From a virus: DNA of 43,580 nt. Both the position numbers and the translations under genes were made by a program. Under the pieces are notes generated by a model that ran no database searches, was not told the DNA's origin, and saw only the letters and a list, made by a program, of their open reading frames with translations. Below are positions 1 to 43,580 of this stretch, piece after piece; the first letter of the stretch is position 1, and each line of letters opens with the position of its first letter. The stretch covers positions 1-43,580 of the IMG/VR virus record IMGVR_UViG_3300022885_000033. One strand, 5' to 3'.

Positions 1-484
1 ATGGACTGATATCAGTTCTTCCAAATACGGTATATTTGGTCTCGAACAGGATGTGGCACTGTTTAAGTATCTGTACAAGGTTATCCTGACCAGTGCAGAT
101 AATTCTTGCAGTGATTTCAAGAAAACAGATGATTATTTGCTCGCTGAAACGCATTACGGCGGACAGCGGGGCGGGAAATTGTCAGCTTACAAGAGTTTCC
201 GCAATGGGTTTGCTGCTGGTGTTTCGTGGAAGCTGAACGATATGAAGGATGCCCGTGAACAAGAAGTTCGTGAAATGCGGCGGACTGGTACTGACCTCGT
301 TGTTGTGAAGATGGAAACAGTTGAAGCTGAATTTGAAAAGATTGGTATGAGGTTGGTCAAGAACTACAGTAATAGGCACGGCGGAGGTGATTACAATGCC
401 GGTGCAGCCGGACGGGCTGCTGGTAGGAAGGTGAATTTGAATCGCGGTGTTGGTGCTGGAGAAGGAAGGGGAATGATTGCATGA
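1..484 (+). CDS. DUF2786/DUF7168-type protein, C-terminal part (partial)
   Basis: The reading frame is open to the left edge of the window, so the start is missing and the first in-frame GTG at 53 is unlikely to be the real start. The visible part (about 160 residues) contains a GLEQDVALFKYLY segment, an FRNGFAAGV segment and the C-terminal pattern AGRAAGRKVNLNRGV. That order is typical of the C-terminal domain of DUF2786-family proteins, which occur in many phages and bacteria and have no firmly established function. The stop overlaps the next start as ATGA, so the two genes are probably translationally coupled. Family assignment rests on recalled motif resemblance. The usual N-terminal DUF2786 helix region would lie upstream of the window. 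Confidence 0.65.
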   Translation, partial: WTDISSSKYGIFGLEQDVALFKYLYKVILTSADNSCSDFKKTDDYLLAETHYGGQRGGKLSAYKSFRNGFAAGVSWKLNDMKDAREQEVREMRRTGTDLVVVKMETVEAEFEKIGMRLVKNYSNRHGGGDYNAGAAGRAAGRKVNLNRGVGAGEGRGMIA

Positions 485-1194
485 GTGTAGTTGGGATAGT
501 GGGAGGTGCAGGTGGTCCCTCTCGGAAGAAAAGAAAAAAGAAAGCAAAAGAATTATTTTCATTCTTTGATAGCGGCGAAAAAATATTCAAAGAGGCAGGG
601 CTCGTTTATCCCGAAATCCATAAACTCCCACCTGATGAAATGATCCATTACCCATTACCGGAACCATTTCTTATTGAACTCAAATCAAAATACAAACCTG
701 AGTTTGATTCAGCGGCAAAGTATATTGGTACTATCGGATTGCTGGATCAAATATCAATTAAAATAACCCGTGACCATGGCCGGCGGGATCACGTGTTCAA
801 AAAATTCCGACTTAAAATTCCCGGAGAGAGGCCTGTATACATTTCCGGAGAATACTGCTACCAAATAGAATTCCATAGCGTAACGGAAGATGCTGTTCCT
901 GTTCTTAAAAAATTAGTTAAGACCAAAGTCAATATTACATCATTCAATGATTGTATGGGTGAAAAGCTTGAAGTCGGTGACATTGTTCTACATCGAGTCC
1001 CAAAAGCTTTGGTTTTCGGGCGTATCGAAAAATTCACAAAAACCGGAACAGTATTTGTTGAAGTGTTTTGGGTATCAGACGATGATGCTTATCCAAGGTA
1101 TCTTAATAAAGTTAAGAAATGTCAACAAAAAGACTTAATTAAAATTGATGACGATCTTAAAAACCGACTTATCATGCTGAAGTTATCTTCATAG
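481..1194 (+). CDS. Hypothetical protein with basic N-terminus and possible SH3-like C-terminal segment
   Basis: The product has 237 residues and I do not recognise it. It begins with a glycine-rich stretch followed by a strongly basic cluster (SRKKRKKKAK, about residues 14-23). The C-terminal region, from about residue 158, reads like a small beta barrel (KLEVGDIVLHRVPKALVFGRIEKFTKTGTVFVEVFW). Such KOW/SH3-like segments are common in nucleic-acid-associated phage proteins, but this is only a resemblance. The start overlaps the preceding stop (ATGA), which supports coupling with the DUF2786-type gene. It is convergent with pstS across about 65 bp. There are no membrane segments or signal peptide. 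Confidence 0.7.
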   Translation: MSVVGIVGGAGGPSRKKRKKKAKELFSFFDSGEKIFKEAGLVYPEIHKLPPDEMIHYPLPEPFLIELKSKYKPEFDSAAKYIGTIGLLDQISIKITRDHGRRDHVFKKFRLKIPGERPVYISGEYCYQIEFHSVTEDAVPVLKKLVKTKVNITSFNDCMGEKLEVGDIVLHRVPKALVFGRIEKFTKTGTVFVEVFWVSDDDAYPRYLNKVKKCQQKDLIKIDDDLKNRLIMLKLSS

Positions 1195-1199
1195 TCAGC

Positions 1200-1228
1200 A
1201 AAAAAGGTGCTTAGTTAAACCAAACACC
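1200..1228 (-). terminator. Intrinsic terminator of pstS
   Basis: Read on the minus strand, the segment forms a hairpin of about 9-11 pairs (5' arm starting GGTGTTTGG, 3' arm ending AAGCACC, including two G-U wobbles). A run of six T follows directly. On the plus strand the wobbles become mismatches, so the element fits termination of leftward pstS better than of the rightward gene. Confidence 0.65.
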
Positions 1229-1259
1229 CTTGCCGCTATACTTAATATTTAGAAATTAA

Positions 1260-2273
1260 TTACTTAATTTCCCTAACCATATTTGTACGCTTGTCTTCTG
1301 GTAATGGGATGAGACCTTTATCAGTCAAATATCCTTCATCTCCAGACGCGCTATCACTTACAAACATATCAACATATTCCTGTATTCCTGGAATTTTACC
1401 AATATGACTCGTCTTAACATAAAAGAAAAGTGGTCTTGATAAAGGATAATCACCTGAGGAGATGTTTTCAAATGTTGGTTTATTTTCATTGATGACTGTG
1501 CCTTTAACGACATCTCCATTGTTATCAAGGAAACTAAAACCAAAAATACCTAGTGCTGAATGATTAGCAACCAATTTTTGTACGATAAGGTTATCATTTT
1601 CGCCAGCTTCAATAAACATACCATCTTCTCTTAAACTGTGAGCAATGGTTTTGAACTTTTTCTTATCTGTTTTGCGTAAGTCTTTCAGGAACGGTATCTG
1701 CTTGGCTCCACCTTCCATAGCAAGCTCAACAAACGCGTCGCGCGTGCCAGATGTTGGTGGAGGACCAAGGACTTCAATCTTTACTGCTGGTAAATCAGAA
1801 CGAATATCTTTCCAGGTTACGTTTGGGTTTTCAATAAGCTTCCCATTCTCATCAGGAATGTATTTTGCCAGTGCAAGAAATACGTCCTTCAAGGAGAGGT
1901 TGAATTGGTATGCGTCCCTTGCGTTGGCGATAACAATCCCATCAAATCCAATCTCAACTTCTTGGATATTTTTAACACCGTTTTTGGCACATAATTCAAT
2001 TTCAGATTTCTTAATTGCGCGGGAGGCGTTGGTAAAATCTGGATGTTCTGTTCCGTTGCCAGCACAAAATAGTTTAAATCCACCACCTGATCCAGTTGAT
2101 TCTACGACCGGGGTCTTAAAATTGGTAGTCTTACCAAAACGTTCTGCTACTGTTGTTGAAAAAGGATAAACCGTTGATGATCCAACAATCTTAATTTGGT
2201 CTCTTGCTTGTACTACACCCGTCATTCCTACAGATGCTAATAGTATTAGTGTTGTCAATAATACTTTCTTCAT
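1260..2273 (-). CDS. pstS: Phosphate ABC transporter substrate-binding protein PstS
   Basis: Periplasmic phosphate-binding protein, 337 residues, which would load phosphate onto the host PstCAB transporter. The N-terminus is a clear signal peptide (MKKVLLTTLILLASVGM, likely cleaved after VQA). The mature part starts with the typical VGSSTVYPF segment, then ESTGSGGGF and the phosphate-loop motif TSGTRDAF. The start chosen is the ATG at 2273: a GGAGA ribosome site sits 8 bases upstream. An upstream in-frame ATG at 2288 overlaps that site and would spoil the signal peptide. Length is normal for the family. Phage-borne pstS is known from marine cyanophages and other aquatic phages as an auxiliary metabolic gene. 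A Pho-box-like repeat lies in the upstream intergenic region. Confidence 0.95.
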   Translation of the reverse strand: MKKVLLTTLILLASVGMTGVVQARDQIKIVGSSTVYPFSTTVAERFGKTTNFKTPVVESTGSGGGFKLFCAGNGTEHPDFTNASRAIKKSEIELCAKNGVKNIQEVEIGFDGIVIANARDAYQFNLSLKDVFLALAKYIPDENGKLIENPNVTWKDIRSDLPAVKIEVLGPPPTSGTRDAFVELAMEGGAKQIPFLKDLRKTDKKKFKTIAHSLREDGMFIEAGENDNLIVQKLVANHSALGIFGFSFLDNNGDVVKGTVINENKPTFENISSGDYPLSRPLFFYVKTSHIGKIPGIQEYVDMFVSDSASGDEGYLTDKGLIPLPEDKRTNMVREIK

Positions 2274-2317
2274 TTTTTCTATCTCCATTAAAAACTAAGG
2301 GCATATTCCCTCAAAAT

Positions 2318-2325
2318 TATTTATT
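2318..2325 (-). promoter_or_regulatory. TAAATA late-like promoter motif upstream of pstS
   Basis: Read on the minus strand this is AATAAATA, about 45 bases before the pstS start. It matches the TAAATA core seen before several other genes here and resembles the T4 late promoter TATAAATA. The assignment is tentative because the motif is short and the genome is AT-rich. Confidence 0.3.
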
Positions 2326-2401
2326 AAGCATTTTTATACTATAACGTTATTTTTGCTTAAAATATATTCAAAAAGAGCTGATAAACAAAATCTTAATAGC
2401 C

Positions 2402-2430
2402 GTGTAACATTACTGTAACCCAATTGTAAT
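2402..2430. promoter_or_regulatory. Pho-box-like triple direct repeat
   Basis: Three 7-base direct repeats, GTGTAAC (2402-2408), CTGTAAC (2413-2419) and TTGTAAT (2424-2430), are each separated by exactly 4 bases. The 7+4 spacing is the architecture of PhoB-binding Pho boxes (consensus CTGTCAT repeats 11 bases apart). The element lies between divergent pstS and the HD-domain gene. On the plus strand the half-sites read TGTAAC and on the minus strand TTACA. The latter resembles a degenerate half-site of the E. coli pstS box, so the direction of control is open. Confidence 0.6.
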
Positions 2431-2449
2431 ATTTCATTGGTTTCAAAAC

Positions 2450-2477
2450 TTGACAATGACCATAGTTGTGTTATAAT
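2450..2477 (+). promoter_or_regulatory. Sigma70-like promoter for the HD-domain gene
   Basis: A perfect -35 TTGACA (2450-2455) and perfect -10 TATAAT (2472-2477) are separated by 16 bases, with TGT directly before the -10. The gene start at 2500 follows an AGAAGGA ribosome site. Similar promoters precede several other genes in the window. Confidence 0.85.
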
Positions 2478-2499
2478 AAAACTATAGAAGGAAACAGAT

Positions 2500-3162
2500 A
2501 TGAAAACGCAAAATTACGAAACAATCAAAACCGCCATTAGATACTGGCTATTGGGGCGTGGATATACGGTTGCTTATACCAGCATGGAATATGCGAAGCA
2601 TTACCATAATGGTTTTCGTAAGGACGGTGTAACGCCGGAATTTCAGCACCAAATTAGTCAGATGAACTTCGCTCGGACATTGGACAAGATTCTAATGCAT
2701 CCAGAAGAAACATATGCAACGATCGCGATGCACGATCTCGTCGAAGATACATCTGTTACACTCGTCGATGTCGAACATATGTTGGTCAACGATGCGAGGG
2801 CAACCGATAAACAAGTTGCCCGGATACTTCGGGGAGTAGAACTCATGACCAACCAGGTTGATGGTGTAAAGAAAGAGTTGGTGGGTTATTATCTGGAAAT
2901 GATCGAAGACCCCATTGCAAGCATCGCCAAAGGATGCGATCGTATGCATAATCACCAAAGTATGGGTGGTGTGTTTAGTATCAAGAAACAAGAATCATAT
3001 ATTCAGGAGACTGATGATCACATTCTTCCAATGCTAAAATCTGCTAGGAAACGGTGGGTTGAACAAGAACCCGCATATGAAAACATCAAACATGTTCTAC
3101 TTACGCAAATGGAACTGGTAACGCAGATTATCGAAGCAAGTACCAGCGGCGAAGCCTGCTAA
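2500..3162 (+). CDS. HD-domain (p)ppGpp hydrolase-like protein
   Basis: The product (220 residues) matches the metal-dependent HD hydrolase half of RelA/SpoT proteins and of small alarmone hydrolases. The features are HYHNGFRKDGVTPEFQHQ (metal-ligand histidines near 36 and 50), the HD pair H78-D79 in MHDLVEDT, and D147 in the GCDRMHN motif (compare ADRLHN). There is no synthetase or TGS/ACT region, so a pure hydrolase is expected. Known family members remove the 3'-pyrophosphate from (p)ppGpp; that this one does so is inference. It has its own strong promoter and sits back-to-back with pstS across a Pho-box-like repeat. This suggests that both genes adjust host starvation physiology during infection. 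Another HD phosphohydrolase substrate is possible. Confidence 0.8.
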   Translation: MKTQNYETIKTAIRYWLLGRGYTVAYTSMEYAKHYHNGFRKDGVTPEFQHQISQMNFARTLDKILMHPEETYATIAMHDLVEDTSVTLVDVEHMLVNDARATDKQVARILRGVELMTNQVDGVKKELVGYYLEMIEDPIASIAKGCDRMHNHQSMGGVFSIKKQESYIQETDDHILPMLKSARKRWVEQEPAYENIKHVLLTQMELVTQIIEASTSGEAC

Positions 3163-3165
3163 CGG

Positions 3166-3193
3166 TTGACATTAGGTCGTTTCGTGTTATAAT
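3166..3193 (+). promoter_or_regulatory. Sigma70-like promoter
   Basis: TTGACA (3166-3171) and TATAAT (3188-3193) have a 16-base spacer, with GTGT preceding the -10. It serves the gene starting at 3225, which has an AGGAGA ribosome site. Confidence 0.85.
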
Positions 3194-3224
3194 TATGACA
3201 TAAGCAAACAACAGGAGATCGGAT

Positions 3225-3647
3225 ATGACCACATTTTATGCTAGGGAATTGCTAGGGACGATTGAAACCGCAAATAGCGGACTCGATTTGATCCGTTCCA
3301 TTTATGCAATTGTTTATCACAACAACGACGATGAACAAAAAGTTCTCCTGGGTTCACTGGCTAAAGGAACTCGAATTCTGCGCCAGGTACATATGAGTCT
3401 TTGCAAATCGATCGGCGTTCCGGGTGGATTGGAATACGAAGATGCAAAGGTCGAAACCCTTCCTGATAATCTTAAAGTTGTTCTTGAAACGATGGATCTG
3501 GTTCAAGCTAGTATTTTTGCAGCGGCGAAGAATCCATTCTTGCACGATATGCGGAAGATGCGACAAGAAGCTGCGATGGAGCAGATCTATAGTGCGGTGC
3601 TTTTGCTCGAAGGATTGATCGAAGTTATTGAACGCCCAAGGAGATAA
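3225..3647 (+). CDS. Hypothetical protein, helical
   Basis: The product has 140 residues and I recognise no family. The composition suggests an all-helical soluble protein: long amphipathic stretches such as LLGTIETANSGLDLIRSIY and a C-terminal LLLEGLIEVIERPRR tail, with no signal peptide or membrane segment. It is preceded by its own promoter and an AGGAGA ribosome site. It is followed after 3 bases by a small membrane-protein gene, so the two are probably co-transcribed. The position among early-type promoters and small accessory genes suggests a host-takeover or accessory role, but nothing in the sequence shows one. Confidence 0.7.
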   Translation: MTTFYARELLGTIETANSGLDLIRSIYAIVYHNNDDEQKVLLGSLAKGTRILRQVHMSLCKSIGVPGGLEYEDAKVETLPDNLKVVLETMDLVQASIFAAAKNPFLHDMRKMRQEAAMEQIYSAVLLLEGLIEVIERPRR

Positions 3648-3650
3648 AAA

Positions 3651-4007
3651 ATGTTTGCGGATCAAATTAGTGCTTTCGAATTATACTTGGGGTCAGTGTT
3701 TTTTGTTTTCATCCTAACCATTGGGTCTTTTATATTGGTCAGGATTAAAGAAAATTCGGTATACTGGTTTGTAGCAATTGCGCCTGGTTTTTTTCTCTTT
3801 TTCTTCTCCCTTGTTGTTACCGAAGGTCAACATATGTCTCGATGCCAGGCCGAAATTGCCACTATATCATGGTCGAATAAAGGACAGCCAGTTAGTTTTG
3901 AAGTCGAAGTGGATGGATGCCGATGGCGTTCAAGGGATGATATATTTGGTCCTTTTGGTGATGAATTAACAGTTAAGCCAGATGGATTCTATAAATCGCG
4001 TTTCTAG
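3651..4007 (+). CDS. Small two-segment membrane protein
   Basis: The product has 118 residues. Two hydrophobic segments are clear, at about residues 11-31 (LYLGSVFFVFILTIGSFIL) and 38-57 (YWFVAIAPGFFLFFFSLVV). A C-terminal soluble part of about 60 residues follows, carrying two cysteines (C65 and C89). No family is recognised. It lies just downstream of the previous hypothetical gene and probably shares its transcript. If the N-terminus is inside, both termini would be cytoplasmic. A role at the host inner membrane is an inference from the hydrophobic segments only. Confidence 0.65.
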   Translation: MFADQISAFELYLGSVFFVFILTIGSFILVRIKENSVYWFVAIAPGFFLFFFSLVVTEGQHMSRCQAEIATISWSNKGQPVSFEVEVDGCRWRSRDDIFGPFGDELTVKPDGFYKSRF

Positions 4008-4013
4008 TAAAGG

Positions 4014-4041
4014 TTGACATCTCCCGTATTCATGTTAAAAT
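4014..4041 (+). promoter_or_regulatory. Sigma70-like promoter
   Basis: TTGACA (4014-4019) and TAAAAT (4036-4041) have a 16-base spacer, with ATGT before the -10. It precedes the gene starting at 4047 by only 5 bases, so transcription would start inside or at that gene. Either the transcript is nearly leaderless, or the true start is a later in-frame ATG such as the one at 4071 (MDYAERL). Confidence 0.7.
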
Positions 4042-4046
4042 AAAGT

Positions 4047-4295
4047 ATGAACAACAAAAGGGTCGAACAAATGGATTACGCCGAACGCTTACGTTTAGCC
4101 GTTTTAGTTATCACCCGTGCCAATGCACAAACGGATTGGGAGAATCCTATTAGCGTTTTTAAACAATCGAAACGCATGCCGCGCCTTGCACGAAATGTTA
4201 ATCGGTATGAACATAACGCTGGCATTTCTATCTCGCATTTAACATTTTCAATTGATGAAATGCAGTTAGTTAATGACGCAGAGGTGCGCGTATAA
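4047..4295 (+). CDS. Hypothetical small protein
   Basis: The product has 82 residues and no family is recognised. It is basic in the middle (FKQSKRMPRLARNVNRYEHN) and has an amphipathic N-terminal helix. The first ATG at 4047 is only 5 bases past the -10 box, so the ATG at 4071 (MDYAERLRLAVLVITRA, 74 residues) is an attractive alternative start. The stop codon overlaps the start of the metallopeptidase gene (TAATG), which indicates translational coupling and perhaps related function. The small size and positive charge would fit a partner or inhibitor role, but this is not shown. Confidence 0.6.
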   Translation: MNNKRVEQMDYAERLRLAVLVITRANAQTDWENPISVFKQSKRMPRLARNVNRYEHNAGISISHLTFSIDEMQLVNDAEVRV

Positions 4296-4702
4296 TGGTT
4301 ACGGATTTTCAGAAATCAAAAGTTTATACTTGGGAAAACAAAGTCGTTGGTGATTGGGATAATTCACCGATGATGGGTGTCAAAGAGATCGAAGAGTTGG
4401 TGGCATTTGTTTGGTCTGGGGAAGGTCTAAATCATCCTCCCAAGGTCGTCGAACCGCGCAGTAATAAAGGGTGCGCGACCGGTGGGCGATTTGAGGTGCA
4501 GTTTCCAAAACATATGCGCCGGCGTTGGATTGTACTACATGAGCTTTCCCACTCAATTAACAGGCTCGGCGGCGATGAAATTTGCGATGGCCATGGCCCT
4601 AGGTTTGTAAAAATATATAAGGAACTGTTGGTCAAGTACCTTTATATGAACCCTTTGGTTTTGAACTATACGCTCAACGAGGCAAGGATTAAGGTCGCAT
4701 GA
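4295..4702 (+). CDS. Putative zinc metallopeptidase (HExxH)
   Basis: The product has 135 residues with a gluzincin/SprT-like signature: HELSH at residues 82-86 (zinc ligands H82 and H86, catalytic E83), followed by H100 in GHGPRF as the probable third ligand. The C-terminal LNEARIKVA segment follows a helix rich in tyrosine and leucine. Small intracellular metallopeptidases of this layout occur in many phages and actinobacterial genomes, usually without a known target. No signal peptide is present, so it would act in the cytoplasm. It overlaps its neighbours on both sides (TAATG before, ATGA after), so it lies in a tightly coupled operon. Confidence 0.75.
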   Translation: MVTDFQKSKVYTWENKVVGDWDNSPMMGVKEIEELVAFVWSGEGLNHPPKVVEPRSNKGCATGGRFEVQFPKHMRRRWIVLHELSHSINRLGGDEICDGHGPRFVKIYKELLVKYLYMNPLVLNYTLNEARIKVA

Positions 4703-4914
4703 TTACTCAATTTAATGTTTCTCGCACAGACCGTAATGGAATGGCAATCAACAAATGGATCTGCGAAAATTTTCGTGGACAATTCAGTGTGACATACAAC
4801 AAATGGGACTGGGTGGGCAGAAAAGTGTTTTATACTCGCTATACGTTGAAAAACGTTTCTGTGGATTTGCTCGATGAATTGAAGAACACGTTTCCGTCCG
4901 TTGAGTTCGAATAA
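4699..4914 (+). CDS. Small protein, member 1 of a tandem paralogous array
   Basis: The product has 71 residues. It carries the pattern shared by the following small genes: an early W.(C/L).EN helix (KWICENFRGQFSV), aromatic beta-like segments (YTRYTLKNVSVD) and a terminal LLDELKNTFPSVEFE (LK-TFP-VE) motif. The same pieces recur at 5875, 6125 and 6368, so I treat these as diverged duplicates. The start overlaps the metallopeptidase stop (ATGA). No function is recognised. The high aromatic content and small size suggest a compact alpha/beta fold. Confidence 0.65.
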   Translation: MITQFNVSRTDRNGMAINKWICENFRGQFSVTYNKWDWVGRKVFYTRYTLKNVSVDLLDELKNTFPSVEFE

Positions 4915-4936
4915 AAGATTAATGTAGAGTGGTGAG

Positions 4937-5218
4937 ATGCAGTTTTATATCATTAAAGAAGAGCAACAAAAAATTAAAAAGCATTATGATTATGACTCTT
5001 GTCCGCATTACATTGACTTGTGGGATGAATACTGCTTCCACGGGAACGGCAGGTCGTTACTAGACGGTAAGATGAAAGAGATTGAGCTAGAAATGATCCA
5101 ATGGTGTAAAGAAAACACTGTGGGTAAAATGTATGCTGATGGTGAGATGGAATTTGGTTTTGAACTACACGAAGATTTTGTAATGTTCAAGTTAGTTTGG
5201 TCTAAAGGTGAAGAATGA
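4937..5218 (+). CDS. Small protein of the array, FKLVW type
   Basis: The product has 93 residues. Its second half (EMIQWCKENTVGKMYADGEMEFGFELHEDFVMFKLVW) shows the helix-strand-helix pattern with a terminal F-K-L-x-W motif. That motif also appears in both halves of the next gene and, as FKLAC, in the two proteins at 8529 and 9053. The N-terminal half is rich in Y, H and C (HYDYDSCPHYIDLWDEYCFHGNG), and a metal-binding use of these residues is possible but unproven. A GTGG ribosome-site-like sequence precedes the ATG. The stop overlaps the next start (ATGA). Confidence 0.6.
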   Translation: MQFYIIKEEQQKIKKHYDYDSCPHYIDLWDEYCFHGNGRSLLDGKMKEIELEMIQWCKENTVGKMYADGEMEFGFELHEDFVMFKLVWSKGEE

Positions 5219-5664
5219 CTTACTCTGTTCCGATAGAAATATTCGAGTTTGATCATTATGAGAAGAAATTTGAGGATCGTCGAAATAATCTTTATATTTT
5301 AGAACTTTATAATGATATCGAAGAGTGGCTTGAAAAAAATCTTTCGAACAGGTTTGATATCGATTGTGAAGACGCTTATCAAGAGAACGCAAGCTTTATG
5401 CATATTCTGTTTGAAACTGATTATGACGCTATGCTATTTAGAATGAATTGGTGCAAGGATCCGATACCATACCAACCAAATATGTATCAGGTCGTATTGG
5501 ATTACACGTTGGATGTTGATAAAAAAATACAAATACAAAAGTGGCTCTTAGAACAAGTTGGCGAAAATAGATTAACGTGGAGATATGATTGGGCGACACG
5601 GCATGGCGGCTATTTGTTTTTTCGTGAATCCGATGCTGCATTATTTAAAATGGTGTGGGGATGA
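5215..5664 (+). CDS. Internally duplicated protein of the array
   Basis: The product has 149 residues and appears to contain two copies of the FKLxW-type unit. The first ends in HILFETDYDAMLFRMNW (about residues 62-78). The second ends at the C-terminus in GGYLFFRESDAALFKMVWG. Each is preceded by an amphipathic helix with W-L-E or W-L-L-E (IEEWLEKN and IQKWLLEQ). The internal duplication supports tandem duplication as the source of the whole cluster. The start and stop overlap neighbouring genes (ATGA on the 5' side; ATG at 5661 on the 3' side). No biochemical role is recognised. Confidence 0.65.
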   Translation: MTYSVPIEIFEFDHYEKKFEDRRNNLYILELYNDIEEWLEKNLSNRFDIDCEDAYQENASFMHILFETDYDAMLFRMNWCKDPIPYQPNMYQVVLDYTLDVDKKIQIQKWLLEQVGENRLTWRYDWATRHGGYLFFRESDAALFKMVWG

Positions 5665-5891
5665 AATATCAATTCACATTGTTAAAAAATCCCATAAGTA
5701 TTCAAAAACAAATCGATGAATGGGTTAATAGTACATATCCAGAAATGGTTAATAATTGGGGATTCGTATATAGTATGGACTTGAGCTGGACCTATGAATT
5801 TAGGGAAGCAACTATCGAATTTATAGTTGATTTCAAGCTAAATTTTCCCGAAATTAATATTACGGGGGTCGAAATTGAAGTGTCATATTAA
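5661..5891 (+). CDS. Small protein of the array
   Basis: The product has 76 residues if it starts at the ATG at 5661, which overlaps the previous stop (ATGA). An upstream in-frame GTG at 5655 lacks a better ribosome site. It shows the array pattern: a helix with W (KQIDEWVNSTYPEM), aromatic strands (YSMDLSWTYEF) and a FIVDFKLNFPEI motif comparable to LKLTFP in its neighbours. Its 3' end overlaps the following gene by 17 bases. Function unknown. Confidence 0.6.
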   Translation: MKYQFTLLKNPISIQKQIDEWVNSTYPEMVNNWGFVYSMDLSWTYEFREATIEFIVDFKLNFPEINITGVEIEVSY

Positions 5892-6111
5892 TATACCAGC
5901 AGAGCCACAGTATGAAGTATTAGAATTATGTTTTTGGTTAACTGAAAATTATTCAGGAGAATGGTTCTATTCCGGTATGACTAAACTTAATGACGATTTT
6001 GATGGGCTTGGTTCTAAATTTAATTTTAAGTACACGCTTACTGATATTGATGGTGAAATTTTAACACAGTTGAAATTAACATTTCCATTGGTTGAGATAG
6101 TTCAGGAATAA
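5875..6111 (+). CDS. Small protein of the array, probable TTG start
   Basis: The product has 78 residues. No ATG is available near the 5' end. TTG at 5875 lies 8 bases after a GGGGGT stretch and is the best start, overlapping the previous gene by 17 bases. The protein has W-L-T-E-N-Y-S-G-E-W (compare ICENFRGQF in the gene at 4699), then FNFKYTLTDIDGEILTQLKLTFPLVEI. This is very close to the C-terminal pattern of the 4699 product, so the two are paralogs. No function is recognised. The unusual start codon may mean weak or coupled translation. Confidence 0.55.
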   Translation: MKCHINIPAEPQYEVLELCFWLTENYSGEWFYSGMTKLNDDFDGLGSKFNFKYTLTDIDGEILTQLKLTFPLVEIVQE

Positions 6112-6124
6112 TATGGGTATATAA

Positions 6125-6367
6125 ATGTATTATTTTGATATAGAGGAAAGTTTTTCATCGCAAGATGAACAAGTTTGTCGTTGGATGCTTGAGAATTTTA
6201 AAAAACATTCTTGGGAATTTTCATTCTATGAAGAAAATCGAGCAAGTACATTTAACGATTATAAAACGATCTATTATCGATACAAACTGCGCGATGTGCC
6301 ATATGAAGACATTGTGAAATTGAAATTGGTATTTCCTTTTCTTGATATAAGAACAATGGACACTTAA
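6125..6367 (+). CDS. Small protein of the array
   Basis: The product has 80 residues. The array pattern is present: CRWMLENFKKHSWEFSFYEEN, then YYRYKLRDVPYEDIVKLKLVFPFLDI. The RYKLRDV...LKLVFP segment aligns with RYTLKNV...LKNTFP (4699 product) and KYTLTDI...LKLTFP (5875 product). It is followed directly by the last member of the array with no intergenic space. Function unknown. Co-transcription with its neighbours is likely. Confidence 0.6.
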   Translation: MYYFDIEESFSSQDEQVCRWMLENFKKHSWEFSFYEENRASTFNDYKTIYYRYKLRDVPYEDIVKLKLVFPFLDIRTMDT

Positions 6368-6616
6368 ATGGACTGGAGTTTTATAATACCTTTTAGTTGT
6401 ATATATCGCTCGGAACTAAATTATTGGCTTAGAAGCAATATTGGTCCGTTTTCGGTTGTCTTTAATGAACAGCGTTGGACATACACGAACAAATCAATCA
6501 ATAAAGAATATCATTTACAATATTTTCTATTCGATTTGTTAGAAGATGAAATTGTCCAACTAAAACTAACCTTTCCAGAACTGATATTACAAAAGCATCG
6601 CCGAAGTAGCACTTGA
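6368..6616 (+). CDS. Small protein, last member of the array
   Basis: The product has 82 residues. It shares a helix with a paired YWL motif (ELNYWLRSNIGPFSVVF) and the ending YFLFDLLEDEIVQLKLTFPEL with the other array members. A short basic tail (QKHRRSST) follows. The gene starts at the base after the preceding stop and is followed by a hairpin that separates it from the convergent gene. No function is recognised. Divergence between array members is high, so the duplications are probably old or fast-evolving. Confidence 0.6.
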   Translation: MDWSFIIPFSCIYRSELNYWLRSNIGPFSVVFNEQRWTYTNKSINKEYHLQYFLFDLLEDEIVQLKLTFPELILQKHRRSST

Positions 6617-6624
6617 CATGGATT

Positions 6625-6660
6625 GGCGGGGACATAAAGCCCCCGCCTTCCAATGTTTTT
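6625..6660 (+). terminator. Hairpin terminator between convergent genes
   Basis: GGCGGGG (6625-6631) pairs with CCCCGCC (6641-6647) around a 9-base loop. A T5 run lies a few bases downstream on the plus strand. It sits between the end of the small-gene array and the convergent end of the gene at 6659, as expected for a terminator. The spacing of the T-run from the stem is not ideal. Confidence 0.55.
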
Positions 6661-7567
6661 AACCTTTTCGAGTGTTGTTATAATAACCAGGGCTGCTCGG
6701 AAATGGGTCCGGAGCAAAGTTCTTCTTGTATTTAAGAACAATTCCACGCTTTTCCAAACCACGACTGGTGTCATAATATATCACAACCTGAGCGTCAGGA
6801 TGTTTTGGATCCCTCTTCTCAAAATTAACTTCTGTTGTGTTAAACTCAGTAATACGACCATGGCCAGTACCAGCTTCTTGAACTGCACCACTGGTAGTTA
6901 GACCTTTAGTAAGTCTTCGAGTAGATCGAGTAGATCGTGTAGCACTAGTTGAAGAACTAGCAGAAGCCGACGAGCCTAGAATTGAATTTTGTGTATCAAC
7001 TGCATTACTTACGGAGATACCAGCTGAATCAATATTTCCACCCAGTCCTCCCCATGAATTTCCCGATGACTCGTTACCGTTCCAAGACTGTGTTTCAGGA
7101 AATGAATTAGGTAATGATCCAACAGAAAACGTATCATATGGATATGGTGTAAACATATTAGACCGTGGCTTCTCTCGAAATACAAGAACACCAATTACCC
7201 CAACATTTTCCTTGCCTCGGCCAGTCTTGTTGCTGTATGAGTTTTCTTTATCCCAAAAAACAAAATGAGCAGCTGAGTGTTCACTCTTACTCCATCCTGG
7301 TACACGAACTGAACCCCAAGGTTCAACAACAAACCCTGGGCTATCGAGACCAGCTGGTTGTCCATCAACGGTTGAAAGACCATCAATTGCCGGAATCATC
7401 GCAACACGTTCAGATGAACGATTAAACAGGTCAAGAACAAATTCTGATCCTTGACGAGCTTCAAAATATGTGTTGCCATCTGTGTGATAATACTCATCAA
7501 CTGGTGATGCTCTATTATTACTTTGAATGGTAATGCGGGCTTCGTATTGATTTGTCATGTCTCGCAT
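6659..7567 (-). CDS. Conserved phage-type protein with Ser/Thr-rich linker, partner of VWA gene
   Basis: The product has 302 residues and no named family is recognised. The N-terminal half (about residues 1-135) looks like a compact beta-rich domain. Motifs in it are YYHTDGNTYFEARQGSEFVLDL, AIDGLSTVDGQPAG, VVEPWGSVRVPGW and VGVIGVLVFREK. The middle (about 150-230) is low complexity, rich in G/S/T/N with a run of S-A-S-A-S-S-S-T-S-A-T-R-S-T-R-S-T-R. A charged C-terminal domain of about 70 residues follows. The start overlaps the VWA gene stop by one base, with GGGAG seven bases upstream, so the two are translationally coupled and probably act together. A role in tellurite-resistance-like or surface complexes is speculation. 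Confidence 0.65.
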   Translation of the reverse strand: MRDMTNQYEARITIQSNNRASPVDEYYHTDGNTYFEARQGSEFVLDLFNRSSERVAMIPAIDGLSTVDGQPAGLDSPGFVVEPWGSVRVPGWSKSEHSAAHFVFWDKENSYSNKTGRGKENVGVIGVLVFREKPRSNMFTPYPYDTFSVGSLPNSFPETQSWNGNESSGNSWGGLGGNIDSAGISVSNAVDTQNSILGSSASASSSTSATRSTRSTRRLTKGLTTSGAVQEAGTGHGRITEFNTTEVNFEKRDPKHPDAQVVIYYDTSRGLEKRGIVLKYKKNFAPDPFPSSPGYYNNTRKG

Positions 7568-8376
7568 TACTTGTCTCCCTTCATTGTTCTACCACGCTCT
7601 TCGCTAGTGTACAAGTCAGTTGAATAAAGCTCGTGAGTTGATGAACCAGCATTTAGTGACATCTTCATACGACTTGTTGCTGCTGAAGCGACTGCCATTG
7701 TATCCATCATATTTCCAGTGCTATACTGCATAGTATTGTTAGCCGACATACCGAAGTTACGACCGGCATCAAATGCGTCAATATTAGCACCAAAGAACTG
7801 GAAGACCCAATTCTTATCTTCACGCAATGCAACCAATTGCTTGATATCTTCATTGTTATACTTACTTGAAGCATTTTCGGCACCATCAGTCATAATCATT
7901 ATGATTACTGCTGGGCGGTTCTTCTTCTTGATGCCACGTAGGTGATCATCAATTTCGAGAATTGTTTGGCCAATGGCGTCATACAAATTTGTCATTCCGC
8001 ATGGGCGATATAACTCGTTGCTCATTGGTGGCGCGTCATTAACATCTTTGATGCCCCATAGATTGACAACGTTTCCGCCCTCAAACTTGTTGACCATAAT
8101 GTCTGTTTTATCTTTGTCTTTTTTCTGGCCAGAAACAAATTCGTTGAATCCATCAATAGTTGAATCAACCACACCAGACATACTTCCAGATTCGTCCATA
8201 ATAACAGCGACGATTGTTCCGTTGGTTCCGGCTTTAATGCCTTTTGGTAATTGTTTTGTTGTTTTTGAATTTATTTTGGCATTCCCGGGGAATGGGCTAG
8301 GCGTAAAACTAACGGTTGCTGTTGCATTAATTCCGGGGAAAGCGTTTGGTAGAGTTCTTCTCTGCATATAGGTCAT
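7567..8376 (-). CDS. von Willebrand factor A (VWA) domain protein
   Basis: The product has 269 residues when started at the ATG at 8376. That start is chosen because AAGGAGG lies 8 bases upstream; an upstream in-frame ATG at 8406 lacks such a site. A complete MIDAS metal site is visible: D61-x-S63-x-S65 in MDESGSM, T129 in CGMTNLYDA, and D164 in MTDGAEN. VWA domains bind a divalent metal and usually mediate protein-protein contacts. There is no signal peptide or membrane anchor, so it should be intracellular or virion-associated. It is the first gene of a two-gene leftward unit surrounded by rightward genes, with a hairpin-containing leader. Confidence 0.85.
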   Translation of the reverse strand: MTYMQRRTLPNAFPGINATATVSFTPSPFPGNAKINSKTTKQLPKGIKAGTNGTIVAVIMDESGSMSGVVDSTIDGFNEFVSGQKKDKDKTDIMVNKFEGGNVVNLWGIKDVNDAPPMSNELYRPCGMTNLYDAIGQTILEIDDHLRGIKKKNRPAVIIMIMTDGAENASSKYNNEDIKQLVALREDKNWVFQFFGANIDAFDAGRNFGMSANNTMQYSTGNMMDTMAVASAATSRMKMSLNAGSSTHELYSTDLYTSEERGRTMKGDK

Positions 8377-8419
8377 AGATTGACCCTCCTTTATGTTCTG
8401 CCGCATCCTTGCGGTCTTG

Positions 8420-8447
8420 TTAAAAAATGTAGCAATCGCGCTACATT
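8420..8447 (-). other. Hairpin with T-run in the leader of the VWA operon
   Basis: AATGTAGC (8426-8433) pairs perfectly with GCTACATT (8440-8447) around a 6-base loop. On the minus strand a T-run follows the stem, so it looks like an intrinsic terminator. However, it lies just downstream of a TAAATA motif and upstream of the VWA gene, so it may be an attenuator or a 5' protective stem. A second small stem (CCGCA/TGCGG) follows in the same leader. Confidence 0.5.
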
Positions 8448-8449
8448 AT

Positions 8450-8457
8450 TATTTAGC
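8450..8457 (-). promoter_or_regulatory. TAAATA late-like promoter motif for the VWA operon
   Basis: Read on the minus strand this is GCTAAATA, in the only intergenic space upstream of the leftward VWA unit. It shares the TAAATA core with several other intergenic sites. Assignment by resemblance to the T4 late promoter. Confidence 0.4.
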
Positions 8458-8473
8458 ATACTATAAAATAAGT

Positions 8474-8501
8474 TTGACTTTCAATATAATTATGTTATAC
8501 T
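8474..8501 (+). promoter_or_regulatory. Sigma70-like promoter
   Basis: TTGACT (8474-8479) and TATACT (8496-8501) have a 16-base spacer, with ATGT before the -10. It drives the rightward unit starting at 8529, which has a TTGGAG ribosome site. Confidence 0.8.
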
Positions 8502-8528
8502 AAACTTGAAAATATTGGAGTTGCTATA

Positions 8529-9041
8529 ATGGGAACAGTTCATTGGGTTAGTATCTATGATGTTCATAATTACAAAGGTCCCGCGACGATCCAAAAGGTT
8601 ATGGATTTTATAGAGAATAACAAACATACCCTGGAAAATAGCACTGAGTGGGCGAAGAAACAAAAATCAAAAGATTTATTCTTTGATGATCCGAAATCAT
8701 GGTGGGATATTCGCAGGCGTAGGGCCAGTAATAAACTAATTCCGGGCGGTGCTGTTAATATTACTCAATGCGTGGAGATACCAATAAAGGAACTCGAAGA
8801 TCAGGACCGATGTGACAGAATTTACGATTGGTTGCATGATGAAGAAAATTTCAGCGGAGACATTTATGTAAGCCATTATGCCAAAACCGTTAATATCGAA
8901 GTAACAAAAAAATGGTCCGTGGGTGGTGCATTTTTCTCGAAAAGTGATAAAGAAAATACCGAGGAAATTAAGGTCCCATGCATGGGACTTGTTTTTATGG
9001 AAGAAACGGATGTACTCACATTTAAATTAGCTTGTATGTAA
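8529..9041 (+). CDS. Hypothetical protein, paralog of the next gene
   Basis: The product has 170 residues. It aligns along its length with the product of the next gene. Shared segments are a YKGPATIQKVMDFI-like start (compare YMGPKSTIGAMDYI), a WWDIRRRR / WWAIRRLG motif, DRIYDWLHDEENFSGDIYVSHY / DRIWDWLHDDNLIKDVYICHY, and a terminal FKLAC. The FKLAC ending resembles the FKLVW ending of the small array proteins near 5 kb. No catalytic motif or family name is recognised. It is the first gene after a strong promoter and is followed closely by its paralog. Confidence 0.7.
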   Translation: MGTVHWVSIYDVHNYKGPATIQKVMDFIENNKHTLENSTEWAKKQKSKDLFFDDPKSWWDIRRRRASNKLIPGGAVNITQCVEIPIKELEDQDRCDRIYDWLHDEENFSGDIYVSHYAKTVNIEVTKKWSVGGAFFSKSDKENTEEIKVPCMGLVFMEETDVLTFKLACM

Positions 9042-9052
9042 AGGAAAGATTG

Positions 9053-9580
9053 ATGTCAGGTAAACCAATTTTTATTGATATTTCTAATAATAATTCATAT
9101 ATGGGACCGAAATCAACCATTGGTGCAATGGATTACATTAAAAGCCAGAACGAAAGAACTAAGGATAATAAAAAGAAATTAGAAAGAAGCAATGGTGGTC
9201 TTGATGTATTTCACCACCACCCAGCCGAATGGTGGGCAATTCGGCGTTTAGGTTTATTGGAAGAGGGCGGAGTTGTTCCGTGCGAAAGTAACAGCGATCG
9301 ATCAATTGAACTACTACTTAGTGACTTGGTCGAAAAAAATAAAACAGATAGAATTTGGGATTGGTTGCATGATGATAATTTAATTAAGGATGTTTATATT
9401 TGTCATTATCAATCAACCAAAGAAGCAACAGTCGAAAAAACTGAAAAACGAACAATAGGTAAATTTTTTAACAGATCATCTGTTACCACTACGGAAACAA
9501 CAGAAGAAAAAGTTATATGTGTTGGTTTTTTGTTTGTTGATCCCCAGGACGCTGTTAACTTTAAATTGGCTTGCTTGTAA
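9053..9580 (+). CDS. Hypothetical protein, paralog of the previous gene
   Basis: The product has 175 residues from the ATG at 9053, which follows an AAAGGAAAG ribosome site. An in-frame TTG at 9032 inside the previous gene is a poorer choice. It shares the MGP...MDYI, WWAIRR, DRIWDWLHDD, YICHY and FKLAC motifs with the preceding protein, so the pair arose by duplication. The central HHHPAEWWAIRR segment is histidine-rich. The stop overlaps the Smr gene start. Function unknown. Confidence 0.7.
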   Translation: MSGKPIFIDISNNNSYMGPKSTIGAMDYIKSQNERTKDNKKKLERSNGGLDVFHHHPAEWWAIRRLGLLEEGGVVPCESNSDRSIELLLSDLVEKNKTDRIWDWLHDDNLIKDVYICHYQSTKEATVEKTEKRTIGKFFNRSSVTTTETTEEKVICVGFLFVDPQDAVNFKLACL

Positions 9581-9873
9581 TGAAAGAAATTGATCTCCAT
9601 GGAAAGAATCAGACTGAAGCACAAGTGTTCCTATCCAAGCAATTACTGGTTTTCAAAGCTCAAGGAGAAGACAAAGTAAGGGTTATAACCGGTCAAGGGA
9701 ATCATAGCAAGACGAACGGCGTTCTACAGAAGAAGGTTCCCAAGTGGCTTAATGGTGCAAAATTCAAAAGTGTGGTCAGTTCTTTCATAGTTGAAACAGG
9801 TAACCCTGGTGCGTTAATTGTGTATTTGAAACTTAATGTTCGATCAAAATTTAAATCTATTAGGCTTTTATAG
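9580..9873 (+). CDS. Smr-domain protein
   Basis: The product has 97 residues and is essentially a stand-alone Smr domain. It has the DLHG motif (residues 5-8), the TGQGNHSK loop (37-44, compare GxGxHS) and a C-terminal GNPGALIVYLK strand. Smr domains bind and in some cases nick DNA or RNA; bacterial examples act in mismatch-related repair and in ribosome rescue on mRNA. Which of these applies here is unknown. The start chosen is the ATG overlapping the preceding stop (TAATG). It is cytoplasmic, with no signal peptide. It is followed by a small membrane-protein gene. Confidence 0.85.
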   Translation: MKEIDLHGKNQTEAQVFLSKQLLVFKAQGEDKVRVITGQGNHSKTNGVLQKKVPKWLNGAKFKSVVSSFIVETGNPGALIVYLKLNVRSKFKSIRLL

Positions 9874-9884
9874 GGAATATTATT

Positions 9885-10082
9885 ATGGCTTTTCTAATTA
9901 TAATAGGTATAATATATGTATTTGTGGGATTCATGTTTGGGACAAACGACTATAAAATTAATCCTGACAACAAAGCTAAACCAACCTGGATTAGGGTGAA
10001 GGATGCACTTATTTTAGGTATGGTTTGGCCGCTATTAGTATTTGTATTAATTTCAATTATTTATAAAAAATTCAAATCTTGA
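9885..10082 (+). CDS. Small two-segment membrane protein
   Basis: The product has 65 residues with two hydrophobic segments, residues 2-19 (AFLIIIGIIYVFVGFMFG) and about 42-60 (LILGMVWPLLVFVLISIIY). A short polar loop with KPTW separates them, and the tail is basic (KKFKS). No family is recognised. Small hydrophobic phage proteins of this kind can be membrane modulators or holin-like, but there is no lysis gene nearby to support a holin. The gene is preceded by an AGGGAATATT ribosome-site-like sequence. Confidence 0.6.
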   Translation: MAFLIIIGIIYVFVGFMFGTNDYKINPDNKAKPTWIRVKDALILGMVWPLLVFVLISIIYKKFKS

Positions 10083-10089
10083 CGAAAAG

Positions 10090-10118
10090 TTGATTTTTTT
10101 TTATTAGTGTGTTATAAT
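10090..10118 (+). promoter_or_regulatory. Sigma70-like promoter for the ligase gene
   Basis: TTGATT (10090-10095) and TATAAT (10113-10118) have a 17-base spacer that includes GTGT before the -10. The ligase ATG at 10142 follows an AAGGAGAT ribosome site. Confidence 0.75.
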
Positions 10119-10141
10119 ACGAGATAACAAGGAGATATAGA

Positions 10142-12019
10142 ATGAATCGCATACAAGAATTAGTTAACACGTTGACCCACGCAAGTGAGCTTTATTATAG
10201 CAGTGGTAATAGCCCGTTGACTGATTCACAGTATGATGCCATGGAAAATGACCTTCGTTCCCTTGACCCCACTAACCCGTTCCTTATTGGTGTTGGCGCC
10301 ACAGTTCGGGGAGATAAAGTTAACCTCCCCTTTAAGATGGGAAGTTTGAACCAACTTAGCCACGATGAAATTGAAGGTTGGATTAAACGAAATGATCTCG
10401 AAGACGAAACTTTTGTTGTAACAAGTAAAGAAGACGGTGTGAGTCTCATGCTTGTTTACAGTGAAGAAGGCGATTTGCAAATTGCTTACAGCCGCGGCGA
10501 TGGTCATCAAGGACAAGATGTTACGCGTCATGTTAAGCAGATGGCCAATGTCCCCCAGAAAATTGATAAAGGCCCGTTGGTTGTTCGTGCAGAAGTTATT
10601 TTTTCCGATAAATTATTTGTGGATTTGGAAATTGATTATAAGAATCCTAGGAACTATGTCGCCGGCAAGATGAATAAAAAAGATGCTGATGCACTGTTTT
10701 ATGACAATGTAAGCGTGATTGCTTACGAAGTTGTTATCCCGAAAATGGCTAAAGTTTTTCAAATGTCCACGTTGGGGTCTATTGGATTTAGTTTGCCCCA
10801 AGTAGACGTTGTGATTGGAGAAAATTTAAACGGTAATTCACTAGAGAAAATGATTGATGATCATAAATCGAAAAGCGAATTTGCGTTAGATGGTGTAGTG
10901 GTTGAAGTCGACCGATGGGCTGTTCGTGAACGGATGGAAGCTAATCGCAACAACACGAAGATCAATCCAGAATTTGCATTCAAGTTCAAGATTAACGATG
11001 TGGATAATATCGCCAAAACAACCATCGTTGGCGTCGAATGGAAGGTCAGTAAGGACGGGCGGATTAAGCCACGAATTGAAGTTAAGCCCATCGATCTCCA
11101 GGGTGTAACCATCCGTCATGCTACCGCGTTCAACGCGAAATTTGTAGTTGACAGTGGTATTGGTGTTGGTGCAGAGATTGAAATTGTTCGAGCAGGGGAT
11201 GTCATTCCGTATATCCAGAATGTTGTCCAGAGCGTAACGGCAGAACTTCCGGACGAAACAATGCATGGTGCCTGGTCATGGGATGAAAACAAGGTTGATA
11301 TCATTCTCGATGATGTTGATGCAAGCGACGATGCGCAATTGGAAAAGCTCAAGGGCCAGGCAAAGAGTATTGGGCTTGAGTTCATTAGCACAAGCGGCCT
11401 AGAGAAGCTGTTTGATGCTGGCTACCGCAACCTTGCACAGATCATCGTAGCTGATGCTGATGATGTTTACGGGATTGTTGGTAGCAAGACGGCGTACAAG
11501 GGTCTTGAACGTCTCCGTAATACATTGGGATCTGTTAGTATTGCGAAACTGGCCAGCACCAGTGGCGTATTTGGTCGCGGAATGGGGGAACGACGGATGC
11601 AAAAGATTGTTAACCACCACTGCAAGCTGCACGGTTTAACGCTAGAAGAAGTTCTAGAAGTCGAAGGATTTTCCCATAACACCGCCCAACAGTTCATGGA
11701 CGGTGTAGATGATTTCCAGAATTGGATGGATAGCATTGATGGCAATTTTACTATCGAAGAGAAGGTTAAGGCTGTGAGTGTGGGTGGAGCGTTTGATGGT
11801 ATGCGAATTGTTTGCACTGGCTTCCGGTTGAAGGATGATGCTCTTGAAAAGTTTGAAGCTGGTGGTGGTGAAGTGCAGAGTAGTATCCGAAGTGATACAA
11901 CCCATGTTGTAACAAAGGACCCAACGAAGATCACTAGTAAGCTAAAGAAGGCCCAGGATAAAGGCATTGAAATTTTGGCCGGTGATGATCTCCTGGGACG
12001 AATTGGAGGAAAAGAATGA
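10142..12019 (+). CDS. ligA: NAD+-dependent DNA ligase
   Basis: The product has 625 residues and joins nicks in duplex DNA using NAD+. The N-terminal Ia domain is present (YYSSGNSPLTDSQYDAMENDLRSL). The adenylation motif is KEDG at 96-99 (active-site K96), followed by YSRGDGHQGQDVT. The OB-fold, helix-hairpin-helix region and a C-terminal BRCT domain (about 545-625, GMRIVCTGF) follow. The stretch where bacterial LigA carries four zinc-binding cysteines (about 365-405) contains no cysteine, so the zinc finger is lost. The length is slightly below the bacterial norm of about 670. T4 itself uses an ATP ligase, so this is a distinct solution. It has its own promoter and overlaps the next gene (ATGA). 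Confidence 0.95.
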   Translation: MNRIQELVNTLTHASELYYSSGNSPLTDSQYDAMENDLRSLDPTNPFLIGVGATVRGDKVNLPFKMGSLNQLSHDEIEGWIKRNDLEDETFVVTSKEDGVSLMLVYSEEGDLQIAYSRGDGHQGQDVTRHVKQMANVPQKIDKGPLVVRAEVIFSDKLFVDLEIDYKNPRNYVAGKMNKKDADALFYDNVSVIAYEVVIPKMAKVFQMSTLGSIGFSLPQVDVVIGENLNGNSLEKMIDDHKSKSEFALDGVVVEVDRWAVRERMEANRNNTKINPEFAFKFKINDVDNIAKTTIVGVEWKVSKDGRIKPRIEVKPIDLQGVTIRHATAFNAKFVVDSGIGVGAEIEIVRAGDVIPYIQNVVQSVTAELPDETMHGAWSWDENKVDIILDDVDASDDAQLEKLKGQAKSIGLEFISTSGLEKLFDAGYRNLAQIIVADADDVYGIVGSKTAYKGLERLRNTLGSVSIAKLASTSGVFGRGMGERRMQKIVNHHCKLHGLTLEEVLEVEGFSHNTAQQFMDGVDDFQNWMDSIDGNFTIEEKVKAVSVGGAFDGMRIVCTGFRLKDDALEKFEAGGGEVQSSIRSDTTHVVTKDPTKITSKLKKAQDKGIEILAGDDLLGRIGGKE

Positions 12020-12373
12020 TGTATAAACCAGTAAAAACAGATTGTTACGATTTGCTTATTGCAAAAGTTAGCCAACTCTTAAAGATAGACCCCGGAGAAA
12101 TAGAATTCTTCTGGGAGAAATTTGTCAAAAATGAAGATGATATGACAGATGAGGCAATTCGAAAATTATTTCTTGTTCTTAAATTACAATGGGGGAGATT
12201 CATGTCCGGATTTCGTTTATGAAGACAAAAAATTAAAAGAAGAAAAAGAAATCATTCTTAAGGAAAAAGAAAAATACCGAGATTCTAATGGTAACATAAG
12301 TAAATCAGATGTACAAAAATTAGTTAATTTTATGAACCAAAACAACTTACAAAATGCATTACTTAGTTTATAA
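12016..12373 (+). CDS. First member of a paralogous triplet, interrupted by a frameshift
   Basis: The 5' frame encodes about 58 residues (DLLIAKVSQLLKIDPGEIEFFWEKFV...LFLVLKLQW) that align with LFVLLKLQY and IFVMLKLMH in the two downstream genes. It then runs into a stop at 12222. The matching continuation, DSCPDFVYEDKKLKEEKE, lies in another frame that runs to 12373 (compare SDQCPDYVGME and SDECSDFAAID). Dropping one G from the G5 run at 12191-12195 would join the two into a protein of about 118 residues. Options are a real disabling mutation, a homopolymer sequencing error, or a programmed +1 shift. The start overlaps the ligase stop. Confidence 0.65.
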
Positions 12374-12374
12374 T

Positions 12375-13214
12375 ATGTTCGGTGAACTAAAATACGGTCG
12401 AAAATATGCGGCTGCTCAACGTAAAAAAACGCAAGCTCAGGCGAAAAAGAGGAAACAACGTATGGAAAAGGTTGCAGTTGAACATACATTAGAATCGTTG
12501 AGAAAACGGATGAACGATGTCGTCAATCTCCACCACGATGAATTGCGTTTCTATCTGGACAGATTTGTTGAGCATCAAGATCCCAATGTCGATGATATTC
12601 TTAAAGAATTATTTGTTCTACTTAAATTGCAATATTCAGACCAATGTCCCGATTATGTGGGTATGGAGAATAGGGCTCGTACCGCCGCTAAATTGCGGGA
12701 ACAAGAAAAGGAACAAAAGCGTCTTGAACGTATAGAAAGATTGAAAACCGCTAGGCCTGATTTCATCGAAGAAAAAATGGCTTGGATTTTAAAACATATC
12801 GAAATTTACCAATTTATAAGTGAAAACAATAACAAATACACACATGAAGATCTGTATAATATATTTGACCAACAACATATATTACATCTACAGAGTTGCA
12901 ATTATATAAAACATAGCTGGTGGGGATTGAATCCAAAATTATCAATTACCAATGTCTACGCAAATAGTCCACCCAGGACATCACCGGAATTCTGTAGACT
13001 CAATTGGCGAGATTCACAACAAGACTCAATCGCTACAAAAAATTTCCGAGAATATTCTATGAATTTGAAACTCAAAGAAATAAACGAAAACATATTGTTT
13101 GGGCAACAATTAAATCTGCCAGAAAATACCAAAAACGATGAATTATGTATGCTGGTCAAGTGTGAAATACAAGAAAAAATTCAACATATTGTGAAGGAAA
13201 AGGGATTGATATAA
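12375..13214 (+). CDS. Second member of the paralogous triplet
   Basis: The product has 279 residues from the ATG at 12375, two bases after the previous stop; an in-frame ATG at 12354 would overlap more. It starts with a basic, helical, coiled-coil-like region (YAAAQRKKTQAQAKKRKQRMEK). The family core follows: LRKRMNDVVNLHHDELRFYLDRFV...ILKELFVLLKLQYSDQCPDYV, then a charged helix (REQEKEQKRLERIERLK). A C-terminal domain has ILKHIEIYQFISENNNKY and HSWWGLN, comparable to IQKHINAYAFVSKNQKRY and ETFWTNS in the next gene. No known family. The stop overlaps the next start (TAATG). Confidence 0.7.
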   Translation: MFGELKYGRKYAAAQRKKTQAQAKKRKQRMEKVAVEHTLESLRKRMNDVVNLHHDELRFYLDRFVEHQDPNVDDILKELFVLLKLQYSDQCPDYVGMENRARTAAKLREQEKEQKRLERIERLKTARPDFIEEKMAWILKHIEIYQFISENNNKYTHEDLYNIFDQQHILHLQSCNYIKHSWWGLNPKLSITNVYANSPPRTSPEFCRLNWRDSQQDSIATKNFREYSMNLKLKEINENILFGQQLNLPENTKNDELCMLVKCEIQEKIQHIVKEKGLI

Positions 13215-14044
13215 TGGCGCTTATGAGCAATTCCGGTATTATGTATAAAACAAGTTCAACACTATTCAGTGATGATGAAAATCCCCAACTCAGCAATTAC
13301 GAAAAATTCGAAGAACGAATTCGTTCCCTTCTTAGTGACCAAATTGTAGATCAGAGAGAATTTGATTTCTATTTTCAAAAATTCCTCTTAGTGGATGATG
13401 AAAACGCCAATGACATGTTCAAAGAGATTTTTGTCATGCTCAAACTGATGCACTCGGATGAATGCTCTGATTTTGCAGCAATTGATCGTCGAGAACAACA
13501 ACAAATGGAAATAGCAATAAAACAACAAATACAGCAACACAACCAACACCTTCAACACCTTCAACAATTAACTAATCAGGTACAAACATTACGAAATAGT
13601 CTTTTAGACCATGCTTATGACTACATACAGAAACATATCAACGCTTATGCCTTCGTATCTAAGAACCAGAAAAGATATAGCGAATTATTTATTCCGGATG
13701 AGCATCGCCCATTTATAAAAGAATTGCGAAATTGTGGGTATTTGAAGGAAACATTCTGGACCAATTCGTTATATACAAATAGGTTTCTCACTGAACGAAA
13801 TAATGCTAAACCATTTGATTTGTTAAGATGGTATGATCATATTAAAAAAATGCCTGAATTTGATATGTTTCTAGATGAACACTACAACCTAAGATTTCTT
13901 GAAATGGGGCAGGAACAATCTAGCTTTGTACATATGAAACTGAAGGAGGGTTATTCAATAATCTATGATAATCCAAAGGATGAATTTGAAGGTGATGTCA
14001 ATCGAGAAATTGAGCGACTAATCAGAGAACATAATTTGAAATAA
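13214..14044 (+). CDS. Third member of the paralogous triplet, with Gln-rich coiled coil
   Basis: The product has 276 residues. It has the same order as its upstream paralog: core FEERIRSLLSDQIVDQREFDFYFQKFL...MFKEIFVMLKLMHSDECSDF. A glutamine- and histidine-rich helix follows (REQQQMEIAIKQQIQQHNQH, about residues 94-113). The C-terminal domain contains AYDYIQKHINAYAFVSKNQKRY-like and CGYLKETFWTNSLY segments, with a charged end (EIERLIREHNLK). The coiled coil suggests oligomerisation. No catalytic motif is recognised. It is the last gene of the ligase transcription unit before a new intergenic region. Confidence 0.7.
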   Translation: MALMSNSGIMYKTSSTLFSDDENPQLSNYEKFEERIRSLLSDQIVDQREFDFYFQKFLLVDDENANDMFKEIFVMLKLMHSDECSDFAAIDRREQQQMEIAIKQQIQQHNQHLQHLQQLTNQVQTLRNSLLDHAYDYIQKHINAYAFVSKNQKRYSELFIPDEHRPFIKELRNCGYLKETFWTNSLYTNRFLTERNNAKPFDLLRWYDHIKKMPEFDMFLDEHYNLRFLEMGQEQSSFVHMKLKEGYSIIYDNPKDEFEGDVNREIERLIREHNLK

Positions 14045-14058
14045 CAATTCTCCAAGTT

Positions 14059-14066
14059 GTTAAATA
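14059..14066 (+). promoter_or_regulatory. TAAATA late-like promoter motif
   Basis: GTTAAATA lies 26 bases before the saccharopine-dehydrogenase-like gene, the only motif in that 47-base gap that resembles a promoter. It shares its core with other intergenic TAAATA sites in the window. Confidence 0.4.
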
Positions 14067-14091
14067 AGTAATATAACAACGGAGATTGAAT

Positions 14092-15186
14092 ATGGTTTAT
14101 TCTGTAGGTATTATCGGTGGTGGGAAGATTGGTTTAACAATTGCACATATGCTTTCTATGCACGACGATGTTTTATATACTGTATATGATGTATTACCTG
14201 AAAAGGATTTTCGCAAGAATGAAAAAATGTATGCGGGCAAGGCTAGTCATGTAAATTATAAACGTATGCCAGAAGATCCGAAAGACGCTACTAAGGAGCA
14301 TGATGCCATTGTATCATCTGCTCCCTTTTTTGTGAATAAAAAAATTGCCAAGGCGTGTGTTAAAACAGGCACAGCATATTTTGATCTTACAGAAGATGTT
14401 GAAACTACAAAATTTATCAAAAAATTAGCTGATAAACATAAACCATCTATCCCATTGATGCCACAAATGGGTTTGGCACCTGGTGCGATTAACATTATTG
14501 CCAATTATGTTGCTTCTGATTTTGAAATTATTAAGGATCTCGAACTCCGTGTTGGTGCCTTACCATTATCACCAATGAACCATATGAAATATTACTTGAG
14601 TTGGTCAACTGCTGGCGTAGTTAATGAATATTGCAACCCATGTGAAGGATTATGGAATGGTGAAAAGGTTATGCTCAAACCATTAGAAGGGTATGAAACC
14701 GTATCGCTTGATGGTACTGTTTATGAAGCTTTCAATACTTCTGGTGGTGTTGCGTCTATGATCGATACTTATCAAGATAAAGCGGAAAATTTAACTTATA
14801 AAACATTACGTTACCCAGGGCATTGTGACTATATGCGGTTCCTTATCGAGGATTTGAATTTAGGCAATAATAGGGACCTATTTGTTAAAATTATGGATCA
14901 AGAAGTTCCGTATACTACATCTGATGTTGTTGTTATCCATGTCAATTGTGTTGGTTATACCAAGGATGGATTATTAGCACAACGTTCATACACCAATAAA
15001 ATTTACGGTGATACGATAAATGGGTGTGATTTCTCCGCTATACAAGTTGCAACCGCAAGTGGTGTTGTGCCTTTAATCCTTGCATTTGCCAAGAAAAAAA
15101 TGTATACTGGTTTTGTAACTTCAGAAGCAGTCAAATTCGACTGGTTTGTGAAACAACCTTTTGGTAATGTATACAAGGAAACGTAA
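14092..15186 (+). CDS. Saccharopine dehydrogenase-family oxidoreductase
   Basis: The product has 364 residues. The N-terminal Rossmann fold is clear (VGIIGGGKIGLTIAHML). A catalytic-domain pattern typical of saccharopine dehydrogenase / lysine 6-dehydrogenase relatives follows: PQMGLAPGAINIIANYVASDF, GALPLSP.NHMKYYLSWSTAGVVNEYCNPC, TSGGVASM and LRYPGHCDYMRFL. Family members oxidise or reduce amino-acid adducts such as saccharopine or lysine with NAD(P). The exact substrate here is unknown. The start is ATG 14092, seven bases after GGAG; an upstream TTG is less likely. An intact, full-length metabolic dehydrogenase in a phage is an auxiliary metabolic gene candidate. Confidence 0.85.
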   Translation: MVYSVGIIGGGKIGLTIAHMLSMHDDVLYTVYDVLPEKDFRKNEKMYAGKASHVNYKRMPEDPKDATKEHDAIVSSAPFFVNKKIAKACVKTGTAYFDLTEDVETTKFIKKLADKHKPSIPLMPQMGLAPGAINIIANYVASDFEIIKDLELRVGALPLSPMNHMKYYLSWSTAGVVNEYCNPCEGLWNGEKVMLKPLEGYETVSLDGTVYEAFNTSGGVASMIDTYQDKAENLTYKTLRYPGHCDYMRFLIEDLNLGNNRDLFVKIMDQEVPYTTSDVVVIHVNCVGYTKDGLLAQRSYTNKIYGDTINGCDFSAIQVATASGVVPLILAFAKKKMYTGFVTSEAVKFDWFVKQPFGNVYKET

Positions 15187-15187
15187 A

Positions 15188-15370
15188 ATGTCCAAGATTA
15201 AAGTGATTGCAATCATCGCGGTGGTTGGATTGGCAATCTTTGCCTATTTTTTCATCCCCTGGTATGTTAATCGATCTTTCAATTATTCAATGGGATATGA
15301 ATCCCAAGTTGAATCAACTGTTTGCAAAATGGTTAAGCGCGAATACTTGGTAAATCCTGACGACTGTTAA
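15188..15370 (+). CDS. Small single-pass membrane protein
   Basis: The product has 60 residues from the ATG at 15188, which follows AAGGAAACG. A longer reading overlapping the previous gene has no better start. An N-terminal transmembrane helix (KVIAIIAVVGLAIFAYFFI) is followed by a short periplasmic-type tail containing YESQVESTVCKMVKREYLVNPDDC. I recall similar tiny phage proteins with a hydrophobic helix and a V-C-K-M-V-K motif plus a terminal cysteine. No function is established. The two cysteines could form a disulfide. Confidence 0.65.
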   Translation: MSKIKVIAIIAVVGLAIFAYFFIPWYVNRSFNYSMGYESQVESTVCKMVKREYLVNPDDC

Positions 15371-15398
15371 ATTATATTGCATTTTTACTTTGTGTGGT

Positions 15399-15430
15399 GT
15401 TAGTATTAGTTATTAATTAATAATACTAAC
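15399..15430. repeat. Perfect inverted repeat in the leader of the DsbA-like gene
   Basis: GTTAGTATTA (15399-15408) and TAATACTAAC (15421-15430) are perfect inverted repeats around a 12-base AT-only-plus-G loop. The element is 16 bases before the next ATG. No T-run follows, so an operator or an mRNA stem is more likely than a terminator. Confidence 0.55.
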
Positions 15431-15446
15431 ATAATGGAGAGTAAAT

Positions 15447-15719
15447 ATGTCATTGGATACCATACTATCAGCCGACGAAAAGGCAAAGATTAAGAACACC
15501 ATCGTTGAAGCCGTTAGGGTCAAGCAGGAAATTGCTGATCTTACAGAAGGTCTCAAAGATGTTGTAACTCACGTTGCCGAAGAAACGGGTGTACCAAAGA
15601 AAGAGCTGAACAAGGCTATTTCAATTGCGTTTAAGGCGCGCGAAGACCACAAGGCATATGAAAATGCCCAGGAAGAGCTCGATACTGTTGGTCAGTTGTT
15701 GGAAATTGCGGAAATTTAA
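15447..15719 (+). CDS. dsbA: DsbA-like double-stranded DNA-binding protein
   Basis: The product has 90 residues, highly charged and helical (ADEKAKIKNTIVEAVRVKQEIADLTEGLKDVVTHVAEETGVPKKELNKAISIAFKAR, read in overlapping parts). Size, the E..V..KQEI..L...IKD-like first half and the D.EE...LY-like acidic C-terminus resemble T4 DsbA. T4 DsbA is an 89-residue dsDNA-binding protein that modulates late transcription. The match is by overall pattern, not by a catalytic motif, so it is tentative. It lies directly upstream of the DNA polymerase, separated by a strong hairpin, and has its own leader with an inverted repeat. Confidence 0.6.
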   Translation: MSLDTILSADEKAKIKNTIVEAVRVKQEIADLTEGLKDVVTHVAEETGVPKKELNKAISIAFKAREDHKAYENAQEELDTVGQLLEIAEI

Positions 15720-15727
15720 TTGTATAT

Positions 15728-15758
15728 GAAAGCCGTGGGATATTTTCCTACGGCTTTC
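15728..15758 (+). terminator. Strong hairpin between DsbA-like and DNA polymerase genes
   Basis: Arms GAAAGCCGTGGGA (15728-15740) and TCCTACGGCTTTC (15746-15758) pair over 13 positions, one of them G-U, around a 5-base loop. It lies 9 bases after the stop. There is no real T-run after it, so it may be a weak or factor-dependent terminator or an RNA-processing/stability stem. Confidence 0.55.
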
Positions 15759-15762
15759 TGTG

Positions 15763-15770
15763 CTTAAATA
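15763..15770 (+). promoter_or_regulatory. TAAATA motif upstream of DNA polymerase
   Basis: CTTAAATA lies 30 bases before the polymerase ATG and right after the hairpin. It shares the TAAATA core of other intergenic sites. The polymerase would normally be early or middle, so the late-promoter reading is uncertain. Confidence 0.35.
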
Positions 15771-15800
15771 TTATGCAATAATAACACCTGAGGTTAAAGT

Positions 15801-18545
15801 ATGTACGTAGACGCTCTATTTGATAATAAGAAGAATAAGATTCTCGTTGTGGAACGTCGCAATGGGAAACGCATCTACGAAGAATATCCTGCCAAATATC
15901 GTTTTTACTATGACGATCCGAAAGGATCATTTACCACTGTTTATGGTACCCAGGTTGCAAAATTTGAGACCCGCGATCAGATGAAGTTCAGACGCGAACT
16001 CACAATGTACCGTGGCGATAGCCAACGCGCAGTTTATGAAAGCGATATCAATCCACTGAATATTTGTTTAGAAGAAAACTATTACGGCGCTGAGCAGCCA
16101 GAGCTAAACATTGGGTTCTTTGATATTGAGGTTGATTTTGATCCCGTCCGCGGTTATGCCAATCCCGAAGATCCGTTTATGATGATTACCGCTATTAGTG
16201 TTCATTGTACTCACATTGGGCAAACTATCTGTCTTACAATTCCACCAAAAGGGATGTCGGAAGAAGAATCACAGGGCATTGCCGATAAATTTAATGGTAC
16301 AGTAATTTTATTCGATGATGAAAGAGAATTACTTAAAACATTTTTAGACATAATTGAAGATTGTGATATATTATCAGGATGGAACTCAGCATTCTTTGAT
16401 ATTCCATATATCATCGGACGAATTGTAGAAATATTGGGATCTGATTATGTTCGCAAACTTTGCTTATGGGGACAAAAACCCAAACGCAAAACCGTTGAAA
16501 AATTTGGTAAGGAACAATTAACATTCGATTTAGTTGGTCGCGTTCATTTGGATTATTTGGATTTGTACAAAAAGCATTCCATGCAGGAACTACATTCATA
16601 TAAACTAGATTATGTCGGCGAAATTGAAGTAAAAAGAAAGAAGGTCGAATACGAAGGAACCTTGCATCAACTTTACAATGATGATTTTGAAAAGTTTATT
16701 GACTACAGTATCCAAGATACGGATTTGTTGGTAGATATTGACAAGAAAAACCAATACATCGATCTTGCGAACGCTGTTGCACACACCAATACGGTTTTAT
16801 TGAAAGCTACTTTGGGAACCGTGCAAGTTGTTGAACAAGCTATCATTAATGAAGCACATCAACGCGGCATGGTAGTTATGGACAAAGCAAATCATGGTGA
16901 TACTCTTCCAGTTGCGGGTGCATATGTTGCAGATCCCGTAGTTGGGATGCATGAAGAGATTGGCGCTATTGATATTAACTCTCTATACCCGTCAGTAATT
17001 CGCGCGTTGAATATGGGTCCAGAAACAATTGTTGGTCAAATTGAGTTAGATCAAACAGCGAAACATATCAATGATCTAATGGCTAAAGGCATCAGTGGTT
17101 CTGATGCATGGCATGATATGTTTGGTACCATAGAATTTCAACAATTTACTGGTGATCGTACTGAAGGACCAGAGTTATCAATATCATTCGAAGATGGTAA
17201 TGTTCTTAAAGGGAATATAGAAACAATTAAACGCTGGATCTGGAGTAACCAAGTATGCATCTCGGCAAATGGTACACTTTTTGCCACTGATCGAGTTGGT
17301 GTTATTGCAGGTATTCTTGGAAAATGGTACAATGAACGTGTAGAGATGCGGGCGAAGGTTGGTGAATATAAAAAATTGGTGAAGGAAGAAGATGATCCAG
17401 TTAAGAAAGCAGAATACAATGCGTTGGTTAGTTTCTGGGATAAGCGACAATATGTGCGTAAAATTCTATTGAACAGTTTGTATGGCGCGTTGCTAAATTC
17501 CCATTGCAGATTTTATGATCCACGCATTGGTCAATCAGTAACACTTACTGGTCGCTGCATTACACGCCATATGATTGAAACAACTAATGAATTGATCACC
17601 GGAAAACGCGATAAAAACGGTGATGGAATTATTTATGGTGATACGGATAGCTGTTATTTCTCCGCGGTTTCAACAATGCGCGGTAATCCAGACTTTGACG
17701 ATTTCTCATGGGATAAAGAAAATGTAATTGAGTTATATGATGCTATCGCTGATGGTGTTAATGATACTTTTATCAATTTCATGGTTGATACATTTCATAC
17801 CACAACTGACCGTGGTGGTATTATTGAGGCGGGTCGTGAACTAGTCGCAAGTCGAGGAATGTTTATCAAAAAGAAGCGTTATGCTCTTATGATCTATGAT
17901 GATGAAGGCTTCCGTATTGATAAAGTTAGTGAAGAAGAAGCCGAAGACAAAGGATATGTTTATGGTTTCGGTAAGATTAAAGCTATGGGAGTTGAAACAA
18001 AGCGCACCGATACATCAAAAGAAATACAAAAATTCCTTGAACAAATTCTTGAGAAAGTTCTATCTGGCAATACCGAGCAAGAAGTATTGGATTATATCAA
18101 AGAGTTCAGAGGTGAATTTAAGAAATGGCCTGGATGGTTAAAGGGTACTCCGAAGGGAGTTAATGGTCTTACTAAGTATGGTGAACTCGCAACAAAAGCC
18201 AAAGGTGCGAAAGTCAATATGCCAGGTCACGTTAGAGCAGCAATGAATTGGAATACTTTGAAAAAGTTGAATGATGATCTACATAGTTTAACTATTATGG
18301 ATGGTTTCAAAACTGTTGTTTGCAAACTGCGACCCAATCAATATAATATGACCAGTATTGGTTTTCCGGTCGATGAACCGCATCTTCCAAAATGGTTTAA
18401 AGAATTACCGTTCGATGATGATACAATGGATGCAAGCATTATTGAAAAGAAATTACAAAATCTTATCGGTATTTTAAAATGGGATCTTGATAGCACAAAA
18501 CAGAACAGCAATTTTAGTGATCTGTTTGGTATGCAGAAGAAGTAA
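15801..18545 (+). CDS. 43: Family B DNA polymerase (T4 gp43-like)
   Basis: The product has 914 residues, close to T4 gp43 (898), and is the replicative polymerase with 3'-5' proofreading. Exonuclease motifs are FFDIE (106-110; D108, E110), GWNSAFFDIPY (193-203) and YSIQD (302-306). Polymerase motifs are DINSLYPS (391-398), KILLNSLYGA (554-563) and YGDTDS (612-617), followed by the KKKRYAL segment. All catalytic aspartates are present. The C-terminus (about the last 20 residues, NFSDLFGMQKK) resembles a clamp-binding tail. It is followed by the sliding clamp gene. No intein or intron interruption is seen. Confidence 0.97.
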   Translation: MYVDALFDNKKNKILVVERRNGKRIYEEYPAKYRFYYDDPKGSFTTVYGTQVAKFETRDQMKFRRELTMYRGDSQRAVYESDINPLNICLEENYYGAEQPELNIGFFDIEVDFDPVRGYANPEDPFMMITAISVHCTHIGQTICLTIPPKGMSEEESQGIADKFNGTVILFDDERELLKTFLDIIEDCDILSGWNSAFFDIPYIIGRIVEILGSDYVRKLCLWGQKPKRKTVEKFGKEQLTFDLVGRVHLDYLDLYKKHSMQELHSYKLDYVGEIEVKRKKVEYEGTLHQLYNDDFEKFIDYSIQDTDLLVDIDKKNQYIDLANAVAHTNTVLLKATLGTVQVVEQAIINEAHQRGMVVMDKANHGDTLPVAGAYVADPVVGMHEEIGAIDINSLYPSVIRALNMGPETIVGQIELDQTAKHINDLMAKGISGSDAWHDMFGTIEFQQFTGDRTEGPELSISFEDGNVLKGNIETIKRWIWSNQVCISANGTLFATDRVGVIAGILGKWYNERVEMRAKVGEYKKLVKEEDDPVKKAEYNALVSFWDKRQYVRKILLNSLYGALLNSHCRFYDPRIGQSVTLTGRCITRHMIETTNELITGKRDKNGDGIIYGDTDSCYFSAVSTMRGNPDFDDFSWDKENVIELYDAIADGVNDTFINFMVDTFHTTTDRGGIIEAGRELVASRGMFIKKKRYALMIYDDEGFRIDKVSEEEAEDKGYVYGFGKIKAMGVETKRTDTSKEIQKFLEQILEKVLSGNTEQEVLDYIKEFRGEFKKWPGWLKGTPKGVNGLTKYGELATKAKGAKVNMPGHVRAAMNWNTLKKLNDDLHSLTIMDGFKTVVCKLRPNQYNMTSIGFPVDEPHLPKWFKELPFDDDTMDASIIEKKLQNLIGILKWDLDSTKQNSNFSDLFGMQKK

Positions 18546-18718
18546 TTAAGGATTCATAACCGTATGATTAAAAAAAAACTGATAATAATTTGATGATTAC
18601 TTGATGATTATTGATACAGTTAGATTGACAACTTCAAAAATATTTACGAATAATATTGAATTAATAAAACCATTAAAGTATACTTATAGCATAATCGCAA
18701 ACACATGGAGAATTACTA

Positions 18719-19456
18719 ATGCGTGATGAATTACTGGATATCCTACAGCATACACTTGGTCTGGGTGTTATTACTGAGATTAAGATTACAGGCTCTGGCA
18801 CCGAGACACTAATTGATGCAATGGATGAAAACAATGCAGTCGTAATCAAAGGCAAGCTAAAAACTGCAAATGCTGCCCTTGAAGGTGAATACGGCTTGCG
18901 TTATTTGGATCGCCTAAAGGCATACTTGAACGATCCAAACTATAAGTCAGATGATGCAAACATTAGCATCAAAACTGATACTCGCAACGGAAAGAAGACA
19001 CCTGTTGAAATATTATTTGAAAACGTTGGTGCAAAGGATAGCACCGTGTATCGTCTGGTTAGTCCAGAACTATGCCGTGACTATTTTGATTTCAAGGGCG
19101 CCGACTGGACCGTTTCCTTTAGCCCAAGCAAGAGCATTGTAAGCAACTTTGCTTATAAGGCGGCGGCCGCTGGTTCTGAGTCAGCCAACTTCACAACTTC
19201 AAGTAATGATGATGGTGACATCATAATTGCAGTGGGAGAAGGTATGAGTTCATCATCCATCCTGTTTGGTGACGGTACAGACCATAAGCTAAAATTTGAA
19301 CTACGTTGGCCCACAGCACTTATACTTTCAGTCCTAAAGTTGGATGAAGGGAATGTTGAAGTTGATATTCTTGATGATCCACGTTCTGGTGCTTTGCAGG
19401 TTCGCGTGGATACCAAACTCGCTGAGTGGCAGTATATTTTCCCTCAGGTCAAGTAA
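18719..19456 (+). CDS. 45: Sliding clamp (T4 gp45-like)
   Basis: The product has 245 residues (T4 gp45: 228). The T4-type clamp is a trimeric ring that tethers the polymerase to DNA and activates late transcription. Evidence is the size, the position directly after the polymerase, and clamp-like alternating strand pattern: LRYLDRLKAYLNDPNYK, LVSPELCRDYFDFKGADWTVSFSPSK, DGDIIIAVGEG and LKFELRWPTALILSVLKLDEGNVEVDIL. The last block resembles the C-terminal strands of gp45. Sequence similarity to T4 is low, so the call leans on context. The ATG follows a TGGAGA ribosome site. The leader contains a TTGACA but no well-spaced -10. Confidence 0.75.
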   Translation: MRDELLDILQHTLGLGVITEIKITGSGTETLIDAMDENNAVVIKGKLKTANAALEGEYGLRYLDRLKAYLNDPNYKSDDANISIKTDTRNGKKTPVEILFENVGAKDSTVYRLVSPELCRDYFDFKGADWTVSFSPSKSIVSNFAYKAAAAGSESANFTTSSNDDGDIIIAVGEGMSSSSILFGDGTDHKLKFELRWPTALILSVLKLDEGNVEVDILDDPRSGALQVRVDTKLAEWQYIFPQVK

Positions 19457-19468
19457 AAATTATTATAC

Positions 19469-19549
19469 CCAACTAATGTACCCCCCAGCCCTAGGAGGTG
19501 ATTTTTATCACGCTGGTTTTAGTTGGAAGGGGCGGCCATCATGCCGCCC
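19469..19549 (+). other. Candidate structured RNA element downstream of the clamp gene
   Basis: In a 112-base gap, three nested helices can form. They are CCAACTAA (19469-19476) with TTAGTTGG (19519-19526), CCAGC (19485-19489) with GCTGG (19512-19516), and GTGAT (19498-19502) with ATCAC (19507-19511). A second hairpin follows at once: GGGCGGC (19530-19536) with GCCGCCC (19543-19549). All pairs are Watson-Crick. The segment is visibly richer in G and C than its surroundings. A C6 run at 19481-19486 could also contact the nearby G4 run (19529-19532). There is no T-run, so it is not a standard terminator. No known RNA family is recognised. Confidence 0.5.
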
Positions 19550-19568
19550 AGATCGAAAAGGATAGGGA

Positions 19569-19865
19569 ATGTCTAATAAAAAAATGTGGAAGACGCAACG
19601 GGCAGAAAGTTTATATTCTATCAGGTCAGGTTCCAACGATATCAAATTTTATGAAGATTATAAAGAGATCCTTGAACTAGCTAGTAATGTCGACCGCTGG
19701 TTTCGTATCAAAGAAGCGGTGCAACATAAATCTAGAAATCGTAGAGCTTCCAAGAAGTATCCAAATCTAAATCAAGATATTTACTTTTGCAACTCTAATA
19801 TTGATTTAGCCATTAGTGAATTCAATAGTAAAGTAGTAATGATGCGGTTGCAGATAGATGAATAA
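19569..19865 (+). CDS. Hypothetical basic small protein
   Basis: The product has 98 residues, basic, rich in K, R, N and S (for example VQHKSRNRRASKKYPNLNQD), with a helical start (FYEDYKEILELASNVDRWFRIKEAV). No signal peptide or membrane segment and no family recognised. The ATG follows an AGGATAGGG ribosome-site-like sequence. It lies between the structured element after the clamp gene and the DpdA gene. The charge suggests nucleic-acid binding, but nothing more specific can be said. Confidence 0.65.
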   Translation: MSNKKMWKTQRAESLYSIRSGSNDIKFYEDYKEILELASNVDRWFRIKEAVQHKSRNRRASKKYPNLNQDIYFCNSNIDLAISEFNSKVVMMRLQIDE

Positions 19866-19867
19866 TA

Positions 19868-19896
19868 TTGTAAATCACCACACATTTAGTTATAAT
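19868..19896 (+). promoter_or_regulatory. Possible sigma70-like promoter upstream of dpdA
   Basis: TTGTAA (19868-19873) and TATAAT (19891-19896) have a 17-base spacer. It lies at the beginning of the 221-base gap before dpdA, so the leader would be about 180 bases long. Confidence 0.4.
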
Positions 19897-19921
19897 CATA
19901 CTTAAAGCTACAATAACTAGG

Positions 19922-19929
19922 TCTAAATA
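19922..19929 (+). promoter_or_regulatory. TAAATA late-like motif upstream of dpdA
   Basis: TCTAAATA lies within the gap before dpdA and is identical over 10 bases (GTCTAAATAT) to the motif upstream of queE. The shared decamer hints that both modification genes are expressed together. Confidence 0.4.
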
Positions 19930-20086
19930 TTATCATAAACCAAGTATAAGAATTGTGTAAACAAATTACATATATTGGTTTGGCAATTCCACCAAGTTAA
20001 GAATAATACAAAAAATATGGTTGAATTCGTCCGTGTATTTGAAAATATATTAGAGAAGATCTAACAACTAACAAAAAGGCAATATA

Positions 20087-21583
20087 ATGGCAGAAGAAAA
20101 TAATGTAGAAAACCTAAATTTTGATGATGAATGGGCGGTATTTCTTCCATCTATTTCATCACTGTATTCCAAGCTAGTATCAAAAGGTGATTCAGGTATT
20201 AAACGCCCTGTCCCTGCTAACATTGGTAGTATTGATGGCTTAGATTTCTTTAACTCATCCAAAGGCCTATATCGGTATGATCATGCGCTGTACTCGGCTG
20301 GCCATGCGCAATTGGACATAGAACGAAGTAACGTTCAGGAAAGCATGATTCAGAATCGTGAGCCAGGCCGTATTATCGTTGGTGACTCAGGTGGCTTCCA
20401 GATCTGTTCTGGCGTGTTGAAACTTAATTGGGATGACAGTGAGGCGATCAAAGAAACATGCTTAAAGATCACACGCTGGCTTGAACATACCGCAGACTAC
20501 AGCATGATCCTGGATATGCCAACATCAGGCATTTTCAACGAGAAGGCTCCAACAATCAACACTATTGAAGATTGTAAGTCATTTACTCACGCTAACATCA
20601 AGACGATGATTGAACATCGCGTGCCAGGTAAGACTGACTTCTTGAACGTTCTACAGGGACGTAACGCAGAAGAAAACTGGGACTGGTATCAGGAATACAA
20701 GCATTATAGTGATCCAGCTGAATACGGTGACCGTCGCCTAGAGGGTTGGGCGTTTGCTGGTAACTCAGTACGTGATATGTTCAGTCAGTTACGAATCCTA
20801 CGTGATATGGGTGAAAGTGGTTTACTTGAGAATACAAGCTGGATCCATATTCTAGGTGTTGGTAAAATCAAAGCCGGTCTTGCATATACTATTATCCAAA
20901 AGAAAATCCGTGAACGTTATGGTTCCAACGTGCGTCTAAGCTTTGATGCAGCAAGCCCATTCGTTAGTGTAGCTAAAGGTCGCATCTATACGGGCTATGC
21001 GCTTGAGGGCGGTCCGCTGGGTAAGGGAAAGCTATCACATAAGATGAATGCAATGCCCGACTCAAAGGATCTTGTGGGTAGTACGGAATTATGGCCAATC
21101 ATGGGTAGTCCATTCTTTGATGGTATGAAAATTGGTGAGCTTTGCTATAATGGTGATCCAAAGTTCAAAAGTGCTTGGGATGGGTTATCATATGGTGTGC
21201 TAATGGCGCACTCCACATACTTACACATCAAGTCAGTACACCAGGCGCTCAAAATCTTTGATCTACATGGCGCGGTGGACAAGAGAACAGACCGTTTTGT
21301 TGAAGAATTTATTCCAATGGATATTGTCAAATTCAAAGATATTGTTAATCAATTCTTTGATGCACCCAAAGACAAGGGTGATTTGATATTGGAGGATAAC
21401 AGAATCTTCCTAGAACGCTATATCAGTGCAATGGTCAAGAAGAAACCAGACCTAAATACTTCACCACTGTTTGAACAACAGATTAAAGATTCAGACACAT
21501 ATGATGTGGAAGATATTGAAGGTGAATTACACGACGTCGCTGATGATAATAACTTCAGCACAATGTTTGAGGAGACAATATAA
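20087..21583 (+). CDS. dpdA: DpdA-type DNA 7-deazaguanine transglycosylase
   Basis: The product has 498 residues and belongs to the tRNA-guanine transglycosylase superfamily. The GDSGGFQ motif (99-105, D100 as general acid/base), NVLQGR (187-192) and the nucleophile-type aspartate D287 in SFDAASP are all visible. Phage DpdA proteins exchange guanine in DNA for a 7-deazaguanine base such as preQ0, protecting phage DNA from restriction. A tRNA-directed TGT is the alternative, but the gene is next to FolE, QueD-like and QueE genes in a phage replication region, which favours DNA. It heads a run of coupled genes, and its stop overlaps the next start (TAATG). Confidence 0.88.
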   Translation: MAEENNVENLNFDDEWAVFLPSISSLYSKLVSKGDSGIKRPVPANIGSIDGLDFFNSSKGLYRYDHALYSAGHAQLDIERSNVQESMIQNREPGRIIVGDSGGFQICSGVLKLNWDDSEAIKETCLKITRWLEHTADYSMILDMPTSGIFNEKAPTINTIEDCKSFTHANIKTMIEHRVPGKTDFLNVLQGRNAEENWDWYQEYKHYSDPAEYGDRRLEGWAFAGNSVRDMFSQLRILRDMGESGLLENTSWIHILGVGKIKAGLAYTIIQKKIRERYGSNVRLSFDAASPFVSVAKGRIYTGYALEGGPLGKGKLSHKMNAMPDSKDLVGSTELWPIMGSPFFDGMKIGELCYNGDPKFKSAWDGLSYGVLMAHSTYLHIKSVHQALKIFDLHGAVDKRTDRFVEEFIPMDIVKFKDIVNQFFDAPKDKGDLILEDNRIFLERYISAMVKKKPDLNTSPLFEQQIKDSDTYDVEDIEGELHDVADDNNFSTMFEETI

Positions 21584-21939
21584 TGAGAAATACTTTTATT
21601 AAAGTTCGTACAGAGTTTGAGGGATTTCACTTCTATCCAAACGCTAGTGAAATTGATCAACGTATTAAATTCCTGGAAACTGAACATCGCCATATGTTTA
21701 AGGTTGATGTTAAAATTTCAGTCAACCATCTAGACCGTGAACTGGAATTCTTCCTAGTTAAATGGGACCTACAAGAGTTCATTGAATCTGGGAAGATGAA
21801 TCACAAATCATGTGAGATGATTGCTACTGATATCCTGGATGACCACCTAATTCCAAAATATGGTTCTAACCGTTATTATGAAATCATCGTCTCAGAAGAT
21901 GGTGAGTCAGATGGTATTGTAGAACATATCGCGGAATAA
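21583..21939 (+). CDS. queD: QueD-like 6-carboxytetrahydropterin synthase
   Basis: The product has 118 residues, the size of a T-fold PTPS/QueD protein. The zinc-site histidines appear in the right order: H16 in FEGFHFYPNA, then H35 and H37 in EHRHMFKV. A late SCEMIA segment (C77, E78) and VSEDGESDG resemble the E-x-x-A and C-terminal strand of QueD. QueD converts dihydroneopterin triphosphate, the FolE product, to 6-carboxytetrahydropterin, the QueE substrate. Both FolE and QueE are encoded in this window, which strongly supports the call. Overall similarity is modest, and a different T-fold activity is possible. It is coupled to dpdA by stop/start overlap. Confidence 0.65.
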   Translation: MRNTFIKVRTEFEGFHFYPNASEIDQRIKFLETEHRHMFKVDVKISVNHLDRELEFFLVKWDLQEFIESGKMNHKSCEMIATDILDDHLIPKYGSNRYYEIIVSEDGESDGIVEHIAE

Positions 21940-21947
21940 GAGACCAC

Positions 21948-22262
21948 ATGGATTTATTAACACATTTAAAGGATCAGTGGGAGTTTTCACAAAAAACATT
22001 TGGTCCAATTGAGTTCAAAAACCATATGGGCCCATTGAATCATATTAGGAAAGAACTTATTGAGATTGAGGATGAACCAACAGACCCATATGAGTGGGCA
22101 GACTTGATTCTATTATCTTTTGATGGTGCCATGCGTGCAAATATTCCACCAGAAATTATAGTCAAAGCAATCTCAGAAAAGCTTGAAATTAACAAAAATA
22201 GAGATTGGCCTGATTGGCGGGGGACTGATCCCAATGACCCAATTGAACATACAAAGGAATAA
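21948..22262 (+). CDS. MazG/DUF550-like nucleotide pyrophosphohydrolase
   Basis: The product has 104 residues. The metal-binding pattern ExxE...ExxD of all-alpha NTP pyrophosphatases is visible as E36-x-x-E39 and E49-x-x-D52 (KELIEIEDEPTDPYEWAD). The DUF550-like signature PLNHIRKELIEIE...EWADLILLSFDGAMR and WPDWR...PIEH follows. This family includes dATP/dGTP diphosphohydrolases, among them MazZ of base-Z phages. The gene sits between QueD-like and glycosyltransferase genes. It may trim a dNTP or modified-nucleotide pool as part of DNA modification; the substrate is inference. Confidence 0.8.
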   Translation: MDLLTHLKDQWEFSQKTFGPIEFKNHMGPLNHIRKELIEIEDEPTDPYEWADLILLSFDGAMRANIPPEIIVKAISEKLEINKNRDWPDWRGTDPNDPIEHTKE

Positions 22263-22267
22263 GAAAT

Positions 22268-23341
22268 ATGACTATTTGGATTGTAGAGATTGAGCCTGTT
22301 GAATCACGCTATACAGCGCAATGGAAGAAATATATTCCAGACATGGTGAGGCGGGCCACCAATCAGGAGGTCATTGAGATTGAAGGACCAACAGATATCC
22401 CCGCTGCTACGACACCAGGTGCGTTTCTGAATTTTGGAGGCACCAATGTATACAAGAGTAACCAGATGGAGCAAATGAGTCGCCACTTTACAGAAGGACG
22501 AGTCAAAAAAGGTGACCATATCGTATTCACTGATGCTTGGAACCCTGGTATCCTACAAATCCGCTATATGAGTGATCTGTTGGGTATATCAGTTAAAATT
22601 CACGCATTATGGCATGCGGGTTCATATGACCCACAGGACTTCCTGGGAAGATTGATTACGAATAAAGAATGGACGTATAATACAGAACGAGCGTTGTTCT
22701 ATGCTATTGATCACAACCATTTCGCAACTGATTTCCATATCAAAATGTTTGCTGATGAAATACTACCAACAGTGGATGCAATAACTCTCGATAACTGGCA
22801 AGGCAATAAGATCATCCGTACAGGGTGGCCGATGGAATATATGCGTGATGTGTTGACTCCATACATGGGTATGAAGAAAGAGAATATCGTATTGTTTCCA
22901 CATCGTATTGCTCCTGAAAAACAAGTAGACATATTCAGAGACCTTGGAAAATATATCAATGGTTGGGAATTTATTGTTTGTCAGGATGAGCAACTAACAA
23001 AAGATGAATACCATGAATTACTTGGAAAAGCAAAGATGGTGTTCAGTGCTAACCTACAAGAGACTTTGGGTATCAGCTGCTATGAGGGTGCATTAACAGG
23101 TGCTATCCCATTGGTTCCGAACCGACTTTCTTACGTAGAAATGTATTCAGACCGGTTTAAGTACCCAAGTGAATGGACTACATCTTTTAACAGTTATATG
23201 AAAAACAGAGATGTACTGTCTGTTCATATAGTGAATATGCTTAATAATTATGATTCATTAGTTGAAGAAACAAATAATGAAGCCAATTTACTTGAAATTA
23301 ACTTTTTTAATTGCAATAACTTCCTTGATACGTTAAAATAA
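22268..23341 (+). CDS. GT-B (GT4-like) glycosyltransferase
   Basis: The product has 357 residues. The C-terminal Rossmann half carries the GT4-type hallmarks: FPHRIAPEKQ (210-219; R.....EK) and the E-x7-E motif, E265 and E273, in ANLQETLGISCYEGALTGAIPLVP (read as two overlapping parts). N-terminal residues such as WHAGSYDP (115-122) are plausible acceptor or sugar contacts. GT-B enzymes transfer a sugar from a nucleotide sugar. In T-even phages, DNA glucosylation uses GT-B enzymes. Placement inside the 7-deazaguanine run suggests that the acceptor is a modified base in DNA, although a surface glycan or protein acceptor cannot be excluded. Confidence 0.82.
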   Translation: MTIWIVEIEPVESRYTAQWKKYIPDMVRRATNQEVIEIEGPTDIPAATTPGAFLNFGGTNVYKSNQMEQMSRHFTEGRVKKGDHIVFTDAWNPGILQIRYMSDLLGISVKIHALWHAGSYDPQDFLGRLITNKEWTYNTERALFYAIDHNHFATDFHIKMFADEILPTVDAITLDNWQGNKIIRTGWPMEYMRDVLTPYMGMKKENIVLFPHRIAPEKQVDIFRDLGKYINGWEFIVCQDEQLTKDEYHELLGKAKMVFSANLQETLGISCYEGALTGAIPLVPNRLSYVEMYSDRFKYPSEWTTSFNSYMKNRDVLSVHIVNMLNNYDSLVEETNNEANLLEINFFNCNNFLDTLK

Positions 23342-23350
23342 GGAAACTAA

Positions 23351-23518
23351 GGAGAAATAAATGAAATGAATAAACCAAATCAAGATATTATAGGAGAAAT
23401 AAATGAAATGAATAAACCAAATCAAGATATTATAGGAGAAATAAATGAAATGAATAAACCAAATCAAGATATTATAGGAGAAATAAATGAAATGAATAAA
23501 CCAAATCAAGATATTATA
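23351..23518 (+). repeat. Four tandem 42-bp repeats, each with ribosome site and start codon
   Basis: Four exact copies of a 42-bp unit start at 23351, 23393, 23435 and 23477. Each contains GGAGAAATAA, then ATGAAATGA, then ATG-started coding sequence for MNKPNQDIIGEINE. Because 42 is divisible by three, all copies stay in frame with FolE. Their in-frame ATGs are at 23366, 23408, 23450 and 23492. The lack of any mismatch between copies suggests recent expansion. Confidence 0.95.
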
Positions 23519-24304
23519 AATGCTCTTAAGATCCTCCAAGGGAATGGTATTGACACATCACAAATTTCCGATAACTATACAGATGATATTAAAAATTCAT
23601 TAATCGTATTGAACACGATTCAAGAATCAAGTATTTCAGATATTATTCGTGATCGCATTAAGCAAGATGGTGCGGAATTCCGCAGCAACCAGAACATCAG
23701 CAAGTATATTGAACCTGATGAAATGGAACTGTTGGTTGATGAAGTAGCAGAAAAGATGCAGGGTGTACTTGAAAGCCTTGTAATTGATACGGAGAACGAT
23801 CATAACACTCATGATACTGCGCGTCGTGTGGCTAAGATGTTTGTTAAAGAAACATTTGCTGGCCGTTATGCACCGGTACCCAAGGTAACAAGCTTCCCCA
23901 ATATGGGATATCAGAGTTTGTATGCAACTGGGCCCATCACAATACGCTCAACATGCGCCCACCACTTCCAGAACATTGTGGGGAAATGTTGGGTTGGTAT
24001 CTTCCCAGAAGATGAAGTAATCGGTCTTTCAAAATTCAACCGCTTAATTCATCATATAGCTGAACGTCCACAGATTCAGGAAGAGATGACAACCCAGATT
24101 GCAGATGCCCTGCAAGAATATGCAAAGACTGAACATGTTGCTGTTCTTGTTAAAGCTGAACATCACTGTATGACACACCGAGGTGTGCGTGAACATGAAA
24201 GCGATATGACCACAGCTATTATGACTGGTCACTTCAGTGACGATAGCAGTTTGAAGCAGGAATTTTATAATATCTGTTTGAGTATGAAGGGTCATAAGGA
24301 CTGA
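23366..24304 (+). CDS. folE: GTP cyclohydrolase I with repeat-expanded N-terminus
   Basis: The product has 312 residues from the first repeat ATG, or 270 from the last (23492). The catalytic domain (about 115-310) has the zinc site C197-x-x-H200 in STCAHHF and C268 in EHHCMTHRGV, with catalytic histidines at 199 and 266/267. FolE converts GTP to dihydroneopterin triphosphate, the first step to preQ0 and to folate or pterins. Here QueE, QueD-like and DpdA nearby point to 7-deazaguanine. Residues 1-56 are four copies of MNKPNQDIIGEINE (the last diverges after DII), followed by a helical extension of about 55 residues not typical of the family. Its stop overlaps the next start. Confidence 0.95.
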   Translation: MNKPNQDIIGEINEMNKPNQDIIGEINEMNKPNQDIIGEINEMNKPNQDIINALKILQGNGIDTSQISDNYTDDIKNSLIVLNTIQESSISDIIRDRIKQDGAEFRSNQNISKYIEPDEMELLVDEVAEKMQGVLESLVIDTENDHNTHDTARRVAKMFVKETFAGRYAPVPKVTSFPNMGYQSLYATGPITIRSTCAHHFQNIVGKCWVGIFPEDEVIGLSKFNRLIHHIAERPQIQEEMTTQIADALQEYAKTEHVAVLVKAEHHCMTHRGVREHESDMTTAIMTGHFSDDSSLKQEFYNICLSMKGHKD

Positions 24305-24531
24305 TGGTACGAAAAGTAACATCAAGTCTGGATATGCCATTAGCCATGAAGGAAGAGGAATTTTTAAATCTTCCATTCAATCATATTATTACTAATATGG
24401 TACCAGGTGTTCTTTATCGTTATAATAAATCAAACGATGGAGAAGGAATATGTATCATTAAATTTGATAATTCAGTTGAAACTTTTGATATCCGGACAGT
24501 TAAACTGATTAAGGGAATAAACGGTGACTAA
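24304..24531 (+). CDS. Hypothetical small protein, paralog of the gene at 25018
   Basis: The product has 75 residues. It shares the pattern (S/F)D-x-P-x-x-M-x-x-E-(E/D)-FL-x-(L/I)-P with the gene two positions downstream (LDMPLAMKEEEFLNLP against FDVPEEMSLEDFLQIP). Both have a small beta-rich second half ending in a K-L-I or K-I-K-I strand. The start overlaps the folE stop (TGATG) and the end overlaps the next gene. Function unknown. The two paralogs flank a nuclease-like gene, so an accessory or inhibitor role is conceivable but unproven. Confidence 0.6.
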   Translation: MVRKVTSSLDMPLAMKEEEFLNLPFNHIITNMVPGVLYRYNKSNDGEGICIIKFDNSVETFDIRTVKLIKGINGD

Positions 24532-25018
24532 TAATTTTCAAACACAATTAGCATATGGTCAGGAATTTGAAAAAAAGGCGCAAAGGATTCTCATAAAACA
24601 GTTTGAAGGGAATTATGTTATATCGACGAGATTCAGTAGTAATCACGGTCAAAGTGATTTAGACCCAAGAGCATTTTCAACTAATGATGATTTGGTTCTT
24701 CCGGATTTTATGATACTAGGATATAAGAGTGTTCCAATTTGGGTTGATGCAAAAAGGAAATCAAATTTCTTCCCACACAATAATCGGAATGCTACATCAC
24801 TTGATCCAAAATTCTGGGGTAAATGTAAAAAACTAAGTGACAAATTGGGTGAAGAAATTTGGATTATAATGGGTATTGATACGATACCAGGTATAATTTA
24901 TTTCTTTGAATATGATGCCGTCGACGATCTTCGACAATTCAACAATATCCATAATGATAATCCAGATGAATACACACCGGTTTATTATTTAGATCAACTA
25001 ATACAATGGAGAATTTAA
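24524..25018 (+). CDS. PD-(D/E)XK-like nuclease candidate
   Basis: The product has 164 residues. It reads like a restriction-endonuclease fold: an N-terminal helix with YGQEFEKKAQRIL (E14), then PD at 60-61 in VLPDFMILG, then D75-A-K77 in PIWVDAKRK. This gives the E...PD...DxK catalytic set. The N-terminal GQSDLDPR segment may also contribute. The GTG start at 24524 follows an AAGGGA ribosome site and overlaps the previous gene. Enzymes of this fold cut DNA; degradation of unmodified host DNA or recombination-intermediate processing would fit the context. The fold call is by motif order only. Confidence 0.6.
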   Translation: MTNNFQTQLAYGQEFEKKAQRILIKQFEGNYVISTRFSSNHGQSDLDPRAFSTNDDLVLPDFMILGYKSVPIWVDAKRKSNFFPHNNRNATSLDPKFWGKCKKLSDKLGEEIWIIMGIDTIPGIIYFFEYDAVDDLRQFNNIHNDNPDEYTPVYYLDQLIQWRI

Positions 25019-25248
25019 TGACAATAATTAATACAATTTTTGATGTACCAGAAGAAATGTCCTTAGAGGATTTCTTACAAATACCTCATCGTGATAGTAT
25101 ATCCAATTATTCTGACATAGGAATTTTATCTCGGATGACCGATGCCGTCGAGGTTAACGATAATAATATGGGAATCGTTAGAGTTACCACAAACTGTGGT
25201 GAAGACGGTGGTCCCAAAATCAATCTTTTAAAAATTAAGATTGTATAA
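25018..25248 (+). CDS. Hypothetical small protein, paralog of the gene at 24304
   Basis: The product has 76 residues from the ATG at 25018, which overlaps the previous stop and lies after GGAGAATT. An in-frame ATG at 25006 would include the ribosome site. It shares FDVPEEMSLEDFLQIP with its paralog before the nuclease gene and ends in INLLKIKIV. No family recognised. Tight overlap with its neighbours indicates a single transcript. Confidence 0.6.
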   Translation: MTIINTIFDVPEEMSLEDFLQIPHRDSISNYSDIGILSRMTDAVEVNDNNMGIVRVTTNCGEDGGPKINLLKIKIV

Positions 25249-25252
25249 TATC

Positions 25253-25735
25253 ATGACTAACAAAGTTTATTACACGAACGAAATGGTTGAAAAGGGCGTT
25301 CTTGGTATAGCACGTCAAATGATGTTTGATGAATGGAGACCAGATTATATTGTTGGTCTAAACCGTGGCGGTTTGTTTCCGAGTGTCCTTCTTAGTCATT
25401 ATTTGAAGTGTAACCATTATGCATTAGATTGCCGGCTTCGTGATGCACCAACAAACGTTGAGCATTTTGGTCCAGAGCACAATGCTTGGATGTCTGATGA
25501 TGCTGATAAGTTTAAGAATATTCTCATCGTAGATGACATCAATGATTCAGGTGAAACTTTCAAATGGGTCATCGATGATTGGCAATGTATAGAACGATTA
25601 GGTCGAAACGTTCGAACTGCGGCTGTTATTGAAAATATCTCTAGTGAGTTCTCAACAACATACAACCATTACGAGATTAATAAGGCCGAAGACGACTGTT
25701 GGATAGTTTTTCCTTGGGAAAATTGGTGGGAATAA
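25253..25735 (+). CDS. Phosphoribosyltransferase-family protein
   Basis: The product has 160 residues from the ATG at 25253. The PRPP-binding motif is clear: ILIVDDINDSGET (90-102). The upstream IVGLNRGGLFPSVLLSHYL (33-51) is the typical helix-loop of type I phosphoribosyltransferases such as Gpt or Hpt. Such enzymes convert a free base plus PRPP to a nucleotide. In this setting salvage of guanine or of a deazaguanine-type base is imaginable, but the base specificity cannot be read from the sequence. The C-terminus (VFPWENWWE) is tryptophan-rich. The stop overlaps the next start. Confidence 0.85.
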   Translation: MTNKVYYTNEMVEKGVLGIARQMMFDEWRPDYIVGLNRGGLFPSVLLSHYLKCNHYALDCRLRDAPTNVEHFGPEHNAWMSDDADKFKNILIVDDINDSGETFKWVIDDWQCIERLGRNVRTAAVIENISSEFSTTYNHYEINKAEDDCWIVFPWENWWE

Positions 25736-26094
25736 TGGTTGGATTTTTTACAGACAATGAATTAACCAATCGTGCCGAAGTCGCAGATAGATATGCAAAA
25801 GGGCAAATGGAACTATACGATGGAAAATATAAGGATAACATATTTCACCAGAATGTAAAAATTATCATTGATGGAGAAAATGTATCAGAGGATTTCTTGC
25901 GGCATGTTCAAGGATTATATGAAGGCTGTCGGAAGTTCCGTGTACTAAAGAATGAAACTGGTTGGCCTACTACCAGTGAAGAAATTCGGCGGCGTGATGC
26001 ATGGGATCGATTACAAGAACGTTGCGAAAAAGATGAAACCCTCAAAGAGATGTGGGATGAAATAATGGTTATGGGAAAGTTAATGGAGGATTGA
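25735..26094 (+). CDS. Hypothetical helical protein
   Basis: The product has 119 residues from the ATG overlapping the previous stop (TAATG). It is highly charged and probably helical in the second half (SEEIRRRDAWDRLQERCEKDETLKEMWDEI, read in parts). The middle (IIIDGENVSEDFLRHVQGLYEG) looks like a short strand-helix unit. There is no membrane segment and no family recognised. It is coupled on both sides to the phosphoribosyltransferase and HNH genes. Confidence 0.65.
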   Translation: MVGFFTDNELTNRAEVADRYAKGQMELYDGKYKDNIFHQNVKIIIDGENVSEDFLRHVQGLYEGCRKFRVLKNETGWPTTSEEIRRRDAWDRLQERCEKDETLKEMWDEIMVMGKLMED

Positions 26095-26097
26095 TTG

Positions 26098-26619
26098 ATG
26101 GTGACAGCATATGATAATGGTGAGAATGATTTATTGATATCACGAAAAAACGGAGGACCTTTTTTAAATACAGTAACCTGGAAACAAGCTTATAAAAATG
26201 GATGGAAATATTACCATGGTAAATATTGCACAAAATGTAGATCATATATTAGACAACTTGGTTACGGTAATCCATCAACTAGCCATCAAAAGAATCAATG
26301 TTATGTTTGCAAATTAATACGGGATGCGGCGTATAGAGCTAAGATGAGGATGTCATCGCTATCTATCACAGAACAATTAATTATTAAAGAAATATACAAA
26401 ACACAAGCTGCATGGAATTCTGTGCATCCAGGGAATCAAGTGCATGTTCATCATATTATACCATTACAGCAAGATGGCGCAAATGGGACACATCAGTCGA
26501 ATAACCTAATTATACTTGCAGAACAATTTCACAAGGATGTTCATGCCAATGGGTGGAAATATTATGTGAAAAATTTTCAAAACCATATTGCACATAATCC
26601 ATATGACATATATCCATAA
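26098..26619 (+). CDS. HNH endonuclease with zinc-ribbon cysteines
   Basis: The product has 173 residues from ATG 26098, seven bases after GGAGGA. Two CxxC pairs (C44/C47 and C68/C71) probably bind zinc. The HNH motif follows: VHVHHIIPL (H118, H119), N135/N136 in SNNLIIL, and H145 in EQFHKD. Free-standing HNH nucleases of this kind are common in T4-like phages as homing-type or accessory nucleases. There is no sign of an intron around it. It ends the gene run before the queE leader. It may be a mobile gene inserted in the modification module. Confidence 0.85.
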   Translation: MVTAYDNGENDLLISRKNGGPFLNTVTWKQAYKNGWKYYHGKYCTKCRSYIRQLGYGNPSTSHQKNQCYVCKLIRDAAYRAKMRMSSLSITEQLIIKEIYKTQAAWNSVHPGNQVHVHHIIPLQQDGANGTHQSNNLIILAEQFHKDVHANGWKYYVKNFQNHIAHNPYDIYP

Positions 26620-26641
26620 ACATATAGCTAAATCTTCGCGG

Positions 26642-26649
26642 TCTAAATA
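26642..26649 (+). promoter_or_regulatory. TAAATA late-like promoter motif upstream of queE
   Basis: TCTAAATA lies 32 bases before the queE ATG, in a 62-base gap. The decamer GTCTAAATAT is identical to one upstream of dpdA. Confidence 0.4.
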
Positions 26650-26681
26650 TAGTAAGTTACAACAATAACAGGAATAAAATA

Positions 26682-27554
26682 ATGTTTGGAATGAATGAAA
26701 AAGTCGGCCGCAACTATTTTGCAAATGCCACAAAAGATACATTAACAGTTACCAGCCGATTCTATACATTACAAGGCGAAGGGCCATTCCGTGGTTTTCC
26801 AGCCTATTTTGTTAGACTGACTAAATGCAATTTGGCGTGTAGTTTTTGTGACACTTTTTTCGACCAAGGAGATGACCTTTCGTTCGACGAAATCTTCAAA
26901 CAAATCGATATTGATATTGCCAAGTTCTACGAAGAGAGAAATATGGAAATTCCAAGCTGGGCACAAGGAACAAATAGAAGAATTGTTCTCGTTGTTACAG
27001 GTGGTGAACCGTCATTACAACAAAATCTAACCAAGTTTCTTGCAGAAGCCGATAAAACATTTTTCCATACACAAATTGAATCTAATGGTATTTTGCACTT
27101 GGACTTGAGTTCAGCGACTACTTATGTGGTTAGTCCGAAGTGTTTAGAAAAAGGTGAAGTTGCTATTAAATATTTACAACCCAACCAAAAAGTTCTTGAT
27201 AGAGCAGATTGTTTAAAGTTTGTTATGACTTCACCAAATAATGAGCAATTTACACCATACAGCGAAGTTCCTGATTGGGCGCATGAATGGGCTATTCAAA
27301 CTAGTAAACCAATCTTCGTCAGTCCGATGAATATCTATAAGCAAGAACCACAAAAGGCTAAAGAAATGCGTTCATCAAATAAGGAAATTACCATCGATGA
27401 ACGATCAACTGTAGACGAGACGATTAGTTTTTGGGATGAAGGGCTTCTTGATATGAAGGCAAACCAACGCAACCATGAATATACCGCAGAGTACGCAATG
27501 AAATATGGATTTATTCTAAACTTGCAGATACATTTATTTGCTTCTTTACCATAA
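26682..27554 (+). CDS. queE: 7-carboxy-7-deazaguanine synthase QueE (radical SAM)
   Basis: The product has 290 residues. QueE rearranges 6-carboxytetrahydropterin to 7-carboxy-7-deazaguanine using SAM and a 4Fe-4S cluster. The motif C49-x3-C53-x2-C56 is in TKCNLACSFCDT, preceded by FYTLQGEGPFRGFPAYFVRL, the substrate/metal region typical of QueE. TGGEPSL (106-112) binds SAM. It is longer than E. coli QueE (223 residues), with an insertion around residues 62-98. It is followed by a strong terminator, which ends the 7-deazaguanine block. QueC, the next enzyme, is not in the window and must come from elsewhere in the phage or from the host. Confidence 0.95.
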   Translation: MFGMNEKVGRNYFANATKDTLTVTSRFYTLQGEGPFRGFPAYFVRLTKCNLACSFCDTFFDQGDDLSFDEIFKQIDIDIAKFYEERNMEIPSWAQGTNRRIVLVVTGGEPSLQQNLTKFLAEADKTFFHTQIESNGILHLDLSSATTYVVSPKCLEKGEVAIKYLQPNQKVLDRADCLKFVMTSPNNEQFTPYSEVPDWAHEWAIQTSKPIFVSPMNIYKQEPQKAKEMRSSNKEITIDERSTVDETISFWDEGLLDMKANQRNHEYTAEYAMKYGFILNLQIHLFASLP

Positions 27555-27580
27555 AAATAAAATAGCAATAATAATGAAAC

Positions 27581-27610
27581 TGGGAGGGCCCAAAACCCTC
27601 CCATTTTTTT
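27581..27610 (+). terminator. Intrinsic terminator after queE
   Basis: TGGGAGGG (27581-27588) pairs perfectly with CCCTCCCA (27596-27603) around a 7-base loop. A run of seven T follows directly (27604-27610). A textbook rho-independent terminator. Confidence 0.95.
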
Positions 27611-27611
27611 C

Positions 27612-27641
27612 TTGACTAAATACTCGGTATTAACATATACT
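27612..27641 (+). promoter_or_regulatory. Sigma70-like promoter for the Nudix gene, overlapping a TAAATA motif
   Basis: TTGACT (27612-27617) and TATACT (27636-27641) have an 18-base spacer. ACTAAATA at 27615-27622 overlaps the -35, so early and late initiation could share this spot. The gene at 27664 has an AAGGAGAA ribosome site. Confidence 0.6.
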
Positions 27642-27663
27642 ATTACTATAATAAGGAGAAACA

Positions 27664-28077
27664 ATGAAATCCGGAGTTATACCGTTCTACCGAGATAATA
27701 AAAACATAATTCATATGTATTTTATGGTCCCAAGTGATCCAGCATATGGTGGAATAGATCCGCAGATCGCTAAAGGAGACGTCGATGATGGCGAAAGCCT
27801 GCGTGAAGCCGCTATGAGAGAGGGAAAGGAAGAACTTGGACTACGTGAAAAAAATGTTCTTTCTGTTATTGATTGTGGTTCAAATAGCAATCTAAAAATT
27901 CATGTCTTCGCCGCAGAAGTTGCCAATGCTATAAAGTTTGACAAACCACATTTTGAAACGGGTAAAACGCATTGGCTAACTATGGATAAATTCAAGATAA
28001 GAGGTAGAAAAATTCATTTAGCGGCAGTTACTCAAGCTTATCAGAAAATACAGAATTATTATAAAGGACAATTTTAA
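27664..28077 (+). CDS. Nudix hydrolase
   Basis: The product has 137 residues. The full Nudix box is present at residues 38-60 (GDVDDGESLREAAMREGKEELGL; pattern G-x5-E-x7-RE-x2-EE-x-GU), which binds the metal and diphosphate. Family members cleave nucleoside diphosphates linked to another group. T4 NudE acts on ADP-ribose and diadenosine polyphosphates, but the substrate here cannot be told. It has its own promoter right after the queE terminator, so it is regulated apart from the modification block. It is coupled to the next gene (TAATG). Confidence 0.92.
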   Translation: MKSGVIPFYRDNKNIIHMYFMVPSDPAYGGIDPQIAKGDVDDGESLREAAMREGKEELGLREKNVLSVIDCGSNSNLKIHVFAAEVANAIKFDKPHFETGKTHWLTMDKFKIRGRKIHLAAVTQAYQKIQNYYKGQF

Positions 28078-28730
28078 TGGCTAAAAAGAAAAGACTTTGG
28101 CCGTTTGGTGCCACCCCTGCTGGATTAGGACTTAAAGGTAAAGACCGTGAGCGCGCCGAAGCGTATTACACTATGGATGGTCGTGAGCTTATGGAACGCC
28201 TTGCTGAATTAGAGCATGGGAAAGACACTGATTCTTACAAAAAACGTATGCTAGAAATCCGCAGGGATTATGAAAATCTTTCCGAAGAAGAAATGGTTAA
28301 AATTACTTTAGAGTTAACAGAAGACAAAGATTCAAAAGAATACAAACTAGCATTGCTACACTATGAATTTTCTCAGGGCTCACTAAAACAACACGAGTAT
28401 GATAAAGGTGTTGCTTCAGCTAACGGTGAACCATGGGTTGGTTACAAAGAACACGGGTTAGAGCGAGATACTGAAGGAAAACTTGGTTTTTTCTTTGACC
28501 TTGATTGGAACGATGAGTTTGTTAAGGAATTGGAGGGAGAAGGTTATAAAGCACCCACTCCAGAAATTGCCGTCAAGCTGTGGTATGGGGAACTTTGCCG
28601 GACCGTTGCTTTGGAAGAGGGACTAGCTTTGGACTTTATGGAAAAGGAAAGCCCTGAAAAAGAAGAACCGAAACCAGCGCAGGTTAATGATCGTGGTCCA
28701 GAAAAAGACGGAAAACGTGTATATTCTTGA
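28077..28730 (+). CDS. Conserved phage-type hypothetical protein
   Basis: The product has 217 residues with no signal peptide. The N-terminus is basic and conserved-looking (AKKKRLWPFGATPAGLGLKGKDRERAEAYY, read in parts). A charged helical middle and a globular end with FFFDLDWNDEFVKELEGEGYKAP and IAVKLWYGELCRT follow. The tail is proline- and glutamate-rich (ESPEKEEPKPAQVNDRGPEKDG). I have the impression of similar N-termini in other large-phage proteins but cannot name a family. It is coupled to the Nudix gene. Confidence 0.7.
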   Translation: MAKKKRLWPFGATPAGLGLKGKDRERAEAYYTMDGRELMERLAELEHGKDTDSYKKRMLEIRRDYENLSEEEMVKITLELTEDKDSKEYKLALLHYEFSQGSLKQHEYDKGVASANGEPWVGYKEHGLERDTEGKLGFFFDLDWNDEFVKELEGEGYKAPTPEIAVKLWYGELCRTVALEEGLALDFMEKESPEKEEPKPAQVNDRGPEKDGKRVYS

Positions 28731-28731
28731 G

Positions 28732-28761
28732 TTGACAGTTGCATAATAATAATGTTATACT
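28732..28761 (+). promoter_or_regulatory. Sigma70-like promoter for RNase H gene
   Basis: TTGACA (28732-28737) and TATACT (28756-28761) have an 18-base spacer, with ATGT before the -10. Confidence 0.75.
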
Positions 28762-28785
28762 TACGCTTAACATTGGAGAGTGATT

Positions 28786-29781
28786 GTGAAGTTTCAGTTA
28801 ATTGATGCCATGAACTTATTCTTCGCGACGAAACATGTCGTTCGAGGAGACGCGGATCAGAAGGGTGCGATGGCAGTTCACATTGCAATCCAAAGTATGG
28901 CTAAAGCATGGCGTATGTTCAATATCGATCATGTTGTAATGGCGCTTGAAAGCAAAAACAATTGGCGTTATGATCATTTAAAAAATTACAAGGGGCAACG
29001 TAGGCTCAAACAGCTTGAACGAACAGCGCGTGACATCGAGGATGATGAGATTTTCTTTAGTTATCTTGATGGTTTTGTAAAATTCGTAGCTGATAGGACA
29101 AACATCACCGTATTGCAGGCATCTCGATGCGAGGCAGATGACATGATCGCCCGTTGGGTTCAATTACATCCCGATGACAAACATGTAATAGTATCCAATG
29201 ATACTGATTTTTACCAGTTGCTTGCACCAAATGTAACAATCTATCGTCCCCAGCAGAAACAAATTATTGACACAACATCGATCATTGATTCCGAGACGGA
29301 TAAAACTATTATCGATGGGAAAACAAAAAAGCCAAAATTGCCACCAGAACCAAAGTGGGAATTGTTTAAGAAAATTTGCCGGGGTGATTCAACAGATAAT
29401 ATTTTTCCAGCAACTGCGCCGCGAACACGCGAAACAAAAATTCGATCTGCATATGAAGATCAGAATAACAAAGGCTTTGATTTTAACAATCTTATGCTCA
29501 CAGAGTTTGATGACCCAATGTCTGGAGAATCAGTAAAAACCATTAATCGGTTTTCTGAGAATGAACGGCTTATTGATTTAACAAAACAGCCACAAGAAAT
29601 TCGAGACACGGCGGCAAAATCAATTATCCAATCCGTGGCTAAAGAAGAAATACCAAACGCTAAAATTGGACATTCGTTTATGCGCTTCTGTAGCGAATAT
29701 GATCTAAAACGACTTAGTGATAACTTTGCAACAATCACCCCAATGTTTACTGCGCGATATGGTGACAAAAATGCCAATTGA
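28786..29781 (+). CDS. rnh: 5'-3' exonuclease / RNase H (T4 Rnh-like, FEN superfamily)
   Basis: The product has 331 residues, close to T4 RNase H (305). This enzyme removes RNA primers and flaps from lagging-strand fragments. FEN-type acidic metal sites are visible: D7 in FQLIDAMNLFF, a conserved arch-like basic stretch (NWRYDHLKNYKGQR), EADDMIARWV, and SNDTDFYQLL. RGDSTDNIFPA, which corresponds to the helix-hairpin-helix GD-x-x-DN motif, follows. The GTG start at 28786 is chosen because GGAG lies 7 bases upstream; GTG at 28780 is too close. It fits with polymerase, clamp and ligase elsewhere in the window. It overlaps the CYTH gene by 11 bases. Confidence 0.92.
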   Translation: MKFQLIDAMNLFFATKHVVRGDADQKGAMAVHIAIQSMAKAWRMFNIDHVVMALESKNNWRYDHLKNYKGQRRLKQLERTARDIEDDEIFFSYLDGFVKFVADRTNITVLQASRCEADDMIARWVQLHPDDKHVIVSNDTDFYQLLAPNVTIYRPQQKQIIDTTSIIDSETDKTIIDGKTKKPKLPPEPKWELFKKICRGDSTDNIFPATAPRTRETKIRSAYEDQNNKGFDFNNLMLTEFDDPMSGESVKTINRFSENERLIDLTKQPQEIRDTAAKSIIQSVAKEEIPNAKIGHSFMRFCSEYDLKRLSDNFATITPMFTARYGDKNAN

Positions 29782-30382
29782 GAGAGAAAATAAATATGTT
29801 CTTCATGCTGGTGAAGATTTATTCATTGATTTGATGGAGAAAGTTAAGAATTCAGAAATTGAATTCTCAGTTGGTGATTTCAAACAAGGTTATCTACACA
29901 AGGGCTCACGTATCCGAAGCATTGATTGGCGATATATTGGTGGATATAAAGAAGAAAAAGTATCAGGTCATAATATGGCCACAGAACATATTTTCACATA
30001 TAAACATAAAATTGATGGAAATGTTATTGAGATTGAAACCGACATATCACCAAACGACTTTGATCGACTATGGGATGAAACCAAATACCGACTAACTAAG
30101 ACGCGGTTTAGTTCAGATACGCCGATTAGTTATCACAATGAACATTGGGAAATTGATTTCTTTCATAATTCAGCCGGTAAAATTTATTTTGTTATGGCTG
30201 AATGTGAAATGTATCATGGTAAAGATAAGCCAACAGAGATGCCACAATTTGTTAAGGACAACTTATTACTTGATTGTGCTGACAATACCGTTTTTAGTAG
30301 TAAGAAAATCTCAAGTCCAACTTACGCCACTGAACTAATGGAAAATTTATTAAAGGATCGGAACAATGATAAACCCTCGTAG
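29771..30382 (+). CDS. CYTH-domain (triphosphatase-like) protein
   Basis: The product has 203 residues from the ATG at 29771, which places the CYTH signature ExExK at the N-terminus (E4-x-E6-x-K8 in IERENKYVL). Other pieces fit the triphosphate tunnel: QGYLHKGSRIRSIDWR, IEIETDISPNDFDRLW, LTKTRF, WEIDFFHN and FVMAECEM. Family members hydrolyse inorganic triphosphate or thiamine triphosphate, or act as adenylyl cyclases. The substrate here is unknown. It overlaps the RNase H gene and the next gene, so it is translated from the same message. Confidence 0.75.
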   Translation: MPIERENKYVLHAGEDLFIDLMEKVKNSEIEFSVGDFKQGYLHKGSRIRSIDWRYIGGYKEEKVSGHNMATEHIFTYKHKIDGNVIEIETDISPNDFDRLWDETKYRLTKTRFSSDTPISYHNEHWEIDFFHNSAGKIYFVMAECEMYHGKDKPTEMPQFVKDNLLLDCADNTVFSSKKISSPTYATELMENLLKDRNNDKPS

Positions 30383-30815
30383 GCTTCGTCGATATCATCA
30401 TAAGGTTTGGCTCCCAGAAAATATTGGAGATCTCTTGGCAGAATTTATTGAAGCTGCTGGATCGAAGGCCATCGATGATACGTACCATGCCAAAGATGAG
30501 AAGACGCTAGATAAAAGGGGTAAGATACCACACCCATCGAGAAGAAACTTATTCGATCCAAAGAATACCCTTATCGAATGTTATGAAATCTTGGATAACC
30601 GTGGTATGCGGATGAATAAACTACAAAAGTGTGTAATTCGCGTTACCACGTTAAGTGATAAATATGATTACACATACGTTATTGCTCGAGAGGGGTTTAT
30701 TGTTACGAATTGGATTAACGATAAAAACGACGATCACCGATTAACCGGAAATAACAATTATTATAAACCAATTCCGAAGGAGAAATTGCGCGGTGACGGC
30801 AGCAACCAGGTTTAA
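30366..30815 (+). CDS. Hypothetical protein
   Basis: The product has 149 residues and no named family is recognised. The middle has KIPHPSRRNLFDPKNTLIECYEILDNRGM. The C-terminal half is beta-like: KCVIRVTTLSDKYDYTYVIAREGFIVTNWINDKNDDHRL. The combination of DYTYVIAREGFIVTNWINDKNDDH is reminiscent of small RNase or toxin-like folds, but that is only an impression. It overlaps the CYTH gene by 17 bases, and its end overlaps the next gene. Confidence 0.65.
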   Translation: MINPRRLRRYHHKVWLPENIGDLLAEFIEAAGSKAIDDTYHAKDEKTLDKRGKIPHPSRRNLFDPKNTLIECYEILDNRGMRMNKLQKCVIRVTTLSDKYDYTYVIAREGFIVTNWINDKNDDHRLTGNNNYYKPIPKEKLRGDGSNQV

Positions 30816-31026
30816 CGACTTATATCAAAAAGCTAAGAAAAGTCGAAGTAAAGAATTACGCATCAGTATTGATCTGGCTGAGGATCTTTCCACAGAAATA
30901 GCTGGTTTTGCTATTGAGATGGTGGCTGTACAGCGTTTGGTTATACAATTGCAAAAAGAATTAATTCAAGCAAAACCAACAAATATTTCTTCCGGGGCTG
31001 AAGATATGGATGGTGGTGGGTTCTAA
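30793..31026 (+). CDS. Hypothetical small protein, GTG start
   Basis: The product has 77 residues. The GTG start lies 9 bases after AAGGAG inside the previous gene. It is helical and charged at the start (ATRFNDLYQKAKKSRSKELRISIDLAEDL), has a long hydrophobic-patterned helix (AGFAIEMVAVQRLVIQLQKELIQ) and ends in an acidic/glycine tail (AEDMDGGGF). The helix could be a coiled coil. No family recognised. Confidence 0.6.
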   Translation: MTAATRFNDLYQKAKKSRSKELRISIDLAEDLSTEIAGFAIEMVAVQRLVIQLQKELIQAKPTNISSGAEDMDGGGF

Positions 31027-31030
31027 AAGA

Positions 31031-31058
31031 TTGACAATCACCAAACATCTGCTATACT
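31031..31058 (+). promoter_or_regulatory. Sigma70-like promoter for the phosphoesterase gene
   Basis: TTGACA (31031-31036) and TATACT (31053-31058) have a 16-base spacer. The gene at 31083 has an AAAGGACC ribosome-site-like sequence. Confidence 0.8.
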
Positions 31059-31082
31059 AAGAAATAACAAAAAGGACCGCAG

Positions 31083-31877
31083 ATGAAATTTCTTCTTCTA
31101 TCAGACATCCATTTAGAGTTTCAGAATATGTCACATAAAAAGGGCGAGGTTCCCGAGTGTGATGTTGTACTGCTGGCCGGAGACATCGGCCCAGGTGGTT
31201 CTGGATACCATTGGGCGGAAAGGAACTTTTCTGCGAAAAGGGCCAACTATAGACAGGTTCTGTATGTTGCCGGCAATCATGAATTCTATACGAACAAATA
31301 TGGTTTGCTTGATCTCAATGACCATTTGTTGGCTAAGACCAGTAATCACGTGTGGTTTCTCCAGAACAGTGTTCGTGAGTTTCCAGATGAAAAGATCGCC
31401 GTTCTTGGATGCACGCTCTGGACTGGATTTGATTTGAACGGTAATGAGCCGTTGGATATACTGCGGGCAAGTGATGTTATGAATGATTACAAGTGGTGTT
31501 CATATACCCGAGGTGATAAACTTCGTCCAGAACACGTCAAGGATGAAAATACAAAGAGTTATGAATGGTTAAACGAAACCATTGGGTTTTATCAAGAAAA
31601 TGGGTGGAAGACTGTTGTGATGACTCATCACGCGCCGTCACAACTTAGCTGTTCCCCAGAATTCCGTGGTGGGGCTGATAACGTTTATTACGCTAATCGA
31701 GTTGATGCTGATTACAACTTCAATCTCCCCAATGTCTGGGTTCACGGTCACATGCATTCTAGTTCAGATTATATGCTCGGTGATTGTCGAGTATTGACGA
31801 ATCCAAGAGGATATGCGAAAGCTAACGGGGAAGCACAAAACCCAGATTTCGATATGAATTTTATTTTTGAAGTCTAA
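31083..31877 (+). CDS. Calcineurin-like metallophosphoesterase
   Basis: The product has 264 residues. All five motifs of the two-metal phosphoesterase fold are present: D8-x-H10 in LLSDIHLEF, G33-D34 in AGDIG, G64-N65-H66-E67, H182/H183 in TTHHAPS-like MTHHAPS, and G222-H223-x-H225 in VHGHMH. Members cleave phosphomonoesters, phosphodiesters (including cyclic nucleotides and DNA ends) or dinucleotide polyphosphates; the substrate here is open. There is no signal peptide, so it is cytoplasmic. It has its own promoter. Confidence 0.92.
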   Translation: MKFLLLSDIHLEFQNMSHKKGEVPECDVVLLAGDIGPGGSGYHWAERNFSAKRANYRQVLYVAGNHEFYTNKYGLLDLNDHLLAKTSNHVWFLQNSVREFPDEKIAVLGCTLWTGFDLNGNEPLDILRASDVMNDYKWCSYTRGDKLRPEHVKDENTKSYEWLNETIGFYQENGWKTVVMTHHAPSQLSCSPEFRGGADNVYYANRVDADYNFNLPNVWVHGHMHSSSDYMLGDCRVLTNPRGYAKANGEAQNPDFDMNFIFEV

Positions 31878-31888
31878 AATTTATCTTT

Positions 31889-31896
31889 TATAAATA
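31889..31896 (+). promoter_or_regulatory. Exact T4-type late promoter motif TATAAATA
   Basis: An exact TATAAATA lies only 5 bases before the ATG at 31902. A late transcript from here would start at or just inside the gene, so it may be leaderless. Alternatively the motif is fortuitous in this AT-rich gap. Confidence 0.4.
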
Positions 31897-31901
31897 TTTA
31901 C

Positions 31902-32543
31902 ATGAAACCATCAGTATTTGTTTTTGATAATTTTTATTTAGAACCGGATGAAGTCCGGCATATCGCTCTCAACGATTTTGAGTGGGAGGATGAAAAAGTG
32001 GCTGGGCCTTATGCTGGCCTCAATTCTATCCATCCGTATTGCGAAGAGTTCCATGAAGACTTTATGGGCAATTGTACAAATGCATGGCCGGTAAATCCAA
32101 CCGTGTTTGGTCATTTTCGAATGAGCCGGAAAGACTCATCATTTAAACAATATATCCATTGCAACCCAGGAGTCTCCTGGATTGGCGTCATCTATCTATC
32201 AAAAGGTTATGACGATATTCCCGGGACGGTATTTTGGAGACACAAGCGCACAGGGTTGACTCATGCACCAACCGATCCATACAAATATCACCAATATGGT
32301 AATAGCGATGCTTCTTCATCACTAAATTGGTTTAATAATATTGATGGCGTAGATGAATCTCTTTGGATTAAATCAAATGTTATTTCATTCCAATATAACC
32401 GTTTAGTATTATTCAGAGGTGATGCTTTCCATAGTCACGGAGATCTTTTCGGATCAAATGATGATGACAGCCGCTTGCTTCAAATTTTTCAATGGAATGC
32501 AGTTGACAAAGAATACGAATGGTGGAGCAAACAAACTTCTTAA
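31902..32543 (+). CDS. DUF6445-like protein (2OG-Fe(II) oxygenase-type fold candidate)
   Basis: The product has 213 residues. The order FDNFYLEPDEVRHIAL, FRMSRKDSSFKQYIHCNPGVSWIGVIYLSKG, GTVFWRHKRTG, and NRLVLFRGDAFHSHGDLFG.....RLLQIFQW matches the DUF6445 pattern as I recall it. These proteins look like relatives of prolyl-4-hydroxylase-type oxygenases with a double-stranded beta helix. An N-terminal H-x-D iron motif is not obvious (IHCN here), so catalysis is uncertain. H157-like HSHGD near the end could be the distal metal ligand. It is convergent with the tail-fibre gene; the two overlap by four bases. Confidence 0.6.
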   Translation: MKPSVFVFDNFYLEPDEVRHIALNDFEWEDEKVAGPYAGLNSIHPYCEEFHEDFMGNCTNAWPVNPTVFGHFRMSRKDSSFKQYIHCNPGVSWIGVIYLSKGYDDIPGTVFWRHKRTGLTHAPTDPYKYHQYGNSDASSSLNWFNNIDGVDESLWIKSNVISFQYNRLVLFRGDAFHSHGDLFGSNDDDSRLLQIFQWNAVDKEYEWWSKQTS

Positions 32544-35500
32544 CGTGCGGTAGCAGTTTTGAATGGTGTTTCTGCAAACGCTGCAAATATGTATTGGTCA
32601 CCATTCGCATTAACAGTTGCAGCATTTCCACGAATTTTGAAACCATTAGATGTAAAATCAATTTTAAACCCTGCGGTGAATGCCTCTACCTGGAAATTAT
32701 TTGGTTCTAAATAACTATCAATCCCATTGAACGGATGAATTGCATTATCATATAAGGTCCAATCCCCACCAGTGTTAACTCTCTTACTTAGGACATACGC
32801 TGGCTTAAATCCACAATGAACGAACGGCCCATCAGCATTTCCATTACCATCATATGATCCGAATTTACTAAATCCGTCAACACTTGTCCATGAATATAAA
32901 ATATAATCTTCACCTAAACCGTTTGAGTTAGAATCGGCACCGAGAACAATATCAGTACTCGTTGGTAGAGTATTATTCCAAGTATTTGATGTTCCCGCAC
33001 TACCAAGACTGATAGCCAAATCCAACATTAGATAATCAGTGCTTGTGATACCAGGAAAACCAGTATGCCACACTAACCAGTTTCTTCCAGCAGTTCTAGA
33101 CTTAACAATCATAAATTCAGGTGCTTTACCAAGAGTATGTGATATTAGTCGGCCTGCTGTTGCATTACCAGTATATGAAAGAATATCAAATCCAGAAGCA
33201 GGACTTTCATCCCAATTCCATGAAACATACTTAATGCTAGTCTGGTTTATAGCATTTCCATTCCCAACAGTAAATCCATTTGCGTCGAATGAAACAAGTT
33301 CATTTGCTTGAATAGACTCTACGTCCGAGGCATCAGTTATTAATCTCTTGGTAGGTCCTCTCGAAGTATCAAAAATTAGATTGTTACTAGCTAAATTTCT
33401 TGGTTTAGCCCAAGTTAAATCTGGAGAGAACCCAAATCCAGTTATTTCCTGGGAAGAACCGTTACCTGTATAAAGAATAGGCTTGAAGAATTCTCCTGAA
33501 TTGATAACATTTGACTCTGGTAAGGAATCAGTATTCAATCTGGCAAATCCATCTGCAATAGGAAATTTGAATGGTCTCTGTCCAAAATTAGCATTCCATG
33601 TGTCAGATCCAGCAGTGGAGCCCGTCGACGGGAACCACACAGTGCCGGCTGGTTCAGTAATTGGTATTATGCCCTGAGAAACACCATTTTTATAAAATTC
33701 AATTGTTGAGCCATCTAGATCCAATTCAATACCAATAATATCATCTCGAAAAATCCTAGTACCATATGCAGTACCTACACCACTGATACTTTTCAATGAA
33801 ACGGATGGTGATGATTCATAGAAATATGATGGGGTAGTAATGATCCTTCCGGCCAACGTTAGATCGGCATCACTATCAACTATACCAAAAACAATACCAT
33901 TAACAAAGCTAAGTGGGCTACATTCCCAATACCATTTTCCACTACTAACACCAAATGTTCCTCTAGAAGAACTACTAGCAACACCAATTGAAAGATTCAA
34001 ATTACCATTACTGTATGTTAGTGGCGGATCGACGAGTTCAAGTGTATTCCAAACACAATAATTATTAAATGGTGAATCCTTTGTTACATCTTCTGAGTCT
34101 AAATTAGTTGGTGTAAATTCATTTCCAACAACAATTGTATTCAAACCAATGTTGTCTTTATCGTGATAACGCAGATAAAAACCGTTATTTCCGAACGCGG
34201 TAATGGCGCCAGGTACAGGGGTTGATGTTAGTAGTTCAAACTCAGCGATTCGAACATTTGAGCCTCCACCGTTTGCTGTAATGTTAAGTCGATAATGTCT
34301 AAATGCATTAAGGTTATCAAGTGTAAATACTTTCTTTTCACTGGCGAACCATGTCTGACCCGTTACCGTGTCAAGAATTACTTCTTCTCCGCCGAATACA
34401 CCAGTATTAGATGCTTCTAGTGTCCATGCACTTGCTACTGAATTCACAGTAAATGCAAATGCCGCAACGGCTGTTACGGAATAAGACGTGATTACCTTTT
34501 CATTAGAAACACCAAAATCAAATGATGTAAACATACTTGACCCCAATTTATCAATATGTGTATTGAGATCATCATCAACCACGTTACTTGCGGGCAATGA
34601 GTCAGAGTCCGAAGTAACTGTACCAGCAAGACCACCCGCTGTTTCATCGGTTATTGGGCCTGGGTTGGAAATTCGGAATTCGTCTGTACCCCATACTCCA
34701 GTTGTTGGATCAATACTACCAAATGATTCTGGTGGAAGACTTTGACCGTCAATAAATGTCGTCTCTGCCATGTAACCATCGAAATGTTCAAGAGTTCCAT
34801 TTACTGAACCAACGAATATCGTCTCACCATTCTTGTTTATTTTTGATTCAAATCCGTTTGCTGCAATCAAGTTTCTTTGATCGACATCAAACTCAGTAAG
34901 TTCAATACCATTAACATATATTCGTATTTTCTCATCAACTATTGGATTGAGACCGTCCCAGCGAACTACGATGTGATACCATGCTGTTGTATCTACAAAT
35001 ATTGCCGATGAGATCATAACAGATCCGCCATTAAAATTAACCTGTATCTTGTCACTTTGTATACTAATCGAATCCTGAGAACTAGTGGATCCTAGAAGAG
35101 TCACATTAGTTGGTGTTGTATCTCCAAGTTTGATCCAGGTACTAAACGTCCATTTACTTTCTTCAGTTGGTACTGTTTGTGCTCTAGATAAGGAAGGTAG
35201 TGAGGATGGGTTAAACAAAATAGAATTGTTAAGCTTACCAATGTTCTGTTGTGTAATCGCCTTAAAACCAGATGGAACAGCGTGCCTGAAACCAAAAGTT
35301 CCTGGATCCATTTCCCATGTCGATTTGGATGCAGTTGTACCACCACCGTTGTTAATCAGAATAACTGGATATAATGTTTTTCCTGATATTCCGGAACTGA
35401 ATGCTACTCCCTGGGTGATACCATTCTTAAAGAATTCCAAGGTACCGTTATCCATATCAAGAGCAATACCAATGGTGTCTTTATCTCCGTTAGAACTTCC

Positions 35501-37150
35501 CCATGCATTACCATAAGCAACTGATGCGCCATTACCAAGTTTGTTACCAGTCTCACTATATACGAAAACTTTGCTCAAATCAACTGCCACTAAATCTAGA
35601 TCAGTATCAAATTCAGCAAAACCAATTGATGCACTTCGTCCGGTTGAACCCACGACAATTCTACTAACTTCATAATACCATTTACCACTATCAACCCCGG
35701 TTGTTCCTAGAACACCGTGAGCATTTGCTGGAGCGGGAGTTACTGATGAAACAGTTAACCTTCCTCGCTCAATAATACTGTTAGCTGACTTATTATTTGG
35801 ATTAAGAGTAACATGGTTAGAAAGTGGGTGATCATACGTTTGATCAGTTGCCGTAAAGTTTTCTATGGTTGAATAATTATTCGTATTAGTGCTAGTATCA
35901 TTACCGATGCCATTAATATCAAATAATCTAAACGCGGTTATTTCAACTGGATTATCATGGTTTTGATCAGCGATAATTCTCCAAAATCGAGCGGTTGCGA
36001 TATCTGTAAGAATATGATCTTGTGCTATTTGTACTGGAGTATTAGATTTTGCTACATCAAAGATATTAATATCACCAACGAAATTATCACTTGAGAATTC
36101 AACCCTAAACGATACGTCAGCTGCAACGGCAATCTGATGATAACCAATAACATGGACTTCAGTTACAGTTTTAGGACTTCCTAAATTATAGTTTAAAATT
36201 ACATCATTACTTGCTGGAGTTGATACTGTAATAAATGTTGTCGACGGATCACCGTCCTTTGCATTGTTTGGAGTAGTTGAAGGATTTGTTCCAACATCAC
36301 CTTCACTTGCGGTAATGTTTGTATCGATTTCATTTTTACGATAATCTAGATTGTAACCATTTGTTCCCACAGCTTCAACGAAATCAATCTTTCTCCATAA
36401 CCAAGAAGTAAATGCACCAAATGAAGTTGGTAGCAATGCTTCACCATCAACGAAAACATCTTCAGCCATATATCCATCAAAATATTGGATATCCAATCCA
36501 TCATCAACTAGCTTTCCATAAAAGGTTGGTCTTGCAAGGTTAATCAAAGCTGATTCATTTAGCGTCGGTTGAGTATTTACAGAGAAAACAGTTACAGTAA
36601 TACCGTTGATGTGCATCTTTACTCGTTCAGAAGCAGTTGGATTTGCGCTGTCATATGAAATAACAATATTATACCATAAAGTTGGATCTGTAAATGACTC
36701 ATTTGATCGAATTTGCCAAGTAATAGAGTCATCGATTTGGGCTCGGATTTCAATTTGATTACTAGCTGTAAATAAAATATCAACACTATCTTGGGTTACA
36801 CCAGTTCCTTCTAGTCCGCCGCAAAAAACGGTTTGCGCAGTGCCAGTTATTCCGCGTTTAACCCAACCACTAAATGTCCATTTAATTGGATTTATGGTGT
36901 TACCAAATACATGTCCGATTGATTGTTGTTTTGATGCTTCAAATAGCAATGAGCGTGGAGGTTCAGTTGACGGAGGAATTACTGATGGTGAAACAGGTGT
37001 AGAACTTCCAGATTCAAAGAATTGTTTCCATACTCCACCTTGCTTAACCCATGCAGTTTTGATATCTACCCATTCACCATTTTCTTTAACGAGAATATTT
37101 CCCGCTTCGTTCCATGTACCGTCTTGCTTAATATAAGTCTTAGCAACCAT
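32540..37150 (-). CDS. Large tail-fibre/adhesin protein with LamG-, SPRY- and discoidin-like modules
   Basis: The product has 1536 residues. The N-terminus (1-45, YIKQDGTWNEAGNILVKENGEWV) is a short repeat-like virion-attachment type. Concanavalin/LamG-like modules follow at about 65-260 and 655-830 (WTFSGWVKRG; WTFSTWIKLG; YHIVVRWD). SPRY-like modules are at about 455-640 and 1070-1200 (GKWYYEVS; GKWYWECS; LEFFKNGITQG). Discoidin-like strands (RFWRIIADQNHDNPVEITAFRLF; RHYRLNITANGG) lie between them. The last 320 residues read like DUF7483 of phage tail proteins (FSPDLTWAKPRN, SHTLGKAPEFMIVKSRT). It probably binds host surface glycans. Module borders are estimates. Confidence 0.85.
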   Translation of the reverse strand: MVAKTYIKQDGTWNEAGNILVKENGEWVDIKTAWVKQGGVWKQFFESGSSTPVSPSVIPPSTEPPRSLLFEASKQQSIGHVFGNTINPIKWTFSGWVKRGITGTAQTVFCGGLEGTGVTQDSVDILFTASNQIEIRAQIDDSITWQIRSNESFTDPTLWYNIVISYDSANPTASERVKMHINGITVTVFSVNTQPTLNESALINLARPTFYGKLVDDGLDIQYFDGYMAEDVFVDGEALLPTSFGAFTSWLWRKIDFVEAVGTNGYNLDYRKNEIDTNITASEGDVGTNPSTTPNNAKDGDPSTTFITVSTPASNDVILNYNLGSPKTVTEVHVIGYHQIAVAADVSFRVEFSSDNFVGDINIFDVAKSNTPVQIAQDHILTDIATARFWRIIADQNHDNPVEITAFRLFDINGIGNDTSTNTNNYSTIENFTATDQTYDHPLSNHVTLNPNNKSANSIIERGRLTVSSVTPAPANAHGVLGTTGVDSGKWYYEVSRIVVGSTGRSASIGFAEFDTDLDLVAVDLSKVFVYSETGNKLGNGASVAYGNAWGSSNGDKDTIGIALDMDNGTLEFFKNGITQGVAFSSGISGKTLYPVILINNGGGTTASKSTWEMDPGTFGFRHAVPSGFKAITQQNIGKLNNSILFNPSSLPSLSRAQTVPTEESKWTFSTWIKLGDTTPTNVTLLGSTSSQDSISIQSDKIQVNFNGGSVMISSAIFVDTTAWYHIVVRWDGLNPIVDEKIRIYVNGIELTEFDVDQRNLIAANGFESKINKNGETIFVGSVNGTLEHFDGYMAETTFIDGQSLPPESFGSIDPTTGVWGTDEFRISNPGPITDETAGGLAGTVTSDSDSLPASNVVDDDLNTHIDKLGSSMFTSFDFGVSNEKVITSYSVTAVAAFAFTVNSVASAWTLEASNTGVFGGEEVILDTVTGQTWFASEKKVFTLDNLNAFRHYRLNITANGGGSNVRIAEFELLTSTPVPGAITAFGNNGFYLRYHDKDNIGLNTIVVGNEFTPTNLDSEDVTKDSPFNNYCVWNTLELVDPPLTYSNGNLNLSIGVASSSSRGTFGVSSGKWYWECSPLSFVNGIVFGIVDSDADLTLAGRIITTPSYFYESSPSVSLKSISGVGTAYGTRIFRDDIIGIELDLDGSTIEFYKNGVSQGIIPITEPAGTVWFPSTGSTAGSDTWNANFGQRPFKFPIADGFARLNTDSLPESNVINSGEFFKPILYTGNGSSQEITGFGFSPDLTWAKPRNLASNNLIFDTSRGPTKRLITDASDVESIQANELVSFDANGFTVGNGNAINQTSIKYVSWNWDESPASGFDILSYTGNATAGRLISHTLGKAPEFMIVKSRTAGRNWLVWHTGFPGITSTDYLMLDLAISLGSAGTSNTWNNTLPTSTDIVLGADSNSNGLGEDYILYSWTSVDGFSKFGSYDGNGNADGPFVHCGFKPAYVLSKRVNTGGDWTLYDNAIHPFNGIDSYLEPNNFQVEAFTAGFKIDFTSNGFKIRGNAATVNANGDQYIFAAFAETPFKTATAR

Positions 37151-37176
37151 AATTCCGTCCTTCTAATATATGCAAC

Positions 37177-37184
37177 TATTTATG
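37177..37184 (-). promoter_or_regulatory. TAAATA late-like promoter motif for the large fibre gene
   Basis: Read on the minus strand this is CATAAATA, 26 bases before the fibre start and differing from T4 TATAAATA by one base. A tail gene is where a late promoter is expected. The ATG follows AGAAGGACG. Confidence 0.5.
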
Positions 37185-37192
37185 CTCGTCCA

Positions 37193-38020
37193 TCATACCT
37201 GATAAAATAAATCTTCATCGTTGCCGTTTACATCGAGTGGTGCGACAGTATCTATATGTCTTTCTCCGTGTGCATTACCTGCCGAATTAGCATCAACATT
37301 CTCTTTCAATATAGTATTATTTTCCAATGCATCTTCAGTAATTGCATTGCTTGCAAATTTGGCATTAGTTACTGAATTAAGTGCAAAATGCGTCGCTGGG
37401 GTAATATTTAAATCTGCAATTTTAGAAGTTATAACTGAACCATTTTCGATCTTAGCTTCAGTGATTGAAATATCGGTTAATTTATCTGAATCAATAACCA
37501 AATAACCAAAATTTGGCGTTCCTACTGATAAATCAGCTATTTTCACAGTTTGAATTTCATTATCGGGAATATTATAATCAACAACAGATTCATCTTCGAT
37601 ATCAATATTAGCAATTGTTGGTTGGCCGATAACCAAACCTGCTCCATCAAATGTCATAAACAGATTTGCGGGACCAACTAATGTAGAAACATTCAATGTT
37701 CCTGGAGTAATTTGATCACCAGGAAAATCAAAGATAAATTGACCAACTCCGAAACTATCATAACGGATAATTGTATTTTCGGTTCCGGGCTGTTGAGAAA
37801 TGGATGTAGCGAAATCAATAATGGTTACCGCACCATTCCCAGTGTTTAAGAGATCAGCACGAGCTACCTCGAATCCACCAAGTTTGATATCATCGTGAAG
37901 TCTTATCGTTGTATCAGATGTATTCGTTTGATCTATGACAGCGACAATTTCACCCTCGACGCCCGTAAATTGGTCGTTTTCTGTTCTTATGCCGCGGCGT
38001 AATTGGAATACTTTAGCCAT
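37193..38020 (-). CDS. Short tail-fibre-like protein with Mtd_N-type N-terminus
   Basis: The product has 275 residues. The N-terminus (VFQLRRGIRTENDQFTGVEGEIVAVID...IRLHDDIKLGGFEVARADL) matches the major-tropism-determinant N-terminal-type domain found on many phage fibres, and also the start of the 1721-residue neighbour. The rest (about 125-275) is a stalk of short repeats (VDYNIPDNEIQTVKIADLSV; ITEAKIENGSVITSKIADLNI; ITEDALENNTILKENV). These resemble the IT-x-DKI repeats of the neighbour. It stops where the neighbour continues into its lectin-like modules. It thus looks like a stalk without a head, perhaps a connector or an assembly partner. Confidence 0.75.
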   Translation of the reverse strand: MAKVFQLRRGIRTENDQFTGVEGEIVAVIDQTNTSDTTIRLHDDIKLGGFEVARADLLNTGNGAVTIIDFATSISQQPGTENTIIRYDSFGVGQFIFDFPGDQITPGTLNVSTLVGPANLFMTFDGAGLVIGQPTIANIDIEDESVVDYNIPDNEIQTVKIADLSVGTPNFGYLVIDSDKLTDISITEAKIENGSVITSKIADLNITPATHFALNSVTNAKFASNAITEDALENNTILKENVDANSAGNAHGERHIDTVAPLDVNGNDEDLFYQV

Positions 38021-38057
38021 TTCTGATCCTTATTTGTTCACGTGATATTTGCACTAC

Positions 38058-38065
38058 TATTTATC
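38058..38065 (-). promoter_or_regulatory. TAAATA late-like promoter motif for the short fibre gene
   Basis: Read on the minus strand this is GATAAATA, overlapping the stop of the upstream fibre gene and 37 bases before the short-fibre start. The ATG follows AAGGATC. Confidence 0.45.
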
Positions 38066-41000
38066 AAAGACTGCATACTCGAAGATTGGCTACTGGAAAC
38101 AAGAAACCATCACCATTAGCACAAATAAACAATCTCATATCTCCTGAGAAATTAGCGTTAAATGTGTGGAACAACGTACCATTTTTCAATAACACAGTTT
38201 CACCATTTACTCGTTTAATCTTATATTCATCTGATGATGTATTAACTGGTCCTGTAGAATTTACTCCATCGTCGGTGAATTGGTTACTGACCGATGATGT
38301 TGAACCAGATCCAAAGAAATATCCAAACGCTATGTTTCCCGGGGCTGATCCATGGGCCGGGGCTGATCCAAAGAATCCACCACCGAAATTGTTTCCGCCA
38401 TTGCTTGGTAAGAATTGTGCATCCTTAGCTGCATCATAAACACCAACGAATCCATTTGGTGATGTTGCCGATGTGTTGCCAGAAACATTCCACGTAACTT
38501 CAAAGTCACCCTTAATCACACTATCAATTTTTCTTATATTGGCTCTAGAGTTAGTACCAGAATTTTGGGAAACAATGCTATTTTGACCAGTGAAGATATA
38601 AAATGATGTTGCTCCATCCCATGTACTAAATCCTGTAGGATTCTGAACAAGTTGATCAATACAATCGCTTATCGGTCCACCAACAGATCCTGGGATTGGT
38701 GGAAGTGAGCCATTACCAGCAACCTGCGCCATAGCAATATATATATAATCTAATGAACCATTGATTGATGAATTCGAACTTCTAATTCTAAAACCATCTG
38801 CCAAAATATCAATATCAGCGACACTATCTGTCAATTCAATACCATTTGAATTGGTCTTTAGACGGAATGATATTGGATTTATTTCATCTCTCGCAGTATC
38901 AATTATAAGCCAATCAGTTGTACTTGTACTCTTAATTAAAATCCATCTTGGCTTAAATCCTGTATGGATAAATGGTGACTTAATTGCATTAGCATTTCCT
39001 TTATATGTTCCAACTTTACAAATACCTGGAACATTTCTGAATGAATATGAAACATACTGTTCTCCAATAACATTAGTAGCACTATCAAAACTACTAATGG
39101 TTGTTGATGTACTCGTTGGTGGTGTATTAGCATGAACATTATTACCATCAGTGAATAATCCATTGGGGAAATCTAATGCAAGATATGAATTATTTGTAGA
39201 TAAATCCATACCAATATTATTTGTCCAAAAATACCATACATTCGATGTATCTCTAGATTTTACAATAATTGCATCGGGGGTGCCTGGCAAGCCGTGCCCG
39301 ATAGTTGCAGCCAATCCATTACCTGTAAAGGTTGCAATACTAAAATGTCCAGGAGCGGCTACAGATACACTGGTTTCGATTGTTCCTTCGGTATTGCTTT
39401 GGACAGTTCCATCAGCTTTCCAATTCCATGATACAAATTTGTTGTTAAAACTATTTACTGCTGTATTATCACCCACAACAAAACCATTGTCAACGAATGC
39501 AGTCAGTGCGTTGGTGTCTATTGTTTCAGCACTTAATGAATTCGTTCGCAGAGTGTGATTTTCTCCTCGAAGGGTATCAGTAAGCATATTGTCAAGGGAT
39601 TGGTTTCTAGCTTTAATCCAGGTTAGGTCTGGACTGAAACCAACATTTGAAATTGTTTGTCCACCAGTAATAACCGCTGGCATATTTTGTGCGCCGACCG
39701 GCGGGGTGTTTACAAATGGTGTATCTCCGAAATTAACCGTTCCTATAACTGTAGGTGAAAATGGGGAAGAATAAAGGATCGCAAATCTAACGCCGCCGAA
39801 AATAGTTGCACCAACAAATTGGCTTACTCCGTTCTTAAAGAATTCAACAGTGTTATTTTTCACAAACGCGGCTATAGTATCACCTGGCGCCCATGTTGCT
39901 CCTGCACTATTAAACACTTGACCATTTGCAATATTCTGACCCTGGTCATTGTATAACATAGTATTTGATGTATTATTCAATGAGCTATTGCTATCATGAT
40001 CAGTGCTGACAAAACCTACACCGACAAGACCAACAGATGGATTTGAATTAGCATCTAGTGTAAATTCAACATAGAATCCATCAGCGTTTCCCGCATCAAC
40101 TGAGCTTAGAGAAAATATTCCACCAAATTCTTGCAATCCAGTTAAATTTGCAGTTAGGTTACCATTAGAAAGTGTTGCTCCGGGAATTAAATCATTTGGA
40201 TCTATCGCAACAACCGGAGATCCAACGCTTGCTACGCCGTTTCCTGTATAAGTAACCGCATTGAAGAAATCTGCACCCTGAAATTGTGGTGTACTAACAT
40301 TTCGCGTATTCCATGGAACAAACCCCGTTAATGGGGTGTCCTGGAATTCTGATGGTTCAGAGCGCAATCGATAACGAATATCAACAGCGGCCGATGATCT
40401 ATCACCAACAATAACCGTATAATCTTCTTCTGATATTGGTCGTTTTGGTGTTATTACCGCAATACCAATACCGTTCTTAAAGAAGTTGATAACGTTGTTA
40501 TCAAAATCGACAGCCATTGTAATTCTATCACCATTGGTATAAGGTGTGCTTGGAGTAATTTGCATAACCCCATCGGATGCATCAATGATACCAACACCAC
40601 TGTCATACATCACTTGACCAAATGGCTGTGTAGTATGACCAGATGAGGCCCCGCCCTGTGTGTCAGCAACTCTTGGAGCAATACCCACACCATAACCATT
40701 GGCGGCAGCGCCTGTTCCTAAAATATCAATCTCGATGTGGAATTTACCTGAATGAGCATAAATGTTTCCGAGGGCTTGATAGTTGGCAATAATATTGGCT
40801 AAACCAGTACAAATCTTATTACCATCTAAGAAATTCCAACTAAAATTCTGTAATGGATTAAAAATCATATGCAAGTTTGACGGGCTATTCACGGAACCGT
40901 TTAATGCGTGCGTCATACTTGATGGTGAAAAATTGTTTCCGTGGCTTGATGAATCAAGGCCATCGCCGATGTTTTCTCCCAATATAAATGAAGTTGTGTC

Positions 41001-43229
41001 GGTTGAGTTCACAAGAGCAACTATCTGTGTATTAGTTTTTGCCTTCCATATAGCAGCATTATCACCTGTACCAACTGGAACAAATGATCCAAATTCGTTT
41101 GCATCAGTGCTATTTGATTTCCCAGATAGGAACGCGAATTGTGAAATGTATCCATTAAAGTCTTGTATACCAACAACATTACCAATTATAAAAGACTGTC
41201 CAGCAGTTGTAAGACTAGCTGTAATACCCAATGGATATGTCCCGCTTTCTCGTTCTATACGGTTTCCATTGATAAACACGCGAACTCTTTCCGACTCAAC
41301 AGAATTATTTGTATCCCATACCAAAACTAGGTGATACCATGCACTATCTCTAAAGAGTGGTCTGTAAATATTATTATTAGCGTCAGCAACCGCTGGACCA
41401 TTAGTGTGTTGTACTAAAAATTTATTACCAGTGAACGATACGTGCAATCGAGTACCACCGGCTGAACTTGAAAATATTGTATGATCTGGCTTTAGGTTAT
41501 TCAACTGGAACCAACATGATACCGTCCATGATGTTTGATTTTGTGTGGTACTGACAACTCTTGATAAGAAATCAACATCTCCATCAAACCATGCACTGAC
41601 TAAATCGTCGGATGGTGGAGGAGATGGTGGCCCGTCTGGGTTTGGAGAGACGGTTGCAACGGTTTGCCAATCATTGCCGTTTCCTGAAATATCTTTTCCT
41701 AAATCACCAGTATCCTTAAAATCTAGATGATAGCCAGCATTACCGAATGGACCAGTGTACAGGATTGGTGCGCCTGATCCGTTTGTTACGAATGCAGAAG
41801 GTGGAACAATGAGTCCATCGATAAGATACCATTCAGCGGTTTTTCCGGTCAAAGTGTCAATTAAAGTATGGCCCGTTTCTTTTATTATTTGTGTATTGTT
41901 AATCCAGGATGGTACTGAAGTACCAATAATACCTGAACCCGCACCAGAGGATGGACCTAAACTAGCGACTAATTCAACACCATCAAAATAGAATCGTAAA
42001 GTTTCTCTTCTTTGTGAATCACTAACAGAGGCATTGGCGTCATATTGAAGAAGACAATGATGCCATCTTCCTAATATCAAAGGAACGTCCCATGTAGCAT
42101 TAGCACTAACAACATTATTAATTGTCTGGAAATAATTAACAGTATTATTACCGTTTAGGAATCGCCAATCTAAAACCGAAATATTATTATCATCATTGAT
42201 ACTTATTACCTGTCTTTTACCAGCACCAACAGGAACGTTAGCATCAAGGCGTGTCCACCACGAAATTGTAAATTTACTACTATCAGTAGCAATATTTGAG
42301 CCAGCAGCTGGTTTTGTTAGTCTTCCAACACCATCGAATGTTATAGACACCGACGCTGGGGTACTAGGTGGTAAAACTGGTGGAATTACTAGAGTTGTTA
42401 CATAAGCAATATCGCCGTCATCGCCCTGGGAATTTAATGGGGGATCCTCTTGAACGAATCTCGCACCAAATGCATTACCGGTTGAAGCCGAAAGCTTTCC
42501 ACCAGTAATAACACTAGTACCAATTTTACTCTTACCAATTGTTTCATCAACGATATGATTAGTTAATACGCCAGCATCAACAATCTTATCAGCTGTTATA
42601 TTACTATTGGCTATCTTATCAGTAGTTACCGAACCATCTTCAAATTTTAGTGCTTCCGCAGCACCTGCCGCAATTCTATCTGTCGCTATTGAGTCATCTG
42701 TAATCTTATCAAACGTAATTGATCCCGGGACAAATTTTTCATTAGGAATACTATTTGTTTTAATTTTAGCCGTAGTAATTGCTGGTGGTGTAGGAGGAAC
42801 CGTGTCTGGACCTTCAATATCTGCATTTTCAATTTCCAATTGTGCTGTCAAATTTCCAGAGCCATCAAATCGTAAAATAGCATCAGTTGAACTTGATATT
42901 AATCTATCAAACGGTAATGAAGCTAACTGGATTCTACTACCTTCAAGTTCATTCTCAAAAATTGCAATACCAGAGCTATCAAATTTGATAAGATTAACGC
43001 CAACCGCACCTTGTGTTAAAGAATTGGCTAATGCCCCTAAACCATTAAAGGCACCATTTTCTACATTTGCCAAATCGGCGCGGGCAAGCTCGACGCCACC
43101 GGTTGTAATACCATCATGAATGCGCAATGCTGCGGGTACATCAGTAACAACTGACATTTCACCAGGTTGACCAGTGAAAGCGTCATTCTCTGATTTTGAT
43201 CCTCTTCTTAATTGAAACTGTTCAGACAT
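38064..43229 (-). CDS. Giant tail-fibre/adhesin with Mtd_N, stalk repeats, LamG- and SPRY-like modules
   Basis: The product has 1721 residues. The Mtd_N-type N-terminus (1-60: FQLRRGSKSENDAFTGQPGEM...LRIHDGITTGGVELARADL) is followed by stalk repeats (about 150-290, ITFDKITDDSIATDRI, ITADKIVDAGVLTNHI). LamG-like modules (about 295-500 and 540-720, FTISWWTRLD; WTVSCWFQLN; AWYHLVLVWD) come next. SPRY-like modules follow (about 820-950 and 1050-1180, INFFKNGIGI; VEFFKNGVSQ), then a DUF7483-like region (about 1190-1520, FSPDLTWIKARN). A final LamG-like domain ends in LRVCSL. It is a probable receptor-binding fibre. The ATG follows AAGGATAAAC. Borders are estimates. Confidence 0.88.
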   Translation of the reverse strand: MSEQFQLRRGSKSENDAFTGQPGEMSVVTDVPAALRIHDGITTGGVELARADLANVENGAFNGLGALANSLTQGAVGVNLIKFDSSGIAIFENELEGSRIQLASLPFDRLISSSTDAILRFDGSGNLTAQLEIENADIEGPDTVPPTPPAITTAKIKTNSIPNEKFVPGSITFDKITDDSIATDRIAAGAAEALKFEDGSVTTDKIANSNITADKIVDAGVLTNHIVDETIGKSKIGTSVITGGKLSASTGNAFGARFVQEDPPLNSQGDDGDIAYVTTLVIPPVLPPSTPASVSITFDGVGRLTKPAAGSNIATDSSKFTISWWTRLDANVPVGAGKRQVISINDDNNISVLDWRFLNGNNTVNYFQTINNVVSANATWDVPLILGRWHHCLLQYDANASVSDSQRRETLRFYFDGVELVASLGPSSGAGSGIIGTSVPSWINNTQIIKETGHTLIDTLTGKTAEWYLIDGLIVPPSAFVTNGSGAPILYTGPFGNAGYHLDFKDTGDLGKDISGNGNDWQTVATVSPNPDGPPSPPPSDDLVSAWFDGDVDFLSRVVSTTQNQTSWTVSCWFQLNNLKPDHTIFSSSAGGTRLHVSFTGNKFLVQHTNGPAVADANNNIYRPLFRDSAWYHLVLVWDTNNSVESERVRVFINGNRIERESGTYPLGITASLTTAGQSFIIGNVVGIQDFNGYISQFAFLSGKSNSTDANEFGSFVPVGTGDNAAIWKAKTNTQIVALVNSTDTTSFILGENIGDGLDSSSHGNNFSPSSMTHALNGSVNSPSNLHMIFNPLQNFSWNFLDGNKICTGLANIIANYQALGNIYAHSGKFHIEIDILGTGAAANGYGVGIAPRVADTQGGASSGHTTQPFGQVMYDSGVGIIDASDGVMQITPSTPYTNGDRITMAVDFDNNVINFFKNGIGIAVITPKRPISEEDYTVIVGDRSSAAVDIRYRLRSEPSEFQDTPLTGFVPWNTRNVSTPQFQGADFFNAVTYTGNGVASVGSPVVAIDPNDLIPGATLSNGNLTANLTGLQEFGGIFSLSSVDAGNADGFYVEFTLDANSNPSVGLVGVGFVSTDHDSNSSLNNTSNTMLYNDQGQNIANGQVFNSAGATWAPGDTIAAFVKNNTVEFFKNGVSQFVGATIFGGVRFAILYSSPFSPTVIGTVNFGDTPFVNTPPVGAQNMPAVITGGQTISNVGFSPDLTWIKARNQSLDNMLTDTLRGENHTLRTNSLSAETIDTNALTAFVDNGFVVGDNTAVNSFNNKFVSWNWKADGTVQSNTEGTIETSVSVAAPGHFSIATFTGNGLAATIGHGLPGTPDAIIVKSRDTSNVWYFWTNNIGMDLSTNNSYLALDFPNGLFTDGNNVHANTPPTSTSTTISSFDSATNVIGEQYVSYSFRNVPGICKVGTYKGNANAIKSPFIHTGFKPRWILIKSTSTTDWLIIDTARDEINPISFRLKTNSNGIELTDSVADIDILADGFRIRSSNSSINGSLDYIYIAMAQVAGNGSLPPIPGSVGGPISDCIDQLVQNPTGFSTWDGATSFYIFTGQNSIVSQNSGTNSRANIRKIDSVIKGDFEVTWNVSGNTSATSPNGFVGVYDAAKDAQFLPSNGGNNFGGGFFGSAPAHGSAPGNIAFGYFFGSGSTSSVSNQFTDDGVNSTGPVNTSSDEYKIKRVNGETVLLKNGTLFHTFNANFSGDMRLFICANGDGFLFPVANLRVCSL

Positions 43230-43241
43230 TGTTTATCCTTC

Positions 43242-43580
43242 TTAAATTTGTGCGCCGCGAACGTCGCCACCAATTGAACCCGTAATATTTGCTATACCAA
43301 CGATTGCCTTACCTGCCCCGCCAGCACTTCCCGGTGAAGGACCAACGCCATTAAGACCAGCTTGACCCAAATTACCACCGCGGCCACCGCCACCGGTTGG
43401 ATCAGCCACCCCAATAGGTGATCCCTGACCACCCAGAAGCAGTGTTCCGTCTGTTGCACCAGTTCCACGTCCTAGTCCTGGAGATCGGCCTGCGCCACCA
43501 CCACCACCTGGTGATGTGGTTCCGGATGAGCTGTCATTACCACCACCACCACCACCACCACCGCCGCCGATGACTCCATT
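43242..43580 (-). CDS. Glycine-rich tail protein, C-terminal part (partial)
   Basis: The frame is open to the right edge of the window; 112 residues plus stop are visible. The sequence is dominated by glycine runs (for example GGGGGGGGG and PGGGGGAGRSPGLGRGTG), ending in GGAGKAIVGIANITGSIGGDVRGAQI. Glycine-rich domains like this occur in phage tail tips and adhesins, such as the polyglycine loops of T-even gp38-type adhesins, where the loops decide receptor specificity. It lies 12 bases before the giant fibre start on the same strand. Its N-terminal part is outside the window, so function is only suggested. Confidence 0.75.
   Translation of the reverse strand, partial: NGVIGGGGGGGGGGNDSSSGTTSPGGGGGAGRSPGLGRGTGATDGTLLLGGQGSPIGVADPTGGGGRGGNLGQAGLNGVGPSPGSAGGAGKAIVGIANITGSIGGDVRGAQI

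What the first reader, a model, noticed from the sequence alone, without database searches (positions are those of the whole stretch)
20087..27554. 7-deazaguanine DNA-modification module with a glycosyltransferase and a MazG-like enzyme
DpdA, QueD-like, FolE and QueE are encoded in one 7.5-kb block next to the replicative polymerase and clamp. That covers GTP to 7-carboxy-7-deazaguanine plus insertion into DNA. A GT4-like glycosyltransferase (E-x7-E) and a DUF550/MazG-like pyrophosphohydrolase are coupled inside the same run. Known phage 7-deazaguanine systems (dpdA with folE/queD/queE/queC) modify guanine in DNA. A sugar added on top of a 7-deazaguanine base would be a new type of hypermodification. 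QueC is missing here, so the final base could be a carboxy/amido form or rely on QueC from elsewhere.
Basis: partly seen in the sequence, partly recalled or inferred. Interest (0 to 1): 0.85.

Follow-up and report, generated by a model that had tools for sequence, protein, structure and literature searches.

The report
Predicted sugar-decorated 7-deazaguanine phage DNA
A virus of bacteria carries genes that probably swap guanine in its DNA for a close analogue and may then attach a sugar to it; the same gene partnership recurs in other viruses and a few bacteria, so the idea can be tested on phages already in culture.

Summary
The window is a fragment of a jumbo-phage relative. DpdA, FolE, QueE, a GT4-type glycosyltransferase (GT) and a PF04447 protein are real. 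The PF04447 (MazG-like) protein is peculiar to this virus. The GT is linked to DpdA: present with it in 52 of 52 GT-seeded viral loci with at least 6 kb upstream, in several gene orders and three GT lineages, with two distant DpdA families, and in six bacterial genomes beside a YhhQ-type transporter. Around DpdA2 genes, GT and QueC exclude each other (51 GT only, 4 QueC only, 0 both). Cultured carriers: Paride/PA5oct, Phosso, ACP17, X1, BUCT-ZZ01. Best reading: a 7-deazaguanine DNA-modification branch, usually without local QueC, ending in a glycosylated base. No chemistry was tested; sugar, attachment atom and T-fold reaction are unknown. Against it: some bacterial DpdA relatives lack the GT, three of 22 GT-bearing viral contigs have partial QueC-family matches, and four of six bacterial hosts have QueC. 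Two central publications could not be read.

The parts
20087..21583 (+). DpdA-like DNA-guanine transglycosylase (divergent family)
   Evidence: Profile-profile match to the DpdA2 group incl. phage nt-1 (E 2.9e-6); DSGG in 84 and S/T-F/Y-D in 83 of 85 distinct family ORFs of 380 aa or more; 31% identical to a Paride protein
21583..21939 (+). T-fold protein, PTPS/QueD paralogue without QueD's catalytic Cys (phrog_17812)
   Evidence: phrog_17812 E 9.1e-21; model pLDDT 94.2; Z 12.0, rmsd 2.5, 108 residues to E. coli QueD 4ntk; no Cys within 10 residues before HxH in 183 of 185 relatives
21948..22262 (+). PF04447 dATP/dGTP pyrophosphohydrolase-like protein; probably not part of the conserved module
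   Evidence: E 1.6e-27; in no other source except L005/L082 (same virus)
22268..23341 (+). GT4-type glycosyltransferase, predicted to glycosylate the 7-deazaguanine base
   Evidence: Invariant E265, E273, R213, K218 in 46 of 46; model pLDDT 86.6; Foldseek E 1.6e-9 to glycogen synthase, VIA Z 23.3, rmsd 3.0, 297 residues to GT4 2jjm; linked to DpdA
23366..24304 (+). FolE, GTP cyclohydrolase I, with an N-terminal 42-base tandem repeat
   Evidence: PF01227 E 6.8e-46; repeat
25241..25735 (+). Purine (xanthine/guanine-type) phosphoribosyltransferase; possible salvage of guanine released by DpdA
   Evidence: PF00156 E 2e-10; best NCBIfam model xanthine phosphoribosyltransferase, E 4.5e-8 but below its cut-off; relatives in 47 of 61 GT-seeded loci with at least 6 kb downstream
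26682..27554 (+). QueE-like radical SAM protein, 7-carboxy-7-deazaguanine synthase
   Evidence: phrog_2076 E 1.2e-47; NCBIfam QueE models to E 1.2e-20, below their cut-offs; C-x3-C-x2-C seen in the sequence
15801..18545 (+). Family B DNA polymerase (context)
   Evidence: PF00136 E 2.7e-31
18719..19456 (+). Sliding clamp (context)
   Evidence: Similar to the annotated clamp of phage Phosso (E 2e-41)

Best explanation
A branch of 7-deazaguanine DNA modification that ends in a glycosylated base. FolE and QueE (here) with a QueD (not in this fragment; elsewhere in the phage or from the host) make 7-carboxy-7-deazaguanine. The T-fold protein, which stands where QueC stands in other DpdA2 phages, processes or delivers that base. 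DpdA exchanges it for guanine in DNA. The GT transfers a sugar from a nucleotide-sugar to the base, most simply after insertion. The phosphoribosyltransferase recycles the released guanine. Shown by computation: gene identities, conserved catalytic residues of DpdA and GT, the altered T-fold active site, the GT-DpdA association, the local exclusion of QueC and GT around DpdA2. Inferred: DNA as DpdA's target, the order of steps, glycosylation itself, guanine salvage. Unknown: the sugar, the atom it sits on, and the T-fold reaction (decarboxylation of the carboxy base is one candidate; I recall, unverified, that Cui et al. 2023 proposed a decarboxylase named DpdL).
For: GT-seeded viral loci with at least 6 kb upstream: DpdA in 52 of 52, T-fold in 52 of 52; with at least 6 kb downstream: FolE 58 and QueE 52 of 61. 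T-fold-seeded loci, 32 of 80 well flanked: DpdA and GT together 26, neither 5, GT only 1, DpdA only 0. DpdA2-seeded loci, 55 of 80 well flanked: GT without QueC 51 (49 with T-fold), QueC without GT 4, both 0. Thirteen arrangements of the three genes and three GT clusters linked at 30% identity, of 159, 46 and 43 loci, with DpdA in 137, 46 and 43. Ten complete phage genomes with a T-fold: GT in the five with a known DpdA, in none of the five without. GT loci in genome contigs: DpdA nearby in 10 of 13; six of them with a Vut_1/YhhQ-type transporter and no FolE or QueE within the stretch. Sugar-type enzymes near the module in relatives: UDP-glucose/GDP-mannose dehydrogenase family 39, alcohol dehydrogenase 29, Gfo/Idh/MocA 27 of 77 GT-seeded loci.
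Against: No chemistry exists. The GT-seeded viral loci are largely one syntenic lineage, so counts are not independent. In 397 genomes of the Devosia order, six have this DpdA family and only the Devosia genome, chosen because it has the GT, has the GT. Three of 22 GT-bearing viral contigs have partial QueC-family matches over the cut-off and two more below it; X1 has a weak one; four of the six bacterial genomes with the DpdA-GT unit have a full-length QueC; four of those six units have no T-fold. One viral locus (L163) and one MAG locus (L269) have GT, T-fold, FolE and QueE but no DpdA hit despite long flanks. If the T-fold protein decarboxylates the base, no obvious acceptor atom is left for a sugar. 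The QueC profile was built from three sequences.
Confidence: 0.55

Rival explanations
1. Ordinary, unglycosylated 7-deazaguanine modification (for example carboxy-, deaza- or cyano-deazaguanine inserted by DpdA, the T-fold acting as an accessory or decarboxylase), while the GT acts on another target such as a different base, a protein or a surface glycan.
For: Phages have GTs for other purposes; five phages with T-fold and FolE but no detected DpdA also lack this GT, so T-fold function does not need a sugar; DpdA elements without GT exist in bacteria.
Against: The GT goes with DpdA in different gene orders, three GT lineages and bacterial genomes without phage synteny, beside a queuosine-precursor-type transporter.
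Confidence: 0.27
2. The system modifies tRNA: the DpdA-like protein is a tRNA-type transglycosylase and the GT makes a glycosylated queuosine-like nucleoside in tRNA.
For: DpdA and tRNA TGT are one superfamily (an ACP17 relative hits the TGT model at E 4.6e-7); mannosylated and galactosylated queuosine in tRNA are recalled from general knowledge.
Against: PF01702 (tRNA TGT) finds no match in ten related phage genomes while 14 of 14 controls ring; the profile matches the DpdA2 group of phages such as nt-1, whose DNA carries 7-deazaguanines (PMC6884629, passages); the gene sits between clamp and replication genes.
Confidence: 0.1
3. A pterin-glycoside pathway: FolE and the T-fold protein make a pterin that the GT glycosylates, as in cyanobacterial tetrahydrobiopterin glucoside synthesis; DpdA is a neighbour only.
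For: The GT model matches the tetrahydrobiopterin glucosyltransferase (5zer, Foldseek rank 19; 5zes, Z 20.9), tied with many other GT4 enzymes; the T-fold is PTPS-like.
Against: Five of five phage genomes with FolE and T-fold but no detected DpdA lack the GT; six bacterial DpdA-GT units have no FolE or QueE in the stretch, four no T-fold.
Confidence: 0.04

Closest known systems
Phage 7-deazaguanine systems of the DpdA2 type (Vibrio phage nt-1; Hutinet et al. 2019, PMC6884629, passages read)
   Same: FolE, QueE and a DpdA in one cluster; the window's DpdA family is a remote relative of DpdA2
   Different: nt-1, Ps15 and pf16 have QueC in the cluster and no T-fold or GT in the stretches seen; the window has T-fold and GT and no QueC
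PA5oct/Paride deazaguanine system (Iyer et al. 2021, PMC7824862, passages read)
   Same: Paride has DpdA, GT, T-fold and QueE next to polymerase and clamp, in nearly the same order
   Different: FolE and two PF01242 genes lie some 50 kb away in Paride; the passages read mention a deazaguanine system but no GT or T-fold partner
QueD (6-carboxytetrahydropterin synthase)
   Same: Fold (Z 12.0) and three conserved histidines in the T-fold protein
   Different: No PF01242 match, no catalytic Cys (183 of 185), occurs beside a true QueD
T4 alpha/beta-glucosyltransferases (recalled)
   Same: Would likewise put a sugar on a DNA base after replication, if the prediction holds
   Different: Different acceptor base; kinship of the GT with them was not tested
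Bacterial dpd islands (GATOR-GC preprint PMC11888242, passages read)
   Same: Chromosomal DpdA, with a YhhQ transporter gene among neighbours in some islands
   Different: The bacterial units found here pair DpdA with a transporter and a GT; ten proteins tested (eight from four of the units, two from the window) gave no PADLOC hit

Membership tests
Phage 7-deazaguanine DNA modification (dpdA with folE, queD, queE, queC) | DpdA of the TGT superfamily with its catalytic motifs | tested here: met
   hhalign E 2.9e-6, probability 88, to the DpdA2 group with DSGG, LD/FD, QG, H-x-LG and S-F/Y-D aligned
Phage 7-deazaguanine DNA modification (dpdA with folE, queD, queE, queC) | FolE and QueE | tested here: met
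Phage 7-deazaguanine DNA modification (dpdA with folE, queD, queE, queC) | QueD | tested here: inconclusive
   No PF01242 match in the 43.6-kb fragment; present in the complete genomes of Paride, Phosso and ACP17
Phage 7-deazaguanine DNA modification (dpdA with folE, queD, queE, queC) | QueC (the preQ0 type) | tested here: inconclusive
   No PF06508 match in the window nor in complete Paride, Phosso, ACP17 and BUCT-ZZ01 genomes; the window is a fragment; partial matches over the cut-off in 3 of 22 GT-bearing viral contigs
Phage 7-deazaguanine DNA modification (dpdA with folE, queD, queE, queC) | 7-deazaguanine present in virion DNA | not testable with these tools
   Needs LC-MS
QueD, for 21583-21939 | PTPS T-fold | tested here: met
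   Z 12.0, rmsd 2.5, 108 residues to 4ntk
QueD, for 21583-21939 | PF01242 match and catalytic Cys before the HxH motif | tested here: not met
   No PF01242 hit; Cys absent in 183 of 185 relatives, whereas 84 of 84 canonical QueD ORFs keep C-x3-H-G
QueD, for 21583-21939 | Asp-His dyad | tested here: inconclusive
   150 of 185 have no D-H string in a loosely defined interval, 35 have one that was not examined; 84 of 84 QueD ORFs have a D-H string
GT4-type glycosyltransferase, for 22268-23341 | GT-B fold of GT4 type | tested here: met
   VIA Z 23.3 to GT4 2jjm, 23.9 to BshA
GT4-type glycosyltransferase, for 22268-23341 | E-x7-E motif and R-x4-K donor-site residues (motifs recalled) | tested here: met
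   E265, E273, R213, K218 invariant in 46
GT4-type glycosyltransferase, for 22268-23341 | Pfam Glycos_transf_1 over its cut-off | tested here: not met
   Window protein E 0.13; 17 of 46 relatives match at E 0.1 or better, best 5.8e-5
DNA glycosyltransferase | DNA base as acceptor | not testable with these tools
   Biochemistry needed
2-aminoadenine (Z) genome system (considered because of PF04447) | PurZ | tested here: inconclusive
   No PF00709 match in the window, but the window is a fragment
tRNA-guanine transglycosylase (Tgt) | PF01702 match | tested here: not met
   Window protein: no Pfam family at E 1; none in ten related phage genomes, 14 of 14 controls ring

The most novel reading that the evidence does not exclude
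A widespread hypermodification, mostly independent of QueC, in which one sugar or two (35 loci have a GT on each side of DpdA and T-fold) is attached to a 7-deazaguanine in DNA by DpdA, a T-fold enzyme and GT4-type glycosyltransferases, often with the phage's own sugar-type enzymes, and which also exists as mobile-looking units in bacterial chromosomes that may import the base.
Probability: 0.45. Interest if true: 0.9.

Novelty: new variant of a known kind. Interest (0 to 1): 0.74.

Why it matters
A sugar on a 7-deazaguanine in DNA would be a purine counterpart of glucosyl-hydroxymethylcytosine and a new class of hypermodified base. It could help explain how several large phages, among them Paride and PA5oct, cope with host nucleases, and would point to a new family of DNA glycosyltransferases. 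It is testable on cultured phages rather than on this uncultured one.

Tried and rejected
Pfam, PHROGs and NCBIfam for the window's DpdA: no hit. HMMER with the DpdA family profile without ACP17 gave no hit at E 1 or better in ACP17, X1, nt-1, Ps15, pf16 or BUCT-ZZ01, so profile-profile comparison was used. PDB sequence searches with the DpdA, GT and T-fold profiles and with the Ps15 DpdA2 gave nothing useful. hhalign of T-fold against phage QueD was weak (probability 13, E 0.002); the relation rests on fold. The first 25 kb of the window has no megablast match in the phage collection. A Z-genome reading of the PF04447 gene found no PurZ in the fragment. A pterin-glycoside reading was weakened. 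A kinship of the GT with tRNA-queuosine mannosyltransferase was considered from memory; no such entry was among the rows shown, which excludes nothing.

Limits of the counts. One search used 51 of 75 GT sequences (95% redundancy removed). Over all 80 T-fold loci: both 50, neither 26, DpdA only 2, GT only 2; over all 80 DpdA2 loci: GT without QueC 75, QueC only 4, none of them 1. The DpdA2 seed held both QueC-type and GT-type members; the QueC profile came from three sequences and also scored on a protein of PhiXhv-15 annotated as an aminotransferase. Fisher p values 3e-5 and 3e-6 are nominal because loci are related. Some of the 13 arrangements may come from cut contigs. Of 27 GT loci without DpdA, 23 have under 3.4 kb upstream of the GT; the other four are L163, L269, Phosso's GT locus (its DpdA lies elsewhere) and PhiXhv-15. 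DpdA types other than the window family, DpdA2 and PF01702 were not searched in the five T-fold phages called DpdA-less. The transporter profile was built from five of the six loci it then found (L265 is the independent one); by Pfam two of five tested pass the cut-off.

Literature. Listings. Passages only: PMC6884629, PMC12783734, PMC6892783, PMC10761892, PMC11079468, PMC13282480, PMC13120357, PMC9025141, PMC7824862, PMC12028318, PMC10002423, PMC11888242. None of the passages seen couples a GT to DpdA. Cui et al. 2023 (10.1093/nar/gkad657) and the 2024 review PMC10966956 are not held, so prior description there cannot be excluded; what I say of DpdL is recalled.

I corrected the FolE repeat difference (42 bases, one copy), the recombinase identity (77-78%), and added the partial QueC-family matches and the host QueC; for these two I lowered the novel-case probability from 0.5 to 0.45.
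Full report
What is in the window. The record is a 43,580-base linear virus contig, often a sign of a fragment. Its family B polymerase is nearest to those of the phages Phosso (44.5% identity, 469 kb) and Atu_ph07 (43.5%, 490 kb). A second contig of 48,979 bases is the same virus: the stretches compared (L005, L082, L091) are 100% identical apart from one 42-base repeat copy, and it runs about 9.9 kb beyond the window's start. After polymerase and clamp runs a tight set of forward genes: DpdA, T-fold protein, PF04447 protein, GT, FolE, small ORFs around a purine phosphoribosyltransferase, an HNH protein and QueE.

Identities. FolE and QueE are clear. DpdA has no Pfam, PHROG, NCBIfam or PADLOC hit, but tblastn finds relatives in 11 Pseudomonas phage records (Paride and PA5oct among them, 31%), Phosso and a Vibrio phage, and its 31-row family matches a six-member DpdA2 profile (nt-1, ACP17, X1, BUCT-ZZ01, Ps15, pf16) with E 2.9e-6 and probability 88, aligning DSGGFQ with DSGGLQ, LD with FDEIP, H-x-LG and SFD with SYD. 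ACP17's DpdA2 hits the TGT superfamily model at E 4.6e-7, below its cut-off. The GT has a GT-B model (pLDDT 86.6) whose best matches are GT4/GT5-type enzymes; E265, E273, R213 and K218 do not vary in 46 relatives.

The 'QueD' is something else. Its model (pLDDT 94.2) is a T-fold nearest to PTPS (Z 12.5) and QueD (Z 12.0), with dihydroneopterin aldolase (11.3) and QueF-like (10.8) close behind. PF01242 does not hit it. Across 185 distinct relatives three histidines, R52, E55, S76-C77-E78 and E105-D106 are conserved at 99-100%, while 183 have no Cys in the ten residues before HxH; 84 of 84 canonical QueD ORFs in the same set of loci keep C-x3-H-G and a D-H string. Canonical QueD is a separate gene in Paride (two PF01242 hits), Phosso and ACP17, and stands beside the T-fold gene in 49 of 55 well-flanked DpdA2 loci. 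So the T-fold protein is an extra step. In Vibrio phage Bakedbeans it is the C-terminal part of a longer protein, and in Chryseobacterium phage MA9V-3 it is fused to an endonuclease VII-like domain.

The GT goes with DpdA. The GT search in viral contigs gave 77 loci. Of 52 with at least 6 kb upstream, 52 have DpdA and 52 the T-fold gene; of 61 with at least 6 kb downstream, 58 have FolE, 52 QueE and 47 the phosphoribosyltransferase. These are largely one syntenic lineage, so four further tests were made. (1) T-fold-seeded loci, 32 of 80 well flanked: 26 with DpdA and GT, 5 with neither, 1 with GT only, 0 with DpdA only. (2) DpdA2-seeded loci, 55 of 80 well flanked: 49 with T-fold and GT, 2 with GT only, 4 with QueC only, 0 with GT and QueC. 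(3) Order and lineage: 13 arrangements in 198 loci, 35 of them with a GT on either side of DpdA and T-fold; GT clusters at 30% linkage of 159, 46 and 43 loci with DpdA in 137, 46 and 43; of all 27 GT loci without DpdA, 23 are cut off within 3.4 kb upstream of the GT. (4) Ten complete phage genomes with a T-fold: the GT family is in the five with a known DpdA (Paride, Phosso, ACP17, X1, BUCT-ZZ01) and in none of the five without one (RHph_I1_18, Ahp1, Bakedbeans, D479, MA9V-3) (BUCT-ZZ01's DpdA by tblastn).

Outside phage records. Of 13 GT loci found in the genome collection, 10 have DpdA nearby. Four of these (L258, L259, L260, L267, all MAG contigs) carry the phage-type module. Six (Azospirillum, Methylobacterium, a Rhizobiales isolate, Devosia, Aurantimonas, Pelagibacterium) carry DpdA, a Vut_1/YhhQ-type transporter and the GT without FolE or QueE in the stretch, two also the T-fold. 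Three have a related recombinase (77-78% identical) close by, so they look mobile. Against an obligatory link: of 397 genomes of the Devosia order, six have this DpdA family and only the Devosia genome has the GT; the other five show DpdA, one of them broken, without transporter or GT in the roughly 4-kb stretches seen. Four of the six bacterial genomes have a full-length QueC, so their base need not be the carboxy form.

QueC in the GT-bearing phages. PF06508 is absent from the window and from complete Paride, Phosso and ACP17 and BUCT-ZZ01; X1 has a weak partial match and a PAPS-reductase-type protein in its cluster. Among 22 GT-bearing viral contigs, five have partial matches, three over the cut-off, none reaching past 76 of 210 profile positions; whether these are QueC is open. 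The exclusion is therefore a local pattern.

Chemistry inferred. With FolE, QueD and QueE but no QueC the product should be 7-carboxy-7-deazaguanine; Hutinet et al. 2019 noted that a phage lacking only QueC could carry that base (PMC6884629, passages). The T-fold protein stands where nt-1, Ps15 and pf16 have QueC, so it may act on the carboxy base. Decarboxylation is a candidate known to me only by recall; it would leave no obvious acceptor for a sugar, which is the weakest point of the model. Relatives often add sugar-type enzymes: UDP-glucose/GDP-mannose dehydrogenase family in 39, an alcohol dehydrogenase in 29 and a Gfo/Idh/MocA oxidoreductase in 27 of 77 GT-seeded loci. The phosphoribosyltransferase, annotated as xanthine-guanine type in BUCT-ZZ01, may salvage the guanine that DpdA releases; this is inference.

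What is not part of it. The PF04447 protein occurs only in this virus among the 83 sources; a MazG-type protein of another family occurs in six of 51 non-redundant GT loci.

Known or new. Iyer et al. 2021 already list a deazaguanine synthesis/incorporation system in PA5oct (PMC7824862, passages). Ten library searches and the passages read gave no paper that couples a GT with DpdA, but two central publications are not held. I file it as a new variant of 7-deazaguanine DNA modification. Missing QueC lowers the claim that it is the known preQ0 system, not the claim that it works like one.

Noticed in passing
23350-23518: Four perfect copies of a 42-base unit at the start of folE, one copy more than in the other contig of the same virus: a length-variable N terminus.
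   Followed up: partly
L072:6413-6934: A 173-aa family without Pfam or PHROG hit lies just upstream of the T-fold gene in 41 of 51 non-redundant GT loci; a likely further module member, not labelled in the window.
   Followed up: partly
L088:5373-9530: In Synechococcus phage BUCT-ZZ01 two different GT4-type genes flank DpdA and T-fold; 35 loci share this GT-DpdA-T-fold-GT order.
   Followed up: partly
L090:7428-8309: Chryseobacterium phage MA9V-3 fuses the T-fold domain to an endonuclease VII-like domain (phrog_1035, phrog_3322).
   Followed up: no
L271-L274, L276: Short bacterial DpdA elements without GT or transporter in view; several share a large ORF upstream of DpdA and some have a recombinase nearby.
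   Followed up: partly
L093:2520-5001: In Stenotrophomonas phage Ps15 a myo-inositol-1-phosphate synthase and a phosphoribosyltransferase lie beside QueC and DpdA.
   Followed up: no
L096:5669-8903: Xanthomonas phage PhiXhv-15 has a remote GT relative next to a fructose-6-phosphate aminotransferase and a GlcNAc-malate deacetylase-like gene, without deazaguanine genes nearby: perhaps another DNA or sugar pathway.
   Followed up: no
1260-2288 (-): A phosphate-binding-type periplasmic protein (PF12849, E 3e-43) in a phage fragment.
   Followed up: no
14086-15186: A saccharopine-dehydrogenase-like enzyme (PF16653, E 2e-16) just upstream of the polymerase.
   Followed up: no
24524-25018: ORF of 164 aa without Pfam or PHROG family, by eye with a nuclease-like D...D-A-K pattern; seen only in this virus.
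   Followed up: no
32540-37150 (-): A 1536-aa protein with SPRY, F5/8-type C and DUF7483 domains, probably a tail or adhesion protein.
   Followed up: no
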